DNA of 64,000 nt, taken from positions 3,549,001-3,613,000 of the forward strand of contig NZ_CP025791.1 in assembly GCF_002886045.1 (NCBI RefSeq). The letters run 5' to 3'. This DNA comes from Flavivirga eckloniae (GTDB lineage Bacteria; Bacteroidota; Bacteroidia; Flavobacteriales; Flavobacteriaceae). A program made the translations under genes and the position numbers. Below, one piece after another: positions 1-64,000 of the stretch. The notes beneath the pieces were generated by a model. It saw only the letters and a program-made list of their open reading frames with translations. It ran no database searches and was not told the origin of the DNA. Within the stretch, counting starts at the first letter, position 1. Every line of letters starts with the position of its first letter.

Positions 1-37
1 TTAGGGGGTATTTCCTAAAGTTTTGGTCAACAATTAT

Positions 38-754
38 TTACAAAGAAAGATTTTCAATAAAGGATTCAATGGAGGTGGCATTGGCTACATCAAAATCTCC
101 AATTTTAGTACGTCTTAATGCCGATAAGTGGGCGCCAGAATCTAGTGCTTTTCCAAAGTCGTTTGCTAAAGAACGAATGTAAGTGCCTTTACTACAAACT
201 ACTCTAAATTCAATATGTATTGCCCCTGTACTGGGTGCAGTCGAAGTGTCGATTTTTGTGATTTCAAATTCAGAAATATTCACTGTCCTTGGTTTAATAT
301 CAACATGTTCACCGGCTCTGGCAAATTCATATAACCGTTTTCCATCTTTTTTTAATGCAGAAAAAACAGGAGGATATTGTTGAATATCTCCAATAAATTG
401 TTTGGTTGTGTTATAAATTAACGTTTCGGTAATATGATCGGTAGGGAATGTGTCATTTATTTCGGTTTCTAAATCGTAAGATGGCGTGGTGCTACCTATA
501 ACAAATGTGCCCGTATACTCTTTAACTTGCCCTTGAAAGGTGTCAATTTGTTTGGTCATCTTGCCCGTGCAAATAACCAATAAGCCAGTAGCTAATGGGT
601 CGAGAGTACCAGCATGGCCTACCTTTATTTTTTTTATGTTAAAAGCCTGCCGGATTTCCCAACGCAACTTATTAACCACCTGAAAAGAAGTCCAGTTTAA
701 AGGTTTGTCTATTAAAAGAACCTGTCCGGAGAGGTAATCTTCTTTAGAAATCAT
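38..754 (-). CDS. truB: tRNA pseudouridine(55) synthase TruB
   Basis: Makes pseudouridine at position 55 in the T-loop of tRNAs. The 238 residues carry the TruB signature GHAGTLDPLATGLL, whose Asp52 is the expected catalytic aspartate, and the C-terminal block VCSKGTYIRSLANDFGK. The length is normal for a bacteroidotal TruB without a long PUA tail. It starts 1 nt before the stop of uppP upstream and is surely cotranscribed with it. An oddity is residues about 168-176 (DTSTAPSTG), encoded by DNA at 229-248 that matches the dispersed CACTTCGACTGC repeat of this genome; it lies in a loop before the conserved VVCSKGTYIRS block. Function is secure from the motifs. Confidence 0.96.
   Translation of the reverse strand: MISKEDYLSGQVLLIDKPLNWTSFQVVNKLRWEIRQAFNIKKIKVGHAGTLDPLATGLLVICTGKMTKQIDTFQGQVKEYTGTFVIGSTTPSYDLETEINDTFPTDHITETLIYNTTKQFIGDIQQYPPVFSALKKDGKRLYEFARAGEHVDIKPRTVNISEFEITKIDTSTAPSTGAIHIEFRVVCSKGTYIRSLANDFGKALDSGAHLSALRRTKIGDFDVANATSIESFIENLSL
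229..248. repeat. Dispersed repeat core inside truB
   Basis: The plus strand reads GGTGCAGTCGAAGTG, a variant of the GAGCGYAGTCGAAGTG core found in intergenic gaps near 37559 and 63627. It is translated on the minus strand as part of a TruB loop. The match covers only about 15-20 bases, so chance similarity is possible. Confidence 0.45.
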
Positions 755-755
755 T

Positions 756-1553
756 CTATGAATTTAAAAATGAAAATATAATAGCAATAACCCCAACAAT
801 AATACAGTAAATAGCAAAATAGCTTAGCTTACTTCTTTTTACCAATGCAATCATCCATGTACAAGCAAAAAGCCCGGCAATAAAAGCAGCTATAAAACCA
901 ACGGATAACGGTAAAAAGTTGTGGCTCGCATAAGTTAAATCACCACTCATAACATCCTTTGCGATTTTTCCAAAAATTAAAGGGACTACCATTAAAAACG
1001 AAAAACGAGCTGCTTTAGTTTTGTCGTTACCTAATAAAACAGATGTAGAAATAGTAGCGCCAGAACGCGAAATACCCGGAAGCATGGCAATGGCTTGAGA
1101 AATTCCAATAATAAACGCATTTGTAAAAGATACTTTTTTGTTGGTGTCTTTGGCTTTATCGGCCAGGAAAAGTAGAATTGCCGTTACAATAAGCATGCAT
1201 CCTACGAGTAAAATATTACCTCCAAAAAGTTGTTCCAGTTGATCCTCAAAAAATAAGCCTATAATAACAGCCGGAATCATCGATACTACGATTTTAGAAA
1301 CGAACTGTAAATCTTCGTTCCATTCAAACTTAAGTATGCCTTTAATAATAACCAAGATATCCTTTCTAAAAACAACAATAGTACTTAAAGCAGTTGCAAA
1401 GTGAAGCACCACAGTAAAAAGTAAGCTTTCTTCTGGAATTGAATTATCGCCAAGAATGGCTTTTCCAAGCTCTAAATGACCACTTGACGAAACAGGTAAG
1501 AATTCTGTAAGTCCTTGAATAATGCCTAAAATGATTGCGTTTATTATATCCAT
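756..1553 (-). CDS. uppP: Undecaprenyl-diphosphatase UppP (BacA)
   Basis: Dephosphorylates undecaprenyl pyrophosphate at the inner membrane, recycling the lipid carrier for peptidoglycan and surface glycans. The 265-residue protein has both family signatures: QGLTEFLPVSSSGHLELG near the N-terminus, with the acidic QxxxE active-site motif, and PGISRSGATIS in the middle. Seven or eight hydrophobic segments are visible. It precedes truB with only 1 nt between the stop and the truB start. A TAnnTTTG box stands just upstream, so the mRNA leader must be very short. Identification is firm. Confidence 0.97.
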   Translation of the reverse strand: MDIINAIILGIIQGLTEFLPVSSSGHLELGKAILGDNSIPEESLLFTVVLHFATALSTIVVFRKDILVIIKGILKFEWNEDLQFVSKIVVSMIPAVIIGLFFEDQLEQLFGGNILLVGCMLIVTAILLFLADKAKDTNKKVSFTNAFIIGISQAIAMLPGISRSGATISTSVLLGNDKTKAARFSFLMVVPLIFGKIAKDVMSGDLTYASHNFLPLSVGFIAAFIAGLFACTWMIALVKRSKLSYFAIYCIIVGVIAIIFSFLNS

Positions 1554-1557
1554 GGCG

Positions 1558-1565
1558 CAAAAATA
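1558..1565 (-). promoter_or_regulatory. Putative -7 box for uppP-truB
   Basis: Read on the minus strand this is TATTTTTG, matching the Bacteroidota sigma-A -7 consensus TAnnTTTG. It ends only 4 nt before the uppP ATG, which implies a nearly leaderless message or a second promoter further up. No clear -33 TTG was assigned. Confidence 0.45.
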
Positions 1566-1620
1566 TTAAAATTGATATATAAATAACTTCTTATTAATTA
1601 AAGTTTAATTATTTAAATGA

Positions 1621-1746
1621 AATCGATTCTCAACGAAAATAGAAAACAGGATAGACTACAGAGATAATGAGCACAAAGTAGAAGCGTCAGGTGCAACTTC
1701 GAAGCATGCAGCATTTAAAGACATAATTGCTATTTTAGACATGTGA
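1621..1746 (+). other. Start-less open tail ahead of glycerate kinase
   Basis: About 41 codons are open in one frame from 1621 to the TGA at 1744-1746, with no ATG except the penultimate codon. The translation contains VEASGATSKHAAFKDIIAIL, which reads like real protein. The SGAT motif vaguely recalls FMN-binding domains, but I do not recognise it. It may be the 3' remnant of a lost gene that sat between uppP and DUF3098. It could equally be chance. Confidence 0.2.
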
Positions 1747-2870
1747 AAATAATATTGGCACCAGATAAGTTTAAAGGCTCTTTAACAGGAATCCAATTTT
1801 GTAATGCTGTTGAAGAAGGCATAAAGGATATAATTCCATCGGCAGAAATAGTTAAGTTGCCATTAGCCGATGGCGGCGATGGTACTACAGCCATATTAGA
1901 ATATCATTTAAAAGGTAAACGAATAAGTGTAACCGTACATGATCCGTTGTTTAGACCGATTAGAGCCACTTACCTTTTTATGGAATCTGTTAAAACAGCA
2001 TTTATAGAAATGGCTGAGGCTTCTGGGCTAACACTGTTAAAACCCGAAGAGCAAAACTGTTTTTATACGACGTCGTTAGGAACAGGGGAACTTATTTTAG
2101 ATGCCATTAATAAAGGAGCAAAAACTATTGTACTTGGTATTGGAGGAAGCGCTACGAACGATTGCGGTATTGGTATGGCAACTGCTTTAGGCTATAAATT
2201 TGAAGATGAAAACGGTAAAACGTTAAGCCCGATAGGGAAGCATTTGTCACAGGTTAAAAATATCAATCGAACCCACGTTATTTCAAGTTTAAAAGAGGTA
2301 GATTTTAAAGTGGCTTGCGATGTTATCAATCCATTATTTGGATTAAACGGAGCAGCCTACGTTTATGGTTCTCAAAAAGGAGCTTCAAAAGAAGAGATCG
2401 CACTTTTAGATAAAGGATTACAGCATATGTCAAAGTTGTTTTTAGAAATTTTTAATTTAAATGTGCAAGAAATAAAAGGTGCTGGTGCGGCTGGAGGCAT
2501 GGGGGCTGGAACAAAAGTGTTTTTAAATGCCGAACTACAATCGGGTATAAGTTTGGTTAAGGATTTAATTAATTTTGAAGAAAAAATTAAAGAAGCCGAT
2601 TGGATTATAACCGGAGAGGGGCAATTGGATTCTCAAACATTTTCAGGAAAAACGATTCAGGGCATAATAAAGTCAGCAAAAAAAGAAAGTATTCCAGTAG
2701 CAGTACTATGCGGAAGGAGTTCTCTTTTAAAAGGTGAGACTGAAAATTTTGGAATTTCTTATACAGATACTGTAATGCATCATGCTAAAAACTTTGATGA
2801 CGCCATAAAAAACAGTTACGTTTATTTAAAACGAATGGCTATAACCTTTGCAAAAAGAATTAAAGACTAG
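1743..2870 (+). CDS. Glycerate kinase (GarK/GlxK family)
   Basis: Phosphorylates D-glycerate with ATP, probably to 2-phosphoglycerate as in the GarK/GlxK family, feeding glycolysis. The 375 residues start with MKIILAPDKFKGSLTG, the family N-terminus, and include LADGGDGTTA, the glycine-rich IGGSATNDCGIGMATALG and ITGEGQLDSQTFSGKT. The length is typical. The start is GTG at 1743: an ATG at 1741 is out of frame. The gene lies opposite to its neighbours and interrupts the usual flavobacterial run ftsX-DUF3098-uppP-truB, so it was probably inserted here. It converges with the DUF3098 gene, stop to stop, with no gap. Confidence 0.93.
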   Translation: MKIILAPDKFKGSLTGIQFCNAVEEGIKDIIPSAEIVKLPLADGGDGTTAILEYHLKGKRISVTVHDPLFRPIRATYLFMESVKTAFIEMAEASGLTLLKPEEQNCFYTTSLGTGELILDAINKGAKTIVLGIGGSATNDCGIGMATALGYKFEDENGKTLSPIGKHLSQVKNINRTHVISSLKEVDFKVACDVINPLFGLNGAAYVYGSQKGASKEEIALLDKGLQHMSKLFLEIFNLNVQEIKGAGAAGGMGAGTKVFLNAELQSGISLVKDLINFEEKIKEADWIITGEGQLDSQTFSGKTIQGIIKSAKKESIPVAVLCGRSSLLKGETENFGISYTDTVMHHAKNFDDAIKNSYVYLKRMAITFAKRIKD

Positions 2871-3125
2871 TTACTTTTTATCAGGGTTTAATAAAATAGC
2901 ATAAATCTCAATGCCAAATCCAATAAGAATAATAGCAGGAGCAAGCCTTATACGTCTCCAATGAAAGATGTCAGGATTAAAAACATTAGGATCATCACTA
3001 CCACCGCCAGACATCAAAATAAAACCTAAAGCGATACAAGCTAAGCCAATAAACATAAACTTGTAGTTTTTCTTCCCAAAGACAAAAGTACTTTTAGAGG
3101 ACTCTTTTCGTTTTTTCTCTCCCAT
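2871..3125 (-). CDS. DUF3098 family small membrane protein
   Basis: An 84-residue protein with a basic N-terminus (MGEKKRKESSKS) followed by two hydrophobic helices, roughly residues 23-40 and 61-78. The short polar loop between them contains GGGSDDPNVFNPDIFHWRR. It matches the DUF3098 family, which in Flavobacteriia sits beside ftsX and uppP. No biochemical role is established; its position suggests an accessory part in envelope or division functions. It starts 3 nt after the preceding gene's stop, so it belongs to the ftsX transcript. Confidence 0.8.
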   Translation of the reverse strand: MGEKKRKESSKSTFVFGKKNYKFMFIGLACIALGFILMSGGGSDDPNVFNPDIFHWRRIRLAPAIILIGFGIEIYAILLNPDKK

Positions 3126-3127
3126 AA

Positions 3128-3496
3128 TTAGTTGAATTCAGTATAAATAATGTCATTTTCAATGGTCATTTGCGAAATATGCTCTGAGGTAACAAAACCA
3201 CCAAGAACTTTTGCTAGGTGCAAAGTAACCTTTTTATTTAGAATTTTTGTGTTAAGAGAATCTAAATTTAAGCCACGTTCTAATCCTCTGTTTATGTAAT
3301 AGCGGTCGCCTTGGGCATCATTAAAAACAATATCGTACGACGAACCTTCTGCAATACGGGTAATGGTTTTCGTTTTAATTGTAGACGTATCGGCTTTAGG
3401 GTTATCAATAACAGAAGCCAAAAGTCCCATATAACCAACATAAACGATCACTACTAATAGTAATAAAGCACTTAAAATTATAATTACTTTTTTCAC
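3128..3496 (-). CDS. Hypothetical membrane-anchored protein
   Basis: A 122-residue protein with one N-terminal membrane helix (about residues 5-22, rich in V, I and L) and a periplasmic domain of about 95 residues. I do not recognise the domain. It has no cysteine and contains the segments DIVFNDAQGDRYYINRGLER and LGGFVTSEHISQMTIENDII. The start is GTG at 3496. It lies 15 nt after ftsX and 2 nt before the DUF3098 gene, clearly one operon, so a link to the division complex is possible but only inferred from position. Confidence 0.7.
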   Translation of the reverse strand: MKKVIIILSALLLLVVIVYVGYMGLLASVIDNPKADTSTIKTKTITRIAEGSSYDIVFNDAQGDRYYINRGLERGLNLDSLNTKILNKKVTLHLAKVLGGFVTSEHISQMTIENDIIYTEFN

Positions 3497-3511
3497 TTGG
3501 TTGTTGTTTTA

Positions 3512-4387
3512 TTAATACAGTTGATCGGTCTTTAAGTTTAAAAAACGCTGTGTTGCAAAATGTGTACTTAACCAAGTGATAACGACACCTAGAGTAAAAA
3601 CAAAAACAAATAAAAGTCCCATTAAAATAGGATTGCTCAATAATTCCAATTCTATAAATGTTTTGTTAAGATAATACAAAACAATACCCATGCCTATAAG
3701 AGCGAGTACAGCTCCAATCATGCCCAAACGAACACTTTTCATAATAAAGGGGAATCTTATAAATTGCTTAGTAGCACCAACCATTTGCATGGTTTTTATG
3801 GTAAAACGTTTAGAGTAAACAGCTAGCCTAATAGAACTATTTATGAGTAAAACGGCAATTAAAGTAAAAATAGCACTAATAATAAGTACCCAAAAACTAA
3901 TCTTTTTTACATTATCGTTCATCAAATTAACCAAGTCGTTATCGTATTCAACCTCGTCAACAAAGTTTTTGTTTAACGCTTCGGTAGAAATCTTTTCTAA
4001 ATGTTCAGAAGTTACAAAATCAGCTTTCAAGTGCACATCGATTGAATTTTGTAACGGATTATAGCCAACAAAGTCCATAAAATCTTCACCATTTAAAGCT
4101 TTCATAAATTCGGCAGCTTGTTCTTTAGAGACATATTCGGTAGATTTTACGTAATCTGCCATGGCTAAGCTTTTTTCAAGCTGTTTTGTCTCAACCTCTT
4201 TGGCAGAATCCTTAAGGTAAATGGTTACAACCACTTGCTCTTTAAAGTGATCGGATACTTTTTTAGCATTTAAAATTAGCATGCCCAATAAACCCAATAA
4301 AAACAGCACTAAAGCAATACTTAATACTACAGAGAAGTACGATGAAATAAGTCTGCGTTTTTGGTGTTTTTCAAATGATGCGCTCAT
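3512..4387 (-). CDS. ftsX: Cell division protein FtsX (permease-like)
   Basis: The membrane partner of FtsE in the divisome, thought to activate peptidoglycan hydrolases. From the ATG at 4387 the protein has 291 residues beginning MSASFEKHQKRRLISSYFS. The frame stays open upstream to 4483, but that extension (MNLLLGSIKRLK...) is not FtsX-like. The order is a cytoplasmic basic start, TM1 at about 22-45, a periplasmic domain to about 180, then three TM helices with the family segment SIRLAVYSKRFTIKTMQMVGATKQFI. ftsE is not adjacent. It heads an operon with the small membrane gene and DUF3098, divergent from leuS. Confidence 0.93.
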   Translation of the reverse strand: MSASFEKHQKRRLISSYFSVVLSIALVLFLLGLLGMLILNAKKVSDHFKEQVVVTIYLKDSAKEVETKQLEKSLAMADYVKSTEYVSKEQAAEFMKALNGEDFMDFVGYNPLQNSIDVHLKADFVTSEHLEKISTEALNKNFVDEVEYDNDLVNLMNDNVKKISFWVLIISAIFTLIAVLLINSSIRLAVYSKRFTIKTMQMVGATKQFIRFPFIMKSVRLGMIGAVLALIGMGIVLYYLNKTFIELELLSNPILMGLLFVFVFTLGVVITWLSTHFATQRFLNLKTDQLY

Positions 4388-4547
4388 AAGTATTTTAGGA
4401 TTAATAGCGTAAAAATAATAAAGTATATGAAAAGAAGCTTCAAAAGATTTAAGTCTTTTAATTGAACCTAAAAGTAAATTCAAAATAAGTAAGCCTCAGG
4501 CATATATAATAACAACGTTTTAACTTTCAACATTGTTATAATAAGTT

Positions 4548-4555
4548 TAAATTTG
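4548..4555 (+). promoter_or_regulatory. Putative -7 box for leuS
   Basis: TAAATTTG fits the Bacteroidota -7 consensus TAnnTTTG and lies 83 nt before the leuS ATG, leaving a leader of about 75 nt. A -33 element is not clear. The box overlaps the left arm of a potential hairpin at 4552-4558. Confidence 0.4.
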
Positions 4556-4581
4556 CGGTTTTAAAAGAGACCTGCTAAGCC

Positions 4582-4612
4582 GCAAAGCCTGATAATTAAG
4601 CTTTGCTTTTTT
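4582..4612 (+). terminator. Terminator-like hairpin in the leuS leader
   Basis: GCAAAGC (4582-4588) pairs perfectly with GCTTTGC (4600-4606) across an 11-nt loop and is followed at once by six T residues. The upstream gene ftsX is divergent, so the only transcript it could stop is the leuS leader. TTTGCGG (4552-4558) can pair with CCGCAAA (4580-4586), overlapping the left arm. That makes a mutually exclusive fold, as in attenuators, provided transcription starts upstream of 4552. Confidence 0.4.
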
Positions 4613-4638
4613 ACGCTTTAGCGAGAAAAAATTAGTTT

Positions 4639-7518
4639 ATGAAATACAATTTCAACGAAATAGAAGCCAAATGGCAAAAATATTGGGCAGAAAACCAAAC
4701 ATTTAAAGCTGAAAATCCTACCCTGAGCGGAGCGGAGGGGAAAAGTGAAAAACCAAAATATTATGTTTTGGATATGTTCCCTTATCCTAGTGGTGCAGGC
4801 TTACATGTTGGACACCCATTAGGGTATATCGCTTCTGATATTTATGCACGTTATAAACGCCATAAAGGTTTTAATGTATTGCATCCACAAGGGTACGATA
4901 GTTTTGGTTTGCCGGCAGAGCAATATGCTATACAAACCGGGCAGCACCCAGCTATAACCACTGCTGATAATATAAAAACATATCGTAGGCAGTTGGATCA
5001 AATAGGTTTTTCGTTCGATTGGTCTCGTGAAGTTAGAACCTCAGATCCAAGTTACTATAAATGGACCCAATGGGTTTTTATTCAATTATTCGAATCTTGG
5101 TATAATAATGCCACGAATAAGGCCGAAGCTATTTCAGATTTAATCCAGATTTTCGAAACAGAAGGCAATAGTAATGTTAATGCAGCTTGCGATGATAACG
5201 TTGAAATATTCTCGGCAGAAACCTGGAAGGGATTCACTTCAGAAAAACAACAAGAAATATTATTACAATATAGACTTACTTATTTAGCCGAAACGGAGGT
5301 AAATTGGTGCCCAGCTTTGGGAACTGTTTTGGCGAATGATGAGATAGTAAACGGTGTATCCGAGCGAGGTGGACATCCTGTTATTCGTAAAAAAATGACC
5401 CAATGGAGTATGCGAATTTCTGCTTATGCAGAACGTCTACTTCAAGGATTAGATACTATTGATTGGACAGATTCTTTAAAAGAAAGCCAACGTAACTGGA
5501 TTGGAAAGTCTGTTGGCGCATCTGTTATTTTTAATGTATTACCTAATGTCACCCTGAACGCAGTCGAAGGGTCTCACAAAATAGAAGTCTTTACAACCCG
5601 TCCCGATACCATCTTTGGGGTGTCATTTATGACACTCGCACCAGAACATGAACTTGTATCACAAATAACAACACCAGAACAAAAAGAAAATGTTGAGGCT
5701 TATATATTAGCTACTGCAAAACGTAGTGAGCGTGATAGAATGGCTGATGTAAAAAACATTTCGGGTGTGTTTACTGGTGCTTATGCAGAACATCCGTTTA
5801 CAAAAGAACCTATTCCAATCTGGATTGGCGATTACGTATTAGCTGGTTATGGTACCGGAGCTGTTATGGCAGTACCTTGTGGTGACCAACGTGATTACGA
5901 TTTTGCGAAACATTTCAATATTCCGATTCCAAATATTTTTGAAGGTATAGATATTTCTGAAGAAGCCTTTGCAGATAAAGAAAAAACAATCATAGCCAAT
6001 AGTGATTTCATTAATGGCATGAACTATAAAAAAGCAACCAAGCGTGTTATTTTCGAGCTGGAGCAACTAGGACAGGGAGAAGGGAAAACCAATTACCGAT
6101 TACGTGATGCCGTATTTAGCAGACAACGTTATTGGGGAGAACCATTTCCAGTATATTACGTAAATGGAATGCCGCAAATGATTGCTAAAGAGCATTTACC
6201 AATTAAATTACCAGAAGTTGAAAAATATTTGCCAACCGAAACAGGCGAGCCACCATTAGGAAATGCTACGGTTTGGGCTTGGGATGTTAATCAATGTTTG
6301 GTAGTCGGTAATGAGTTAATTGATAATGAAACGGTCTTTCCGTTGGAGTTGAACACGATGCCAGGATGGGCAGGAAGTTCACAGTATTTTAATCGTTATA
6401 TGGATCCTGATAATGATGATGAAATTTTCTCGAAGGAAGCTATCGATTATTGGCAACAAGTCGATTTATATATAGGAGGAAGTGAGCATGCTACAGGACA
6501 CTTACTATACTCCCGTTTTTGGCAAAAGTTTATGTTCGATAAAGGGTTTGTTCCTTATGATGAATTTGCTAAAAAATTGATTAATCAGGGAATGATTTTG
6601 GGGACGAGTGCTTTTGTGTATCGTGTAGAAGGTGAGAATAAATTCATTTCAAAGGAACTAGTTGGAGAGACAAAGGTTCAGCCAATCCATGCGGATGTAT
6701 CTTTTGTAAATAGTTCAGACGAACTAGATATCGAAGCTTTTAAGAATTGGAGAGAAGAATTTAAGGATGCTGAATTTATTTGTGAAGAAGATGGTACTTA
6801 TAAGGTAGGGCGCGATGTAGAAAAAATGTCAAAGTCTAAATATAACGTAGTCAATCCAGACCAAATTTGTGAAAGATACGGCGCAGATAGTTTGCGTTTA
6901 TACGAAATGTTCTTAGGGCCTTTAGAGCAATATAAGCCTTGGAACACTGCTGGTATTACTGGAGTACATTCTTTCCTGAAAAAACTTTGGAAACTTTACC
7001 ACCAAGGAGAAAACGGAGCTTTTCACGTAACGAGTTCCCCTCCTTCGGAGGGGTTAGGGGAGGCTTTAAAAACGCTTCATAAAACCATTAAGAAAGTAGA
7101 AGAAGATATTGAGAATTTCTCATTCAACACATCGGTATCTACGTTTATGATAGCAGTAAACGAGTTAACAGCTCAAAAGTGTACAAATAAAGATATACTA
7201 GAACCGTTATTAGTTTTAGTTTCGCCATATGCACCACACATTGCTGAGGAATTATGGAGTCAATTAGGACATAGCGAATCTATCTCAACAGCAGAATTCC
7301 CTAAGTTTGATAAAAGCCATTTAGTAGAAAGCAGTAAAAACTATCCAATATCATTTAATGGGAAAATGCGTTTTACAATGGAGTTACCGTTGGATATGAG
7401 TAAGGGTGATATTGAAGCGGCTGTTATGGCATATGAAAAAACACAAGAACAATTAGAAGGGAGAACCCCTAAAAAGGTGATCGTAGTTCCGGGGAAAATA
7501 GTTAATATTGTTAGTTAA
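4639..7518 (+). CDS. leuS: Leucyl-tRNA synthetase
   Basis: Charges tRNA-Leu. The 959-residue class I enzyme shows the HIGH-type motif in FPYPSGAGLHVGHPLGY, the CP1 editing domain with FTTRPDTIFGVSF, the tail of the catalytic core with YIGGSEHATGHLLYSRFW, and KMSKSKYNVVNP as the KMSKS loop. The C-terminal anticodon-binding domain ends with a short RTPKKVIVVPGKIVNIV tail. It is somewhat long because three short segments look like translated intergenic repeats: residues about 28-34 (TLSGAEG), 305-311 (TLNAVEG) and 800-809 (SPPSEGLGEA). All keep the frame and sit in loops between conserved blocks. The enzyme should be functional since no core motif is disrupted. Confidence 0.97.
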   Translation: MKYNFNEIEAKWQKYWAENQTFKAENPTLSGAEGKSEKPKYYVLDMFPYPSGAGLHVGHPLGYIASDIYARYKRHKGFNVLHPQGYDSFGLPAEQYAIQTGQHPAITTADNIKTYRRQLDQIGFSFDWSREVRTSDPSYYKWTQWVFIQLFESWYNNATNKAEAISDLIQIFETEGNSNVNAACDDNVEIFSAETWKGFTSEKQQEILLQYRLTYLAETEVNWCPALGTVLANDEIVNGVSERGGHPVIRKKMTQWSMRISAYAERLLQGLDTIDWTDSLKESQRNWIGKSVGASVIFNVLPNVTLNAVEGSHKIEVFTTRPDTIFGVSFMTLAPEHELVSQITTPEQKENVEAYILATAKRSERDRMADVKNISGVFTGAYAEHPFTKEPIPIWIGDYVLAGYGTGAVMAVPCGDQRDYDFAKHFNIPIPNIFEGIDISEEAFADKEKTIIANSDFINGMNYKKATKRVIFELEQLGQGEGKTNYRLRDAVFSRQRYWGEPFPVYYVNGMPQMIAKEHLPIKLPEVEKYLPTETGEPPLGNATVWAWDVNQCLVVGNELIDNETVFPLELNTMPGWAGSSQYFNRYMDPDNDDEIFSKEAIDYWQQVDLYIGGSEHATGHLLYSRFWQKFMFDKGFVPYDEFAKKLINQGMILGTSAFVYRVEGENKFISKELVGETKVQPIHADVSFVNSSDELDIEAFKNWREEFKDAEFICEEDGTYKVGRDVEKMSKSKYNVVNPDQICERYGADSLRLYEMFLGPLEQYKPWNTAGITGVHSFLKKLWKLYHQGENGAFHVTSSPPSEGLGEALKTLHKTIKKVEEDIENFSFNTSVSTFMIAVNELTAQKCTNKDILEPLLVLVSPYAPHIAEELWSQLGHSESISTAEFPKFDKSHLVESSKNYPISFNGKMRFTMELPLDMSKGDIEAAVMAYEKTQEQLEGRTPKKVIVVPGKIVNIVS
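4721..4740. repeat. In-frame dispersed repeat in leuS, copy 1
   Basis: CCCTGAGCGGAGCGGAGGGG resembles the CCCTGAACGCAGTCGAAGGG unit found later in the same gene, and the intergenic GAGCG(N)AGTCGAA family. It encodes TLSGAEG in a loop after the N-terminal helix of LeuS. The CCCT...AGGG ends make it weakly palindromic. Confidence 0.6.
5548..5577. repeat. In-frame dispersed repeat in leuS, copy 2
   Basis: The core CCCTGAACGCAGTCGAAGGG at 5552-5571 is flanked by TGTCA and TCTCA. It shares AGTCGAAG with the intergenic repeats at 37559 and 63627. It encodes VTLNAVEGS in the CP1 editing domain, just ahead of the conserved EVFTTRPDT block, where most LeuS proteins have a short turn. Confidence 0.65.
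7035..7068. repeat. In-frame dispersed repeat in leuS, copy 3
   Basis: CCCCTCC-TTC-GGAGGGG (7037-7053) is a perfect hairpin followed by TTAGGGGAGG. It resembles the intergenic hairpin at 12749-12769 and encodes SPPSEGLGEA in the linker between the catalytic core and the anticodon-binding helices. Such a GC-rich palindrome is out of keeping with the AT-rich gene around it. Confidence 0.65.
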
Positions 7519-7558
7519 TATGATTTTTTAAGACCAATGGGATTAAAAAGTTATTATT

Positions 7559-7957
7559 ATGATTGAAGCAGGAATTATTTCTAAAATAAGTCATCAGGAT
7601 TTCGATACAACCTATCAAAAGTTAAAAAGTGTTATTGAGAACAATCCAAACCTAAAAATTATAGCAGAGTTAAATCATCAAGCCAATGCTTCATCTGTGG
7701 GTTTAGACTTAAACCCGACCCGAATTATTATGTTTGGAAACCCTAATTTGGGAACACCATTAATGCAAAATGCTCAAACCATGGGTTTAGATTTGCCACA
7801 AAAAATATTGGTTTATCAAAATGCAGAAGGTGTTGTAAACATATCGTATAATAACCCTATATATTTAAGAGATAGGCACAATATTACAAATCAGGAAAAT
7901 ATCTTAAATAAGATAGCAGCTGCATTAGATAAAATTACAGATGCCGCCATAATATGA
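7559..7957 (+). CDS. DUF302 domain-containing protein
   Basis: A 132-residue soluble protein covering a single DUF302 domain. The recognisable parts are the start with FDTTYQKLKSVIENNPNLKI and the core PTRIIMFGNPNLGTPLMQNAQ, followed by KILVYQNAEGVVNISYNNP. No signal peptide is seen, whereas some DUF302 proteins are exported. The molecular role of the family is not settled. It follows leuS by 40 nt on the same strand and may be cotranscribed with it, with no functional link implied. The start is the ATG at 7559. Confidence 0.88.
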   Translation: MIEAGIISKISHQDFDTTYQKLKSVIENNPNLKIIAELNHQANASSVGLDLNPTRIIMFGNPNLGTPLMQNAQTMGLDLPQKILVYQNAEGVVNISYNNPIYLRDRHNITNQENILNKIAAALDKITDAAII

Positions 7958-7962
7958 AAGTT

Positions 7963-8015
7963 TACTCATTTAATATTAAATGAGTATCGTAGCGAAGTCG
8001 AAACGAGGTACGAAT
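7963..8015. repeat. Hairpin plus dispersed repeat after DUF302 gene
   Basis: TACTCATTT (7963-7971) pairs with AAATGAGTA (7978-7986), making a 9-bp stem that could end the leuS-DUF302 transcript, though no T-run follows. Next comes TCGTAGCGAAGTCGAAACGAGGTACGA, a member of the GCGAAGTCGAA repeat group. Confidence 0.4.
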
Positions 8016-8084
8016 AAAATATCATATCTTGTATGTAAGGGGCTTTAGGAATGGAAGAGTTTGTTTTCTTCTAAAAGGTATAAA

Positions 8085-8345
8085 ATGAATTACATAGAAA
8101 TTATTGGTTTTACAGCAGCAGTTTTAACAACAATTGCTTTTTTGCCACAGGTATATAAAACATGGAAAACCAAAGATGTTTCTAGTTTATCCTTACCAAT
8201 GTTGCTTATCTTTTTTGTTGGAGTTTTTGCATGGCTAATTTATGGCTTTCTAAAAAACAGTCCACCAATGATTTTTGCAAACAGTATCACCATAGTATCT
8301 GCCTTTTTATTGGTGTATTATAAAATAAAATATGGTAAGAAATGA
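8085..8345 (+). CDS. SemiSWEET-type sugar transporter
   Basis: A small bidirectional sugar transporter acting as a dimer of triple-helix bundles in the inner membrane. The 86-residue protein has three membrane helices. It carries the family signature FTAAVLTTIAFLPQVYKTWKT with the PQ motif near residue 25, then KDVSSLSLPMLLIFFVGVFAWLIYG, which is also typical. I start it at the ATG at 8085; a TTG at 8061 would add eight residues without family support. It stands alone between two repeat-containing gaps. The substrate cannot be read from sequence. Confidence 0.9.
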   Translation: MNYIEIIGFTAAVLTTIAFLPQVYKTWKTKDVSSLSLPMLLIFFVGVFAWLIYGFLKNSPPMIFANSITIVSAFLLVYYKIKYGKK

Positions 8346-8442
8346 GAATGGAACTTCTGTGTTAGTCGAGCTATTCAATGGCATATTTATATTTCATTCT
8401 TTTTGCATATTATATAACAAAATTTCTATTCCTTTATTTTCC

Positions 8443-8474
8443 AGACCTGTCAGGTTTTAAAACCTGACAGGTCT
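8443..8474. repeat. Perfect 32-bp palindrome (REP-like)
   Basis: The half AGACCTGTCAGGTTTT is followed directly by its exact complement, giving a 16-bp stem. The same design with a changed base pair (AGACCAGTCAGGTTTT) occurs at 20470-20502, and a shortened AGACCTGTCGGGTCT lies at about 26823. The base-pair change is compensated on the other arm, so the palindrome is being maintained. It could also end the SemiSWEET transcript. Confidence 0.85.
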
Positions 8475-8642
8475 AAGTAGCTTTACAAATCATTTTGATT
8501 TGCTAATCGTTTATTCAATATATAATGTATGTTTAATAATTTGTAAACATAGTTTACTTATATGTGTATAGTTTAATTTGTGTTGTTCTTGATTAAATAT
8601 AAACTTGGTAATTTCAGAGTGTAATCATGACCCTAAATTTTC

Positions 8643-8677
8643 AATTTAGTAAAATGAACTTGCCTATTTACTAAATT
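8643..8677. promoter_or_regulatory. Inverted repeat upstream of ald
   Basis: AATTTAGTAAA (8643-8653) and TTTACTAAATT (8667-8677) are exact complements 13 nt apart. A further CTAAATT at 8633 can compete for pairing. It could be an operator for a dimeric regulator such as an Lrp/AsnC protein, or an RNA hairpin about 80 nt before ald. This is inference only. Confidence 0.35.
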
Positions 8678-8757
8678 CATAAAAGTGACTATTAGGCGTA
8701 TAAAATTTCTACTATTCGTCGTACTTTGGTTCTGTCTATTAAACTAAAATTATTACT

Positions 8758-9858
8758 ATGAAAATTGGTGTTCCAAAGGAAATTAAGAACAACGAGAGCC
8801 GCGTAGGAATGACTCCCGCAGGTGTTTTTGAACTAACTAAAAACAATCACACAGTTTATGTACAAACCGATGCTGGTTTTGGAAGTGGTTTTTTTAATAA
8901 AGACTACGAAGAAGCTGGAGCCATTATTTTAAATTCTATCGAAGATGTTTATGCCGCATCAGATATGATAGTAAAAGTAAAAGAGCCTATTGAAGAAGAG
9001 TATACGCTTATAAAACCAGATCAGGTCGTGTTTACGTATTTTCATTTTGCTTCTAGCGAAACACTCACAAGAGCTATGATTAACAGCAAGTCTATTTGTA
9101 TAGCTTACGAAACCGTTGAAGAAAAAGATGGGTCTTTACCGTTATTAGTCCCTATGTCTGAAGTTGCAGGAAGAATGTCTATACAACAAGGTGCAAAATA
9201 TTTGGAAAAACCAATCAAAGGTCGTGGTGTGTTGCTGGGAGGTGTTCCAGGAGTACCACCAGGAAAAGTGCTTGTTCTTGGTGCTGGTATAGTAGGCATG
9301 CAAGCCGCAAAGATGGCTGCTGGTTTGGGCGCACATGTTACTATTATGGATATTAACATGAAACAATTACGATATGTAAACGATGTGATGCCTAACCATG
9401 TTGTTACCGAATTTTCCAGTGAATACAATATTAGAAAACGCATTAAAGAAGCCGATTTAATAATCGGGGGTGTTTTAATTAAAGGTGCTAAAGCCCCTAA
9501 ATTAATAACCAAGGATATGCTTAAAGACATGCGACCAGGAACTGTAATAGTAGATGTGGCAGTAGATCAAGGAGGTTGCTTTGAAACTACAAAAGCAACA
9601 ACCCATGAAAACCCTACCTATATTATTGACGATGTAGTACATTATTGTGTTGCCAATATGCCGGGCGCCGTTCCATATACTTCTACAGTGGCATTAACCA
9701 ACGTAACGTTGCCGTACGTACTTAGGTTGGCAAATCAAGGTTGGGTAAAAGCTTGCGAAACAGATACTACCTTGTCTAAAGGGCTAAATATTGTAAAAGG
9801 AAGAGTCGTATACAAAGAAATCGCAGAAGCCTTTAATTGGGAAACAGAAATATCTTAA
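8758..9858 (+). CDS. ald: Alanine dehydrogenase
   Basis: Interconverts L-alanine and pyruvate plus ammonia with NAD. The 366 residues begin MKIGVPKEIKNNESRVGMTPAG, with the substrate-binding region including the conserved lysine of VKVKEPI. The nucleotide-binding domain follows with the Rossmann motif VLVLGAGIVGMQAAKMAAGLGA, and the late block HYCVANMPGAVPYTSTVAL is an alanine dehydrogenase hallmark. Length is normal (about 370). It stands alone, preceded by a long leader region with an inverted repeat at 8643-8677. Identification is firm; whether it works in alanine catabolism or synthesis here is not shown. Confidence 0.95.
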   Translation: MKIGVPKEIKNNESRVGMTPAGVFELTKNNHTVYVQTDAGFGSGFFNKDYEEAGAIILNSIEDVYAASDMIVKVKEPIEEEYTLIKPDQVVFTYFHFASSETLTRAMINSKSICIAYETVEEKDGSLPLLVPMSEVAGRMSIQQGAKYLEKPIKGRGVLLGGVPGVPPGKVLVLGAGIVGMQAAKMAAGLGAHVTIMDINMKQLRYVNDVMPNHVVTEFSSEYNIRKRIKEADLIIGGVLIKGAKAPKLITKDMLKDMRPGTVIVDVAVDQGGCFETTKATTHENPTYIIDDVVHYCVANMPGAVPYTSTVALTNVTLPYVLRLANQGWVKACETDTTLSKGLNIVKGRVVYKEIAEAFNWETEIS

Positions 9859-9891
9859 TACTGACAAACTTTCAGACCGCTAAATTGGCGC

Positions 9892-9899
9892 TATTTTTG
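9892..9899 (+). promoter_or_regulatory. Putative -7 box for the Zn-peptidase gene
   Basis: TATTTTTG matches the Bacteroidota -7 consensus TAnnTTTG and lies 33 nt before the ATG at 9933. No convincing -33 element was found. Confidence 0.45.
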
Positions 9900-9932
9900 C
9901 TATCTTTATTTATAATTTAAAATGAAGAGACA

Positions 9933-10628
9933 ATGTTAGGATATTATATATTAATAGGAGCTATAGCCTTAGTGAGTTGGTTGGTGAGCAGTACCTTAAA
10001 GCGAAAATTTGAAAAGTATTCGAAAGTCCAATTGCGTAATGGGATGAGCGGAGCCGAGATTGCCGAAAAAATGTTGGCAGATCATGGCATTAGAGATGTT
10101 GAGGTTATTTCAACTCCGGGACGTTTAACCGATCATTACAATCCAAAAAATAAAACGGTTAATCTAAGCGAAGCAGTATATCATCAACGTAATGCAGCCG
10201 CAGCTGCTGTTGCAGCCCACGAATGTGGTCATGCTGTACAACATGCAAAAGCTTATAGTTGGTTGCAAATGCGTTCTGCCTTAGTACCAGTTGTAAGTGT
10301 ATCTTCAGGAATGTCACAATGGTTAATCATTGGTGGATTAGTACTAGGTGGTGCTGCAGGAGTAGGTTTAGGCTGGTGGGCGGCCGCTGCTGGAGTGGTG
10401 CTTATGGGCTTTGCAACATTATTTAGTTTTATAACCTTACCTGTAGAATATGATGCTAGCAATAGAGCTTTAGCTTGGTTGAAAAATAAAAATATAGTAT
10501 CTCAGGAAGAATACGCCGGATCGGAAGATGCACTTAAATGGGCAGCCAGAACCTATTTAGTTGCTGCTATTGGAGCATTGGCAACCTTATTGTATTGGGC
10601 GCTTCAAGTATTTGGAGGACGAGACTAA
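9933..10628 (+). CDS. YugP-like membrane zinc metallopeptidase
   Basis: A 231-residue membrane protein of the neutral zinc metallopeptidase family (Zn_peptidase_2, YugP). The order is an N-terminal helix at about 2-20, a cytoplasmic or periplasmic part with STPGRLTDHYNPKNKTVNLSE, the zinc-binding HExxH-type motif AAHECGHAVQHA at about residue 90, and three hydrophobic segments. The late PVEYDASNRALAWL supplies the further acidic ligand typical of the family. The substrate is unknown. A strong hairpin terminator at 10651-10700 separates it from the MutS-like gene. Confidence 0.9.
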   Translation: MLGYYILIGAIALVSWLVSSTLKRKFEKYSKVQLRNGMSGAEIAEKMLADHGIRDVEVISTPGRLTDHYNPKNKTVNLSEAVYHQRNAAAAAVAAHECGHAVQHAKAYSWLQMRSALVPVVSVSSGMSQWLIIGGLVLGGAAGVGLGWWAAAAGVVLMGFATLFSFITLPVEYDASNRALAWLKNKNIVSQEEYAGSEDALKWAARTYLVAAIGALATLLYWALQVFGGRD

Positions 10629-10650
10629 AAACAATATTATAAATTATTTT

Positions 10651-10700
10651 GGGCTGTCTGAAAAGTAGAATAAAATGACTTTTCGGATAGCTCTTTTATT
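10651..10700 (+). terminator. Intrinsic terminator after the Zn-peptidase gene
   Basis: GGGCTGTCTGAAAAGT (10651-10666) pairs with ACTTTTCGGATAGCTC (10678-10693) through 16 bp including G-U pairs. It is followed by TTTTATTTTTT. Confidence 0.8.
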
Positions 10701-10726
10701 TTTTACTGTATCAATCACTATTTAAA

Positions 10727-12496
10727 ATGAATAACCCCATATCATACTACAAGCAGCATTTAGAAATATATAAATCTGAAGCCCAAAGATTATACAAACG
10801 TATGACAGCTCTAAGTATGTTAAGGCTTTCAGTATTTTTAATAACCGGGCTAGGAATTTACTTTACGTTTCAATATTGGCAAGTGGCAGTAGCTATAGCA
10901 GTTATTGGAATTGGGGTATTTGTTTATTTATTATCAAAATATACCGATGTAAAGTCACAACGAAACTTCAATAAAGCTTTAGTCGTAATAAATGAAGAAG
11001 AAATCGAAATAGCTTCTGGCGATTTTCATGAAAGAGATAAAGGCTTACAGTTTCAAGACCCTGGTCATTTTTATTGCTTGGACATTGATTTGTTCGGGAG
11101 GGGATCCTTTTTTCAATTTGTAAACAGAACAACTGTTAACGAAGGCACTCAAAAGCTAGCGGATGCTTTAAAGGCAAATGATATCAACAGTATTAAATCA
11201 CGACAAGACGCTATAAAAGAATTGAGTTCCAAACCAGAATGGAGGCAGTATTATTCGGCAACATCGAGCTTGGTAGAGGTAGAAACACCAGCTAAAAGTA
11301 TTATAAGTTGGTTGCAAAACTATAAATCCTTTTTGCCAAAAGTCATGCAGTGGTTGCCAATAGCTTTTGTTATTGGCTCTGTGATACTATTTGGGTTGAT
11401 AGTTTTTAAATTAACTCATCCAGAGTCTATTGGATATTGGTTGCTTTTAGGGCTTGGTATTACGGGAATCTATGTTAAAAAAACAAATGCATTATCATCA
11501 AATACAGATAGAGTTAAAGATACATTTCGTCAATACGCACAGTTATTAAATTTAATAGAAAACGAAACCTTCACTTCAGAATTATTACAACAAAAGCAAA
11601 AACAGATTCAATCAGATTCAGAAAAAGCATCCCATATTTTTAAAAGACTTTCAAAGTCTTTAGACGCTTTAGATAATAGAAACAATATTATAGGTGCCAT
11701 TTTTGGTAATGGATTGTTTTTAACAGATGTAAAGAATAGCTACAATATCGAAAAATGGATTGAACAATATGCCAATAAAGTAGCGGACTGGTTTGAGGTT
11801 GTCTCATTTTTTGATGCCTATAATTCTTTAGGTAACTTTACATTTAACCATCCAGACTTTATATTCCCAGAAATACAGGACAAAGGAACGGTTATAAAAG
11901 CGACCAATTTAGGGCATCCTTTATTAGATAAAAGTAAACGTGTAGATAGCGATCTAATAATAGAAAACGAACAATTTTTTATTGTAACCGGAGCAAACAT
12001 GGCAGGAAAGAGTACTTTTCTACGTACGGTGTCTTTACATATTGTTATGGCTAATGTTGGGTTGCCGATTTGTGCTGAAACAAGTCAATATACACCAGTT
12101 AAGTTAATTACCAGTATGCGAACAACAGATTCTTTAACAGATGATAGTTCGTATTTCTTCTCAGAATTAACACGTTTAAAGTACATCGTTGATGCTATTA
12201 AAGAAGAACCCTATTTCATAGTTCTAGATGAAATTTTAAAAGGTACAAATAGCACTGATAAAGCTATAGGTTCCAGAAAGTTTGTTGAAAAACTGGTAGC
12301 TTCAAATGCTACAGGAATTATTGCTACACACGACTTAAGCTTATGCGAAATCGAACAGGAGCTAGAGGACGTAAAGAACTATTACTTTGACGCCGAAATT
12401 ATTAATGATGAGCTTCACTTTGATTATAAACTAAAAGTGGGAGTTTGCCAAAATATGAATGCTTCCTTCCTTTTAAAGAAGATGGATATTGTTTAA
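10727..12496 (+). CDS. Membrane-associated MutS-like ATPase
   Basis: A 589-residue protein with the MutS C-terminal ATPase but no mismatch-binding domain. Residues about 25-70 and 205-250 hold two pairs of hydrophobic helices, unusual for a repair protein. A MutS core/lever helical region follows, then Walker A in TGANMAGKSTFLRT, the MutS signature MRTTDSLTDDSSYFFSEL, Walker B FIVLDEILKGTNSTDKA and the ATHDLSLCE switch. This architecture is common in Bacteroidota, where it is labelled DNA mismatch repair protein; its real task is not known and canonical mismatch repair is unlikely. It is a single gene after a terminator. Confidence 0.88.
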   Translation: MNNPISYYKQHLEIYKSEAQRLYKRMTALSMLRLSVFLITGLGIYFTFQYWQVAVAIAVIGIGVFVYLLSKYTDVKSQRNFNKALVVINEEEIEIASGDFHERDKGLQFQDPGHFYCLDIDLFGRGSFFQFVNRTTVNEGTQKLADALKANDINSIKSRQDAIKELSSKPEWRQYYSATSSLVEVETPAKSIISWLQNYKSFLPKVMQWLPIAFVIGSVILFGLIVFKLTHPESIGYWLLLGLGITGIYVKKTNALSSNTDRVKDTFRQYAQLLNLIENETFTSELLQQKQKQIQSDSEKASHIFKRLSKSLDALDNRNNIIGAIFGNGLFLTDVKNSYNIEKWIEQYANKVADWFEVVSFFDAYNSLGNFTFNHPDFIFPEIQDKGTVIKATNLGHPLLDKSKRVDSDLIIENEQFFIVTGANMAGKSTFLRTVSLHIVMANVGLPICAETSQYTPVKLITSMRTTDSLTDDSSYFFSELTRLKYIVDAIKEEPYFIVLDEILKGTNSTDKAIGSRKFVEKLVASNATGIIATHDLSLCEIEQELEDVKNYYFDAEIINDELHFDYKLKVGVCQNMNASFLLKKMDIV

Positions 12497-12522
12497 ACAA
12501 ATTAGTCCAAATTTTATAAATA

Positions 12523-12608
12523 ATCCTCGACAAGCCCGGATTGACATAATAGTCATTAATTATCTATATAATTAAAGGTTACCTGTCTTACTCAACTTGT
12601 CGAAGGAT
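12523..12608. repeat. Dispersed inverted repeat after the MutS-like gene
   Basis: ATCCTCGACAAG (12523-12534) and CTTGTCGAAGGAT (12596-12608) are near-complements with one extra base. They belong to the CTTGTCGAAGG repeat type also seen near 37372. No gene is seen in 12497-12774. Confidence 0.55.
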
Positions 12609-12748
12609 AATAGGTAGAAATTATTTAAATATCTAATGTTTTTTTAAGATAACTTCGGACTAAGCGTAATTTGAAAAACAAGAGTTTACAAAACATGAAA
12701 GCTATATTTTATATTAAAGAAAAATATAAAGTTTAACCATTTAAAGCT

Positions 12749-12769
12749 CCTTCCCTAGCCAAGGGAAGG
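12749..12769. repeat. Short GC-rich hairpin repeat
   Basis: CCTTCCCT (12749-12756) pairs with AGGGAAGG (12762-12769). It lies just beyond the 3' end of the minus-strand thioredoxin gene and resembles the CCCCTCCTTCGGAGGGG unit found inside leuS. Confidence 0.5.
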
Positions 12770-12774
12770 TGGCA

Positions 12775-13701
12775 TTAATTCTTTTTCGAATTAATGTCGG
12801 AAGGGTTTTGTTTCATTTCATTTTTAATTGTTGAAACCATTTTAACAGCATCCCCATCATCAGGATTTAAACTCAGCACTTTATAGAAATTCTTTAACGC
12901 TTCAGTATAATTTTTGCTTGCAAAATAAGCCTCCCCCAAACTGTCGTACGTATTCGATTTATAAGGGAAAATTTTAGTATTTAAGTCAAAAACATATAAA
13001 ACCTTTTCAATTTCCCCGGCACTCAAAAGCACATAGCCATAGGTGTTTAGCTCCCTGCTGCCTTTTACCAACTCTGCGAATTTGGATACCAATACAGATT
13101 CATCAAGCTTTAAGTTGTCTATTGTTTTAGAGTTGAGTAAATCATCCATCTGACTAACCACTCTATAATTTGGAGTGTATTTTTTATTAGAAACGATCTT
13201 AAAAATATCACGTTCTAAAGTTTCTTTTGGAAATTCTACAATTCTATTAACCTCTTTACCGTCTTTATAAAAAATAAATGTTGGAACCCGATGAATGTTC
13301 AAGCCTTTTTCTTCGCCATTAGGGCTTTGTTTATAAGCATTCCTAGTTTTGTTAACAGCAATAACTTTTAGTTGATTTTCTGGAAAATTAGCAGCATCTA
13401 AAACTTTATAGAAGTTTGGAACTTCTCGTTTGCTATCACCACACCAAGTGCCTAAAAAAACTTTGATTTCATATGAATGTAACAAACTTTTAAAGCCTTT
13501 CACAACTTTTTTATTAACTAGATAATCGTCGTAATTTTTAGAAAACCACTGATTAAAACTGTTTTTCGCGAGCCCTTTTCTGTTTATTTCGCCAAGTAAA
13601 AGCTCATTTCCGTTTTTATCTGTAGTAAGGTTGTTCAATGTTTGGGAAACCCCAAAATGTAGATTAAGTAAAATGATTAAAAGGGTAACTGTTCGTTTCA
13701 T
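12775..13701 (-). CDS. Secreted thioredoxin-fold protein with TPR repeats
   Basis: A 308-residue exported protein. The signal peptide covers residues 1-19 (ending HFGVSQ). A thioredoxin-like domain spans about 60-170, with the active-site region FLGTWCGDSKREVPNFYKVL, the cis-proline block HRVPTFIFYKDGKEVNRIVE, and TPR-like helices at about 220-290 (NTYDSLGEAYFASKNYTEAL). The redox motif is CGDS, so the second cysteine of CxxC is missing; such proteins can bind or isomerise but not carry out a dithiol cycle. The periplasmic target is unknown. It is divergent from the LytS-type kinase gene. Confidence 0.82.
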   Translation of the reverse strand: MKRTVTLLIILLNLHFGVSQTLNNLTTDKNGNELLLGEINRKGLAKNSFNQWFSKNYDDYLVNKKVVKGFKSLLHSYEIKVFLGTWCGDSKREVPNFYKVLDAANFPENQLKVIAVNKTRNAYKQSPNGEEKGLNIHRVPTFIFYKDGKEVNRIVEFPKETLERDIFKIVSNKKYTPNYRVVSQMDDLLNSKTIDNLKLDESVLVSKFAELVKGSRELNTYGYVLLSAGEIEKVLYVFDLNTKIFPYKSNTYDSLGEAYFASKNYTEALKNFYKVLSLNPDDGDAVKMVSTIKNEMKQNPSDINSKKN

Positions 13702-13895
13702 GATTTTGATTGTTTTATGTTAAAAGTATAATGCAATACCATGCAATTCCAGTAATTTGGACAGCTTACTTAATAAACCATGCGAACGATTGTAGTTTTC
13801 TTGCAAACTACATTTTTGACGTTTGTAACCACAAAGCCGGTTTTTGTACATATTCTTTGATAGTTATCTCTTTTCTATTTACTTTTCATAATCAT

Positions 13896-14864
13896 ATGAC
13901 TTTTGTAAAAAAACATACCTCACAAATTTTGGTACACATCCTATTTTGGATGCTATTTGTATTTGTATCGTTGTTTTTGTTTTCAGATTTTTATTGGAAA
14001 GAAAACCCTTTTCTTCAATACCTAGCGCTATTGGTTATTATTGTATACGGAAACAACTTCCTGTTACTCCCCTTTTTTGTTAGAAAGAAGATGTACATAC
14101 TTTACACTTTTGTATTTGCTGTTATTTCATTTCTGGCTACCCAGTTATACTGCTATACTTTCGCTAAATGCGGATGCACTATTTTTAAATGCTTGAGCGA
14201 CTACTTGTGGCAATCGTTAGTGCCGTTGATTTTCTTTTCTTTTATATGGGTGTTATACCGTTTTATTGATAAAGAAAACGAAGTTGAGGCCATTAAAAAA
14301 GAACATGCAGAAATGGAACTTAAATTTTTAAAATCGCAGATAAATCCACATGTACTGTTTAATAATTTAAATACGATTTATTCCTATTCATTAGAAAAAC
14401 CAAACGAAGTTCCAGAGATGATTTTAATGCTGTCGGATAACTTAAAACATGTACTGTACGAGAGCAATTCTAAAACAATTTCCTTAGAAAAGGAGGTTCA
14501 TTTTATAGATAACTATATGAAGTTTCAAAAGTTAAGAACAGAAGGAACTAAACATGTTGATTATAAAAAGGATATAGATTCATATAATTATCAAATAGCA
14601 CCATTGCTTTTAATCACCATTATAGAAAATGCTTTTAAACATAGCACATTGCATAGTGATGTATCTATTACTATTAAAGTAGAAAAAGGTGTTTTAGAGT
14701 GTATTTGCGAAAATGATTATGATGAAGAAAAAGTAAGTACCACCGATTTTAGAATTGGTTTACAAAATTTAGAGAAAAGATTGGAACTTATTTATAAAGA
14801 CCATTATGAGTTTAGAATAGATAAGAACGATAAATTTAAAGTGTATTTAAAGCTTAATTTCTAA
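13896..14864 (+). CDS. LytS-type sensor histidine kinase
   Basis: A membrane sensor kinase of the LytS/YehU (His_kinase, PF06580) class, 322 residues from the ATG at 13896 (MTFVKKHTSQ). The frame is open upstream to 13710, but that 62-residue extension has no family look. Four hydrophobic helices occupy roughly 10-145. The phospho-acceptor block is FLKSQINPHVLFNNLNTIYSY, with the His in NPH, and the ATPase part contains PLLLITIIENAFKHS and FRIGLQNLEKRLELIY. It is followed at 14946 by its LytTR response regulator, a standard Bacteroidota pair. The signal is unknown. Confidence 0.9.
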   Translation: MTFVKKHTSQILVHILFWMLFVFVSLFLFSDFYWKENPFLQYLALLVIIVYGNNFLLLPFFVRKKMYILYTFVFAVISFLATQLYCYTFAKCGCTIFKCLSDYLWQSLVPLIFFSFIWVLYRFIDKENEVEAIKKEHAEMELKFLKSQINPHVLFNNLNTIYSYSLEKPNEVPEMILMLSDNLKHVLYESNSKTISLEKEVHFIDNYMKFQKLRTEGTKHVDYKKDIDSYNYQIAPLLLITIIENAFKHSTLHSDVSITIKVEKGVLECICENDYDEEKVSTTDFRIGLQNLEKRLELIYKDHYEFRIDKNDKFKVYLKLNF

Positions 14865-14869
14865 TACTA

Positions 14870-14927
14870 TCTGGTCGAGCGCAATCGAGACCTTCATGGT
14901 TTAAGTCTTTGACTGTGATCGACCAGA
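14870..14927. repeat. Inverted repeat between kinase and regulator
   Basis: TCTGGTCGA (14870-14878) and TCGACCAGA (14919-14927) are exact complements. The interior carries GAGCGCAATCGAGAC, related to the dispersed GAGCGCAGTCGA repeat. It lies in the 81-nt gap of the two-component pair. Confidence 0.5.
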
Positions 14928-14945
14928 CTAATTGATATGTAAACA

Positions 14946-15638
14946 ATGAATTGTATTATTATAGAAGACGAAATTCCAGCTCAAAAAGTGTTAAAGAGCT
15001 TTATTGGTAAAATGCCAAGTATTACTTTGGTAGATACTTTTAATGCTGCTATTGAAGCAAATTCATTTTTAAACAATAATACGGTTGATGTTGTTTTTCT
15101 GGATATCAATTTACCCGATATGTCCGGGTTGGATTTTATAAAAACGGTTAAAAACCCTCCGGCTATTATTATGACCACAGCCTACCCAGAGTATGCAGTA
15201 AACAGCTTTGAACTGGATACGATTGTTGACTATCTGGTAAAACCTTTTTCCTTCGATCGTTTTTTAAAAGCAGTTAACAAAGCAAAAGATAGAATAGAAA
15301 TACCAGAAAACAATCAAGAAAACAGTAACGAGGAAACCATTTTTTTAAATGTAGATAAAACATTGCATAAACTTGTTTTGAGTTCTATAATGTATATAGA
15401 ATCCGATCGAAATTATATAACCGTAGTAACCGAAACCCAAAAACTGTCCTATATAGATTCATTGAAAAACTGGATAGAAAAACTTTCCGACACCCAATTT
15501 ATTCAAGTCCATAAATCTTATATTATAAATAGCAAATTTGTAGATAAGATCTCTGGAAATACCCTTTTTGTTAAGGCTCATAAAATACCTATTGGCAGAA
15601 CATACAAACAGGAGCTTTTAAAGTTATTAGGCGTTTAA
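14946..15638 (+). CDS. LytTR-family response regulator
   Basis: The partner regulator of the LytS-type kinase upstream, 230 residues. The receiver domain (about 1-120) has the acidic pocket IIEDE, the phospho-accepting Asp in VVFLDINLPDMSG, the switch Thr in IMTTAYPEYA and Lys in YLVKPFSFDRF. The LytTR DNA-binding domain (about 130-228) contains ILYIESDRNYITV-like sequence (IMYIESDRNYITVVTE) and FIQVHKSYIINSKFVDKI. It should bind promoter direct repeats as a dimer. The target genes are not evident from the neighbourhood. Confidence 0.94.
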   Translation: MNCIIIEDEIPAQKVLKSFIGKMPSITLVDTFNAAIEANSFLNNNTVDVVFLDINLPDMSGLDFIKTVKNPPAIIMTTAYPEYAVNSFELDTIVDYLVKPFSFDRFLKAVNKAKDRIEIPENNQENSNEETIFLNVDKTLHKLVLSSIMYIESDRNYITVVTETQKLSYIDSLKNWIEKLSDTQFIQVHKSYIINSKFVDKISGNTLFVKAHKIPIGRTYKQELLKLLGV

Positions 15639-15735
15639 ATTTTCAACAAATTATTTCAAATCATTTAATGTATAACCCCGGTGTAAGTCGGTAAGTTGCT
15701 ATATTTACATGAGGTAACTATTGAAAATTGAGGCT

Positions 15736-16189
15736 ATGACAATTAGGAAAGCTATAAAAGAAGATGTTTCAAAAATTGTAGAGCTATTAGCTCATGATGA
15801 GTTAGGCCGGAAAAGAGAAAATTTTCAAATACCTTTGCCTCCTGAATACATGGAGGCTTTTGAAGTAATCGATGCCGATGAAAATCAGGAATTAATGGTA
15901 GTAGAGGATGAAAAATCAGAAATTATCGGAACCATGCAACTTACATTTGTTCAATATATGTCTTATTGCGGTGGCTTGAGGGCTCAAATAGAATCTGTTC
16001 ATTTAAAAGAAAGTCACAGAGGGATGGGGATTGGAAAAAAGATGTTTGAATGGACTATTAAAAGAGCGAAAAGCACATTTACTACAGTTAACTTCCGATA
16101 AAAAACGTCCTAGAGCTATTAAGTTTTATAATAACCTGGGGTTTGTGCCATCGCATGAAGGTATGAAAATGCATTTCGATTACAATTAA
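15736..16189 (+). pseudogene. GNAT acetyltransferase, frameshifted near its C-terminus
   Basis: The first 112 codons from the ATG at 15736 give a normal GNAT domain: TIRKAIKEDVSKIVELLAHD at the start and VHLKESHRGMGIGKKMFEW as the acetyl-CoA-binding motif A (R/QxxGxG). After the A4 run at 16069-16072 the frame runs into TAA at 16099-16101. With one A removed, translation continues as LTSDKKRPRAIKFYNNLGF and ends at 16187-16189, exactly the expected GNAT motif B and C-terminus. This is either a recent inactivating +1 shift or a sequencing slip in a homopolymer. The substrate is unknown. Confidence 0.85.
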
Positions 16190-16224
16190 TTGCTATTTAA
16201 TAAGACTTTAAAATAAGATGTTCT

Positions 16225-17367
16225 ATGCAACACACATCTAAACTCCCAAATGTAGGGACGACTATTTTTTCAACCATGAGCAAGTTGGCGAACGATCACC
16301 AAGCCATTAACCTATCGCAAGGATTCCCAGATTTTGGTGGTGACCAGAAATTAACCGATTTGGTCTGCAAAGCTATGAATTCCGGGTATAACCAATACGC
16401 GCCTATGGCAGGAAACTTAGAATTACGGGAAGCCATTGCTAAAAAAATAAACCTGTTATATGATACCGACTATCACCCTGAGAACGAAATAACTGTTACT
16501 GCGGGAGCAACCCAAGCTATTTTTACAATTATTACAACCTTTATAAATCCGGGTGATGAGGTTATTATCTTCAGACCGGCCTACGATAGTTACGAACCAG
16601 CCATTACGCTCAACGGCGGAAAAACAGTGTCCATCCAATTAAAAGCACCAAATTTTAGTGTAGATTGGGAAGAGGTAAAGTCGAAAGTGACTCATCGAAC
16701 AAAAATGATTATTGTTAACACCCCACATAATCCTTCAGGCACTGTGTTTTCGAAGGAAGACATGATGCAATTAGAGGAAATTACTAATGATACTAATATT
16801 ATTGTGTTAAGTGATGAGGTGTATGAGCATATGATTTTTGATGATGAAAAACACCAAAGCGCATGTTTGTTTCCAGGTTTAAAAGCCCGAAGCTTTGTAG
16901 TAGCTTCCTTTTGTAAAACATTCCATAATACAGGATGGCGAGTTGGCTATTGTTGTGCGCCAAAAACACTTATGGATGAGTTTATGAAAGTACATCAATT
17001 TAATGTGTTTTGTATCCATCATCCAACACAAAAAGGTATTGCCGATTATATGCAAGAGCCGAATCATTATTTAGGGTTGCCAGCCTTTTATCAGCAGAAA
17101 AGAGATTTATTTTTAAGCCTTATTAAAGATTCCCGATTTAAGTTTACAGCATCAAAGGGTACTTATTTTCAAGTGTTGGATTATTCGGAAATCACACAAG
17201 AATATGATCTTGATTTTGCAAAACGACTAACCATGGAATCTGGTATTGCATCTATTCCATTATCGGTTTTTAATAGTAACAATTTAGATAATAAAGTACT
17301 TCGATTTTGTTTTGCAAAAGAAGATGATACTTTAAAAAGAGCGGCAGATGTTTTGAATGGGATTTAA
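16225..17367 (+). CDS. Methionine/glutamine-type aminotransferase (YbdL-like)
   Basis: A PLP-dependent class I aminotransferase of 380 residues, probably the one that regenerates methionine from 4-methylthio-2-oxobutanoate in the salvage pathway. Visible marks are NLSQGFPDFGGD at the N-terminus, TAGATQAIFTIITTF-type cofactor binding (TVTAGATQAIFTIIT), NTPHNPSGTVF, DEVYEHM and the Schiff-base lysine in SFCKTFHNTGWRVGYCCAP. The length fits YbdL. It is followed by a small secreted protein gene and an omega-amidase; transaminase plus omega-amidase is the known glutamine transaminase partnership. The preferred amino donor is inferred, not shown. Confidence 0.88.
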   Translation: MQHTSKLPNVGTTIFSTMSKLANDHQAINLSQGFPDFGGDQKLTDLVCKAMNSGYNQYAPMAGNLELREAIAKKINLLYDTDYHPENEITVTAGATQAIFTIITTFINPGDEVIIFRPAYDSYEPAITLNGGKTVSIQLKAPNFSVDWEEVKSKVTHRTKMIIVNTPHNPSGTVFSKEDMMQLEEITNDTNIIVLSDEVYEHMIFDDEKHQSACLFPGLKARSFVVASFCKTFHNTGWRVGYCCAPKTLMDEFMKVHQFNVFCIHHPTQKGIADYMQEPNHYLGLPAFYQQKRDLFLSLIKDSRFKFTASKGTYFQVLDYSEITQEYDLDFAKRLTMESGIASIPLSVFNSNNLDNKVLRFCFAKEDDTLKRAADVLNGI

Positions 17368-17422
17368 GTGACTTTTAATTGATATGTGGTCTAAAATCAT
17401 ATAACAATTTAAAAAAAAGGTC

Positions 17423-17872
17423 ATGAAATTATTTGCAGTATTATTGTTTTTGGCGGCATCGTTAACCATACAAGCGCAAGAGGTTGTGTTTAATGGAGCT
17501 ACTTATAAGGTTAAAGGAAAAACTATTTTAGAAAATAATGTAGACATAACAAGTAGGTTATCTGTTGAAGAAAAAATAGAAATTTTAGAGACTCTAAAAG
17601 AGCAGAAAGTTTTAGAAGCTGAACGTGTAAAGGCTGATAAAAACGCAAAAAAGGCAGAAAAAGCTTTTAAAAAGAAAGAAAAGGCACAATCTAATTTTGA
17701 TAAAGCTAGTAGTAAATATAATAGGGCTGTGGCTAAATACGAAAGCTTAAAGAAAAGAGGTAGATTATCGCCAGTTAAAGAAATGAAATGGGTTGAAAAA
17801 GTTGAAAAACTAAAGTATAAAAGAGATAAATTTGAAGGTAAATTAAATAAATGCAAGATCAACTTAAAATAG
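17423..17872 (+). CDS. Secreted coiled-coil protein of unknown function
   Basis: A 149-residue protein with a clear signal peptide (MKLFAVLLFLAASLTIQAQE). The rest is very rich in Lys, Glu and Ala and should form a long coiled coil at about 45-140 (EKIEILETLKEQKVLEAERV onward). No catalytic motif is visible and I do not recognise a family. It overlaps the start of the omega-amidase gene by 22 nt, so the two are translated from one mRNA. A periplasmic structural or scaffold role is only a guess. Confidence 0.7.
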   Translation: MKLFAVLLFLAASLTIQAQEVVFNGATYKVKGKTILENNVDITSRLSVEEKIEILETLKEQKVLEAERVKADKNAKKAEKAFKKKEKAQSNFDKASSKYNRAVAKYESLKKRGRLSPVKEMKWVEKVEKLKYKRDKFEGKLNKCKINLK

Positions 17873-18630
17873 CATTAATTCAATCGGATTTAATTTGGGA
17901 AAACCCAAAACAGAATCTTGAAAATTTTTCTGAAAAGATAAAAAACATTTCGGAAGCGGTTGATTTAATTGTGCTTCCGGAAATGTTTACAACAGGGTTT
18001 ACCATGAATGCCGAAAATGTAGCAGAAACTATGGATGGAAATACTGTAGCATGGATGAAATCTACAGCATCACAGTTTAATACTGCCATGGTTGGGAGTT
18101 TTGTGGTTTTAGAGGATAATAATTATTACAACAGGTTACTTTTTGTAGAACCGTCTGGAACTATTCAGCACTATGATAAACGACATACTTTTACATTGGT
18201 AGGTGAGGATAAAGTTTATACGGCAGGCACTAAAAAACTGATTGTAGATTATAAAGGTTGGAAAATCTGTCCGTTAATTTGCTACGATTTACGTTTTCCC
18301 GTTTGGGCAAGAAACACGCAGGATTATGATGTGTTGTTATATGTTGCCAACTGGCCCAAACCAAGAGTATCTGCCTGGGATGCTTTACTAAAAGCTCGGG
18401 CTATTGAGAATATGAGTTATTGTATTGGTGTAAATCGCGTTGGAATTGATGGTGTTAATAGTGAGTATTCAGGACATTCTGCAGTATACGATGTTTTGGG
18501 TAATACGATTACGTCTATAGAACCCGCTAAGGAACAAATAGAAGTAGTTACATTAGAAAAAAAACATGTACAGGCCTACAGAAATAAGCTAAAGTTTTTA
18601 GACGATAGAGACGACTTTACTCTGGAGTAA
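17851..18630 (+). CDS. Nitrilase-family omega-amidase (YafV-like)
   Basis: Hydrolyses the amide of 2-oxoglutaramate or 2-oxosuccinamate, pulling glutamine transamination forward. The 259 residues show the C-N hydrolase triad: Glu in DLIVLPEMFTTGF, Lys in YDKRHTF and Cys in WKICPLICYDLRFPVWAR. The downstream LLKARAIENMSYCIGVNRVG is also diagnostic. It starts inside the coiled-coil gene and is likely in an operon with the aminotransferase at 16225. It converges with the lipoprotein gene, overlapping by 14 nt at the 3' ends. A general amidohydrolase is the alternative label. Confidence 0.9.
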   Translation: MQDQLKIALIQSDLIWENPKQNLENFSEKIKNISEAVDLIVLPEMFTTGFTMNAENVAETMDGNTVAWMKSTASQFNTAMVGSFVVLEDNNYYNRLLFVEPSGTIQHYDKRHTFTLVGEDKVYTAGTKKLIVDYKGWKICPLICYDLRFPVWARNTQDYDVLLYVANWPKPRVSAWDALLKARAIENMSYCIGVNRVGIDGVNSEYSGHSAVYDVLGNTITSIEPAKEQIEVVTLEKKHVQAYRNKLKFLDDRDDFTLE

Positions 18631-20224
18631 ATTGAAGTGTCTCAGAAAGCCCCCAATCGGCCCTAATTTCTATTTCTTGAAAATGACTAACATTTTCTGG
18701 TTGTATCTTTTTAAGATAGTTACCTGCGTCGTATTGCCCATTTCCATTAGCATCGTGTATAACGCGAATAAAATAGATTTTAGGATTTAGGTTTTGAAAA
18801 TCTAAAGGCTCGTCATTTTCTACAAACTGTTCGAATTCTACCTTACCGTCTTTGTCTGTTAATTGAACAATTAGAGGATATTCAGCATTTACCAATGTAA
18901 AACGGGCATAACCATACTCAGATTCTTTTTTCGTTTTAAAAGAAAGGTTTAAAGTATCATTCGTATCGTCAAAAAAGTCTATAAAAGCTTCCGGAAATAT
19001 TTGCATATTATAGGCGAAATCTTCTTTTTTGTTAAAATTGAAAGAATACGTATTTGCAATGGTATCAAATTCGGTAGTAAAATCTACCTGAATGGAATCC
19101 TGATCGATTAATGTGATTTTAGAAGCATCTAAGCTAATTAGAGGCGTGCTACCAGAAATTTTAACAGGTTCTTTATAACGAATAATACCATTTGGAGCCG
19201 ACATAATTATTAAGGTGTCTCTTTTTTGCTTGCTAATTCTTACCGTAAAATCCTTTTCGAAAGTAGGATGCGTTACATTAAAAAGGAGCGAGTCCACTTC
19301 AAGTTTTGGTTTGTACCAAAAGTTAAGACTATCTGCTTTTGGATCCTTTGTTATACGGTATTCAAATTCCGAAGGTACATCAGATAGTAAGTTAATAGCC
19401 ATGCCTCTGTAATCACTTTCATATCCAAAAGCAATTTTTTCACCAGATATTAATCGAGGTTTGGTGGCTCTATAATCTAACGTTTCATTAAATAGTTTTA
19501 GGGTATAAAGTGAGTCTGTAGGGACATTGATAAAGTCTTTATAAAAAGCTATTTGGTCTGACTTTTGTTGAAATTTATTATCGCCATTATTATCTTTTAA
19601 AGCGATAAGCATGTACTTGCCTTCTTTAAGGTTTTCAATAGAAAATGTGGTAAGACTATCTAATGTGTTGGTAATGTATTTAGGAGTTTCTTTATAAATA
19701 ATCGAATCGTGAAACGTAGAATCAACTTCATATAAAGCTACCGAAACAAAAGTTTCCGGTTGAGTTTTCAAGGCATCTACAATATTACCATTTACACTAA
19801 GGGAATCAATATAATCACCAGTTGATAGCACATACCTGTAGTACGGAAACGGGTTGCCTTCATTATTGTCGGTAATACTATTTCCGAAGTTAAAGGCATA
19901 CGTGGTATTGGGTTCTAGCGTATCGTGAATTTTAATGGTAATATATTTGCTTGCACCCCCAATAGGCGTAATTTCCGGTTGTGTACTCATTGGAGGCGAA
20001 ATAATAAGCTGCTTTTGTAAGTCCTTAATTTTAACATATTCGTCAAAATAAACTTTTATTTCCTTACCTTTAAAATTGGTTGAATAATTCCCTGGAAGAG
20101 ACCTAATAATAACAGGAGGATCTTCATCTTTCGGGCCTCCACCGGGAGTTCCTCGGTTAGCACAGTTTATAAAAAATAAGCTTAAAAAAACTATTAAAAT
20201 AAAATTTGAAAGCGTTTTATTCAT
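18617..20224 (-). CDS. Big_5 Ig-like domain lipoprotein
   Basis: A 535-residue outer-membrane or periplasmic lipoprotein. The signal sequence ends in FFINC with the lipidated Cys at about residue 21, followed by ANRGTPGGGPKDEDPPVI. The first domain (about 35-130) is a bacterial Ig-like Big_5 domain with IKVYFDEYVKIKDLQKQLII. The remainder is beta-rich with DNNGDNKFQQ and DANGNGQYDAGNY, typical of this flavobacterial family. I use the ATG at 20224 rather than the TTG two codons upstream. The function is unknown. Its 3' end overlaps the omega-amidase gene on the other strand. Confidence 0.85.
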   Translation of the reverse strand: MNKTLSNFILIVFLSLFFINCANRGTPGGGPKDEDPPVIIRSLPGNYSTNFKGKEIKVYFDEYVKIKDLQKQLIISPPMSTQPEITPIGGASKYITIKIHDTLEPNTTYAFNFGNSITDNNEGNPFPYYRYVLSTGDYIDSLSVNGNIVDALKTQPETFVSVALYEVDSTFHDSIIYKETPKYITNTLDSLTTFSIENLKEGKYMLIALKDNNGDNKFQQKSDQIAFYKDFINVPTDSLYTLKLFNETLDYRATKPRLISGEKIAFGYESDYRGMAINLLSDVPSEFEYRITKDPKADSLNFWYKPKLEVDSLLFNVTHPTFEKDFTVRISKQKRDTLIIMSAPNGIIRYKEPVKISGSTPLISLDASKITLIDQDSIQVDFTTEFDTIANTYSFNFNKKEDFAYNMQIFPEAFIDFFDDTNDTLNLSFKTKKESEYGYARFTLVNAEYPLIVQLTDKDGKVEFEQFVENDEPLDFQNLNPKIYFIRVIHDANGNGQYDAGNYLKKIQPENVSHFQEIEIRADWGLSETLQFTPE

Positions 20225-20619
20225 TACCAATTTAAATTTAGCACAAACCTACGTAATTTTGGAGATATAACGATCAATACCAATTCAACATTGTAGTAAT
20301 GTGTGTAATTTGATTCTTTTTTATCAACTTAAATAATTTCAACCGAAAATTGGAAGCCTTAAAAGTAATTAAAGCTTATCTTGTCAGGTTGAGCTTGTTG
20401 AAACCGATATTGATCATTGGTCAATTATATTTCGATGAGTTCAATATAGGTAAGATGTAATTTACTTTGAGACCAGTCAGGTTTTCAAAACCTGACTGGT
20501 CTGTGTAGAGAACAAAGGTGTAAACGATTTATTGGAAAGTTAAACATATTTCTATAAAGCCCGAGGGTAGTCGAAGTACTCAATATGGTTTACATTTTAC
20601 TTTTCAGGCTACTTGCTTA
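20225..20619. other. Intergenic region with dispersed repeats
   Basis: No gene is seen. The 395 bases contain a REP-type segment around 20389-20415 (GGTTGAGCTTGTTGAAACCG), the 33-bp palindrome at 20470-20502, and GAGGGTAGTCGAAGTACTC at about 20563. It lies between the start of the lipoprotein gene and the end of comF. Confidence 0.6.
20470..20502. repeat. 33-bp palindrome (REP-like)
   Basis: AGACCAGTCAGGTTTT and AAAACCTGACTGGTCT flank one central C, giving a perfect 16-bp stem. It is the sister of the palindrome at 8443-8474, with a compensated base-pair change. Confidence 0.85.
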
Positions 20620-21297
20620 TTAAGCTATTGCCATAGTAGCAATACTTATTTTTACGTTTTTCGCCTGATTTAATACTGCAATACAGGCTTCTAGTGTAGC
20701 GCCTGTGGTAATAATGTCGTCTACCAGTAAGATATGTTTGTTTTTAATAGCATCAGAATTAACAAGCGTAAATAATTCATCACTATTATTCCAACGTGCT
20801 AAGCGGTTTTTATTGGCTTGCGATTTGGTGTTGGTTACTTTTAACAACACATCTTCTTTATAGTTAGCTTTTAAGTCTTTCGCAATTTGTTGACCGAATT
20901 TTGAAACCTGATTAAACCCTCTCTTTTTGAATTTCTTTTTATGAAGGGGCACGGGAATTACTAGATCAATAGAATTATAAGATTCGATGTTTTTTAATTC
21001 GCCTCCTAACCAATTTCCAAGAAACAAACCGATGTTTTCATAACCTTTATACTTTAATCCGTGGATGAGTTGTTGAACGATCCCCTTTTTTTCATATCGC
21101 AAAAGTGCTGTACCGTTTTCAATTTTGGCTCGTACGTAAAGAACTTTTGTAACCGTATCATCATTATTAAAATGGAAATTTGTAATAGGGAGGTTGTGTC
21201 TGCAATCTGTGCAGATGGTCTTTTCATTGTCATTCAGTAGATTATGGCATGCGTAGCATACTTTTGGGAAGAATAGGTTGATTATTGAGCTGAGCAT
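20620..21297 (-). CDS. ComF family protein
   Basis: A ComF/GntX-type phosphoribosyltransferase-like protein, 225 residues, linked in other bacteria to DNA uptake. The N-terminal zinc-binding part has CYACHNLL and CTDCRHNLP (four cysteines). The PRTase fold follows with VIPVPLHKKKFKKRGFNQ and the PRPP loop ILLVDDIITTGATLEACIAVL. It is complete. A 22-codon stretch closely matching its first residues (LFFPKVCYAC) lies 1.8 kb upstream at 23099-23167, beyond two unrelated genes, so the ComF 5' end was duplicated. Confidence 0.93.
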   Translation of the reverse strand: MLSSIINLFFPKVCYACHNLLNDNEKTICTDCRHNLPITNFHFNNDDTVTKVLYVRAKIENGTALLRYEKKGIVQQLIHGLKYKGYENIGLFLGNWLGGELKNIESYNSIDLVIPVPLHKKKFKKRGFNQVSKFGQQIAKDLKANYKEDVLLKVTNTKSQANKNRLARWNNSDELFTLVNSDAIKNKHILLVDDIITTGATLEACIAVLNQAKNVKISIATMAIA

Positions 21298-21343
21298 TAT
21301 TAGTAAAGCCTTTTTGTAAATGCAAATAACATACGTACGAATA

Positions 21344-21778
21344 CTACCTTAAACTGTTAGCCCATTTGTAAGAATCCATTATTGTCGTTCTACTGAAATA
21401 TTTAAAAGTTTGGGGAGGTGAAAAATCAGGAATAAAGTCTTTTATTTCCTTCAATGTGATTTTGTCTTTAAACCTTCTGAAGCAATCAATTTTTAACCCA
21501 ATAGCCTTTTCTCTGCCTAAATAATAATCAAAATATCGTTTCTCATCAATCCCTAAGATTTCCGAATAATTATTCCAAATTTCTTTAGGTGTGGAATCTA
21601 TGACTTCTTTTATTTTACAAATGCCAACAACTGCTTTTTCAGGCATTGTGTTGTATATAATAATTATATCGTCATTATCAATTTTGGGTGATGATTTTCG
21701 CAATTCTATTTTCTTTGAACCATTGAAAATACGATTAGAAAATTCTGGTTTTATGGATAAGACAATTATTTTGCTCAT
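21344..21778 (-). CDS. ASCH (PUA-like) domain protein
   Basis: A 144-residue stand-alone ASCH domain: the start IIVLSIKPEFSNRIFNGSKK leads into IELRKSSPKI, the family's conserved Gly-Lys-Lys-x-x-ELR signature, followed by IIIIYNTMPEKAVVGICKIK. ASCH domains have a PUA-like fold and are thought to bind RNA or modified nucleotides; one subfamily (YqfB) removes acetyl from N4-acetylcytidine, but the catalytic pattern here is not clearly that one. Its start lies inside the end of the next gene upstream (44-nt overlap), so the two are made together. The region is unusually AT-rich. Confidence 0.85.
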   Translation of the reverse strand: MSKIIVLSIKPEFSNRIFNGSKKIELRKSSPKIDNDDIIIIYNTMPEKAVVGICKIKEVIDSTPKEIWNNYSEILGIDEKRYFDYYLGREKAIGLKIDCFRRFKDKITLKEIKDFIPDFSPPQTFKYFSRTTIMDSYKWANSLR

Positions 21779-22922
21779 TGATTTGGTCTTCTGTTCCTAG
21801 TTTATAAATTTCATTGAAAATTTTACTGTTTACTTTTAAAGGAGAGGGAAAAGTGTTCTTTTTTCTTTCATTTTTTTGAAGCACTTCATTAATTCGTTGT
21901 AGGCTAACAGGATGCTTAAAAACCTCTGTATCACTAAACTCTAAAGCTTTTATGTCTGTGTTGATATCATTTTTAGCCAAACGATAAACATCTCCCCATT
22001 CATAAATACCGAGGTGCTTAAATTTATTAAATAAATCTTTTGGCTTACCAATATTTACACTTTCTAAATATGAACAAGCAATAATACTTCTTTCCCTCCC
22101 GTTTTGATTATTTGTTTTACTACTGGTGTACCATAGTATTCGAGCTGGAACTTTTTCTGATACGGGTTTTACGCTTCTATAATATACGTTCTCTCTATTC
22201 CATGATAACTCAGCTTTAGTTCCAAATAAACTCCCTTCTGTATGATAATCGAATAATTGACTAGCCCAAAAAGGTTTAATAGGTATTATATACGTCGGAA
22301 TATCTAAATCTTCAAATTTTAAAGGGAATAATAATCGCTCCATTTGAAGCTTGTAATTTACTTCATTCTTCAAGAGTTCCTTCGTGATAATATTATTATC
22401 TAATACTTTTGATGTAATTACATTTTTATCAAAATAATCTTTAGAATTAAAAACACCTTTGTCAACTATTTTAACCCATTGGTTTAATTTTAACAAGAAA
22501 CCATAGGATTCCAACTGCTCTTTTTGGAGTTCTGATAAGTATTCATTATTTATAATTAAGAAATTTTTAGCGCTGGATATTGTAAGATTTATTAAATCAT
22601 TTATTAGTTGATTAAATAAGGTATTTGATAATTTTGAATTAGTAGTTCTTATAAATGATATAAAAACCTCATTAGTGTTTATTTTTCCACCCCAAACACC
22701 TAATTTAATTCCATTTATATCTTGAATAACCTTTATTTTACTATTTTTAATATCACTAGTTAAAGATGTAATTTTATCTCTAAAGTGGTGTTTTTTTTCA
22801 CCTTTTGGAGTATTTAAAAATTTTTCGACTAACTCATCAATCTCTTTGGCTTCGATTGTTTTATAGTCATGTCTAACCCCAGCTAATCTTAAGGAATTAT
22901 TGTTTAAAATTTCGATCTTCAT
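21735..22922 (-). CDS. GNAT-like plus PUA/ASCH-like two-domain protein
   Basis: A 395-residue protein from the ATG at 22922 (MKIEILNNNSLRLAG). I see two parts. Residues about 20-180 look like a degenerate GNAT fold, ending with IINNEYLSELQKEQLESYGF and WVKIV. Residues about 205-345 look PUA/ASCH-like, with ARILWYTSS, SIIACSYLESVNIGKP, GIYEWGDV and ALEFSDTEVFKHPVSL. It overlaps the ASCH gene downstream by 44 nt. Base composition is extreme: 24 of 120 bases are G/C at 22561-22680. An RNA- or nucleotide-linked activity is inferred from the folds; both domain calls need profile searches. Confidence 0.65.
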   Translation of the reverse strand: MKIEILNNNSLRLAGVRHDYKTIEAKEIDELVEKFLNTPKGEKKHHFRDKITSLTSDIKNSKIKVIQDINGIKLGVWGGKINTNEVFISFIRTTNSKLSNTLFNQLINDLINLTISSAKNFLIINNEYLSELQKEQLESYGFLLKLNQWVKIVDKGVFNSKDYFDKNVITSKVLDNNIITKELLKNEVNYKLQMERLLFPLKFEDLDIPTYIIPIKPFWASQLFDYHTEGSLFGTKAELSWNRENVYYRSVKPVSEKVPARILWYTSSKTNNQNGRERSIIACSYLESVNIGKPKDLFNKFKHLGIYEWGDVYRLAKNDINTDIKALEFSDTEVFKHPVSLQRINEVLQKNERKKNTFPSPLKVNSKIFNEIYKLGTEDQINEQNNCLIHKTRIF

Positions 22923-22926
22923 ATTA

Positions 22927-22934
22927 CAAATATA
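22927..22934 (-). promoter_or_regulatory. Putative -7 box for the GNAT/ASCH pair
   Basis: Minus-strand TATATTTG matches TAnnTTTG and ends 4 nt before the ATG at 22922, supporting that start and a nearly leaderless message. An ATG at 22943 lies upstream of the box. Confidence 0.5.
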
Positions 22935-23277
22935 CAAAAACAATAATTTAGAAGGAAAATTCCTATATTTTGGATTTGTTCCATTTTAAGAAGTTTTGGT
23001 AACAACCTTAATTATAGCCAATCATTTATAATAAGCATTCAAAATACCCTCTTTATTTTCAATTAATTCTTTATAATCTTAAATGATTTGATTTCGTTCT
23101 AATTCAATAAGTTAATACAGGCATAGCATACCTTTGGAAAGAATAAATTAACTAATGAATAAATCATTTATTGTGAATAAATATTCATGTAAACTTAAAT
23201 AAAAACTAAGAACTAAATTTTGGTCTAGAGAATATTTAGGAGCCTATCTTTTATTTATGAATTTGTGGTAATACAAA
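22935..23277. other. AT-rich gap holding the comF remnant
   Basis: Apart from the 69-base comF start remnant at 23099-23167 nothing is recognised. The segment 22975-23095 on the island side is AT-rich with no open frame of note. Confidence 0.5.
23099..23167 (-). pseudogene. Truncated remnant of a comF 5' end
   Basis: On the minus strand an ATG at 23167 opens 22 codons ending in TAG. They read IYSLVNLFFPKVCYACINLL against SSIINLFFPKVCYACHNLL of the intact comF at 20620-21297. The similarity ends with the stop. It shows that the ASCH-type gene pair lies between an intact comF and a broken comF start, which marks an insertion or tandem duplication with later loss. Confidence 0.85.
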
Positions 23278-24135
23278 CTAAAACTTATGATAAACTCCAA
23301 CATTTAAAGCGGCTTGTTTAGCTACGTTGTTTCCAAAAAAAGCACCACCAAAACCAGCTGTTAAGCCAAATCTATCTGTAATTTCTCCAATACCTTTAAA
23401 ACCATAAGCACCATAATCTTGGTCGTTTACATAGAAACCCGTGAAAGTGTTTTCTATGGGCAACACAATGTTTCCGTTTTTTAAAGATTTTACAATATCT
23501 ACAAAACCAATTAACCAAATATGTTTGGTAATCTTATACCCTACTTCCCCGCCAACTTTAAAGTTAGAACTGTAATCATTGGTTCTAATGTTAGCGCCAA
23601 TAAAACTTTGAATATAAGTTTTTTCAAAACTTTTCCCTGCTAAAAAAAGGGGTGTAAATGTAAATGCGTTATAACCTGTTCTAATTCCAGAAACATCGTC
23701 ATAAGAGCCTGTATTTACTTCAATAGAAAATTGTCCGGAAAGTATCCAATCTTTTTTATAGAAGTTATGTTTAATACCTATTTCTAGATTCCCAAGTGCT
23801 GATTCATTAAAATCTTCAGAGCAATCTCCAGCACAATCAATCAGAGGGTTTTCAAAATCACTAATTGAGATTAACTTTAAAGGAACGTTTACAATCAAAC
23901 TGGTTTTATCTGAAAAACCATATTCTCCATAAAATTGAATGGTATTATCTGTAATTTTTCCAGAAATAGTATAATCAGGGTCGCCGAAAAAAGTATCATA
24001 ATTTGGTATAGTAGTAAATGAAAGTTGCATATAAAATTTGCCTTTTTTTTGTGTCCAGGGGCTTTGTGAAAATGCAGAAAGACCAATAAGCAAGGACAAA
24101 ATTTTAATACTATTTTTTAGGAATTTTATTTTCAT
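23278..24135 (-). CDS. Outer-membrane beta-barrel protein
   Basis: A 285-residue protein with a signal peptide (residues 1-22, ending LSAFSQ) and alternating beta-strand pattern to a C-terminal aromatic residue (GVYHKF), as in outer-membrane barrels. Segments such as YGEYGFSDKTSLIVNVPLKL, LGNLEIGIKHNFYKKDWILS and YIQSFIGANIRTNDYSSNFK resemble transporter-type barrels of the MetA/phenol-degradation group. The loop CAGDCSEDFN has two cysteines. No partner gene is adjacent; it is divergent from glyS. Substrate and role are unknown. Confidence 0.72.
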   Translation of the reverse strand: MKIKFLKNSIKILSLLIGLSAFSQSPWTQKKGKFYMQLSFTTIPNYDTFFGDPDYTISGKITDNTIQFYGEYGFSDKTSLIVNVPLKLISISDFENPLIDCAGDCSEDFNESALGNLEIGIKHNFYKKDWILSGQFSIEVNTGSYDDVSGIRTGYNAFTFTPLFLAGKSFEKTYIQSFIGANIRTNDYSSNFKVGGEVGYKITKHIWLIGFVDIVKSLKNGNIVLPIENTFTGFYVNDQDYGAYGFKGIGEITDRFGLTAGFGGAFFGNNVAKQAALNVGVYHKF

Positions 24136-24280
24136 GAGGTTTTAGTTGTACAAACTTATAAAAACTAACAAATAATTGATTGTAACTTAACATTTTAAAT
24201 CTGTAAAATCTCATAACATAAAAAACACTTTAAATATTGTTTTTTTGTAAAGAAACTCTCTTCAGTTCAAAGCGGTTTTT

Positions 24281-24288
24281 TATTTTTG
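24281..24288 (+). promoter_or_regulatory. Putative -7 box for glyS
   Basis: TATTTTTG fits TAnnTTTG and ends 4 nt before the glyS ATG, so the message would have almost no leader. Confidence 0.5.
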
Positions 24289-24292
24289 CAGC

Positions 24293-25834
24293 ATGGCAAA
24301 TCAAGACGATCAATTTAAGAAGGTTATATCGCATGCAAAGGAATACGGATATGTATTTCAAAGTAGCGAAATATATGATGGATTAAGTGCAGTTTACGAC
24401 TATGCACAGAACGGTGCAGAGTTAAAGAAAAACATCCGTGATTACTGGTGGAAAGCGATGGTACAAATGCATGAAAATATAGTGGGGATAGACGCCGCTA
24501 TTTTTATGCATCCAACCACATGGAAGGCTTCAGGTCACGTGGATGCTTTTAACGATCCGTTGATCGATAACAAAGATTCCAAAAAAAGATACCGAGCCGA
24601 TGTTTTGGTTGAGGACTATTGTGCTAAAATAGAAGCTAAAATAGATAAAGAAGTTGCTAAAGCAGCCAAGCGTTTTGGAGATGCATTTAACAAAGAAGAA
24701 TTTGTTTCTACAAACGGACGTGTTTTAGGATATCAAGAAAAAATAAATACGATACTTTCTAGGTTAGCAAAGTCTTTAGAAAATGAAGATTTGGCTGATG
24801 TAAAAGCGCTTATTGAAGAGTTAGGAATCGCCGATCCGTTAACTGGAAGTAAAAACTGGACAGACGTTAAGCAGTTCAACCTTATGTTTGGAACCAAACT
24901 TGGTGCTTCTGCAGATTCTGCGATGGATTTATACTTACGTCCGGAAACAGCACAGGGTATTTTTGTAAACTTCCTGAATGTTCAGAAAACAGGGCGTATG
25001 AAAATTCCATTCGGAATTGCGCAAACAGGTAAAGCCTTTAGAAATGAAATTGTAGCAAGACAGTTTATTTTTAGAATGCGGGAGTTTGAACAAATGGAAA
25101 TGCAGTTCTTTATAAAACCAGGAACTCAAAAAGAATGGTACGAGCATTGGAAAGAAACCAGATTAAAATGGCATTTATCATTGGGAATGGGAGAAGATAA
25201 TTACCGCTTCCACGATCATGAAAAATTAGCGCATTATGCAGATGCAGCTGCTGATATTGAATTCAAGTTCCCATTCGGATTTAAAGAATTAGAAGGGATT
25301 CATTCGCGTACAGACTTCGATTTAAAAGCTCACGAAGAATACTCAGGAAAGAAATTACAGTATTTCGATCATGAAGATAACGCGAGTTACACGCCATACG
25401 TTTTAGAAACCTCCATTGGTTTAGATAGAATGTTTTTAGCCGTATTTTCAAATTCGTTACAAGAAGAAGAACTTGAAAACGGAACAACACGTACAGTTTT
25501 AAAATTGCCAAGTGTATTAGCGCCAGTAAAAGCAGCTATTTTACCATTGGTTAAAAAGGATGGTTTACCCGATATTGCCCGTAAGATTGTAGATGATTTA
25601 AAATGGGACTTCAACGTAATTTATGATGAAAAGGATGCTGTGGGAAGACGTTACAGAAGGCAAGATGCCAACGGAACACCATTTTGTATTACTGTAGATC
25701 ATGATACTTTAGAAGATAATATGGTTACCATTCGTCATAGAGATACAATGGAACAACAACGTGTTAAAATAGAAGATTTAAGAGATATTATTAAACAAGA
25801 AGTAGATGTGCGTTCTTGGTTAATGAAGATGTAA
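24293..25834 (+). CDS. glyS: Glycyl-tRNA synthetase (dimeric type)
   Basis: Charges tRNA-Gly. The 513-residue protein is the eukaryote/archaeal-like alpha2 class II enzyme, not the alpha2beta2 form. Visible are motif-2 type FGIAQTGKAFRNEIVARQFIFRMREFEQMEMQ sequence (core FRNEI), LYLRPETAQGIFVNFLN, the motif-3 block LETSIGLDRMFLAVF, and the C-terminal anticodon-binding domain with APVKAAILPLVKKDGLPDIA. Length is normal. It is transcribed alone from a promoter abutting the ATG and ends at a strong terminator at 25884-25918. Confidence 0.96.
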   Translation: MANQDDQFKKVISHAKEYGYVFQSSEIYDGLSAVYDYAQNGAELKKNIRDYWWKAMVQMHENIVGIDAAIFMHPTTWKASGHVDAFNDPLIDNKDSKKRYRADVLVEDYCAKIEAKIDKEVAKAAKRFGDAFNKEEFVSTNGRVLGYQEKINTILSRLAKSLENEDLADVKALIEELGIADPLTGSKNWTDVKQFNLMFGTKLGASADSAMDLYLRPETAQGIFVNFLNVQKTGRMKIPFGIAQTGKAFRNEIVARQFIFRMREFEQMEMQFFIKPGTQKEWYEHWKETRLKWHLSLGMGEDNYRFHDHEKLAHYADAAADIEFKFPFGFKELEGIHSRTDFDLKAHEEYSGKKLQYFDHEDNASYTPYVLETSIGLDRMFLAVFSNSLQEEELENGTTRTVLKLPSVLAPVKAAILPLVKKDGLPDIARKIVDDLKWDFNVIYDEKDAVGRRYRRQDANGTPFCITVDHDTLEDNMVTIRHRDTMEQQRVKIEDLRDIIKQEVDVRSWLMKM

Positions 25835-25883
25835 CAAATTCCTTTGAAAAAAGGAATCTCTGAAATTCTAAAAAGTAATAATC

Positions 25884-25918
25884 AAAACCCAATCATTTTA
25901 ATGAATGATTGGGTTTTT
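25884..25918 (+). terminator. Intrinsic terminator of glyS
   Basis: AAAACCCAATCATT (25884-25897) pairs with AATGATTGGGTTTT (25904-25917) in a perfect 14-bp stem with a 6-nt loop, ending in a T-run. Confidence 0.85.
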
Positions 25919-25971
25919 GTCATTCAGAGCGTAGCGAACCTGCCTGCCGGCAGGCAAGGCTTCTGAATGAC
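25919..25971. repeat. Dispersed palindromic element after glyS
   Basis: GTCATTCAGA (25919-25928) and TCTGAATGAC (25962-25971) are exact complements enclosing GAGCGTAGCGAACCTGCC and the palindrome GCCTGCCGGCAGGC. Relatives occur at 63504-63523 and 63563-63590. GC-rich cores of this kind stand out from the AT-rich surroundings. Confidence 0.75.
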
Positions 25972-26165
25972 AAAGTGTTCCTTTGAAAAAAGGAATCTTA
26001 TAAATTAAAATTCCGAACGTCCCGTTTGGGATTTTTTATCTTTATAAAACCTGTATCCCAAAGCAATTCCAACTTTACATGTGATATCATGGTTAAGTTT
26101 GTCATTATGCAAGATGTTCTTGCCAGAGCCAGGATTCACATTAACTCGACATAATATAGAATCCT

Positions 26166-26636
26166 TTAAATCTTTATTTGTCGATTAATTTGCTGATCTA
26201 AAGAAATGATAGATTCTGTTCTTAATACGCCTACAATTGTTTGAATTTTGTTGTTTAGTAATAGCATCAAATGACTATTATTGTAAGCCAACATTTTGAT
26301 GAAGATATTCCAGTCGCCAGTAGTGTAATGGCATTCTAAAACTTCAGGAACTTTCTTTAAAGCTCTAATAACATCTTCCGTATTTACAGCCTTTTCAAGA
26401 TAAATACCAACAAAGGTCATGGTTGAATAGCCTAAAACCTTAGGATCGATAATGAACTGAGAGCCAGAAATGAGCTTAGACTTTTCTAATTTCCGAAGAC
26501 GTTGATGAATAGCAGCACCAGAAATACCAACATGTCTTGCAATTTCCAGAATAGGTGTTCGGGCATCGGTGGTTAAAGCACGTAGTATCTTTTTGTCGAT
26601 ACCATCTATTATTATAGGCTTGTTTTTAGACTTCAT
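26166..26636 (-). CDS. Lrp/AsnC family transcriptional regulator
   Basis: A 156-residue feast/famine regulator. The N-terminal winged helix-turn-helix (about 10-60) has DKKILRALTTDARTPILEIA followed by RHVGISGAAIHQRLRKLEKS. The C-terminal RAM effector domain starts at about 75 with MTFVGIYLEKAVNTEDVIRA and includes ECHYTTGDWNIFIKMLAYN. The effector amino acid cannot be told. The saccharopine dehydrogenase gene lies 334 nt upstream on the same strand, so control of lysine metabolism is a reasonable guess; ald at 8758 is another possible target. Confidence 0.92.
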   Translation of the reverse strand: MKSKNKPIIIDGIDKKILRALTTDARTPILEIARHVGISGAAIHQRLRKLEKSKLISGSQFIIDPKVLGYSTMTFVGIYLEKAVNTEDVIRALKKVPEVLECHYTTGDWNIFIKMLAYNNSHLMLLLNNKIQTIVGVLRTESIISLDQQINRQIKI

Positions 26637-26970
26637 TAGTTGAATTTTAAAACATAAAAATAGCTATTTGATTTCAAATCGAAACTAAAAACGATATGAA
26701 GTATTTTAATCGAGCTTTTTAAGAGCAATCAAAATGTATTCGTTTAGTATAGCCCAACTGAAAGCATAAAAACAAAACTATGCTTAGTAATGACTATATC
26801 TGTTCAGAATGACGTCGAAGTGAGACCTGTCGGGTCTGGAGAATCAGAACTAATCTGAAACTATTGGACGTTGTTCAAAAAGAAGAAGGCAATTCGGAAG
26901 GGCTAGCTATCCTTATCTTTCAGTTTTCAGTCGGGTATCGATTGAGATAATTGTGAGCAATATTCGAATA
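26637..26970. other. Intergenic region, no gene seen
   Basis: These 334 bases hold only repeat fragments: GAATGACGTCGAAGTGAGAC at about 26808 and AGACCTGTCGGGTCT at about 26823, relatives of the repeats at 63470 and 8443. The promoter of the Lrp gene should lie near 26640-26690 but no clean TAnnTTTG box was found. Confidence 0.5.
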
Positions 26971-28335
26971 TCAATTATTCAAAGGGTTATACCCTAAATA
27001 AGGCACTTCGCGTTCATGAAAATAAACACCAAACGTTTTAAGTTCTTCTAAAATAGGCTCGTAAACCTCTTTACTAATAGGTATTTGAACACCAGGTGTT
27101 GTGATTTTTTTGTTAAGGATAGCAAGCGTTGCCATAGCAACCGGTAAACCTACTGTTTTGGCCATAGCTGTATAGGTTTGATCTTCGCCTAAAACAACCA
27201 TATTCGAGTCGATTTGATGCTTTTTACCGTCTTTTTCGTAACCGAATTTATGATACATAACAATCATGTCTTTATCATCCGGATCAAGTGTCCAGCTATC
27301 CATAAGTATTTTTTGGAGTATTTGCGCTGGAGTTGCTTTTTTAAGACCTACCTTTTTTTCGGAGTTAAAAATATCGAGTTCTACAAGCTTGTCCCACACA
27401 ATATCGTCTTGGTCTATTTTAAGTGCATGCCTTAATTTTAGTTCTACAGAATCAAACGGACTGTAGGTTAAAAAAGCATTTATAAAATCGCGATAGCTCA
27501 TGTTTTCACTATCATCAATCGTATAACTGTCGTCTGTCATTCCCAGTATCACAAAAATATTCCACGCTCGACTAAAGCCAACACGTCTCATAGTACCTCT
27601 GTACAATGTTTTAACATGATCGAGCCCGTAAACACTTTGGTATTTAAGAGAATCTCTGTTAGCATACACTTCAAAACGTCCAAAACCATCAACATCTAAA
27701 AACTCAGTACGTCTAAATAAACGGTGATAAGGAATGTATTTATAAGTACCCTCCTGTAAAAACTTGGCAGCACCACCTTGCCCTGCCAGAACTACATTTC
27801 TGGGGTTCCATGTAAATTTATAATTCCATAGGTTGTTATCGCTTTCGGGAGCAACTAAACCACCAGTAAACGATTCAAATAAGATTATTTTCCCGCCATT
27901 ATTACGTATGTTATCTAAAACCTGCATGGCACTCATATGGTCAATACCCGGATCGACACCAATTTCATTCATTAACACCAGACCCTTGGCTTTGGCTTCA
28001 TCATTTAAAGCCTGCATTTCCGGACTCACATAAGAAGCCGTAACCATGTGTTTACCATACAAAACACAATCTTTAGCCACTTCTATATGAAAACGGGCAG
28101 GCAACATTGAAACTACTATGTCTGCATTTTTAATGGCATTGGTGCGTGATGTTTCATCAAAAATGTCCAACAATATGACTTCAGCATTTTTATGATTGCC
28201 AACCAGTTTTTTTGCCGCATTAAGGTTTACATCACCAACAGTAACAAAGAGGTTCTCTGATGTTGATTTATCTAACAAATATTTTAGAAGACTGGAAGCT
28301 GATTTACCGGAACCAATAACCAAAATTTTTCGCAT
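26971..28335 (-). CDS. Saccharopine dehydrogenase-family protein
   Basis: A 454-residue NAD(P)-dependent enzyme of the saccharopine reductase/dehydrogenase family (Lys9-like), acting in lysine breakdown by releasing glutamate from saccharopine. The Rossmann start is ILVIGSGKSASSLLKYLL. Further marks are ADIVVSMLPARFHIEVAKDC, MNEIGVDPGIDHMSAMQVLD and the substrate region ESFTGGLVAPESDNNLWNYK. The C-terminal part is as long as in the family. Reaction direction cannot be told from sequence. It is divergent from the DUF423 gene, 80 nt away. Confidence 0.9.
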   Translation of the reverse strand: MRKILVIGSGKSASSLLKYLLDKSTSENLFVTVGDVNLNAAKKLVGNHKNAEVILLDIFDETSRTNAIKNADIVVSMLPARFHIEVAKDCVLYGKHMVTASYVSPEMQALNDEAKAKGLVLMNEIGVDPGIDHMSAMQVLDNIRNNGGKIILFESFTGGLVAPESDNNLWNYKFTWNPRNVVLAGQGGAAKFLQEGTYKYIPYHRLFRRTEFLDVDGFGRFEVYANRDSLKYQSVYGLDHVKTLYRGTMRRVGFSRAWNIFVILGMTDDSYTIDDSENMSYRDFINAFLTYSPFDSVELKLRHALKIDQDDIVWDKLVELDIFNSEKKVGLKKATPAQILQKILMDSWTLDPDDKDMIVMYHKFGYEKDGKKHQIDSNMVVLGEDQTYTAMAKTVGLPVAMATLAILNKKITTPGVQIPISKEVYEPILEELKTFGVYFHEREVPYLGYNPLNN

Positions 28336-28415
28336 AGTAATAATAGTTAATTAATTTTGTAACAACGAATTTAATAAATAGAATAGGTTTTAATAGCCAT
28401 AACGTTATACATATT

Positions 28416-28814
28416 ATGAACAAAAAAATATTAATCACAGCGTCCATTTTTGGTTTTTTGGCTGTTGCTTTTGGGGCATTTGGCGCACATGCATTAAAAG
28501 ATTTAATTACGGTTGAGGCACAACAAACTTTTGAAACAGGTGTGAGATATCAGATGTATCATGCTATTTTACTATTGTTTGTAGGGACAAACTCAGATCT
28601 TCAAAAAAGTGCAAAAAAGATTTTGTACTATTTAATTGTAATAGGGGTCATTTTATTCTCTGGATCTATTTATGGATTGGCAACAAACTTGTTAACAACT
28701 TTTAATTTTAAAACCATTGGATTTGTAACTCCAATAGGCGGATTACTTCTCATTTTAACATGGGGGTTTTTAATTGTGAATTTCTTAAAGATTAAGCCCA
28801 AAAACGGAGATTAA
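28416..28814 (+). CDS. DUF423 (YgdD-like) membrane protein
   Basis: A 132-residue inner-membrane protein with four helices. The diagnostic start is ILITASIFGFLAVAFGAFGA then HALK, with FETGVRYQMYHAILLLFVG and GSIYGLATNLL following. The family is widespread, and its function is not established. Located 60 nt upstream of pckA on the same strand, but pckA has its own promoter box, so they are probably separate. Confidence 0.9.
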   Translation: MNKKILITASIFGFLAVAFGAFGAHALKDLITVEAQQTFETGVRYQMYHAILLLFVGTNSDLQKSAKKILYYLIVIGVILFSGSIYGLATNLLTTFNFKTIGFVTPIGGLLLILTWGFLIVNFLKIKPKNGD

Positions 28815-28840
28815 TAATAAATTGTTTAAAATAAATATCT

Positions 28841-28848
28841 TAGTTTTG
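28841..28848 (+). promoter_or_regulatory. Putative -7 box for pckA
   Basis: TAGTTTTG fits TAnnTTTG. A TTG at 28822-28824, 16 nt upstream, could be the -33 element. The ATG follows at 28875. Confidence 0.5.
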
Positions 28849-28874
28849 CACAATAAATAATTTTATAGCAAATT

Positions 28875-30491
28875 ATGGTAAATTATAATCAAGTTACGAA
28901 AACGATTTCGTTGGAGGCATATGGAATTAAAAATGCCGATGTAAAGTATCAACTTTCACCAGATCAGCTTCATGATATTACTATTGAAAAAGGTCTGGGG
29001 GTAGAAGCTTCATCTGGAGCTCTGGCTGTTAACACAGGTGAGTTTACAGGACGCTCTCCGCAAGACCGATTTATTGTTAAAGATGATATAACTCGGGATC
29101 GTATTTGGTGGGGAGACATTAACATTCCTTTCGATCCTGATAAATTCGATGCATTGTATGAAAAGGTTGTTGATTATTTGTCTGAGAAGGAAGTTTTTGT
29201 AAGAGATTGTTATGCTTGTGCAGACCAAGATCATAAATTAAATATTCGCGTTATTAACGAATATCCTTGGAGCAATTTATTTGCTTATAATATGTTTTTG
29301 AAACCCACAAATGAAGAGGTAAAGGGTTTCGATCCGGAATGGATAGTCGTAAATGCACCTGGTTTTATGGCAGATGCAGAAATAGATGGAACACGCCAGC
29401 ATAATTTTGCTATTTTGAATTTTTCCAAAAAAATAGCATTAGTAGGTGGTACTGGGTATACAGGTGAAATTAAAAAAGGTATTTTCTCTGCATTAAATTT
29501 TATACTTCCAGTATTTAAAAAAACGTTACCAATGCATTGTAGTGCTAATGTAGGTAAGGATGGTGATACTGCTATTTTCTTCGGATTATCTGGAACTGGG
29601 AAAACAACCCTGTCTACAGATCCAAACAGAAGCTTAATTGGTGATGATGAGCACGGTTGGACGGGTGAAAATTCGGTGTTTAACTTCGAAGGTGGCTGTT
29701 ATGCTAAGGTTATAAACCTATCTAGAGATAAAGAACCAGAAATATACGATGCTATTAAAAGAGGAGCTATTCTAGAGAATGTTACTTTAGATGCCGATGG
29801 TAATGTAAATTTCGAGGATAGTTCAATTACTCAAAATACCAGAGTTAGTTACCCTATTCAGCATATCGAAAATATTAAAGTACCTTCAATTGGGAAGAAT
29901 CCAAAGAATATTTTCTTTTTAACTGCCGATGCTTTTGGTGTATTGCCTCCAATATCGAAACTAACTCCTAGCCAGGCGGCATACCATTTTATTTCGGGAT
30001 ATACGGCAAAAGTTGCAGGAACCGAAGCTGGAGTTGTAGAACCGCAACCGTCTTTTTCGGCATGTTTTGGAGCGCCTTTTATGCCGCTACATCCTGCCAA
30101 GTATGCAGAAATGTTAAGTAAAAAGATGAAAGAATCTGGCGTTAATGTGTGGCTGGTAAATACAGGTTGGACCGGTGGTCCTTACGGAATTGGAAAGCGC
30201 ATGGAATTAAAATATACTCGTGCCATGATTAAGGCTGTATTAGATGGTCACTTGGGATTGTATAACTACGACGATTACCATATCCATTCCGTTTTTGGTG
30301 TAGCACAACCCAGAGAATGTCCAGGAGTACCGACAAGCGTTTTAAGCCCAAGAGCTACTTGGAATAATGATGAGGACTATTACAAAACGGCGTTTAAGCT
30401 AACCAATGCGTTTCGTGAGAATTTCAAAAAGTTTGAAGCTCATTGTAATGAGGAAATCAGACGAGGCGGTCCACAACGTTATGCGTTTTAA
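28875..30491 (+). CDS. pckA: Phosphoenolpyruvate carboxykinase (ATP)
   Basis: Converts oxaloacetate and ATP to phosphoenolpyruvate, CO2 and ADP, the first step of gluconeogenesis. The 538 residues are typical. Seen in order are GEFTGRSPQDRFIVKD, the substrate region with MHCSANVGKDGDTAIFFGLS, the kinase P-loop GLSGTGKTTLS, the metal-binding LIGDDEHGW, and TADAFGVLPPISKLT. The start is the ATG at 28875 after a good promoter box. It stands alone and ends at the terminator at 30558-30591, shared from the other side by hemD. Confidence 0.97.
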   Translation: MVNYNQVTKTISLEAYGIKNADVKYQLSPDQLHDITIEKGLGVEASSGALAVNTGEFTGRSPQDRFIVKDDITRDRIWWGDINIPFDPDKFDALYEKVVDYLSEKEVFVRDCYACADQDHKLNIRVINEYPWSNLFAYNMFLKPTNEEVKGFDPEWIVVNAPGFMADAEIDGTRQHNFAILNFSKKIALVGGTGYTGEIKKGIFSALNFILPVFKKTLPMHCSANVGKDGDTAIFFGLSGTGKTTLSTDPNRSLIGDDEHGWTGENSVFNFEGGCYAKVINLSRDKEPEIYDAIKRGAILENVTLDADGNVNFEDSSITQNTRVSYPIQHIENIKVPSIGKNPKNIFFLTADAFGVLPPISKLTPSQAAYHFISGYTAKVAGTEAGVVEPQPSFSACFGAPFMPLHPAKYAEMLSKKMKESGVNVWLVNTGWTGGPYGIGKRMELKYTRAMIKAVLDGHLGLYNYDDYHIHSVFGVAQPRECPGVPTSVLSPRATWNNDEDYYKTAFKLTNAFRENFKKFEAHCNEEIRRGGPQRYAF

Positions 30492-30557
30492 TTTTAACAT
30501 AGCGTGAATCATTAATAAATTAGTCGGGTATGACTATATTAATATACTAGTTAAATT

Positions 30558-30591
30558 AAAAAGGGATGATTTGAAAAAATCATCCCTTTTT
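30558..30591. terminator. Bidirectional terminator between pckA and hemD
   Basis: AAAAAGGGATGATTT (30558-30572) pairs with AAATCATCCCTTTTT (30577-30591) across a GAAA loop. A-rich and T-rich ends allow it to serve both convergent transcripts. Confidence 0.85.
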
Positions 30592-30609
30592 GCTTATAAT
30601 AAAAAGTGT

Positions 30610-31359
30610 TTATTTTCCTTTATTGACTTTGTCAATATACTTCTGTAGTGCCATGGTCATTGATGGCGTTTCAGGTGTTGGAGCAGCAATATCTACTCGT
30701 AATCCTTTTTCTTCTACAGCTTTTATCGTTGTATTTCCAAAAACGGCAATGCGCGTATCATTTTGTTTAAAGTCTGGGAAATTATGAAATAAAGATTCTA
30801 TTCCCGAAGGACTAAAAAATACTAAAACATCGTAATACACATCGGCTAAATCAGATAAATCACTTACTACAGTTTTGTAAAAAGTAGCTTGTTTCCAGTT
30901 GACTCCTAAAGCATTTAAGGTTTCAGGAACTGCCGGTTTTACTTTGTCTGTATTTGGTAATAAAAATGTTTCTTCTTTATATTTTTTAATTAATGGAGAT
31001 AATTCAGCAAACGTTCGTTTACCAACATAAATTTTACGTTTTCTATATACCACATATTTTTGAAGATAGAAGGCAACAGCTTCAGACTGGCAGAAATACT
31101 TCATGGTGTCTGGAACTTTAAACCTCATTTCTTCAGCGATTCTAAAAAAGTGATCTACCGCATTTCTACTAGTTAAAATAATAGCAGTATAATTGTTTAA
31201 ATCTACCTTTTGTTGTCTAATCTCTTTTGCAGATACGCCTTCAACATGAATAAAAGGTCTGAAATCTATTTTTACCTTTTGTTTTTCTTGTAAATCAAAG
31301 TAGGGTGAGTTTTCTATTTTTGGTTCGGGTTGAGATACTAGAATTGTTTTTACTTTCAT
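30610..31359 (-). CDS. hemD: Uroporphyrinogen-III synthase
   Basis: Closes hydroxymethylbilane to uroporphyrinogen III in haem synthesis. The 249 residues are a two-lobed HemD fold with little strict conservation; the supporting segments are IILTSRNAVDHFFRIAEEM, YFCQSEAVAFYLQKYVVYR, and VLVFFSPSGIESLFHNFPDF, with FGNTTIKAVEEKGLRVDIAA and PTPETPSMTMAL near the end. It lies 21 nt after the DUF4271 gene in one transcript, the usual flavobacterial arrangement. Other haem genes are not in the window. Confidence 0.88.
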   Translation of the reverse strand: MKVKTILVSQPEPKIENSPYFDLQEKQKVKIDFRPFIHVEGVSAKEIRQQKVDLNNYTAIILTSRNAVDHFFRIAEEMRFKVPDTMKYFCQSEAVAFYLQKYVVYRKRKIYVGKRTFAELSPLIKKYKEETFLLPNTDKVKPAVPETLNALGVNWKQATFYKTVVSDLSDLADVYYDVLVFFSPSGIESLFHNFPDFKQNDTRIAVFGNTTIKAVEEKGLRVDIAAPTPETPSMTMALQKYIDKVNKGK

Positions 31360-31380
31360 ACTTGCAAGTAGTTTGTCCTA

Positions 31381-32028
31381 TTAGTTGGCAATGAACACCT
31401 TGTATAAAATAATATAAGGTGAGATTTCGAGAGTGCAAAGATACAAAATAAAATAAAAATAATTACGTTTTATTAAACTTTGATGTGTTTTAAAGGATGT
31501 AATGATGCCAATAATATTAACAATTAGCAATAAAACAATTATAAAATATATTACCGGCAAAGTTGGTTTAAAACTAAAAAGTAGTAGAGCATTTATTGGG
31601 AGTAATAAAAGACCTATGTAATTTTTGTAACTAATTTTCTGAAAAAGATATTGATCTATTAGTTTGTCAATTTCAAAGATGCTGGCAATAAGCCTTTCTA
31701 TAAGTACTTTTATTAAAATAAACACACAAATACTAAAGGCTATTTTAAACATTAAATCTATTGAGAGCCTACTTCCATTGTTTATTTGGCGGTAAGCTAT
31801 AAAGCTAAAAACAGAAGCCGAAAGAATTAAGTTGCTAAATAATAAAGCATCAAATTTGTCCAGGAATTTTTGATCTCTGGAATAAATCTTAAGATATTTA
31901 GAGTTACCTAAAACATAAATGAAGTCGTCGAAACGTTTAGGGGAAGTCAATTTTGCAATGGCCACAATAAGCAGCCCAGCAACTAATAAAACCGTATATA
32001 ATTCATTTGATACAATATCCCGAAGCAT
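31381..32028 (-). CDS. DUF4271 membrane protein
   Basis: A 215-residue polytopic membrane protein with about six hydrophobic segments. The N-terminal LYTVLLVAGLLIVAIAKLTS followed by PKRFDDFIYVLGNSKYLKIY is typical of DUF4271, a Bacteroidota family regularly found just upstream of hemD. Its function is unknown. It starts at the ATG at 32028 and shares an operon with hemD. Confidence 0.85.
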   Translation of the reverse strand: MLRDIVSNELYTVLLVAGLLIVAIAKLTSPKRFDDFIYVLGNSKYLKIYSRDQKFLDKFDALLFSNLILSASVFSFIAYRQINNGSRLSIDLMFKIAFSICVFILIKVLIERLIASIFEIDKLIDQYLFQKISYKNYIGLLLLPINALLLFSFKPTLPVIYFIIVLLLIVNIIGIITSFKTHQSLIKRNYFYFILYLCTLEISPYIILYKVFIAN

Positions 32029-32152
32029 GCTATAAAATTATTATAATTATTTACACTACACTTATAATTATTAAGGAATATTTAAAAAAAATAAACGCTT
32101 ATTAATGTACATTTGCTAAAAATTAAAATAGATTTTTAACTAAAGTTAGAGA

Positions 32153-32875
32153 ATGAAGGATACAGTAGTTATCATTCCAACATATAATGAGATAGAAAAT
32201 ATTGAAGCTATAGTTAAGGCTGTCTTTTCCCAATCGGATAGTATTCATGTCCTTATTGTTGATGATAACTCACCAGACCTTACAGCTATAAAGGTTAAAG
32301 AATTGCAAGTTGGTTTTCCAAAGCGGTTGTTTTTGGAAGTTCGAAAAGAAAAATCTGGATTAGGTACAGCCTACATTCATGGCTTTAAATGGTGTTTGAA
32401 CAAAGGGTACAAGTATATTTTTGAAATGGACGCCGATTTCTCGCACGATCCTAAAGACTTAATAAAACTATACAAAGCATGCGATGTTGAAGGCGCAGAT
32501 TTATCTATCGGTTCCAGGTATGTACAAGGTGTAAATGTTGTTAACTGGCCTATGAATCGTGTTTTAATGTCTTATTTTGCGTCAAAGTATGTACGCATTA
32601 TTACAGGTATGAGAATACATGATACAACAGCCGGTTTTGTTTGTTATAAACGTGAAGTGCTTGAAGCGATAAACTTGGATGCGATAAAATTTATTGGCTA
32701 CGCGTTTCAAATTGAAATGAAGTTTAAAGCCTATTTAAAGAAGTTTAAAATTAAAGAAGTCCCCGTTATTTTTACAGATAGAACAAAAGGAGAATCAAAA
32801 CTAAGTTCTGGTATAATTTCAGAAGCTGTATTTGGAGTGATCTCTATGAAGCTAAAAAGTTTTTTTAAAAAATAA
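32153..32875 (+). CDS. Polyprenol-phosphate mannosyltransferase (DPM1-like)
   Basis: A GT2-family glycosyltransferase of 240 residues that should load a sugar, typically mannose, onto a polyprenyl phosphate at the cytoplasmic face of the membrane. Visible are the nucleotide-binding start VVIIPTYNEIENIEAIV, DDNSPDLTA, the DxD-type motif FEMDADFSHDPKDL and LSIGSRYVQG. The late DRTKGESKLS is diagnostic of the DPM1 type. There is no C-terminal membrane domain, as in the single-domain enzymes. pyrC follows after 6 nt, a common arrangement in flavobacteria. Confidence 0.92.
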   Translation: MKDTVVIIPTYNEIENIEAIVKAVFSQSDSIHVLIVDDNSPDLTAIKVKELQVGFPKRLFLEVRKEKSGLGTAYIHGFKWCLNKGYKYIFEMDADFSHDPKDLIKLYKACDVEGADLSIGSRYVQGVNVVNWPMNRVLMSYFASKYVRIITGMRIHDTTAGFVCYKREVLEAINLDAIKFIGYAFQIEMKFKAYLKKFKIKEVPVIFTDRTKGESKLSSGIISEAVFGVISMKLKSFFKK

Positions 32876-32881
32876 ACATAT

Positions 32882-34228
32882 ATGGAATTAAGATCGACAC
32901 TTATTAAGAATGCAAATATTGTAAATGAAGGCGTTACTTTTAATGGCGATATATTAATTGAAGGCGAATACATTAAACAGATAGGCAAATCTATAAGCGT
33001 AAAATCTGCCGATGTAAAAGTTGTAGATGCCGAGGGGAAATATTTATTACCCGGAGTTATCGACGATCAAGTTCATTTTAGAGAACCAGGTTTAACCCAT
33101 AAGGGAAATATCGAAACGGAATCCAGAGCAGCTATTGCAGGCGGGATTACGTCCTTTATAGAAATGCCAAATACAAATCCGCAAACTACAACTATTGAAA
33201 AATTAGAAGAGAAATTCGAGATAGCTTCAAAAACATCGTCTGCCAATTATTCATTTATGTTTGGGGGAACTAATGATAATTTAGATGAAATTTTAAAATT
33301 AGATCCAAATCAAGCAGCCGGATTAAAATTGTTTTTGGGGTCATCAACAGGCAATATGTTGGTTGATGATTTAGATGTATTGGAGAAAATCTTTAAAAGT
33401 ACCAATATGGTTATTTCGGTTCATTGCGAAGATGAAACTACTATTAAAAAGAATTTCCAAGAGCATATTGAAAAGTTTGGAGACGATATTCCTATTAAAA
33501 ACCATCCTGTTATTCGAAGCGAAGAAGCATGCTATTTATCTTCTTCCAGAGCTATAGAATTAGCGAAAAAAACAGGAGCGAGGCTTCATGTATTTCATCT
33601 TTCAACAGGAAAGGAAACAGATTTATTCAGTAATAAAATTCCTTTAAAGGAAAAAAAGATTACTGCAGAAGTTTGTATCCATCACCTGTGGTTTAATGAT
33701 GAAGATTACGATACAAAAGGTACTTTTATTAAGTGGAACCCGGCAGTGAAAACCGAGGCAGACAGAACACAATTATGGGAGGCTTTATTAGACGACCGTA
33801 TTGATGTTATTGCAACCGATCATGCACCACATACATTAGAAGAAAAAGAAAATGTTTATACTAAGGCACCGTCTGGAGGGCCATTGGTGCATCATGCGCT
33901 ACCAGCTATGTTGGAAATGCACCATAAGGGTAAGATTTCTGTAGAAAAGGTGGTTGAAAAAATGTGCCATAACCCGGCAATTTTGTTTCAGATTGAAAAA
34001 AGAGGCTTTATTAAAGAAGGCTATTATGCCGATATGGTGTTAGTGGATTTAAATAATCCGTGGACTGTAAATAAGGACAACATTTTGTATAAATGCGGAT
34101 GGTCGCCTTTTGAAGGGACAACATTTAAATCCAGAATTACACATACCTTTTTAAATGGTAGTATAGTATACGAAAATTGTAAATTTAGCGATATAAAAGC
34201 AGCCAAACGATTAACTTTTAATAGATGA
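32882..34228 (+). CDS. pyrC: Dihydroorotase
   Basis: Cyclises carbamoyl-aspartate to dihydroorotate in pyrimidine synthesis. The 448-residue amidohydrolase has the metal-binding DDQVHFREPGLTHKG, where the usual DxHxH appears as DQVHF, a variant seen in this Bacteroidota group. Further marks are MPNTNPQTTT, SVHCEDE, RLHVFHLSTGKE, EVCIHHLWF and the catalytic VIATDHAPHTLEEKE. The altered first metal motif (Q in place of the first H) is worth noting. It is in an operon with the mannosyltransferase upstream and overlaps the next gene by 4 nt (ATGA). Confidence 0.9.
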   Translation: MELRSTLIKNANIVNEGVTFNGDILIEGEYIKQIGKSISVKSADVKVVDAEGKYLLPGVIDDQVHFREPGLTHKGNIETESRAAIAGGITSFIEMPNTNPQTTTIEKLEEKFEIASKTSSANYSFMFGGTNDNLDEILKLDPNQAAGLKLFLGSSTGNMLVDDLDVLEKIFKSTNMVISVHCEDETTIKKNFQEHIEKFGDDIPIKNHPVIRSEEACYLSSSRAIELAKKTGARLHVFHLSTGKETDLFSNKIPLKEKKITAEVCIHHLWFNDEDYDTKGTFIKWNPAVKTEADRTQLWEALLDDRIDVIATDHAPHTLEEKENVYTKAPSGGPLVHHALPAMLEMHHKGKISVEKVVEKMCHNPAILFQIEKRGFIKEGYYADMVLVDLNNPWTVNKDNILYKCGWSPFEGTTFKSRITHTFLNGSIVYENCKFSDIKAAKRLTFNR

Positions 34229-34779
34229 TTTTAAAACGAGTTACCCTTTGTTTAGGTATTCTTATAGCTGCAACGGCTTGCTATAATATGGAAAAACCGG
34301 AGAAGCCGCATAATTTAATATCTAAAGAGAAAATGGTAGATATTATAATTGATGCTAAATTAATAGCTTCGGCAAGTACTGTAAACCGGAAAATGATGGA
34401 GGATCATGGGGTTAATGTGAATACGTATGTTTATGAAAAGCATAATATCGATAGCTTGCAATTTGCTTTAAGTAATAGTTATTATGCGTTTTATGCAAAA
34501 GACTACGAAGCCATTTATGTTAAGGTAAAGGATAGTTTGGAAGCACTTAAGGTTAAGTTTAGGGAAGAAGAAGAACAGTTGAGGATTGAGAAAGCAAAAA
34601 GAAAGAGCGATTCGCTTAAGTTGATATTTAAGGAAATGGACTCTTTAGGTTTGGTGAAATATCAGGACTCTTTAAAAGTGATTAAAAAGAAAGATACCTT
34701 AGTTGAAAAGTTAGTGCAGGAAGTGCTTCACGAGAAAAAAGGTTTAATAGCTCCTATTTCGGATAAAGATCCCCAATAG
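34225..34779 (+). CDS. DUF4296 lipoprotein
   Basis: A 184-residue predicted lipoprotein with signal sequence LKRVTLCLGILIAATAC and the lipidated Cys at about residue 19. The DUF4296 domain follows (ISKEKMVDIIIDAKLIASAS, NIDSLQFALSNSYYAFYAKD). A highly charged helical tail covers about 115-165. Function is unknown. It overlaps pyrC by 4 nt, so it is translationally coupled, and its end overlaps the convergent epimerase gene by 26 nt. Confidence 0.87.
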   Translation: MILKRVTLCLGILIAATACYNMEKPEKPHNLISKEKMVDIIIDAKLIASASTVNRKMMEDHGVNVNTYVYEKHNIDSLQFALSNSYYAFYAKDYEAIYVKVKDSLEALKVKFREEEEQLRIEKAKRKSDSLKLIFKEMDSLGLVKYQDSLKVIKKKDTLVEKLVQEVLHEKKGLIAPISDKDPQ

Positions 34780-35755
34780 CAGTTATTGTTTCATCTATAG
34801 GTTTAAACTTGTAATTTAAAGCAGTCTTAACTTTATTGCTGCTGTGTTTGCTTTCTGTTGTTAAAGATATGGTAATGTGTCTTGTTAACTGTCTTCGTTT
34901 ACCAGTTAATGTAGTTTTTAACCAATCTAATTTCCAAGCCAATTTTAGCAATCTGCTACTCGCCATTTTTTCTGGAGGTTTCGTATTAACCGATTTCGAT
35001 AAGGCATGTAAAAACCTTTTATAAGTCCAATTTTCGGCAACCAGAACAAAGCGCTCATTTATAATATCGCTTTTTAAAAGTGTTATCATAATTGAAACGA
35101 CATCTTGAACAGCAATAAGAGCAATCGTTCCAGACGTATAATACTTAAATCCTTTATGCGCTTTTTTAAAAAAACTACCAGTGCCATAGCGCCAAATACC
35201 AGCTCCTAAAATAACACCAGGATTAACAATTACAGCATTAAGACCTTCTTGAGTAGCACGCCATACTTCCATTTCTGCACCATACTTTGTAATTGCATAA
35301 ACACTATTGTCGTCTTCTGGGTTCCAAACCGTATCTTCTGTTATTTCTTCGTTGTTAACAGGTTTTCCTAAAGTGGCAATGGAGCTTACATAACAAAGCT
35401 TATCTATAGTATTTGATAAGCACAGATTTACAATATTTGCTGTGCCTTCTATATTTGTTTTCCGCAGAAGTTGATATTTGTTCGGTTCAAAAGAGACGAA
35501 TGCCGCACAATGGTACACATGGGTAATACCTTTAAACGCATCAGATAGCGAAGGAATATCTAAAAGATCTGCCTTCACCCATTCAATAGCATTAAAAAGG
35601 GATTCATAGTTAGAAGTATAAGTAGCAAAAACAGATTTTACATGATCAAGCTTGCGTTCTGTTCTATAAATAGCCCTTACTTTCTCATTATTGCTAGCGA
35701 GCTTATAAAGTAAATGAGAACCAACTAAGCCTGTACTTCCTGTTACTAAAATCAT
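34754..35755 (-). CDS. NAD-dependent epimerase/dehydratase family protein
   Basis: A 333-residue extended short-chain dehydrogenase. The Rossmann motif is ILVTGSTGLVGSHLLYKLA; the Ser/Tyr-xxx-Lys catalytic site appears in LCYVSSIATLG and YAITKYGAEMEVWRA. The substrate is unknown; similar flavobacterial proteins are annotated only as epimerases or dihydroflavonol-4-reductase-like. It is convergent with the DUF4296 gene (26-nt overlap) and divergent from tyrS. Confidence 0.87.
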   Translation of the reverse strand: MILVTGSTGLVGSHLLYKLASNNEKVRAIYRTERKLDHVKSVFATYTSNYESLFNAIEWVKADLLDIPSLSDAFKGITHVYHCAAFVSFEPNKYQLLRKTNIEGTANIVNLCLSNTIDKLCYVSSIATLGKPVNNEEITEDTVWNPEDDNSVYAITKYGAEMEVWRATQEGLNAVIVNPGVILGAGIWRYGTGSFFKKAHKGFKYYTSGTIALIAVQDVVSIMITLLKSDIINERFVLVAENWTYKRFLHALSKSVNTKPPEKMASSRLLKLAWKLDWLKTTLTGKRRQLTRHITISLTTESKHSSNKVKTALNYKFKPIDETITAIGDLYPK

Positions 35756-35899
35756 ACGACTAAAGTAATGAATATTTAAAATTTTTGATTATGGTTTGAG
35801 TTAAAAGTATTTCCAACTTGATATTTTTCAATAAATTCAGGGAATGCTTTTCAAAATAAAGAATTATGCATAATACCTAAGTAATTATGCAGTGATTTT

Positions 35900-35907
35900 T
35901 ATCTTTG
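35900..35907 (+). promoter_or_regulatory. Putative -7 box for tyrS
   Basis: TATCTTTG fits TAnnTTTG and lies 25 nt before the tyrS ATG. The same octamer precedes the mrp gene at 44270. Confidence 0.5.
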
Positions 35908-35932
35908 CATAGTTTTTTAAAAATTAATAATA

Positions 35933-37228
35933 ATGATAAAGAATTTTGTTGAAGAGTTAACATGGAGAGGTATGATACATACCGTAATGCCAGGAGCCGA
36001 TGAGCATTTAATGGAAAGTATGCGTAGTGCTTATGTGGGGTTTGATCCTACGGCAGATTCTTTACACATCGGAAATCTGGTGCCTATCATGCTTTTGGCA
36101 CATTACCAACGTTGTGGGCATAAGCCTGTCGCTTTAGTTGGTGGGGCAACCGGAATGATTGGTGACCCTTCAGGTAAATCGAACGAACGTAATTTGTTAG
36201 ATGAAAAAACATTGCGTCATAATCAAGAAGCTATTAAAGCACAGTTATCGCACTTTTTAGATTTTGAAAGCGATGCCGAAAATGCTGCCGTTTTAGTGAA
36301 CAATTACGATTGGATGAAGGAGTTTTCATTTCTTGAATTTATTCGCGATGTTGGTAAGCACATTACGGTAAACTATATGATGGCTAAAGATTCTGTGAAA
36401 AACAGGATTTCTTCAGAAGGGGCTGAAGGCATGAGTTTTACTGAATTTACCTATCAATTAGTTCAAGGATACGATTTTCTTCATTTATATAAAGAGGATA
36501 ACTGCACCATACAAATGGGAGGTAGTGACCAGTGGGGGAATATTACAACCGGAACTGAGTTAATTCGAAGAATTAGTAACGGAAAAGGGTTTGCTATAAC
36601 CTGTCCATTAATTACAAAATCTGACGGTTCTAAATTTGGAAAGTCAGAAGGCGGTAACGTGTGGTTGGACGCTAAAAGAACGTCACCGTATAAATTCTAT
36701 CAATACTGGTTAAATTCTAGTGATGAGGATGCTGAAAAGTATATCAAGATTTTTACTTTTTTAAATGAAGAGGAAGTAAATAAGCTTATTGAAACACATA
36801 AGGAAGCACCACATTTACGCGTTTTACAAAAACGTTTAGCCGAAGAAATTACAATGATGGTGCATTCTAAAGATGATTTAGAAAACGCTATTAAAGCTAG
36901 CAACATCCTTTTTGGGAAATCTACAAGCGAAGATTTAAAAGGGCTTAATGAGCAAACATTTTTAGATATTTTTGAAGGTGTACCTCAAACAGAAATATCT
37001 CAATCTGATATTAATGGAGGATTAGATATAATTGCCGCTTTAGCAGAAAAAGGAGGGTTTCTAAAATCTAACGGAGAAGCTAGAAGAGCACTAAAAGAGA
37101 ACTCTATTTCTGTAAATAAAGAAAAAGTAAAAGACGATTACAGCATTACAGCAAAGGACTTGATTAACGATAAGTTTGTGCTGTTACAGCGTGGAAAGAA
37201 AAATTACTTCGTATTACAAATAGTATAA
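35933..37228 (+). CDS. tyrS: Tyrosyl-tRNA synthetase
   Basis: Charges tRNA-Tyr. The 431 residues show the HIGH-type motif as [14 protein letters not shown], the tyrosine pocket [20 protein letters not shown] then SDQWGNI, and the KMSKS loop as [15 protein letters not shown]-terminal S4 RNA-binding domain lies at about 365-425 ([20 protein letters not shown]). Length is normal. It has its own promoter box and ends at the terminator at 37233-37262. Confidence 0.96.
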
Positions 37229-37232
37229 AAAC

Positions 37233-37262
37233 GAAAGCCTGATTTAAGCAAATCAGGCTTTC
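37233..37262 (+). terminator. Intrinsic terminator of tyrS
   Basis: GAAAGCCTGATTT (37233-37245) pairs with AAATCAGGCTTTC (37250-37262) in a perfect 13-bp stem with a 4-nt loop, followed by a short T-rich stretch. Confidence 0.8.
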
Positions 37263-37359
37263 TATTTAACCAACCAACTAAAAACTAAAAATTTTTCTTT
37301 TTCTTAGCTGGTGGTTTGGTCGTATCTATTTTAAATAACTTACACAGATTAAAGTTAAT

Positions 37360-37625
37360 TTGTCATGATAAGCTTGTCGAAGCATACATACCTCAGTTTT
37401 AAGTTGATTTAGAATAAATTAACTATTTATCGACTCAGATTAATTAACGTATCCTTAGGTAAGAAAATTTATGTCAGTTTGAGTGATCCCGATTTTCTTC
37501 GGGATCGTATCGAAAACCAATAAATTTTTGTCAAAAAAAGCTTCTCGATAGTTCTGTTGAGCGTAGTCGAAGTGCTAAATTCTTCCAGAGTTTCACTCGA
37601 AGTGACATCTTGACCTCTTAAACAA
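37360..37625. repeat. Cluster of dispersed repeats after tyrS
   Basis: No gene is seen in 37263-37637. The segment carries at least four repeat pieces in a row: TGTCATGATAAGCTTGTCGA at about 37361, the hairpin GATCCCGA/TCGGGATC (37485-37492 with 37499-37506), GAGCGTAGTCGAAGTG (37559-37574), and CACTCGAAGTGACATC at about 37594. It appears to be a site where such elements accumulate. Confidence 0.6.
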
Positions 37626-37637
37626 GATTCACATTAA

Positions 37638-38618
37638 TTAAAGTACCATAAGATTACATCCGCGAATATCCGAATTGTCAAAACGGCCAATAATTTCGAA
37701 AGTTCCATTACTATTAACCCGCCCCAAATCTTGAGTAGCAATAAAGGAACAGGAGTTTACATTGGCTAAATCAATAACATTAATTCCTCCCGTTTTACCG
37801 TGTGCTTGAATAGTGAGCGGATCTTCGGTGTCTCGTGTTAAAATACGCATCCAATCTGGGCAATTAAAAATGCCATGCCCCTTTGAATAGCCCTGACTTA
37901 AAAGCTCGGTCATACCATATTCACTATGTATCGCGTCTACCCCAAAACCCATTTTTAGTTCTGTGTGTAACGCTTCCCTGATTAGCTCCTTTCTTCTCCC
38001 TTTCATACCACCAGTTTCCATAATAATGGTGTTGTTTAGATTAAACTGATAAGTTTCAACCAAATCGAGCAGTGCAAAAGACACGCCTATTAACAATATC
38101 TTTTTTCCTTGAGAGTCTAAATCTGTTAAAGTGTCTTTTAGTTCTGCGTGGTTATTTAAATAAAATCCACTTTCGGTATATTTGGATTGTTTAATCATGG
38201 CATCTACCATGTACACTAAAGAAGATCCTTCGCGTTCTAAATAAGAAGGGAGTAATGCCAGGATTACATAATCTTCAATGTTTCCGTAAAATTGCCGAAA
38301 ACCTTTGGTGAAACTTTGCGTATAAATATCTAAATCCGTTACGTAGTGTTTGCTTGTAATACTTCCGGTGGTTCCAGAACTTGAAAACGTAGTTTTTATA
38401 GGAGCTTTGGAGCTTAGTATTTTGTGCGATTTAAAAAACTGAATGGGTAAAAAAGGAATATCCTTAATAGTTTTTATATCACTAGGGTGCTTGTATAATA
38501 AATCGCAAAAAGAACGATAAATACGATTATTTTCGAATTGAAATTTAAAAACCTGTAGAGCCAAATCCTCAAATTCAGATTGATTGCTAATGTTGAAAAT
38601 AGAATTGGTATCCATCAT
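37638..38618 (-). CDS. LuxE-like acyl-protein synthetase/acyl-activating protein
   Basis: A 326-residue protein of the LuxE/acyl-protein synthetase type, related to the adenylate-forming enzymes. The phosphate-binding loop is TTFSSSGTTGSITSKHYV. Further segments are IPFLPIQFFKSHKILSSKAP and FGVDAIHSEYGMTELLSQGY. The end, TQDLGRVNSNGTFEIIGRFD followed by NSDIRGCNLMVL, resembles the hinge region of such enzymes. LuxE proper activates fatty acids for reduction; here no luxC or luxD neighbour exists, so the substrate is unknown. The start may be the second ATG at 38615. Confidence 0.8.
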   Translation of the reverse strand: MMDTNSIFNISNQSEFEDLALQVFKFQFENNRIYRSFCDLLYKHPSDIKTIKDIPFLPIQFFKSHKILSSKAPIKTTFSSSGTTGSITSKHYVTDLDIYTQSFTKGFRQFYGNIEDYVILALLPSYLEREGSSLVYMVDAMIKQSKYTESGFYLNNHAELKDTLTDLDSQGKKILLIGVSFALLDLVETYQFNLNNTIIMETGGMKGRRKELIREALHTELKMGFGVDAIHSEYGMTELLSQGYSKGHGIFNCPDWMRILTRDTEDPLTIQAHGKTGGINVIDLANVNSCSFIATQDLGRVNSNGTFEIIGRFDNSDIRGCNLMVL

Positions 38619-38725
38619 AATTATTCGAAGAACCTTTGGGTAGGATCTTATATATCACGGTTTCATTTGAAAATAATTTAACTCTAAGACAATTTTTATC
38701 AGAAAGACAAAAATATATAAAATAA

Positions 38726-38754
38726 AAAAGCGTTACTATATAAGTAACGCTTTT
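38726..38754 (-). terminator. Intrinsic terminator of the T9SS protein gene
   Basis: AAAAGCGTTACT (38726-38737) and AGTAACGCTTTT (38743-38754) form a perfect 12-bp stem with a 5-nt loop. On the minus strand it lies just after the stop at 38779 and is followed by T residues. Confidence 0.8.
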
Positions 38755-38778
38755 AAGTTTATGGATATGTAGTAAGTA

Positions 38779-39123
38779 TTATTTAATTACTAGTTTTCTT
38801 GTTTCGCTAATATCGTTTTCAGTAATCTTTAAAATATATACGCCCTTGTTTAAATTAGAAATATTTAATCGTTTACCTGTTAAAACAAGGGATCGAATTT
38901 TTTTTCCTAAAACATCAAAGAGCTCAATTTTTTTAGACAAATTACGTTTAGAAGTTAGGTATATGAAAGGTTTACCAATAGCAACAGGGTTTGGGTAAAT
39001 AGATAATCCCTTTATACTTTGCTGCTTAGGCGGGTTTTTATTAACACTGCTTTGAGCAACCCCTTGTTGGGTTACTGTAAATGCTATGGCTAATAATAAA
39101 ATGAATAAGTAGTTTTTTTTCAT
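38779..39123 (-). CDS. Small T9SS type A sorting-domain protein
   Basis: A 114-residue protein made of a signal peptide (ending in TVTQQGVAQ), a short linker, and a type IX secretion C-terminal domain: LSIYPNPVAIGKPFIYLTSK, IELFDVLGKKIRSLVL, LNKGVYILKI and a final TRKLVIK. There is no other passenger domain, so the protein is little more than the sorting tag itself. It could be a small surface protein. It is alone, with its own terminator. Confidence 0.88.
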   Translation of the reverse strand: MKKNYLFILLLAIAFTVTQQGVAQSSVNKNPPKQQSIKGLSIYPNPVAIGKPFIYLTSKRNLSKKIELFDVLGKKIRSLVLTGKRLNISNLNKGVYILKITENDISETRKLVIK

Positions 39124-39338
39124 ACACTCATTTTCAACATTATAAAGGTAATAAATTACAACAAAAGTGATGCCAAAAAACTGTTAAAGATTTAGTTGTT
39201 TGGTCGAAAGTTTAATTTACTGTAACTTGTCTGTTACGTTAATGTTATTTATTTTAGAATATTAATAAAATGGTATAAATACCGTTTTTATTAGTTTTAT
39301 ATTTACTTTAAGAAATAAATATAACTTATTGTTTAAGT

Positions 39339-40019
39339 ATGAAAAAGAGTGATATTAAGATATTATTAGTTGATGATGAACCGGATATTTTAGAGATAGT
39401 TGGGTATAATTTATCAAGTGAAGGCTATCAGGTTATAACGGCAGAGAATGGTCATGAAGGTGTTAAAAAAGCAAAAAAGGAACTTCCTCAATTAATTATC
39501 TTAGACGTCATGATGCCTGAGATGGATGGCATAGAAGCATGTGAATTAATTCGGAAAAATCCAGATTTAAAGAATAGTATCGTTACTTTTTTAACCGCTA
39601 GAGGAGAAGATTATTCGCAAGTTGCAGGTTTTGATGCCGGTGCAGATGATTATATAACAAAACCAATAAAGCCTAAAGTTTTAGTTAGTAAAGTAAAAGC
39701 GCTTTTAAGGCGATTTAAAGAGGAAGATGTTACCGATACCGTTAAAATAGGAAGTTTGGTAATAAATAGGGATGAGTATAAGATTGTTTCGAAAGGCGAA
39801 GAAATTATTTTACCAAGAAAAGAATTTGAATTACTATCTTTACTAGCATCTAAACCAGGAAAGGTTTTTAAAAGAGACGAAATTCTTGATGCCGTTTGGG
39901 GTAACGAAGTTGTTGTAGGAGGTAGAACCATAGATGTGCACATTCGTAAACTAAGAGAGAAATTAGGCGATAACAGTTTTAAAACAATAAAAGGAGTAGG
40001 CTACAAGTTTGTAGAATAA
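39339..40019 (+). CDS. PhoB/OmpR-type response regulator
   Basis: A 226-residue response regulator. The receiver (about 5-120) has LLVDDEPDILEIVGYNL, the phosphorylated Asp in LIILDVMMPEMDG, Thr in FLTARGE and Lys in DDYITKPIKPK. The OmpR-type winged helix (about 130-226) has LPRKEFELLSLLASKPGKVF and GGRTIDVHIRKLREKLGD. TAATG coupling with the next gene marks the partner kinase. A link to phosphate control as in PhoB is likely from the family in Flavobacteriia but not shown. Confidence 0.93.
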   Translation: MKKSDIKILLVDDEPDILEIVGYNLSSEGYQVITAENGHEGVKKAKKELPQLIILDVMMPEMDGIEACELIRKNPDLKNSIVTFLTARGEDYSQVAGFDAGADDYITKPIKPKVLVSKVKALLRRFKEEDVTDTVKIGSLVINRDEYKIVSKGEEIILPRKEFELLSLLASKPGKVFKRDEILDAVWGNEVVVGGRTIDVHIRKLREKLGDNSFKTIKGVGYKFVE

Positions 40020-41062
40020 TGCAGGCAAAATTTAAGAGGTCATATAAGTTTTCGGTAAAAACGTCACTTCATATAACAATATACACAACACTCTTAGTGA
40101 GTGTTTTTTTGTACTATTTATATGAGTTTAAGTGGCTTCATGCACTGGCTTTTGCTGTATGCATTTATATTTTTTCTTTTTTTGTTATTCAATTTAGGGT
40201 AGAACGCTATATATACAAACGTGTTAAAAAGATATATGATGATTTAACACTTTTAGAATCTGCTAACTTAAGTAAAGGCCCTATTACTACCGATATGCGA
40301 ACACTTACCCAGGAGATTGATAAGTTTGCACGAGATAAAAAAATTGAAATAGAGAGCTTAAAAGTTCGTGAAAAATACCGGAAAGAGTTTTTAGGAAACG
40401 TGTCTCACGAATTAAAAACACCATTATTTACTGTGCAAGGATATATCCTTACATTATTGGATGGTGCCATGGATGATGAGAAAATACGAGCAAAGTATTT
40501 AGAAAGAGCCAGTAAGGGTATTGAGAGACTAGGTTATATTATTAAAGACCTAGATATGATAACCAAATTAGAAGTTGGTGATTTAAGTTTAAACATAGAA
40601 GAGTTTGATATTGTTGAACTGGTTGAAAATGTATTTGAAATGTTGGAGATGAAAGCCAGTAAAAAAAGAATTACACTTACTTTCGATACCGATTATAATA
40701 AACAGGTATTAGTTAAAGCAGATAAGGAGCGTATACAACAGGTTCTTGCAAATTTAATTGTAAACTCTTTAAAATATGGTAGAGTAAAAGGTACTACCGA
40801 GGTTAGCATAGAAAACCTTATAAAAAATAAAGTCATAGTTCGTGTTACAGATAATGGAGAAGGTATAGGGAAAGAACACTTGCCTCGTTTATTTGAGCGT
40901 TTTTATAGAGTTGATAAAAGCGGATCTCGAAAAGAAGGAGGTTCAGGCTTAGGGCTTTCCATAGTTAAGCATATTATAGAAGCCCATAACGAAAAAATAT
41001 ATGTAGAAAGCGAATTTGGTGTGGGAAGTGAATTTTCATTCACGCTCGAAAAAGTTGAATAG
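40019..41062 (+). CDS. PhoR-like sensor histidine kinase
   Basis: A 347-residue membrane kinase. Two N-terminal helices (about 15-60) are followed by a HAMP-like stretch, the HisKA block LGNVSHELKTPLFTVQGYIL with the phosphorylated His, and the HATPase domain with VLANLIVNSLKYGRV, VTDNGEGIGKEHLPRLFERF and GGSGLGLSIVKHII. The periplasmic loop is very short, so sensing is probably intramembrane or via partners. It is translationally coupled to the regulator (1-nt overlap) and overlaps the convergent glycosyltransferase gene by 27 nt. Confidence 0.93.
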   Translation: MQAKFKRSYKFSVKTSLHITIYTTLLVSVFLYYLYEFKWLHALAFAVCIYIFSFFVIQFRVERYIYKRVKKIYDDLTLLESANLSKGPITTDMRTLTQEIDKFARDKKIEIESLKVREKYRKEFLGNVSHELKTPLFTVQGYILTLLDGAMDDEKIRAKYLERASKGIERLGYIIKDLDMITKLEVGDLSLNIEEFDIVELVENVFEMLEMKASKKRITLTFDTDYNKQVLVKADKERIQQVLANLIVNSLKYGRVKGTTEVSIENLIKNKVIVRVTDNGEGIGKEHLPRLFERFYRVDKSGSRKEGGSGLGLSIVKHIIEAHNEKIYVESEFGVGSEFSFTLEKVE

Positions 41063-42091
41063 CCTTTTAAAATCTACACTGTAATCAAAAGCTTTTAAAC
41101 CTTCAAAAGAAGATACACGTTCTAATTTATCTATTGTGAAATCTGCCTGTTTACAGCTTGGTGCTATCCCTAAATCTGTTAATCGTTTTGCTAAATACTC
41201 CTGTTCAAACTGCCCAGGCGTAGGTATAAAAAAGGCTTTTTTGTTCAGCTTAGCCAAATCCATAATAGTGGTATAACCAGATCTGGACATAATGATGTCA
41301 CTTTTATTAATGGTCTTTTCCAGTAAATTAGAAGTCATAAAATTGTAAATAGTAACATTTCCAATAATTTGGATCGTTTGCTCCTTTTCCATAACACCCT
41401 TAACAAAAAGTACTTTGCCCTTATAAGATTTTAATTCAGAAAAAATCTTTTTTTCAAGAAGTGTACGTTGAGGTTCGGGGCCAGAAAGTAATACCATTAA
41501 ATCATTCTCAATCTTTAAAGACTTCTTTTCAAATCGGCTTAAAGGACCTAAGTATTCCGTAGGGATTTCAAAACTATTGCTATGCCCTAGCTTTCCGCTT
41601 AAATTAATATCTTCAGGAGTGTCTGGAACCCAGCATGTATCAAATTTTTTTATGAATTTTTGATGCATTTTAGTGCTTAACCATGTTGTGCTTCCTGTTA
41701 AAACATTTAATTGATGGGTTATAAAAACCGAAGGCACATTTTTGTTATAAACCCCCAGTCGGTTATCGGAAATAATCCCTTTAATACCATGAGTTTCCAC
41801 AATAAATTTGGTGACTTTTTTTTCAGCTTTTATTGCTTTAAGGAGTTTGGGCGAGTCCTTGATCATCTTTAATTTAAAATGCTTTCCTTTTTTAGCATAA
41901 GTTATATTATAAGATGGTAATTCTATAGACGACAGTCTGGGAAACTCCTTTTGTAGAAGCGTTAAAGCAACGCCATCGCTCGCTATAATTGGTTCAAAAC
42001 CATGTTTTATTAATTCATAGATAATAGGAATGCTTCTTGTAGCATGTCCAAGACCCCAATTAAGAGGAGCAACTAAAATTCGTTTCTTCAT
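41036..42091 (-). CDS. Glycosyltransferase (GT-B, MurG/MGT-like)
   Basis: A 351-residue GT-B type protein. The start ILVAPLNWGLGHATRSIPIIYELIKHGFEP is typical (key residues GLGHATRS), and the acceptor half contains VFITHQLN. The nucleotide-sugar half has LMVLLSGPEPQRTLLEKKI, DIIMSRSGYTTIMDLAKL and IPTPGQFEQEYLAKRL, the last being the sugar-nucleotide binding region. Donor and acceptor are unknown; related flavobacterial proteins are annotated simply as glycosyltransferases. It is convergent with the sensor kinase and divergent from trmB. Confidence 0.85.
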   Translation of the reverse strand: MKKRILVAPLNWGLGHATRSIPIIYELIKHGFEPIIASDGVALTLLQKEFPRLSSIELPSYNITYAKKGKHFKLKMIKDSPKLLKAIKAEKKVTKFIVETHGIKGIISDNRLGVYNKNVPSVFITHQLNVLTGSTTWLSTKMHQKFIKKFDTCWVPDTPEDINLSGKLGHSNSFEIPTEYLGPLSRFEKKSLKIENDLMVLLSGPEPQRTLLEKKIFSELKSYKGKVLFVKGVMEKEQTIQIIGNVTIYNFMTSNLLEKTINKSDIIMSRSGYTTIMDLAKLNKKAFFIPTPGQFEQEYLAKRLTDLGIAPSCKQADFTIDKLERVSSFEGLKAFDYSVDFKRLFNFFERE

Positions 42092-42277
42092 AAATAATTT
42101 ATGGCGTGATCATTATTGCAAAATTCGGATTTTCTTTCATATGTTTTAATTTAAAACATGAACTAAATTTAAAAAAGGTGCTATAAAAAAACTTCACGCA
42201 AGTTTTCGGTAAATTCAAAGATAAGCATATGAACACTTTAGTATATTTCCGTAATTTTACCAAAATTTTAAATAATA

Positions 42278-42955
42278 GTGGGGAGTAAAAACAAGTTAAA
42301 AAGGTTTAAGGAAAACGAAACTTTTTCGAATGTGTTTCAACCGTCTAGAGATGAGTTGGTTAATGCGGAATACGATTTAAAAGGTAAATGGAGAACATCG
42401 GTGTTTAAAAACGAAAATCCATTGGTGTTAGAACTGGGGTGTGGAAAAGGAGAGTATTCTGTGGCGTTGGCAAAAAAATATCCTAATAAAAATTTCGTAG
42501 GTATAGATATTAAAGGTGCACGGTTTTGGAGAGGCGCTAAAACTGCTATAGAAGAAGATATTCCTAATGTTGCTTTTTTAAGAACCCAAATCGAGCTGAT
42601 AGATCATGCCTTTGCAGAAAACGAAGTTGATGAAATTTGGATTACTTTCCCGGATCCGCAAATAAAATACAAGCGTACTAAACACAGAATGACTAACGAA
42701 GCCTTTTTAAAACGCTATAAAAAAATATTGAAAACCGATGGTGTCGTAAATCTAAAAACCGACAGCGAGTTTATGCACGGATATACGCTTGGGTTATTGC
42801 ATGGTGCGGGGCATGAAGTGCTTTATGCCAACCATAATGTGTATAAACAAGAAGGCAGTCCAGAAGAAGTTACAAGCATTCAAACTTTCTACGAATCACA
42901 ATATTTGGAACAAAACAAACCAATTACGTATATTCGGTTCAAAATTAAGCATTAG
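42278..42955 (+). CDS. trmB: tRNA (guanine-N7-)-methyltransferase
   Basis: Methylates G46 of tRNA using S-adenosylmethionine. The 225 residues have the SAM motif LVLELGCGKGEYSVALAKKY, NFVGIDIKGARFWRGAK, and the TrmB hallmark ITFPDPQIKYKRTKHRMT. The start is GTG at 42278. The next gene starts at the last base of the stop codon and is also GTG, so a three-gene unit trmB-LysE-ATL, all starting with GTG, follows. Confidence 0.95.
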   Translation: MGSKNKLKRFKENETFSNVFQPSRDELVNAEYDLKGKWRTSVFKNENPLVLELGCGKGEYSVALAKKYPNKNFVGIDIKGARFWRGAKTAIEEDIPNVAFLRTQIELIDHAFAENEVDEIWITFPDPQIKYKRTKHRMTNEAFLKRYKKILKTDGVVNLKTDSEFMHGYTLGLLHGAGHEVLYANHNVYKQEGSPEEVTSIQTFYESQYLEQNKPITYIRFKIKH

Positions 42956-43584
42956 TGAATATAACTGTAGTCTTCATTTTAGGATTAACTGTAGCTATAA
43001 TAGGAGTTGCGCCTCCGGGGTTATTAAATATGACGGCTGCTAAAATAAGTTTAAAAGAAGGGCATATAAGAGGCATAGTGTTTTCCATTGGGGTTTGTGC
43101 AGTTGTATTGCTTCAAACCTATGTAGCCTCTGTTTTTGCACGATATTTAACTAAGCATGCAGAAGTTGTAGATGTTTTACAACGGGTTGCCTTTGTTATT
43201 TTTGTGCTAATAACCATTTATTTTCTACTTATCTCAAAATCGAAGCCCGCCCAACAAATTAAGCCACAAATGCGTAGTAAGCATAGCCGGTTTTTTCAAG
43301 GGATGTTTCTTTCGGCAATAAATGTGTTTCCAATTCCTTATCAGGCTTATATGACAATTACCATAGCCTCGTTTGGGTGGATGACTTTCGACCAGATTAG
43401 TATCATATCGTACGTAGCAGGAGCAGGTATGGGGACTTTTGTAATGCTATACATGTATATTTTCTTTTTCGATAAGATAAAAGGAAAGTCGTTTACATCT
43501 CAAAAAGGTATGAATTACGTCATTGGAGGCGTTACAGGCGTTATTTCAATTATAACATTAATCAATATTATTAAGGAACTATAA
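42955..43584 (+). CDS. LysE family translocator
   Basis: A 209-residue inner-membrane protein with about six helices. The first helix and loop, AIIGVAPPGLLNMTAAKISL, resemble the LysE/RhtB exporter start, although the usual GPN is replaced by APPG. A basic cytoplasmic loop (KSKPAQQIKPQMRSKHSRFF) separates the halves. The likely role is export of an amino acid or related small molecule. The GTG start overlaps the trmB stop by 1 nt. Confidence 0.82.
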   Translation: MNITVVFILGLTVAIIGVAPPGLLNMTAAKISLKEGHIRGIVFSIGVCAVVLLQTYVASVFARYLTKHAEVVDVLQRVAFVIFVLITIYFLLISKSKPAQQIKPQMRSKHSRFFQGMFLSAINVFPIPYQAYMTITIASFGWMTFDQISIISYVAGAGMGTFVMLYMYIFFFDKIKGKSFTSQKGMNYVIGGVTGVISIITLINIIKEL

Positions 43585-43587
43585 ATT

Positions 43588-43917
43588 GTGAAACCAGAAA
43601 CCTTAAATTTCTTCGATAAAGTTTACGAAGTTGCCAAGCAAATTCCTTACGGCAAAGTAACCAGCTATGGTGCTATTGCCAACTATCTGGGAGCAGCTAG
43701 AAGTGCACGCATAGTTGGTTATGCTATGAACGGTTCTGGAGCAAGAAACGTTCCCGCTCACCGTGTAGTAAATAGGAAAGGTTTACTAACCGGTAAACAT
43801 CATTTTGATGGTACTAACCTTATGCAACAACTGTTAGAAAATGAGGGGATAGAGGTCGTTGACAACCAGATTCAGAATTTAGACAGTGTTTACTGGGATC
43901 CATCAAAAGAACTATAA
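43588..43917 (+). CDS. Alkyltransferase-like protein (ATL, MGMT family)
   Basis: A 109-residue protein equal to the DNA-binding domain of O6-alkylguanine-DNA alkyltransferase: QIPYGKVTSYGAIANYLG, SARIVGYAMNGSG and VPAHRVVNRKGLLTGKHHF. The catalytic PCHR motif reads PAHR, so the acceptor cysteine is alanine. ATL proteins with this change bind alkylated guanine and recruit nucleotide excision repair instead of repairing directly. It starts with GTG 3 nt after the LysE gene. The length fits ATL proteins. Confidence 0.92.
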   Translation: MKPETLNFFDKVYEVAKQIPYGKVTSYGAIANYLGAARSARIVGYAMNGSGARNVPAHRVVNRKGLLTGKHHFDGTNLMQQLLENEGIEVVDNQIQNLDSVYWDPSKEL

Positions 43918-44011
43918 GGTTATTGCTTAATAATCTTAAATTTATAAACGCTCTCTTATCGGTCTTTACTTTATAATATTGTCCCGATATTAAATCGCTA
44001 AGTTGATTATT

Positions 44012-44192
44012 ATCATAATAAAAGCCTTCAAGATTAAGAGGATATTATTCCTGTTCTTGAAAGTTTGCATGCCGTAGCATTTGCCTTAAATTGACGAAAG
44101 AAAACCCAAAACAATCTATCCTGGTAAATTTAAGCGGAAGAGGAGACAAGGATTTAGATTATGTTATCGAGAATTATGAATTGCCCGAATAA
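44012..44192 (+). pseudogene. Decayed 3' end of trpB (tryptophan synthase beta)
   Basis: Three frames together give the TrpB C-terminus: AFK at about 44024, [17 protein letters not shown] from 44038 and, after frameshifts and stops, [19 protein letters not shown] from 44121 to a TAA at 44190-44192. The segment LSGRGDKD and the preceding ESxHAxAxAL are TrpB signatures. The rest of trpB is absent and no trp genes are near, so this is a relic of a second or relocated trpB copy. Confidence 0.85.
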
Positions 44193-44269
44193 ATCAAAAT
44201 ACCTCTGGTTTTAAGCCCTAAACGCAGATAAAACTTCTAGCTTTTGGATTTTATCTTCTCTTAATTAAT

Positions 44270-44277
44270 TATCTTTG
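44270..44277 (+). promoter_or_regulatory. Putative -7 box for mrp-nifU
   Basis: TATCTTTG fits TAnnTTTG. A TTTTG at 44242-44246, 23 nt upstream, could be the -33 element. The ATG is at 44301. Confidence 0.5.
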
Positions 44278-44300
44278 TAGCTTAGATTAAAGCTAAAAAA

Positions 44301-45437
44301 ATGAAGCTGAATAAAAAAGATATATTAAAGGCATTAGAGTCGATTACCGTACCGGGAGAAGGGCAAAATATGATTGAAAGTGGTGCCGTAACAAATGTGA
44401 TTACATTTGGAGATGAGGTTATTGTAGATATTACCATTAAAAATCCAAGTTTACAAGCAAAGAAGCGTACCGAGGTAGATATATTAAAAACGATTCACGA
44501 GCAAATTTACGAAAAAGCTAAAATTACAGTAAATGTAAAGGTAGACGCGCCTGCAACGCCAAAAGCAAATGTTATTAAAGGTAATCCTATACCTGGAATT
44601 CAAAATATAGTAGCTGTAGCATCTGGTAAAGGTGGTGTTGGAAAATCTACAGTAACAGCAAATTTAGCAGTAACTCTTGCTAAAATGGGCTTTAAGGTGG
44701 GAGTTTTAGATGCCGATATTTACGGACCATCTATCCCTATTATGTTTGATGTTGAGGCAGAAAAACCTTTAGCGGTTAATATAGATGGGAAATCTAAAAT
44801 GAAACCTATAGAGAATTATAACGTTAAGGTATTATCCATCGGGTTTTTTACACAACCTAACCAAGCAGTGGTTTGGAGAGGGCCAATGGCAGCAAAAGCA
44901 TTAAATCAAATGATTTTTGATGCCCATTGGGGAGAGATCGATTTCTTGTTATTAGACTTACCTCCGGGAACAGGCGATATTCATTTAAGTATCATGCAAT
45001 CACTCCCTATTACAGGAGCTGTTGTTGTTAGTACACCACAGAATGTAGCATTAGCCGATGCTAAAAAGGGTGTAGCTATGTTTCAGCAGGAGAGCATTAA
45101 CGTGCCAGTTTTAGGAATTGTAGAAAATATGTCATATTTTACACCTGAAGAATTACCAGATAATAAATATTATATCTTCGGAAAAGAAGGGGCTAAGAAT
45201 TTAGCTGAAGATTTAGAAGTGCCTTTCTTAGGCGGGTTACCATTAGTGCAAAGTATACGAGAAGCAGGAGACGTTGGTCGTCCGGCTGCACTACAAACAG
45301 GAACACAGTTAGAACAGGCATTTGAAAAACTAACTCAAAATGTTGTTGAAGAAGTTGTAAGGCGAAATGACGACTTGCCACCTACCGAAGCAATTAAAAT
45401 TACAACCATGGCTGGATGTTCAGCTGTTAAAAAATAG
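44301..45437 (+). CDS. Mrp/NBP35 family Fe-S cluster carrier ATPase
   Basis: A 378-residue P-loop protein that binds and delivers Fe-S clusters. The N-terminal MIP18/DUF59 domain (about 1-80) precedes the deviant Walker A VASGKGGVGKSTVTANLAVT. Further marks are VLDADIYGPSIPIMF, RGPMAAKALNQMIFDAHWGE and LLLDLPPGTGDIHLSIMQ. The usual CxxC near the C-terminus is missing from the visible ENMSYFTPEELP region, and only one Cys lies at the very end (TMAGCSAVKK), as in other Bacteroidota Mrp. A NifU-like gene follows after 3 nt. Confidence 0.93.
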   Translation: MKLNKKDILKALESITVPGEGQNMIESGAVTNVITFGDEVIVDITIKNPSLQAKKRTEVDILKTIHEQIYEKAKITVNVKVDAPATPKANVIKGNPIPGIQNIVAVASGKGGVGKSTVTANLAVTLAKMGFKVGVLDADIYGPSIPIMFDVEAEKPLAVNIDGKSKMKPIENYNVKVLSIGFFTQPNQAVVWRGPMAAKALNQMIFDAHWGEIDFLLLDLPPGTGDIHLSIMQSLPITGAVVVSTPQNVALADAKKGVAMFQQESINVPVLGIVENMSYFTPEELPDNKYYIFGKEGAKNLAEDLEVPFLGGLPLVQSIREAGDVGRPAALQTGTQLEQAFEKLTQNVVEEVVRRNDDLPPTEAIKITTMAGCSAVKK

Positions 45438-45440
45438 GGT

Positions 45441-45683
45441 ATGAGCACAGAAGAAGTTAGATTAAATGTAGAAAAAGCTTTAGAAGAAATTCGCCCGTTC
45501 CTTCAAAGTGATGGTGGCGATATTTCGTTATTATCCATTGAGGAAAACGACACATTGGTCAAAGTCCAGTTAAAAGGAAATTGCGTGAGCTGTAGCATCA
45601 ATCAGATGACACTAAAATCTGGGGTTGAAATGACCATAAAAAAGTATGCGCCACAAATTGAACAAGTTATTAATATTGAATAG
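45441..45683 (+). CDS. NifU-like C-terminal domain protein
   Basis: An 80-residue stand-alone NifU C-terminal (Nfu-type) domain. The start ALEEIRPFLQSDGGDISLLS and the cluster-binding CVSC in QLKGNCVSCSINQMTLKSG are diagnostic. It should bind a [4Fe-4S] cluster between two subunits and hand it to target proteins. Its operon partner Mrp has the same role, fitting the demand of the Fe-S-rich PFOR, Kor and Nuo enzymes downstream. Length is normal for Nfu of this type. Confidence 0.93.
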   Translation: MSTEEVRLNVEKALEEIRPFLQSDGGDISLLSIEENDTLVKVQLKGNCVSCSINQMTLKSGVEMTIKKYAPQIEQVINIE

Positions 45684-45705
45684 TTTAAGCGCTTTTCTCT
45701 TTTTT

Positions 45706-46062
45706 TTAAAACCAATCTAGGCTATTCGCTATATTGAAACAGGTACTTGCTTTTGATGGGATATAGCAATACGTTGTACAATCCGATTTACGCCATTTAC
45801 AGTCAAAATCTAACAAGTCGATATCTTTAAAGTCTCTGTTGATTTTTATACATTGTTCATAAAGATCATGTATTGTTCTAAAATTCCTCGTATCGATACC
45901 GTTTTCTACAAGAAACCCTTTTAGATAATGGACAATGGCATATTGGGAATTTTTGCAAATTAAATGATTTGCAATATCTTCTCCAGGTTTAAAAAGTTCG
46001 TCATTAGCTTGATTCAATTTTTGAGAGGCATTAAAAAAATATTTACTAGCTTCATTTTTCAT
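45706..46062 (-). CDS. HEPN-like domain protein
   Basis: A 118-residue helical protein from the ATG at 46062 (MKNEASKYFFNASQKLNQAN); the frame stays open upstream to 46104 without family support. The all-helix pattern, NSQYAIVHYLKGFLVENGID then FRTIHDLYEQC, matches HEPN domains. RNFRTIH fits the RNase pattern Rx4-6H loosely. It lies 93 nt after nifJ on the same strand, a place where flavobacteria often carry such a gene. A toxin role is not supported because no antitoxin gene is adjacent. Confidence 0.65.
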   Translation of the reverse strand: MKNEASKYFFNASQKLNQANDELFKPGEDIANHLICKNSQYAIVHYLKGFLVENGIDTRNFRTIHDLYEQCIKINRDFKDIDLLDFDCKWRKSDCTTYCYIPSKASTCFNIANSLDWF

Positions 46063-46155
46063 AGTAAATGTATTTAATGTTAGTAATAGCAATACCGTAT
46101 CCATGCTAAATGCGGTAGCATGGAGAGTTTGTCTTAAGGAGTCTGCAGGATATGT

Positions 46156-49100
46156 TTACATATCTCTGTAAAGTTCTAGTCGCTCCCATTTCGAGTTAAC
46201 TTCTGCTTGAGCCTGTTCCAGGAGCTTAGCTCCAAGTTCGGCATCGTCTTTAGCAACTCTGGAAAAACGAGTTTCATTATACATAAAGTCTTTAAGAGGT
46301 ATCGATGGGGCTTTAGAATCTAATTTAAATTTCTTTCCTTTCGGTTTAGACGGGTCGAATCTAAATAACGGCCAATAACCACTTGCTACAGCTTTTTCTT
46401 GCTGTAAAGCACCGTCGGCAAGATCGTAGCCGTGTTCGCCACAATGCGAATAGGCAATTATAATGGATGGTCCGGGGTAAGCTTCGGCTTCTTCAATAGC
46501 TTTTAGCGTTTGAAGGTCTTTTGCGCCAATTGCAATTTGAGCAACATAAACGTTTTCATAAGAAACAGCTTGAAGCGCTAAACTTTTCTTGCTGGTTCGT
46601 TTACCAGATACAGAGAATTTCGCACTAGCACCTAGAGGGGTTGCTTTAGAAGTTTGTCCGCCGGTATTAGAATAAACCTCAGTATCTAACACCATAATGT
46701 TTATATCCTCACCAGAAGCTAGAATATGGTCTACACCGCCATAACCAATATCGTAAGCCCAACCATCACCACCTAAAATCCATACTGATTTCTTACGGAG
46801 ATATTCGGTGAGTTGATATAGTTTTTTGGCATTTTCATCATCAATGCCTACCAGTTTGATTTTTAATTTATCAAGATTTTTGAAATTTTCTGCTTTCTCT
46901 GTTTCGGTCTTTTCAGGATTGTTAAGAATGGCGTCAACCAGTTCTTTTCCAACGTCTTTTTCAACAGATTTAAGCAAACTTACCGCAATTTCTTGTTTCT
47001 TACTTAAAGCTAATTTCATACCTAAACCGAATTCTGCATTATCTTCAAACAAGGAGTTTGCCCAGGCTGGGCCTCTACCAAATTCGTTCGTTTTATATGG
47101 TGTGGTTGGTAAGTTACCACCATAAATGGATGAGCACCCTGTTGCGTTTGCAATTAAAATACTATCTCCGTATAATTGGGTTAATAGTTTAATGTAAGGT
47201 GTTTCACCACAACCAGAACACGCACCCGAGAATTCAAATAGCGGATCTAAGAACTGCGAGCCTTTTATGTTTGTAATTTGTAATGCAGTTCTATTGTAAT
47301 CAGGTAGATTAACAAAATAATCCCAGTTTACGTCCTCTTCGGCTTCAACTTTAAGCTTTTTGTGCATATTAATCGCTTTAAAGTTTTCATCTTCCTTACT
47401 TACTGCCGGACAAACAGCTACGCAAAGATCGCAACCCGTACAATCCTGTGGCGATACTTGAAGCACATAAGATTCTTCATTTTTATTAAAAGGTCTGCCT
47501 TTAGCTGCAATTGATTGTAGTGAGGCTGGGGCATTTAATAATTCATCATTACGCACAACCTTTGCTCTAATCGCTGCATGCGGGCAAATAGCAACACATT
47601 TATTACATTGCGTGCATAAGTCCACATCATCCCAAACCGGAACATTGTCTGCAATACCGCTTTTTTCATATTGAGTTGTTCCTGTTGGGAAGGTACCATC
47701 AACCGGAAACGCACTTACAGGAAGCTCATCTCCAAACCCGCCAAGAATTTTTTCTAATACCTCTGTAATAAATCCTTCAGGAGCATTTGTCATAGCAGTT
47801 TGGATATGCTTTTTACTTGTAATTTCTTTTGGATATGTTACTTTTTCAAGATTGGCAAGCGCATTATCAACAGCAGTAAAATTCATTTTAACGGTTCTTA
47901 CTCCTTTATGGGAGTAAGACTTTACAATAGCATCTTTAATGCGTTGAATGGCTTCTTCTTTTGGCAGGATACCAGAAATAGCAAAGAAGCATGTTTGTAA
48001 TACGGTATTGGTACGTTTACCGAGATTGGACTCCGCAGCGACTTTACTCGCATCAACGATATAAAAATTGGCTTCTTTATCAATAATCTCTTTTTGTGTT
48101 TTTTCAGGTAGATGATTCCAGATATCGTCTTTAGAATAGGGTGCATTTAATAAAAAGGTTCCACCATGCTTTAAATCGGCAAGCATATTATACTTTTCTA
48201 TAAAATTGAATTGGTGGCTTGCTATAAAATCAGCCTTATCAATTAAATAGGATGAATAAATAGGTTTCGGACCAAAACGTAAATGGGAAATGGTTTGCGC
48301 TCCGGCTTTTTTAGAATCGTATACAAAATAGCCTTGTACAAAATTATCTGTGGTATTTCCAATAATTTTAATGGAGTTCTTGTTGGCTCCCACCGTTCCA
48401 TCAGATCCTAATCCGTAAAACATACAGTTAAAAGTGTTGCTTTCGGTTTTAAAGGAATCGTCAATTGGTAAACTCTTAAACGTTACATCATCATTAATGC
48501 CAACTGTAAAATGGTTTTTAGGTTTATCGTCTAATAATTCGTCATAAATACCTTTAACCATTTGAGGTGTAAACTCTTTTGAAGATAAGCCGTAGCGACC
48601 ACCAACAATAACAGGCATATCTCGATCACTTTCATTAAATGCTGTAACAACATCCAAATATAGAGGTTCTCCAACGCCGCCTGGTTCTTTAGTCCTATCC
48701 AGAACCGCTATTTTTTTAACGGTTTTGGGCAATTCATTAATAAAATGTTTAATTGAAAACGGTCTGAATAAACGAACAAACAATACGCCTACTTTTTCAC
48801 CATGACGAACCATAGTTTCAACAGTTTCTCGTGCAGCACCTTCACCAGACCCCATGAGTATAATAATGCGTTCTGCTTCCGGGTGTCCTTCGTAATAAAA
48901 TAAACTGTATTTGCGTCCCGTATGTTGGTAGAATTCATCCATGGTATCCTGAACAATCTCAGGTACGTTTTCGTAAAATGTATTGGCAGCTTCCCTAGCT
49001 TGAAAGAATACATCCGGATTTTGCGAAGTACCTCGTATTACCGGATGGTCTGGATCTAACGACCGCTTTTTATGCTCTAAAATCTTATCTTCGGGTATCA

Positions 49101-49686
49101 TTGCCGTAATAACATCATCTGGAATAGAATCGATTTTAGAAATTTCATGAGACGTTCTAAAGCCATCAAAAATATTTAGAAAGGGAATTCTGGATTTTAA
49201 CGTGGCTACTTGGGCTATAAGAGCAAAATCGTAAGCTTCTTGAACAGAGCCTCCAAATAACATAGAAAACCCTGTTTGCCTTGCTGCCATAACATCAGAA
49301 TGATCTCCAAAAATTGAAAGCGCATGCGTTGCAACCGTTCTGGCGGCAACATGGATAACAGAGGGTAACAATTCGCCTGCCATTTTATACATATTAGGAA
49401 TCATAAGTAGTAATCCTTGAGAAGCGGTAAATGTTGTGGTTAAAGCACCGGCTTGCAATGAACCATGAACAGCTCCTGCTGCGCCACCTTCACTTTGCAT
49501 TTCTACAATCCTGGGAACATTACCCCAAATGTTTTTTTCTCCGTTAGAGCTAAATACATCAACATGTTCACCCATAGGGGATGCTGGAGTTATCGGGTAT
49601 ATGGCGCAAACCTCATTAGTTTTATGCGCAATTCTTGCAACTGCTTCATTTGCGTCACAAATTAATTTAGGAGTACGGCTTTTCAT
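46156..49686 (-). CDS. nifJ: Pyruvate:ferredoxin (flavodoxin) oxidoreductase
   Basis: Oxidises pyruvate to acetyl-CoA and CO2, passing electrons to ferredoxin or flavodoxin. The fused 1,176-residue enzyme shows the pyrimidine-binding N-terminus (YPITPASPMGEHVD), the transketolase-like domain II with GSGEGAARETVETMVRHG, the gamma region, two [4Fe-4S] motifs in CTQCNKCVAICPHAAI and CTGCDLCVAVCP, and the C-terminal TPP domain with a third cluster (FSGACSGCGETPYIKLL, WILGGDGWAYDIGYGG). Length is standard. It belongs functionally with the ferredoxin and korAB-nuo genes beyond the island at 49.7-56.0 kb. Confidence 0.97.
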   Translation of the reverse strand: MKSRTPKLICDANEAVARIAHKTNEVCAIYPITPASPMGEHVDVFSSNGEKNIWGNVPRIVEMQSEGGAAGAVHGSLQAGALTTTFTASQGLLLMIPNMYKMAGELLPSVIHVAARTVATHALSIFGDHSDVMAARQTGFSMLFGGSVQEAYDFALIAQVATLKSRIPFLNIFDGFRTSHEISKIDSIPDDVITAMIPEDKILEHKKRSLDPDHPVIRGTSQNPDVFFQAREAANTFYENVPEIVQDTMDEFYQHTGRKYSLFYYEGHPEAERIIILMGSGEGAARETVETMVRHGEKVGVLFVRLFRPFSIKHFINELPKTVKKIAVLDRTKEPGGVGEPLYLDVVTAFNESDRDMPVIVGGRYGLSSKEFTPQMVKGIYDELLDDKPKNHFTVGINDDVTFKSLPIDDSFKTESNTFNCMFYGLGSDGTVGANKNSIKIIGNTTDNFVQGYFVYDSKKAGAQTISHLRFGPKPIYSSYLIDKADFIASHQFNFIEKYNMLADLKHGGTFLLNAPYSKDDIWNHLPEKTQKEIIDKEANFYIVDASKVAAESNLGKRTNTVLQTCFFAISGILPKEEAIQRIKDAIVKSYSHKGVRTVKMNFTAVDNALANLEKVTYPKEITSKKHIQTAMTNAPEGFITEVLEKILGGFGDELPVSAFPVDGTFPTGTTQYEKSGIADNVPVWDDVDLCTQCNKCVAICPHAAIRAKVVRNDELLNAPASLQSIAAKGRPFNKNEESYVLQVSPQDCTGCDLCVAVCPAVSKEDENFKAINMHKKLKVEAEEDVNWDYFVNLPDYNRTALQITNIKGSQFLDPLFEFSGACSGCGETPYIKLLTQLYGDSILIANATGCSSIYGGNLPTTPYKTNEFGRGPAWANSLFEDNAEFGLGMKLALSKKQEIAVSLLKSVEKDVGKELVDAILNNPEKTETEKAENFKNLDKLKIKLVGIDDENAKKLYQLTEYLRKKSVWILGGDGWAYDIGYGGVDHILASGEDINIMVLDTEVYSNTGGQTSKATPLGASAKFSVSGKRTSKKSLALQAVSYENVYVAQIAIGAKDLQTLKAIEEAEAYPGPSIIIAYSHCGEHGYDLADGALQQEKAVASGYWPLFRFDPSKPKGKKFKLDSKAPSIPLKDFMYNETRFSRVAKDDAELGAKLLEQAQAEVNSKWERLELYRDM

Positions 49687-49845
49687 AATACATAAAATTT
49701 TAACGAAATGTTTGTTAAGTTATAAACTAAATAGCTGAAATTCTATGATTTATGTCAGGTGACGGTGTTAATGTTGGGGAGTTGTGATTTGTGATAATGG
49801 GGGTTTAGTATAATAGGGTATTATTTAATCGAGAAAGATTTTTCT

Positions 49846-49853
49846 TATATTTG
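49846..49853 (+). promoter_or_regulatory. Putative -7 box for the RelA/SpoT-domain gene
   Basis: TATATTTG fits TAnnTTTG. Transcription would start near 49860, giving a leader of about 100 nt that contains the large hairpin at 49876-49932. Confidence 0.45.
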
Positions 49854-49875
49854 ATTTTACATATAATAGAAATAA

Positions 49876-49932
49876 ACGCACCTTATGACGTTTATTCGGA
49901 AATATAAGGGGAATAAATACCATAAGGTGCGT
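49876..49932 (+). promoter_or_regulatory. Long hairpin in the leader of the SAS gene
   Basis: ACGCACCTTATG (49876-49887) pairs perfectly with CATAAGGTGCGT (49921-49932). Inside, TTTATTC (49891-49897) pairs with GAATAAA (49911-49917), separated from the outer stem by 3-nt internal loops. The 57-nt structure sits between promoter and start codon. It may be a regulatory leader or half of a recombination site. Confidence 0.6.
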
Positions 49933-49940
49933 CTATATAA

Positions 49941-49953
49941 TTGTTACCTGCAA
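49941..49953. repeat. Left flank inverted repeat of the SAS gene
   Basis: TTGTTACCTGCA at 49941-49952 is the exact complement of TGCAGGTAACAA at 50960-50971, so 12-bp inverted repeats bracket the coding region. With one bulged base the match extends outward by about five more pairs. Confidence 0.7.
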
Positions 49954-49962
49954 TTTAAAGAA

Positions 49963-50958
49963 ATGGATAAAAATAAATTAATACGAGAGTTTCAAGAAAA
50001 GAAAGAAAATTACAATAGACTTGGAAATAATATTGTTGAAGCTTTGAGAACATTTCTAAAAGAAGCAGACATCCCTTTTCTTGAGATATATTCTAGAGTA
50101 AAAAAATTCGATTCTTTTTACGAAAAAACAAAAAGAAAAGGATATAAAAATCCGTTTATAGATATTGAAGATATATGTGGAGTTCGAATAATTTGCTATT
50201 ATGCTTCAGATATTAAAAGAATTGATGAAATTATTAGAAAAGAATTTTTAGTTATCGAGCAAGAAGACAAATCTGATTTATTGGGATTAAAAGAATTTGC
50301 CTATAGATCAAATCATTACATCGTAACTATAAATGATAGTTGGTTAGCTGCCCCAAACTACAGAAAGCTTAAAGGCTTAAAGGCCGAAATACAGACAAGG
50401 ACCGTACTTATGCACGCATGGGCAGAAGTTGAACACAAGCTAAATTATAAGAGTGATGCTCAAGTCCCCGACAAATTTCAAAGAAAACTATTTCGCTTAA
50501 GTGCGAAATTTGAAGAAGCCGATGAACAATTCGAGGAATTAAGAATAGGTATTCAAGAATACAAAGAAACTATAAATGATAATATAGCTAAATCTAATAG
50601 CTTCAATTTAAAGCAAGATTTTAATCTAGAAACATTTAAAGCCTACATTAAATATAAATTTCCAGACGATTCAGAAAATTGGAAAGAAGATGATTTTTCA
50701 TTGTTTTTTGACAATTTTGATGAAGACGGTGAGAATTTTGTTTCTATCGAAAAAACAATCGAAAAAATGCAACCTCATTATGAACAGATTCATAAAGATT
50801 TAGTTACACATAAATATGAAGGATTTGATTTACCAAAAACACTTTTATTAACTTGGTTTTCCCTTTATGTTACCAATCCAAAAAGAAAAGGAGAATTAGA
50901 ATTTGATGAATCAGCGTGGGATATAGTCCTTAAGAAGTGGATTGAAAAAAAATTATAA
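49963..50958 (+). CDS. RelA/SpoT-domain protein (small alarmone synthetase-like)
   Basis: A 331-residue protein from the ATG at 49963 (MDKNKLIREFQEKKENYNRL); the frame is open upstream through the hairpin, which should not be coding. The synthetase-type domain (about 30-190) has YSRVKKFDSFYEKTKRKG (the RxKxxxSxxxK ATP loop), DIEDICGVRIICYY and EIQTRTVLMHAWAEVEHKLN. There is no HD hydrolase domain and no TGS or ACT. The C-terminal ~120 residues are acidic and unrecognised. It probably transfers pyrophosphate to a nucleotide or tRNA. Very AT-rich (28 of 120 G/C at 50101-50220) and flanked by repeats, so foreign. Confidence 0.82.
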   Translation: MDKNKLIREFQEKKENYNRLGNNIVEALRTFLKEADIPFLEIYSRVKKFDSFYEKTKRKGYKNPFIDIEDICGVRIICYYASDIKRIDEIIRKEFLVIEQEDKSDLLGLKEFAYRSNHYIVTINDSWLAAPNYRKLKGLKAEIQTRTVLMHAWAEVEHKLNYKSDAQVPDKFQRKLFRLSAKFEEADEQFEELRIGIQEYKETINDNIAKSNSFNLKQDFNLETFKAYIKYKFPDDSENWKEDDFSLFFDNFDEDGENFVSIEKTIEKMQPHYEQIHKDLVTHKYEGFDLPKTLLLTWFSLYVTNPKRKGELEFDESAWDIVLKKWIEKKL

Positions 50959-50959
50959 C

Positions 50960-50971
50960 TGCAGGTAACAA
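50960..50971. repeat. Right flank inverted repeat of the SAS gene
   Basis: TGCAGGTAACAA starts 2 nt after the stop codon and is the exact complement of 49941-49952. It runs straight into the large palindrome at 50973-51083. Confidence 0.7.
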
Positions 50972-50972
50972 T

Positions 50973-51083
50973 GTATAACCGCAATTACGGGCGGATTTGA
51001 CTACGTCCGAATCCACTCGGAATTGCTAAAGTCAGTGCCAAACCGAAAATAAACGCATATTAACCCGTAACTGACGGTTATAC
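50973..51083. repeat. 111-bp attC-like imperfect palindrome
   Basis: GTATAACCG (50973-50981) and CGGTTATAC (51075-51083) are exact complements at the ends. TTACGGG (50985-50991) and CCCGTAA (51064-51070) are exact complements inside, with unequal spacers (3 and 4 nt). Two box pairs, an unpaired base and a variable middle are the layout of integron attC sites. No integrase was seen, and GTTATAC deviates from the GTTRRRY core, so this is a likeness, not a proof. Confidence 0.55.
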
Positions 51084-51107
51084 GAGACCGTTATGGTCAA
51101 TATAATT

Positions 51108-52004
51108 ATGAAAAAAATAGCACTAATTACTCTAATCTCCACAGTATCATTCATGGTCTACTGTCAAAACAATAAGATACAATCAACTTCAATACCCAGA
51201 ATTCAACTTATAGCTCGCCTCAATGCAGAAGACAGTGATACATTGTGGTCAATGGAGCTTGATGGCTCCAATCGACGTCAAATAGCGGATAGCGCGCTTT
51301 TATTCGACGGAGCGACGATTGTACATACGCCTATTCGTTCGCCTAATAACCGTTATGTAGCATTGTCTTTGGATGGTCCCAATGGTTATTTTAGAGGGCT
51401 TTTGGATTTAAAGGAGCAAACGAGTATCAAGATAATTGACGGAGGAGGTGTCCCCCATTTTAATTGGACATCAGATAGTGAAAATCTGATTTTTTACTCC
51501 GATGGAAAGCATTATAACTATAGTGTTTCAGAGCAAAAGTTAACTGAACGCACAACTATTTTTTCTATTGGTTTATTTCTTTTGCCTGGTGATAAAGAGT
51601 TTCTGGCAATGAAATCAGACGGTTTCTGGATTCATGACTTCAATGGCAAGCTTAAAAGAAAAGTGACGTTTAATTTTCCAGAAAATTGGAATATTAAATC
51701 CCCCATTGTATCCATCGACGGCAAACTTGTTTTTTTCAAAACCGACGGTGGACCAAGCATCATGGCACATTGGGCCTCTATAGAAACAGGAGAACTTTTA
51801 GGCAGCGAGAATGCCCGAAAGTTTCTAAAATCACGCGCCAGTCCGATATTCTCTGACAAACCAGACACGCTTTATTACTGGCGTGGAGATACGGTGCGCT
51901 ATTTCAATCTTATAACACGTACATTTGAAGACGTACCATTGCACAGCCCCGCTACCTGGGAGTTTCACTCTTTAGGTTTACGGTCGTTATACAACGTTAA
52001 TTAA
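51108..52004 (+). CDS. Exported TolB/beta-propeller-like protein
   Basis: A 298-residue protein from the ATG at 51108 (MKKIALITLISTVSFMVYCQ); an ATG at 51093 adds five residues before a good signal peptide. A Cys at about 19 could make it a lipoprotein. The rest has repeating beta-propeller-like stretches such as LWSMELDGSNRRQIADSALL, GVPHFNWTSDSENLIFYSDG and DTLYYWRGDTVRYFNLITRT, like TolB/WD40-type domains. Function is unknown. G+C (57 of 120 at 51241-51360) is far above the adjoining SAS gene, as expected for unrelated cassettes placed together. Confidence 0.7.
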   Translation: MKKIALITLISTVSFMVYCQNNKIQSTSIPRIQLIARLNAEDSDTLWSMELDGSNRRQIADSALLFDGATIVHTPIRSPNNRYVALSLDGPNGYFRGLLDLKEQTSIKIIDGGGVPHFNWTSDSENLIFYSDGKHYNYSVSEQKLTERTTIFSIGLFLLPGDKEFLAMKSDGFWIHDFNGKLKRKVTFNFPENWNIKSPIVSIDGKLVFFKTDGGPSIMAHWASIETGELLGSENARKFLKSRASPIFSDKPDTLYYWRGDTVRYFNLITRTFEDVPLHSPATWEFHSLGLRSLYNVN

Positions 52005-52534
52005 TTCTATTTGAAGTATCAATATGGCTAAGCAAGAATCGGAAAGCATTTTCAATACTTTTGAGATTAAAATATAGAGAGTTATCTATGCTGACAACCC
52101 CAGCTCCCGCTAGAATATTTTCTAGTGGCGGTAAAACAGCTAAAAACCCATTAATTTAAAAACACAAAAACCCATACTTTCCGTAAAAGCTTTTTATTAT
52201 ATACTTCCTTTTCACTGTTATTGTCACTAGAAAATATTCTAGCAGGAGACATATTTAGAAACAACGGTGTATATGTGCGTTTAATTGAAGTTGAGTGAAT
52301 AATTTTTTTTGGATAATCTTTCTTGCCTTGCGTACGACAAAACACATATTTTCTGTATCTTTATCTAAGATTTGTGCAATAGGCACGCCATATATAAGAA
52401 ATGACTATTTTTAGCTAACGTTAAGTTGGTTACGTATTTGTTAGCTTCTGATTTTCTTTCGAAAAAACCTCAAACTCAAACGTGCAACATCTCGTACATA
52501 AGCTTGATCCGTCCTGAAGTTTAAACAAATTGAA
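52005..52534. other. 530-bp non-coding spacer in the island
   Basis: No gene is accepted here. It contains copy A of a direct repeat (52101-52218), a 24-bp inverted repeat (52104-52127 with 52225-52248), and AGCTAAC/GTTAGCT (52413-52419 with 52440-52446), another small attC-like pair. The start of the next gene is preceded by a stretch without a clear TAnnTTTG box. Confidence 0.6.
52101..52248. repeat. Repeat copy A with 24-bp inverted repeats
   Basis: The left arm (52104-52127, CTAGAATATTTTCTAG core) matches the complement of the right arm (52225-52248) at 23 of 24 positions. The first 118 bp recur in diverged form at 55798-55912, sharing TAGAATATTTT, CATACTTTC and TTTTTATTATAT blocks in the same order. 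Confidence 0.75.
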
Positions 52535-55500
52535 ATGAAAAAAAATCTACTTTTCCTGTTTTGTATTATTATATGCATAAATAAAATCTACTCTCAAACA
52601 AATTGGGAATTGTTGAACCCTAAACCAACAGCTAATACTGGAAAAGATATTGATTTTGTGACAAATAATATTGGATACATTATTACGTCTAATGAATTAT
52701 TGGAAACGCTGGACGCTGGCAATACTTGGTTAAAAAAACAAAATATATCTAGTGGAAATGATATGAGTTTTTACAATACAACAGGCTATATTGTTGGTAA
52801 TTATGGATACGTGTTAAAATCTATAGATAACGGAACATCCTGGAGTCAAATATCTACAGGTTTTAATAATACATTTAATACTGTTAATATAATTGATGAT
52901 AACAATATTATATTATCGACTTCAAATAGTGTGATAAAAACTGATGATGCCGGAGTAACCTGGGAAAGCTCAAGTATACCTAATGTAAGTGTAGTCAAAA
53001 CTTTTTTCACATCTTTATTGGTAGGACATGCAGCTTGTTTAAATGGAGTTATCCTAAAAACTATTGATGGTGGAGAAACTTGGTACTCAACAAAAGACGA
53101 CAGTAATATCATCCCTTCTAATTATTTTAACATCTACTTCATTAATGAAAACATTGGATTTGCAACAAGAGAACATGATTATATGTATAAAACTACTGAT
53201 GGCGGAGAAACTTGGATAGAAATATCGGGATCAATTGAGGCAATATATGATTTTCATTTTTTAGATGAAAATAATGGATTTGCAACAGGAGATCATGGAG
53301 CTACCTATAAAACAAATGATGGAGGAAGTACATGGAGTCAAATTTTTTTTCAAAGTGGATTTGTATACAATACTTCTATGTATGGAATTTATTTTCAAGA
53401 CAGTAATATTGGTTATGCCACTGGTGCGCGTGGACGTATTATTAAAACTACAGATGGAGGAGATACATGGACACCAGGTTCTGTAACTTATAATGATTTT
53501 AATGGTATTAAAATATTTGATACCGGTGTAGGTTTTGCTAGGTCAGGAAATAATTATTACAAGACTACTGATTTTGGAGATAATTGGTCTTTTATTTCTT
53601 CTACGAACCATTATACATATTGTAGTGGGTTTTATTTTGTTAATGAAAATATTGGTTATTCCATAGGAGGTGGAACGAACAGTATATCTGGAGATGTATT
53701 TAAAACATTAGATGGAGGAGTCACATGGAATCAATTAAATATTTACGTAGACGAAGGGCTAAGTTCTATTTTCTTTATAAATGAAGATATTGGTTTTATT
53801 TCTGGAGGTTTTAACCAAAGAAAAGTTATGAAAACTATTGATGGGGGAATTACATGGAATCAGGTTTCTAATCAAGAATTTGGTCAGATACAATTTGTTA
53901 GTGATTTGATTGGTTATGGTAATCGTATAGGAAACTATTATGGAGCTATGTACAAAACTATAGATGGTGGCAATACATGGAATATAAGTATTGAGTTGGA
54001 AGGTGAAGATATTAATGCATTTCATTTTGTCGATGAGAACAATGGGTATTTTGTCGGTGATCAAGGTTTAATCTATAAAACAAACGACGGCGGAACCAAC
54101 TGGCAAGAATTAGAAATTCCATATGAATGGTATACAAAGGTTAATTTTTATTCAAAAAATATTGGCTATATAGCAGACGAGGATGGAAAACTCTATAAAA
54201 CGGAAAACGGAGGTGTAAATTGGGAATATCTTACTCAACAATATGCTATAAATTCAATTGAACTTATTAACGAGAAAATCTATACAGTAGGTACAAATGG
54301 TAAAATTTACAGAAGTAATGTAGATTATGAAACCATGATTTTGCATATTAATCCTGCTGAAAACCTCACTAATTCAAGTGCTAGTTTAACTGGTAATGTT
54401 GCTTCTAATGGAGAATCTATTTCGAACATTCAATTTGAATATAGCATGGATTACTCGTTCAGTAATATTATTTCTACAATACCTGAAACCGTTGATGCAA
54501 ATGAATCTTTGAATGTTTCTATTGATTTAGTTAACTTAGAGTCAAACACCACATATTACTATAGATTGACAGGAAAACAGAATTCAAATATTAATTCTTC
54601 TAGCCAAATTTTGAGTTTCACAACACTTCCCGATTATGAAATAACAACGAAATATACTTTTAATTTTTCATCCAATACTGCAGAAATTTCGGGTACTGTA
54701 GTTTCCAATGAACATGACATTACAAATGTGGAGTTTCAGTATGGTAAGAGTTCAGATGCTCTTAGTGGTACTTTAAGTGGAACACCAACATCTGTATTAG
54801 AAAATACAACAGAAAATGTTACTGCAAGTTTAATTAATTTAGAACCTGAAACGCAATACTTTTATAGAATAAAGGCAACACACCAAGGAGAAGATATTTA
54901 TGGTGATATTCAGTCTTTTACAACTTATCCAGAATACGATATAAATCTTTATGGACCAAGTATTAATGGAACAGATGTTACATTATCAGCATATTTGACT
55001 TCTCATAATCAAGATATAACAGATATCGTGTTTGAATACGGAACTATTGATTACAGAAACAATATTTCAACCAATCCTTCTCGAGTCAACGCTAACAGTA
55101 CAAACTATGTTAGTACAACAATAACTAACTTAGATGTAAATTCAAATTACTTTTTTAGATTAAAAGCTATTCATAATGGAGAAACTATTTATAGCAAAGA
55201 AGGAATTTTTAATTTTTCAGGAGATATTATAATGGTTAGCGGAACAATAGAAGAAACTCAAACAAATTCTTTAGAATTTAAAGGATTAATTAATAGCTAT
55301 GGAGCTTATTTAACAGATATTCATTTCGAATATGGGGTTACAGACAGTTTTGGTTCATCAATAGCAGGAACGCCAAATTTTGCTTATGATTATAATACTA
55401 ACTTGATAACTAGTTTAATCAACAACCCGTTGCCAAATCAAACTTATTACTACAGACTAGTTGCCACTAATAATGGGAATATAGTTTATTCAGATACTTA

Positions 55501-55786
55501 TCAATATACAACAGGTACATTGAGCCTTACAGATTTTGATTTAGAAAAAGAAATATCAATATATCCAAACCCAACAACTGATTTTGTGAACATTAAATCT
55601 AATGTTTCTGAAAAAGCTAAGTCCGTTGAATTTTATAATGCTTTAGGTAAACGTATTTATTATGAGAATGTTTTTAATATTTCTGATATAAAAATTAATG
55701 TATCTAACTTCAGAAAAGGGCTATACTTCATAAAAGTAAATTTTGAAAGTACGAAAGTAGTATCATCAAAATTAATATTGAATTAA
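52535..55786 (+). CDS. Large T9SS protein with YCF48-like and FN3-like repeats
   Basis: A 1,083-residue exported surface protein. The signal peptide ends at about residue 20 (KIYSQ). Residues about 30-600 hold about 13 beta-propeller-type units, each with a KTxDGGxTW motif (KTIDGGETWYS, KTTDGGETWIE, KTNDGGSTWSQ and others), as in YCF48/BNR proteins. Four FN3-like units follow to about 1000, each with TTYYYRL or a relative. The type IX type A sorting domain closes it (ISIYPNPTTDFVNIKS, FRKGLYFIKV). It may bind glycans or other cells. It lies between two diverged copies of a repeat. Confidence 0.88.
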   Translation: MKKNLLFLFCIIICINKIYSQTNWELLNPKPTANTGKDIDFVTNNIGYIITSNELLETLDAGNTWLKKQNISSGNDMSFYNTTGYIVGNYGYVLKSIDNGTSWSQISTGFNNTFNTVNIIDDNNIILSTSNSVIKTDDAGVTWESSSIPNVSVVKTFFTSLLVGHAACLNGVILKTIDGGETWYSTKDDSNIIPSNYFNIYFINENIGFATREHDYMYKTTDGGETWIEISGSIEAIYDFHFLDENNGFATGDHGATYKTNDGGSTWSQIFFQSGFVYNTSMYGIYFQDSNIGYATGARGRIIKTTDGGDTWTPGSVTYNDFNGIKIFDTGVGFARSGNNYYKTTDFGDNWSFISSTNHYTYCSGFYFVNENIGYSIGGGTNSISGDVFKTLDGGVTWNQLNIYVDEGLSSIFFINEDIGFISGGFNQRKVMKTIDGGITWNQVSNQEFGQIQFVSDLIGYGNRIGNYYGAMYKTIDGGNTWNISIELEGEDINAFHFVDENNGYFVGDQGLIYKTNDGGTNWQELEIPYEWYTKVNFYSKNIGYIADEDGKLYKTENGGVNWEYLTQQYAINSIELINEKIYTVGTNGKIYRSNVDYETMILHINPAENLTNSSASLTGNVASNGESISNIQFEYSMDYSFSNIISTIPETVDANESLNVSIDLVNLESNTTYYYRLTGKQNSNINSSSQILSFTTLPDYEITTKYTFNFSSNTAEISGTVVSNEHDITNVEFQYGKSSDALSGTLSGTPTSVLENTTENVTASLINLEPETQYFYRIKATHQGEDIYGDIQSFTTYPEYDINLYGPSINGTDVTLSAYLTSHNQDITDIVFEYGTIDYRNNISTNPSRVNANSTNYVSTTITNLDVNSNYFFRLKAIHNGETIYSKEGIFNFSGDIIMVSGTIEETQTNSLEFKGLINSYGAYLTDIHFEYGVTDSFGSSIAGTPNFAYDYNTNLITSLINNPLPNQTYYYRLVATNNGNIVYSDTYQYTTGTLSLTDFDLEKEISIYPNPTTDFVNIKSNVSEKAKSVEFYNALGKRIYYENVFNISDIKINVSNFRKGLYFIKVNFESTKVVSSKLILN

Positions 55787-55797
55787 AAACACGATTA

Positions 55798-55912
55798 TCA
55801 CCTCTGTTAGAATATTTTTTATCAAGGGCAAAATAGCTAAACATACATTGCTTTGAAAAGGCAAAAGTTCATACTTTCTGTAAAAACTTTTTTATTATAT
55901 TCTTTCTATTCG
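55798..55912. repeat. Repeat copy B, direct copy of 52101-52218
   Basis: The order of blocks TTAGAATATTTTTTATC, CAAAATAGCTAAA, CATACTTTCTGTAAAAAC and TTTTTATTATATTC follows copy A with many substitutions. It lies 11 nt after the stop of the large T9SS gene, so that gene is bracketed by direct repeats about 3.7 kb apart. The right-hand inverted arm of copy A is not kept here. Confidence 0.65.
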
Positions 55913-56025
55913 GAGAAGTTTGTGCTGGAACTGACGAAGGTAATGATACAATAAGGGTAAGAATCGCAGAACATTTGGAATTAAATGATGATTGTCCCAA
56001 TAGCCTTGATTAATGTATCTAATCT

Positions 56026-56376
56026 TTACTCAGCATGCAACCAAGCCTTTTTCTCAAGCAACGTCTCTTCAGATTCAACATGGTCTTCATCAGGCACACA
56101 ACAATCTACTGGACAAACCGAAGCACACTGGGGCTCTTCATGAAACCCTTTACACTCTGTACATTTTTCTGGAACGATATAATAAAATTCATCAGATATC
56201 GGGTCGTTCATTTCATCGGCATCAGCTTCGTCTCCATTTGGAAGTGTAACGCTACCGCTTAAGGCAGTTTCATCTGCATAAGCCCATTCCTGATCTGGTT
56301 CATAAATTGCATTGTTGGGACATTCTACGATGCAGGCATCACAATTAATACACTCATCTGTTATAATAATAGCCAT
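56026..56376 (-). CDS. 2[4Fe-4S] ferredoxin (Alvin type)
   Basis: A 116-residue dicluster ferredoxin. The first cluster motif is CINCDACIVECPNNAIY. The second is CTECKGFHEEPQCASVCPVD, with eight residues between its second and third cysteines, the insertion typical of the Allochromatium type with a very low potential. The 30 acidic residues between the motifs and the C-terminal tail are as expected. It lies divergent from korAB and, with PFOR across the island, is the obvious electron carrier of the cluster. Confidence 0.93.
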   Translation of the reverse strand: MAIIITDECINCDACIVECPNNAIYEPDQEWAYADETALSGSVTLPNGDEADADEMNDPISDEFYYIVPEKCTECKGFHEEPQCASVCPVDCCVPDEDHVESEETLLEKKAWLHAE

Positions 56377-56534
56377 AATTAAACATTTAAGAAAATAATA
56401 TTTGTAAATTTAAATTAGTTTTTAGAGCTTTAAGTGATAAAAATCATATTAAGAACCTTAAAAAGAAATTATATTTCGTATCTAATATACGCTTTTAGCT
56501 TAAATTTTGCTAATTCTAAATCATTAAATATCAC

Positions 56535-58397
56535 ATGGCTACAACACAATCAAACACACAGCATGAAGTTCTCGAAGCTGTAATTATTAGGTTCGTGGGA
56601 GATTCTGGAGACGGTATGCAACTAACAGGAACACAGTTTTCTGACACCTCTGCAATGTTTGGTAACGACATAGCCACATTTCCCAATTATCCGGCAGAAA
56701 TAAGAGCGCCACAAGGTAGTTTGTATGGGGTTTCGGGTTTTCAGGTACATATTGGAAGTGTTGAAATTAGTACGCCTGGTGATGAGGTAGACTTATTGGT
56801 AGCGATGAACCCTGCAGGGTTAAAAACAAACCTGCATGCAGTAAAACCTGGCCATACTATTATTGTAGACACAGATGCCTTTACAAAGAAGAATTTAGAA
56901 AAAGCACAATACGATTCTAATCCCTTAGAAGATAATAGCCTTGAGAATTATCGGGTTATTGAGGTTTCTATGACGTCGTTAACTAAAGAAACATTAAAGG
57001 ACGTTCAAGGGTTGGATAATAAGAGTATTACCAGAAGTAAAAACATGTTTGCTTTAGGTATGGTGTATTGGATGTATGATCGCTCACCCGATTATACCAT
57101 AGACTTTTTTAACAAAAAGTTTAAATCGAAACCAGAAATTATTGAAGCCAATACAAAGGTATTGAATGCCGGTTTTTATTTTGCTGAAACTTTAGAACTC
57201 ATCCCAAATGCTTATTCCATATCACCAGCAAAAATGCCTGCAGGAACTTATAGGATTATTATGGGGAATACGGCAACTGCCTGGGGATTCTTAGCTGCGG
57301 CTGAAAAAGCTGGTTTGGAGCTGTTCTTGGGATCGTATCCTATTACACCAGCTTCCGATATTCTTCATGAATTGGTTAAACATAAACATTTTGGTGTAAA
57401 AGCACTTCAAGCGGAAGATGAAATTGCAGGTATTACCTCTGCGATAGGCGCTTCTTTTGCTGGAGATTTAGCCATTACTACAACATCAGGACCAGGCTTG
57501 GCTTTAAAAGGAGAAGCCCTTGGTTTAGCGATGATGATAGAATTACCCTTAGTAGTTGTTAATGTGCAACGTGGCGGTCCCTCTACAGGGCTACCCACAA
57601 AAACAGAACAATCGGATTTACTACAGTCTATGTACGGTAGAAATGGTGAGAGTCCTGTTATAGTTATTGCAGCAAGCACACCCGCTAACTGTTTTAATTT
57701 TGCGTATCAGGCAGCTAAAATGACTTTAGAGCATATGACGCCTGTTGTTTTATTAACAGATGGCTATATAGCAAATGGCTCGGCACCTTGGAAAATACAG
57801 TCTGCTAAAGACATGTCAGAAATAAAGAACAATATCGTTTCAGAATACCATGAAAATTGGCATCCTTATGATAGAGATAAGGAAACACTCGCTCGTAATT
57901 GGGCCATTCCGGGAACGCCTCAATTTGAACATAGGGTAGGTGGCTTAGAAAAAGATAGGATTTCAGGTAATGTTTCTTATGTTCCCGAAAACCATGAATA
58001 CATGACCAAAATTCGGGCTGAAAAAATTAAACGGGTGCAAAATTACATCCCAGATCTAACTACAGAATTTGAAGAAGAAGGCGATTTATTGGTTGTAGGT
58101 TGGGGAGGTACTTACGGTTCGTTGCATACGGCTGTTAAGAAGTTGAATGAAGAAGAAGGTTTTAGCAACATAGGCTTGGCCCATTTTAATTATATTAATC
58201 CCTTACCTAAAAATACAGAAGACGTTTTTAGTAAATTCAAAAAGATCGTTGTTTGCGAATTAAATAACGGACAGTTTGCTAAAATTTTAAAAATCAATTT
58301 TAATAATTTAAATTTATTAGAATATAATAAGGTACAAGGACTTCCTTTCGGAAATGGAGAGTTGGCAGAAAAATTTAAACAATTATTAGTAAAATAA
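56535..58397 (+). CDS. korA: 2-oxoacid:ferredoxin oxidoreductase alpha (gamma-alpha fusion)
   Basis: The larger subunit of a two-subunit 2-oxoacid:ferredoxin oxidoreductase, most likely for 2-oxoglutarate. Of its 620 residues the first ~190 are the gamma domain (IIRFVGDSGDGMQLTGTQFS, IRAPQGSLYGVSGFQVHIGS). The alpha domain follows with SYPITPASDILHELVKHKHF, QAEDEIAGITSAIGASFAGD, TTTSGPGLALKGEALGLAMM and VNVQRGGPSTGLPTKTEQSD. The beta gene is 7 nt downstream. Substrate preference cannot be read safely; branched-chain or pyruvate activity is possible. Confidence 0.92.
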   Translation: MATTQSNTQHEVLEAVIIRFVGDSGDGMQLTGTQFSDTSAMFGNDIATFPNYPAEIRAPQGSLYGVSGFQVHIGSVEISTPGDEVDLLVAMNPAGLKTNLHAVKPGHTIIVDTDAFTKKNLEKAQYDSNPLEDNSLENYRVIEVSMTSLTKETLKDVQGLDNKSITRSKNMFALGMVYWMYDRSPDYTIDFFNKKFKSKPEIIEANTKVLNAGFYFAETLELIPNAYSISPAKMPAGTYRIIMGNTATAWGFLAAAEKAGLELFLGSYPITPASDILHELVKHKHFGVKALQAEDEIAGITSAIGASFAGDLAITTTSGPGLALKGEALGLAMMIELPLVVVNVQRGGPSTGLPTKTEQSDLLQSMYGRNGESPVIVIAASTPANCFNFAYQAAKMTLEHMTPVVLLTDGYIANGSAPWKIQSAKDMSEIKNNIVSEYHENWHPYDRDKETLARNWAIPGTPQFEHRVGGLEKDRISGNVSYVPENHEYMTKIRAEKIKRVQNYIPDLTTEFEEEGDLLVVGWGGTYGSLHTAVKKLNEEEGFSNIGLAHFNYINPLPKNTEDVFSKFKKIVVCELNNGQFAKILKINFNNLNLLEYNKVQGLPFGNGELAEKFKQLLVK

Positions 58398-58404
58398 GTA
58401 AGTT

Positions 58405-59415
58405 ATGGAAACAGCTGCAAAAAAATACACTTTTAAAGACTTTGCTAGTGATCAGGAAGTAAGATGGTGTCCGGGTTGCGACGACTACGTTATTTTACGG
58501 GCCATGCAAAAAGCTCTTCCAGACATGGACGTTAAAAAAGAAGATGTCGTATTTATTTCTGGTATAGGCTGCTCCTCACGATTCCCTTATTATATGGATT
58601 CTTATGGCATGCATAGTATACACGGTCGTGCTCCTGCCATTGCTACAGGTGTTAAAATAGCAAATCCAGACTTAAGTGTGTGGGTTATTACCGGAGATGG
58701 CGATTCTATGGCTATTGGAGGTAATCATTTTATCCATGTACTACGCCGAAATGTCGATTTAAATATTATCCTTTTCAATAATGAGATTTACGGTTTAACA
58801 AAAGGGCAATTTTCACCAACCTCGCTTGTTGGTCAGAAAACAAAATCATCCCCTTACGGAAATACACAGCCCCCTTTTTCTCCCGGTGAATTAGCCATTG
58901 GCGCACAAGCCCGATTTTTTGCCAGAATAGGAGGAAATACTCCTAAAGAAATGACAGACCTTTTTATAGAAGCCGAAAAGTTTAAAGGGACGTCTTTAAT
59001 AGAAGTATTACAAAATTGTCCTATCTTTAATGATGGTTGTTTTACAGAATATACAGATAAGAAAGTAAGGGAGGACAAACAACTATATGTTAGACATGGC
59101 GAGCCGATGATTTTCGGAAAAGAAAAAAACAAAGGTTTAGTCTTAAACGGTTTAAAGTTGGAAGTCGTTACCATAGGCGAAAACGGAATAACAGAAAAAG
59201 ATATATTAATTCATAATGCCAAAGAACAAGACCCAACATTGCATCAAATGCTAGTTAGGTTACGTTACCCTTTAGTAACTGGTATTATTAGGAGCTACGA
59301 AGATGTCACTTTAGAAGAAAGAATCGATGTCTTAACTGCCGAAGTAAAGAGCAAATCTAAATTTAATAAAACAGACGATCTGTTTTTCTCGGGAGATATT
59401 TATCAGGTGTTTTAA
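58405..59415 (+). CDS. korB: 2-oxoacid:ferredoxin oxidoreductase beta subunit
   Basis: The TPP- and Fe-S-binding partner of korA, 336 residues. Marks are RWCPGCDDYVILRAMQKALP, IGCSSRFPYYMDSYGMHSIH, the TPP-binding GDGDSMAIGGNHFIHVLRRN with NNEIYGLTKGQFSPTS, and CPIFNDGCFTEYTD near the end. The cluster cysteines (CPGC, C in IGCSS, and a later C) are present. nuoA starts 17 nt later on the same strand, so korAB and nuo probably form one transcript. Confidence 0.94.
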   Translation: METAAKKYTFKDFASDQEVRWCPGCDDYVILRAMQKALPDMDVKKEDVVFISGIGCSSRFPYYMDSYGMHSIHGRAPAIATGVKIANPDLSVWVITGDGDSMAIGGNHFIHVLRRNVDLNIILFNNEIYGLTKGQFSPTSLVGQKTKSSPYGNTQPPFSPGELAIGAQARFFARIGGNTPKEMTDLFIEAEKFKGTSLIEVLQNCPIFNDGCFTEYTDKKVREDKQLYVRHGEPMIFGKEKNKGLVLNGLKLEVVTIGENGITEKDILIHNAKEQDPTLHQMLVRLRYPLVTGIIRSYEDVTLEERIDVLTAEVKSKSKFNKTDDLFFSGDIYQVF

Positions 59416-59432
59416 TTTAAAACATAACATAA

Positions 59433-59783
59433 ATGGGCTCAGAAGCCATCATTGTATTTTTAATTGCGGGCATTGTTTTGGTCGCAGGGGCAAACTTTTT
59501 GTCTAATTTAATATCGCCAAAATCAGATAATCCGCAAAAACGAGAGCCATACGAAAGTGGTATGGTAACCAAAGGCCCAACATGGGTTCAGTTTAAAGTG
59601 GGCTATTATTTGTTTGCCATTCTTTTCTTAATTTTTGATGTTGAGGTTGCATTTTTAGTTCCCTGGGCGGTTGTTTTTAAAGATATTGGATTTGTTGCTT
59701 TAATAGAAATAGTCATATTTCTGTTCATCCTAGGATTAGGATTGTTGTATGCATGGAAGAAAGGAGCGTTAAAATGGGAGTAG
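59433..59783 (+). CDS. nuoA: Complex I subunit NuoA
   Basis: A membrane subunit of NADH:quinone oxidoreductase-type complex I, 116 residues with three helices. The conserved loop [20 protein letters not shown], then [20 protein letters not shown] with the family's Asp-Glu pair in the second helix, identify it. It overlaps nuoB by 10 nt. It begins 17 nt after korB, an unusual direct junction of 2-oxoacid oxidoreductase and complex I genes. Confidence 0.95.
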
Positions 59784-60367
59784 ACGATAAAAAAAGATAT
59801 ATCTCTGAGGTTCAAGATAGAGACCATAAATTTCCGAAAGATTTTCCGGGAAAAGTTATTCCTGCCGGAAATGGAGCTAACATGATCGTTACCTCGTTAG
59901 ACCAAATCATTAACTGGGGACGAGCAAACTCGCTTTGGTCGCTTTATTTTGGTACCAGTTGCTGTGCTATTGAAATGATGCAAACAGGGGCTGCCCGGCA
60001 TGATTATTCCCGATTTGGTTTTGAAGTGGCTCGCCCTTCGCCCCGTCAGGCAGATTTAATCATTATAGCAGGAACTATAGTTAATAAAATGGCGCCTGTA
60101 TTGAGGCGTTTATACGACCAGATGGCAGAGCCAAAGTATGTTATAGCCATGGGAGCATGTGCTATTTCTGGCGGACCGTTTTTTTATAATACGTATTCCG
60201 TGGTAAAAGGAGCAGACCATGTTATTCCTGTAGATGTTTACGTTCCGGGGTGTCCGCCACGTCCTGAAGCCTTGCTGGAGGGTATGCTGATGCTTCAAGA
60301 TAAAATTAGAACCGAAAGTTTAAAAAACAAAGAAAACCCGATTGAAGGATTTGATGAAGGACTTTAA
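59774..60367 (+). CDS. nuoB: Complex I subunit NuoB
   Basis: Carries the N2 [4Fe-4S] cluster next to the quinone site. Marks are [15 protein letters not shown] (with the vicinal cysteines), the quinone-side block [20 protein letters not shown] and [17 protein letters not shown] start it at the ATG at 59774 ([12 protein letters not shown]), 197 residues, which overlaps nuoA by 10 nt. The ATG at 59753 would add seven residues read from nuoA. A 187-nt gap with a repeat separates it from nuoC. Confidence 0.95.
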
Positions 60368-60554
60368 TCGCAAAAAATTCTCCGAGGCTCTGCCTTGGAG
60401 TATCCGTTGAAATTGTCATTCCCGTAAAAACGGGAATCTAAATAACAGAATTTCGATTTTTGAACAGAAAGTTCAAAATTAAATGAGCTAAATATTTCTA
60501 TGACTTTGCCTCTAGAATAGTTCGTTTTAAGAAATTCTTTATAAAATAAAACTT
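60368..60554. repeat. Dispersed repeat fragments between nuoB and nuoC
   Basis: GTCATTCCCGTAAAAACGGG at about 60415 contains the hairpin CCCGT-AAAA-ACGGG, and AGGCTCTGCCTTGG lies just before it. Such hairpins are typical intergenic repeats here. No gene is seen. Confidence 0.5.
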
Positions 60555-61016
60555 ATGACCAACGAAGCCTTACAAAACTTAATAACTAATTGGATGCCTG
60601 ATTTAGAGTTTACCGAAGAAGCATCCCAGTTTTTAAATGTTACGGTTTCGCCCGAAAACCTTCATCAATTAATGACAGAATTAAAAAATAATAACGAAAC
60701 TAAATTCGATTATTTGTTTTGTTTAAGTGGTGTTGATTGGAATCCTGAACTAGGCGTTGTGTATCATTTAGAATCCACAATTCATAGGCATACTATTGTT
60801 GTAAAAGTAAAAATAGCAGATCGGGAAAACCCTACTCTAGATACAGTATGCGATATATGGAGAACTGCCGAATTCCACGAACGTGAAGTGTTTGATTTCT
60901 TCGGAATAAAATTCAATAATCATCCCAATTTAAAACGCCTGTTTTTAACAGACGAGTGGGAAGGATTTCCGTTAAGAAAAGACTATGAAGACGCTATTAA
61001 TATGGTTATTAAATAA
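60555..61016 (+). CDS. nuoC: Complex I subunit NuoC
   Basis: The 30-kDa-type subunit of the peripheral arm, 153 residues. Marks are FDYLFCLSGVDWNPELGVVY, IWRTAEFHEREVFDFFGIKF, and LKRLFLTDEWEGFPLRKDYE, the family's C-terminal signature. It is short but complete for Bacteroidota. nuoD follows 6 nt later as a separate gene (not fused). Confidence 0.95.
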   Translation: MTNEALQNLITNWMPDLEFTEEASQFLNVTVSPENLHQLMTELKNNNETKFDYLFCLSGVDWNPELGVVYHLESTIHRHTIVVKVKIADRENPTLDTVCDIWRTAEFHEREVFDFFGIKFNNHPNLKRLFLTDEWEGFPLRKDYEDAINMVIK

Positions 61017-61022
61017 GTAAAT

Positions 61023-62144
61023 ATGGATACAGTTGCCGTAAATAATAACTTTAAATCTGAGGAGTATTTCATTAACATGGGGCCTCAGCATCCGGCAACA
61101 CACGGAGTCCTCCGTCTTTTATTAACTATTGATGGCGAGATTATTAAAAAAGTAGAGCCAGATTTAGGATATATTCACCGATCTATCGAAAAAATGAGCG
61201 AGCGTGATAGTTATCAGCAAATAGTTCATTTAACAGATAGAATGGATTATTTATCATCTCATATTAACAATGAAGCTGTTTGTTTAACAGTAGAAAATGC
61301 TTTAGAGTTAGAAATTCCGGAGCGTGTAAAAGTTATTCGGACCATTTTAGGCGAGTTAACAAGAATTGCTTCCCACTGTTTATGGTGGGGTGTTATGGGT
61401 ATGGATGTTGGAGCGTTAACCACTTATTTCTATGGGTTCAGAGATCGTGAAATGATCAATGATATTTTCGAAGAAACCTGTGGTGCGCGCTTAACCATGA
61501 ACTATAATATTCCCGGAGGGTTAATGTTCGATATTCATCCAAATTTTGTAAAACGAACCAAAGATTTTATTGCGCATTTTAAAACAAAGCTTCCGGAATA
61601 CGATACCCTTTTAACCGGAAATGTCATTTTTCAAAAACGGATGAAAGGCGTTGGTATATTAACCAAAGAAGATGCTATTTCGTTCGGAGCTTCTGGTCCT
61701 GTTGGACGTGGTTCGGGGTACTCATGCGATGTTAGAAAACACCATCCGTATAGTGCTTACGATAGAGTGACCTTTAAAGAATCCTTAAAAACAGATGGAG
61801 ACAGTCTATCACGATATCAAGTTAGAATTCAGGAAATGTGGGAGTCCATTGCGATTATAGAACAATTAATCGATAACATTCCAGAAGGCGAGCATAAAGT
61901 AACCACCAAAGTCGTGATTAAATTACCTCCAGGAGAATATTATCAAAAAGTTGAAACTGCTCGTGGCGAACTAGGTGTTTACGTAATAAGTACAGGAACT
62001 AAAAACCCGTATCGTGTTAAGTTTCGATCTCCCGGGTTTTCAAATTTGTCATTACTCAATCATATAGCGGTAGGTGGGAAAATTGGTGATTTAGTGGCAA
62101 CTATGGCAACATTGGATCTTGTGATACCGGATATTGATAGATGA
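61023..62144 (+). CDS. nuoD: Complex I subunit NuoD
   Basis: The 49-kDa-type subunit forming the quinone cavity with NuoB, 373 residues. Marks are NMGPQHPATHGVLRLLLTID, EPDLGYIHRSIEKMSERDSY, the segment ELTRIASHCLWWGVMGMDVG and GASGPVGRGSGYSCDVRKHH, with LGVYVISTGTKNPYRVKFRS near the end and the usual final LDLVIPDIDR. Intact. In most bacteria nuoE, nuoF and nuoG follow; here the next gene is nuoH, after a 136-nt gap with repeat-like sequence. Confidence 0.95.
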   Translation: MDTVAVNNNFKSEEYFINMGPQHPATHGVLRLLLTIDGEIIKKVEPDLGYIHRSIEKMSERDSYQQIVHLTDRMDYLSSHINNEAVCLTVENALELEIPERVKVIRTILGELTRIASHCLWWGVMGMDVGALTTYFYGFRDREMINDIFEETCGARLTMNYNIPGGLMFDIHPNFVKRTKDFIAHFKTKLPEYDTLLTGNVIFQKRMKGVGILTKEDAISFGASGPVGRGSGYSCDVRKHHPYSAYDRVTFKESLKTDGDSLSRYQVRIQEMWESIAIIEQLIDNIPEGEHKVTTKVVIKLPPGEYYQKVETARGELGVYVISTGTKNPYRVKFRSPGFSNLSLLNHIAVGGKIGDLVATMATLDLVIPDIDR

Positions 62145-62370
62145 GGGAAGAGCGATGACCGGTGATAGGTGTTTGATGATAGAGAAAGAAGAAATTAACT
62201 AGTAGAAAAAGAGTTTAATAAATTTTATAAAGAATCATTTCATTTAATGAATGATATGATTCATTTAGAAATAAATTATAATGTTTAGTTTAATCATGCA
62301 ATATTGGTCATTTATCATCGGTCTTCAGTCACCGGTCACCAATCTTCCGTCTTCTATCTCCGGTCATCCA
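62145..62370. repeat. GGTCATC/GATGACC-type repeats around the nuoH 5' end
   Basis: GCGATGACCGGTGATAGGTG at about 62151 and CTATCTCCGGTCATCCATC at about 62355 are inverted relatives (13 of 16 in the core). Between them TCATCGGTCTTCAGTCACCGG at about 62313 repeats the same words. The second half is translated as part of the predicted nuoH N-terminus. Confidence 0.6.
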
Positions 62371-63426
62371 TCATTAAACATAACCGAAACCATACAAAAT
62401 TGGCTTATTGGCACGATGTCAGAAGGAACAGCAAACATCTTAGCAATGGTCATAGTCGCTTTAATCTATTTAGGGATTTTTTCTGTTGCCGGATTGTTTT
62501 TGGTACTCCTCGAACGTAGGGTGGCTGCTTGGTTTCAGTTGCGTATAGGTCCAAATCGTGTTGGCCCTCTAGGATTATTACAAACCATGGCAGATGCTTT
62601 AAAACTGGTTTCAAAAGAACTAACAGGAACTGTAAAAGCTGATAAGTTTTTATACAATTTAGCGCCCTATTTTGTTATTGTAACGGCGTTGATGGCATTA
62701 GCTGTTCTGCCGTTTACACAAGGTTTTCAAGCATTTGATGTTAATATAGGTATCTTCTTTTTAATAGCCGTTTCATCCATTGGGGTGATAGGTATTCTAT
62801 TAGGAGGTTGGAGTAGTAATAATAAGTTTGCTCTAATTGGTGCAATGCGTAGTGGGGTTCAAACGATAAGTTATGAGTTGTCTGTTGGTTTGTCTTTATT
62901 GACCATGATTTTATTGACAGGCACATTACAACTTTCAGAAATTATCGAAGTCCAGAAAGGGGGTTGGCTCATCGTACAAGGACATATTCCGGCTATCATT
63001 GCTTTTATGATTTTTATGATATCAGGAACGGCTGAAACGAACAGAGCGCCTTTTGATATGGTTGAAGCCGAATCGGAACTTGGCGCAGGTTTTCATACGG
63101 AATATTCAGGTATGAAATTCGCTTATTTCTTTTTAGCAGAGTTTATAAACATGTTTATTATAGCAGCCATTGGAGCAACTGTATTCTTTGGAGGTTGGTT
63201 ATCGCCTTTCGGAATAACAGAATCTATCCCATGGCTGGGTGTATTCTGGTTTTTAGGAAAAACATTTGTTTTAATATTCCTAATGATGTGGTTTAGATGG
63301 ACATTCCCACGATTACGGGTTGACCAATTATTGACGCTCGAATGGAAATATCTATTGCCAATCAACTTGGTGAATATCGTTGTTATGGCAATAGTGGTTT
63401 GGCTCAACTTAATTATAAGTTGGTAA
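62281..63426 (+). CDS. nuoH: Complex I subunit NuoH
   Basis: The membrane subunit joining the pump arm to the quinone module. The core marks are LLERRVAAWFQLRIGPNRVG then PLGLLQTMADALKLVSKE, GAMRSGVQTISYELSVGLSL, ETNRAPFDMVEAESELGAGF and the late WFRWTFPRLRVDQLL. From the ATG at 62281 it has 381 residues, about 40 more than usual. Residues about 10-32 are encoded by GGTCATC-type repeat DNA, so the true start may be 62281, 62296 or as late as the ATG at 62416 (MSEGTANILAMVIVAL). Eight or nine membrane helices are seen. Confidence 0.92.
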   Translation: MFSLIMQYWSFIIGLQSPVTNLPSSISGHPSLNITETIQNWLIGTMSEGTANILAMVIVALIYLGIFSVAGLFLVLLERRVAAWFQLRIGPNRVGPLGLLQTMADALKLVSKELTGTVKADKFLYNLAPYFVIVTALMALAVLPFTQGFQAFDVNIGIFFLIAVSSIGVIGILLGGWSSNNKFALIGAMRSGVQTISYELSVGLSLLTMILLTGTLQLSEIIEVQKGGWLIVQGHIPAIIAFMIFMISGTAETNRAPFDMVEAESELGAGFHTEYSGMKFAYFFLAEFINMFIIAAIGATVFFGGWLSPFGITESIPWLGVFWFLGKTFVLIFLMMWFRWTFPRLRVDQLLTLEWKYLLPINLVNIVVMAIVVWLNLIISW

Positions 63427-63768
63427 GTAAAATGGCAGTCTGAGACCTGTGTTAAAAATTTTAACTAGTGTATGGAATGACGTCATCGGGTGTCATTCGG
63501 AAGCCTGCCTGTCGGCAGACAGGGAGGTACGACTGAAGAATCTTTAGAGATTAATTATAAAGATTCTTCGCTGCGCTCTGAATGACAAACGATTGAAAAA
63601 TTAAGTACTTATAAGAAATGTCAATGGTAGCGCAGTCGAAGACAATGTAAGTTTTAGTTTTTAAAAGCATTTCGACCGCGCTCAATGTGACAAAACAAAA
63701 TATAATGACGAACTATCGGAAACAGTTAGAGGTTTGAAAATAATATTTGATTGAAAATTTTAAAGCGT
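63427..63768. repeat. Dispersed repeat cluster between nuoH and nuoI
   Basis: No gene is seen in these 342 bases. They hold GTGTCATTCGGAAGCCTGCC with the near-palindrome at 63504-63523 (CCTGCCTGTCGGCAGACAGG), then GATTCTTCGCTGCGCTCTGA at about 63563, then an inverted pair: GTAGCGCAGTCGAAGACA (63627-63644) and CATTTCGACCGCGCTCAATG (from 63668). Members of at least two repeat groups are stacked here inside what should be one operon. Confidence 0.7.
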
Positions 63769-64000
63769 ATGAGTTATTTTTCAGATATATACAAAGGGAT
63801 AAAGACGCTGCTTAAGGGTATGGGTGTTACTGGAAAGTACTTTATAACCTCGCGAAAAGGAGCCATAACGCAGCAATATCCAGATAACCGTAATACCTTA
63901 AAGATGTTTGAACGTTTTCGAGGAGAAGTGGTGATGCCTCATGATGAAAATAACGAGCACACATGTACAGGTTGTCAAAAATGTGAGATAGCATGCCCTA
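63769..64000 (+). CDS. nuoI: Complex I subunit NuoI (5' part)
   Basis: The ferredoxin-like subunit with clusters N6a and N6b; only the first 77 codons are inside the window. The ATG at 63769 opens MSYFSDIYKGIKTLLKGMGV, followed by ITQQYPDNRNTLKMFERFRG and the first cluster motif CTGCQKCEIACP at the window edge. In enzymes without NuoEFG, NuoI is the expected entry point for electrons from ferredoxin. Confidence 0.93.
   Translation, partial: MSYFSDIYKGIKTLLKGMGVTGKYFITSRKGAITQQYPDNRNTLKMFERFRGEVVMPHDENNEHTCTGCQKCEIACP

Follow-up and report, generated by a model that had tools for sequence, protein, structure and literature searches.

What does a respiratory complex I run on when it lacks the part that reads NADH and when its first gene follows, by a few nucleotides, those of a 2-oxoacid:ferredoxin oxidoreductase? 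This question is raised by a locus of Flavivirga eckloniae that lies in the window, by which we mean the whole stretch of 64,000 nucleotides that was analysed (NZ_CP025791.1, positions 3,549,001 to 3,613,000 of the forward strand). The presence of korAB in one row with a pump devoid of the NADH-reading head points to ferredoxin as the fuel. We propose that this complex I probably pumps protons as a ferredoxin:menaquinone oxidoreductase, with KorAB and PFOR as the sources of reduced ferredoxin, an arrangement that would provide an NADH-free entry into the respiratory chain.

Organization of the korAB–nuo locus

The locus is composed of the following features.

46156–49686, minus strand: PFOR, single-chain pyruvate:ferredoxin (flavodoxin) oxidoreductase, 1176 aa (TIGR02176, 1740.5 bits, cut-off 911)
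56026–56376, minus strand: 2[4Fe-4S] ferredoxin, YfhL family, 116 aa (NF033683, 94.8 bits, cut-off 86)
56377–56534: intergenic region of 158 nt between the divergent ferredoxin and korA genes, presumed site of both promoters
56535–58397, plus strand: korA, 2-oxoacid:acceptor oxidoreductase alpha (fused gamma–alpha), 620 aa (TIGR03710, 633 bits, cut-off 483; PF01558 and PF01855)
58405–59415, plus strand: korB, 2-oxoacid:ferredoxin oxidoreductase beta, 336 aa
59416–59432, plus strand: korB–nuoA junction, 17 nt
59433–59783, plus strand: nuoA (NF005839, E 2.7e-33, below cut-off)
59753–60367, plus strand: nuoB, cluster N2 subunit (TIGR01957, above cut-off)
60555–61016, plus strand: nuoC, separate from nuoD (TIGR01961, above cut-off)
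61023–62144, plus strand: nuoD (NF004739, above cut-off)
62145–62280, plus strand: nuoD–nuoH gap, 136 nt
62281–63426, plus strand: nuoH (NF004741, above cut-off)
63751–64000, plus strand: nuoI, first part, running beyond the window (L004:3751-4245)
after nuoI, ending at L004:10422: nuoJKLMN

A preliminary description of this DNA had PFOR, the ferredoxin and korAB lying together. The ferredoxin–korA–korB order is as described, and PFOR belongs to the group only in part: its gene and the ferredoxin gene, both on the minus strand, are 6.3 kb apart and separated by three genes, which encode a protein with a RelA/SpoT domain, one without any Pfam match and a protein with YCF48 repeats and a Por secretion tail. 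Since the 63 related loci that hold both genes (duplicates counted) have them on the same strand and 24–560 nt apart, the large distance seen here looks local. PFOR lies outside the putative korAB–nuo transcription unit. The 17 nt spacing between the end of korB and the start of nuoA, also given in the preliminary description, is correct by coordinates. In all 75 loci in which both are visible, korB and nuoA share a strand, which is more than expected by chance, and with the starts chosen by the script they are 6–254 nt apart (at most 150 nt in 73 of the 75 loci, among which are the scaffold L068 and some genomes present in duplicate). L068, which carries nuoABCD only, with a NuoG-like gene upstream, was rejected as a real locus and judged to be a scaffold artefact with runs of N. 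korAB and nuo are presumably co-transcribed. The terminator scan, which was at chance level overall, lists no plus-strand site from the end of korA to nuoA. Promoter-like (sigma-70) sites are also at chance level (69 observed, 71.0 +/- 8.9 expected), one weak plus-strand site lying inside korB (59188–59217), and the motif TTG-N17-23-TAnnTTTG, which we take to be the Bacteroidota promoter motif, has no match on either strand between 45500 and 64000.

The two Kor proteins are of the OAFO/Kor type, with a fused gamma–alpha subunit above the TIGR03710 cut-off and a TPP beta subunit that contains PF02775 and scores just below that of TIGR02177 (244 bits, E 1.8e-72, cut-off 262). KorB matches the solved structures 5b46, 5b48, 6n2n (presumably from Magnetococcus) and 8ys5 (which we take to be from Helicobacter), the last being named 2-oxoglutarate ferredoxin oxidoreductase beta; compared with the 2-oxoacid/2-oxoglutarate:ferredoxin oxidoreductases 6n2n and 8ys5, the beta subunit is homologous and the difference is that the genes here are followed by those of a headless complex I. 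In an Aquimarina locus (L082) korAB adjoins sucB–sucA, and KorAB may act on 2-oxoglutarate. PFOR is a full-length, single-chain enzyme. The ferredoxin, labelled 'Alvin-type' in the preliminary description, belongs by model to the YfhL dicluster family and is very acidic, with 4 K/R and 30 D/E among its 116 residues.

A complex I without NuoEFG

The complex I of this genome is the 11-subunit form, nuoABCDHIJKLMN, without nuoEFG, a headless state absent from the preliminary description. All 11 subunits (NuoA, B, C, D, H, I, J, K, L, M and N) are encoded in order in one cluster, NuoA, NuoI and NuoJ being below the cut-offs of their best models (E 2.7e-33, 2.6e-26 and 2.2e-28, respectively). No open reading frame for NuoE, NuoF or NuoG was found in the nuo row, and only 136 nt separate nuoD from nuoH, the position of nuoEFG in 14-subunit clusters such as L108. 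A profile search of the whole genome with PF01512, the family of NuoF and RnfC, gave no match, while the same search gave matches in 9 of 14 known genomes used as a control. The NuoEFG module of the 14-subunit NADH:quinone oxidoreductase is thus missing from the cluster, the genome-wide absence covering NuoF and that of NuoE and NuoG covering the nuo cluster; by the same PF01512 search, the genome has no RnfC of an Rnf complex.

Such a complex could nevertheless act as an NADH dehydrogenase if it borrowed its head from an unlinked NuoF-like protein. Some relatives do encode unlinked PF01512 proteins, most of them in open frames of 501–621 aa and the others RnfC-sized, but the genome of the window has no PF01512 match and has one for NqrF, so that NADH may go via Na+-NQR. 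In addition, the available part of a report on Bacteroides fragilis states that deletion of nuo left NADH:quinone activity unchanged, in a medium where nuo is poorly expressed (PMC7002350). We find the borrowed head hardly credible. The presence of OGDH E1 alongside NqrF in the same genome makes KorAB–Nuo look like an added branch rather than a replacement. The idea that KorAB substitutes for OGDH was ruled out here, as OGDH E1 is present in this genome and in 147 of the 149 genomes of the family sample.

Distribution in the family and alternation with Rnf

Among the 149 Flavobacteriaceae genomes, 26 have KorB and 17 a headless Nuo, so the trait is not typical of the group. All 17 genomes with a headless NuoH have a KorB orthologue, located within about 4.3 kb (start to start) in 16 of them; KorB is present without Nuo in nine genomes, and 123 have neither KorB nor a headless Nuo. 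The sole genome with NuoH and no KorB (G102) has NuoEFG in its cluster, which is of the 14-subunit type. The association between KorB and headless NuoH has a Fisher p of 3e-16, uncorrected for kinship. At the class level, where the adjacency of KorB and NuoD was verified on fetched stretches, KorA/KorB is present in 11 of the 44 stretches around a headless-type NuoD, some of them clipped by contig ends. Seven matches to the window type of NuoD in the class sample (48–57 percent) lie in open frames of 526–717 aa, the size of a NuoC–NuoD fusion. The finding of NuoF in 23 of 23 canonical loci is not an independent test, because the 20 canonical loci that were added had been chosen for NuoF near NuoD.

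Rnf genes are located by korAB in 6 of the 26 KorB genomes of the family sample, and all six lack NuoH. In one Rnf locus (L090) all six Rnf subunits pass Rnf models. The fetched loci taken together include 11 distinct Rnf loci; in 10 of them rnf immediately follows korB, and in the eleventh (L066, the same as L102) it is on the opposite side of korAB. The two pumps occur together in none of the 80 named loci, a count in which the 60 Nuo loci include L068. On the KorAB tree, a quick LG+G4 search from which seven duplicates were removed, with four too-short loci left unlabelled and L068 retained, the Rnf label needs six changes, at least five of which are forced by starred branches; L113 (genome G103) is labelled 'none' on this tree because its nuo genes are on another contig. 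The link at the DNA level between 2-oxoacid oxidation and a respiratory pump, as put forward in the preliminary description, is therefore upheld and can be specified: the pump is a headless 11-subunit complex, the linkage recurs over many genera, and Rnf is found by korAB in Nuo-free relatives. The ferredoxin gene adjoins korA in 72 of 73 loci with a pump versus 4 of 11 pumpless loci (p 6e-7), a count that drops L068, seven duplicate loci and loci without a close KorA match, and that sets aside seven Nuo loci with a short upstream region (four with the ferredoxin gene, three without) and four unclassed loci (three with, one without).

KorAB also occurs without either pump, so ferredoxin must have other outlets there. 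None of the nine named pumpless KorAB genomes has NuoH and only two have a PF01512 protein, which in one case (L060) is RnfC-sized and, if contig C1 is the contig of the locus, about 15 kb from korB. A third pump was sought in loci devoid of both Nuo and Rnf, and no recurrent pump by korB was seen in the eight loci inspected by eye. The occurrence of KorAB without a pump in several genomes, and the lack of KorAB in 33 of the 44 class-level stretches around a headless-type NuoD, would fit a headless complex I served by another donor (flavodoxin, hydrogenase or another dehydrogenase), the proximity of korAB then reflecting no more than a common control, by oxygen or iron for instance; an earlier search for one common donor is also reported as unsuccessful in the available text of PMC11238625. 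Against this, KorB is present in all 17 headless genomes of the family sample, Rnf alternation is repeated, and the ferredoxin gene accompanies the pump, and we regard a different donor as quite improbable. These observations can be described as a 'ferredoxin socket' made of KorAB, PFOR and ferredoxin, alongside which headless complex I and Rnf, two unrelated pumps, take each other's place, the Rnf label changing at least five times on the KorAB tree; we give this description an even chance of being right. Neither korAB–nuo linkage nor Nuo/Rnf alternation in Flavobacteriaceae was found in the open-licence literature, in titles and starts of abstracts among the matches listed. The korAB–ferredoxin linkage and the exchange of Nuo and Rnf are new, headless complex I in Bacteroidia being already known.

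Ferredoxin as the candidate electron donor

In NuoI, the two [4Fe-4S] motifs flank a loop rich in lysine, GKKKKKID. Over six residues of the loop, a segment that was picked after the loops had been inspected, the mean charge is +4.1 for headless NuoI (99 sequences) versus 0.05 for canonical NuoI from the same class (19 sequences). A K/R run of three is present in 91 of the 99 headless and 10 of the 19 canonical loops, and a run of four in 89 of 99 and 0 of 19. The headless NuoI are related by descent and some are duplicates, the 99 loops comprising 83 distinct ones, so the lysine loop may be a lineage marker and not a functional one. In the structure search, the best NuoI-type matches are chloroplast NdhI (40.8–42.5 bits), and the NuoI of 2fug (38.2) is ahead of 6hum_I (33.8), which we take to be NdhI of T. 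elongatus. A short query limited to the NuoI loop had no match among solved structures, so the alignment with NdhI derives from printed ranges, in which the loop piece 11–56 faces residues 89–134 of chain 6hum_I; on this alignment, basic residues are present at the NdhI-like ferredoxin-contact loop. In a solved T. elongatus complex, ferredoxin is in contact with Lys86, Lys89 and Lys91 of NdhI, according to the available text of PMC7021789.

In the reading that we favour, KorAB would convert 2-oxoglutarate to succinyl-CoA and PFOR would convert pyruvate to acetyl-CoA, both reducing the acidic 2[4Fe-4S] ferredoxin. Reduced ferredoxin would then dock at the lysine-rich loop of NuoI, at the bare tip of the headless complex, and its electrons would pass through the [4Fe-4S] clusters of NuoI and NuoB to menaquinone, the membrane arm pumping protons during this transfer. 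In relatives with Rnf by korAB, an equivalent ferredoxin-driven ion pumping would use NAD+ as the acceptor. As a bolder extension, KorAB might dock directly onto the pump as a surrogate head.

The main rival explanation is a pump working in reverse, in which ferredoxin would be reduced at the expense of the proton or sodium gradient, by menaquinol in the case of Nuo and by NADH in that of Rnf, and would serve KorAB and PFOR for reductive carboxylation in the synthesis of 2-oxoglutarate and pyruvate, that is, in anaplerosis. In its favour, the cycle can do without a second oxidative enzyme, as OGDH E1 is encoded by 147 of the 149 genomes, supplying ferredoxin would be a role common to both pumps despite their different partners, and gradient-driven RNF can make reduced ferredoxin from NADH, as stated in the available part of PMC12174285. 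However, the only two genomes without OGDH E1 (G092 and G103) both carry KorAB and a headless Nuo, which fits an oxidative use there. The step from menaquinol to ferredoxin is furthermore a large uphill one in terms of redox potential. We consider reverse operation unlikely and retain ferredoxin-driven respiration as the preferred explanation.

Several known systems can be compared with this one, as far as the available texts go. The headless NUO of B. fragilis and Prevotella has the same subunit set without NuoEFG (PMC7002350, PMC6560451, PMC10542786); the locus described here differs from it by its unfused nuoC and nuoD and by a row that begins with korAB and a divergent ferredoxin gene. The donor of B. 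fragilis NUO is called an 'unknown electron donor' (PMC7002350), and for P. copri the ferredoxin proposal is cited, the function itself being called open and more experiments being considered necessary for Prevotella (PMC10542786). The strict anaerobe of PMC11238625 also has a headless complex, whose donors were proposed, on the basis of expression patterns, to be PFOR and ferredoxin; neither of the two candidate ferredoxin genes of this organism lies close to that of PFOR, the available text mentions no alternation with Rnf, and the question of the direct donor of the 11-subunit complex I 'remains' in that report. The NDH-1 of cyanobacteria and chloroplasts, a ferredoxin:plastoquinone oxidoreductase, likewise lacks the NADH head, and the lysines by which NdhI contacts ferredoxin (PMC7021789) are close to those facing the headless NuoI loop in the alignment; in the portion available, the ferredoxin of NDH-1 is of the [2Fe-2S] type and comes from photosystem I, and docking involves additional subunits, whereas here a 2[4Fe-4S] ferredoxin is associated with 2-oxoacid oxidoreductases. 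Rnf is also a ferredoxin-linked ion pump and is located by korAB in relatives, but differs in its architecture and in its acceptor, NAD+.

To the question of the donor of the 11-subunit complex I, this genome brings a genetically linked candidate, the cognate ferredoxin with KorAB/PFOR. Rnf beside the same genes is a comparison made by evolution, and the lysine loop of NuoI is a candidate docking site that can be mutated. Genera suitable for testing are Salinimicrobium, Salegentibacter, Gramella/Christiangramia, Lutibacter and Muriicola, and Winogradskyella for the Rnf version. If our proposal is true, these bacteria can run part of the citric acid cycle without passing through NADH. If the ferredoxin socket is true as well, the headless complex I of these bacteria would be a pump with ferredoxin as donor and menaquinone as acceptor, and a second, NADH-free and higher-yield branch of the citric acid cycle would operate in cells that have a full OGDH.

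The complex I locus of Flavivirga eckloniae

The complex I encoded here is the headless, 11-subunit form, without the NADH-oxidising module. Traced beyond the window in two fetched stretches (L003 and L004), the nuo row reads A, B, C, D, H, I, J, K, L, M, N. No nuoE, nuoF or nuoG is present in it (nuoD ends at 62144 and nuoH starts at 62281), a point that the preliminary description had overlooked, and the NuoF family (PF01512) has 0 matches in the whole genome, a single contig of 5.67 Mb, in a search whose control was positive in 9 of 14 known genomes. Na+-NQR may take care of NADH: NqrF, the sole subunit of this enzyme searched, has one match over the cut-off. An ordinary 2-oxoglutarate dehydrogenase (OGDH) E1 is also encoded in the genome.

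Genes at the locus (window numbering)
46156-49686, minus strand: PFOR
49885-55786, ~6 kb between PFOR and ferredoxin: RelA/SpoT-domain gene, gene without Pfam match, YCF48-repeat/Por-secretion-tail gene
56026-56376, minus strand: 2[4Fe-4S] ferredoxin, 116 aa
56535-58397, plus strand: korA
58405-59415, plus strand: korB
from 59433, plus strand: nuoA

As first described, korB runs into nuoA, both being on the plus strand with korB ending at 59415 and nuoA starting at 59433. The proposed grouping of PFOR, ferredoxin and korAB holds for the ferredoxin gene, divergent from korA and separated from it by 158 nt, but only in part for PFOR, which is 6.3 kb from the ferredoxin gene with three genes between. 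In 63 related loci (duplicates included) PFOR and the ferredoxin gene share a strand and are separated by 24-560 nt, so the gap looks like a local feature of this genome; the ~6 kb stretch is missing from related loci, and GC is down to 0.295-0.311 at 52-56 kb of the window. The POR_N family has just two matches genome-wide, PFOR and KorA. Judged by KorAB, Flavivirga sp. 57AJ16 is the closest named relative (92 percent).

Other features were observed around these genes. A small HEPN-domain protein (PF05168, barely above the cut-off) is encoded beside PFOR at 45706-46104 (minus strand), and a 124-aa ORF at the equivalent position of the Rnf locus L090 (3094-3468) looks similar to it by eye. At 44301-45680, an Mrp/NUBPL-type Fe-S carrier ATPase (PF10609) precedes a small ORF that by eye is NifU-like, and a number of relatives also have Mrp close to the locus; in mitochondria, NUBPL acts in the assembly of complex I. 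Several nuo intergenic gaps are long (nuoH-nuoI, 63427-63750; nuoM-nuoN, L004 8778-8997), the latter containing by eye a short tandem repeat of AGAAGACAG-like units.

Association of korAB with Nuo or Rnf

Stretches with KorB relatives numbered 446 in named genomes, and the best 80 were kept as loci. Among these best 80 of 446, Nuo genes adjoin korAB in 60 (the artefact L068 counted) and genes of Rnf in 6; neither pump is beside korAB in 9, each of which extends over 4 kb downstream, 5 are too short to classify, and none has both pumps. The nuoD-nuoH gap, 7-424 nt in the 47 of these loci that show both genes, leaves no room for nuoEFG. In a family sample of 149 Flavobacteriaceae genomes from 148 genera, a KorB orthologue at E below 1e-100 was found in 26 (the one in G027 at just 54 percent), NuoH in 18 and PF01512 in 32. 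KorB is present in 17 of the 18 NuoH genomes, within ~4.3 kb in 16 of them and on a separate contig in G103, while the one NuoH genome without KorB (G102) has a nuo cluster that includes NuoE, F and G. KorB is thus common to all 17 headless-Nuo genomes of the 149 sampled; nine genomes carry KorB but no Nuo, and both KorB and headless Nuo are absent from 123 (Fisher p 3e-16, uncorrected for kinship). Because KorAB occurs without either pump and no headless Nuo occurs without KorB in the family sample, these observations suggest dependence of the pump on KorAB rather than of KorAB on the pump.

Genes for Rnf adjoin korAB in six of the nine KorB genomes without NuoH (G047, G101, G109, G115, G124 and G136). 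Of the 11 distinct Rnf loci among all those fetched, 10 have rnf immediately downstream of korB; at L066 (= L102) it is found at the korA end instead, and a ferredoxin gene was not seen at that locus. At L090, where each of the six Rnf subunits passes an NCBIfam Rnf model, the genes run LysE-like, Mrp, PFOR, ferredoxin, korA, korB, rnfAEGDCB (on the other strand), then a small ferredoxin-like gene (by eye of [2Fe-2S] type; no match in Pfam) and a phosphoesterase-like gene. The last two genes are also found beyond nuoN in the window genome, at 71206 and 72729 (window numbering), and the same far flank occurs in four Rnf loci (L057, L090, L092 and L094, the last without the phosphoesterase-like gene); the fetched Nuo loci stop short of this position. 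In a sister Flavivirga (L005, 5994-11612), the small ferredoxin-like gene comes straight after the ferredoxin gene and korAB, no pump intervening, and the phosphoesterase-like gene is ~6 kb further on; PFOR is absent from this stretch, and neither NuoH nor PF01512 was found in the genome. The window, L090-type and L005 arrangements therefore present one site in three states: with Nuo, with Rnf and pumpless.

On a KorAB tree of 96 pairs (71 Nuo, 10 Rnf, 11 none, 4 unlabelled; quick search), 6 changes are required for the Rnf label, of which starred branches force at least 5, and 16 for the Nuo label. The ferredoxin gene adjoins korA in 72 of 73 pump loci compared with 4 of 11 pumpless loci, and PFOR, ferredoxin and Rnf genes occupy the site in two genomes without a KorB orthologue (L116, L117). 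In pumpless Maribacter loci (L022 11144-13414; L042 11139-13385) a CxxCH (haem c-like) protein is seen by eye after korB.

Electron flow and the NuoI loop

In the model that we propose, KorAB and PFOR would reduce ferredoxin, from which electrons would pass through NuoI and NuoB to menaquinone, the usual quinone of the group, and proton pumping would be coupled to this transfer. That 2-oxoglutarate is the KorAB substrate rests on homology, on the sucB-sucA context (korAB adjoins sucB-sucA at an Aquimarina locus) and on two genomes from which OGDH E1 is missing, each having KorAB and headless Nuo. The chief alternative is reverse operation, in which Nuo would make reduced ferredoxin for carboxylation; we regard it as unlikely, and forward operation of a ferredoxin-fed Nuo as probable.

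A candidate docking site for ferredoxin is the loop GKKKKxID, between the two [4Fe-4S] motifs of NuoI. In a six-residue segment, -16 to -11 relative to the second motif and chosen after the loops were seen, the charge averages +4.1 across 99 headless NuoI (83 distinct loops; range +1 to +5) compared with 0.05 across 19 canonical NuoI of the same class (5 of 107 NuoI matches were off motif, and 4 of 23 canonical loci yielded no NuoI). Runs of four K/R are found in 89 of 99 headless versus 0 of 19 canonical loops, and runs of three in 91 of 99 versus 10 of 19. Position -12 is basic in all 99 headless loops and, by eye, in most canonical ones, so that the K/R run and not this position is the distinctive part. 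The loop piece 11-56 aligns over equal spans to 89-134 of the NdhI chain 6hum_I; in the solved Fd-NDH-1L complex of T. elongatus, a passage of PMC7021789 has NdhI Lys86, Lys89 and Lys91 contacting ferredoxin, a likeness to the headless loop that assumes shared numbering between 6hum_I and that paper. The locus ferredoxin itself has 4 K/R versus 30 D/E. Because the headless NuoI set shares common descent, these loop data support the putative docking role without deciding it.

Headless complexes in the class and the donor question

Window-type NuoD (E below 1e-100) matched 45 of 246 class-level genomes, the window's own included. With nuoD and nuoH 18-519 nt apart, 40 of the 44 stretches fetched from the other genomes carry headless clusters; NuoH was not found in the other four. 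KorA/KorB lies within 11 of the 44 stretches (in 8 of the 11 on the strand opposite nuo) and ferredoxin within 9, some stretches ending at contig ends. A second, more distant NuoD (~44 percent) is listed in many class-level genomes. Headless and canonical nuo clusters co-occur in three Bacteroidia genomes, G193 (L135, L178), G262 (L127, L189) and G348 (L126, L182), and two NuoD types are listed in many more. In two stretches of ~20 kb, L134 (G366) and L158 (G236), a NuoD of headless type (63-64 percent) was the one nuo gene found.

Bacteroides and Prevotella are already known to have headless complex I (passages of PMC7002350, PMC6560451 and PMC10542786); these call the electron donor in B. 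fragilis unknown (PMC7002350) and the function in Prevotella open (PMC10542786). Ferredoxin has been put forward as the donor before: oxidation of ferredoxin by P. copri Nuo is a proposal cited in a passage of PMC10542786, and in Desulfitobacterium ferredoxin was suggested from expression patterns in a passage of PMC11238625, which also reports that a previous attempt to identify a common donor had not succeeded. Neither the korAB-ferredoxin-nuo row nor the alternation of Nuo with Rnf in Flavobacteriaceae was found in the literature searched. The pump itself is thus known; its genetic wiring and the alternation with Rnf make the donor question testable.
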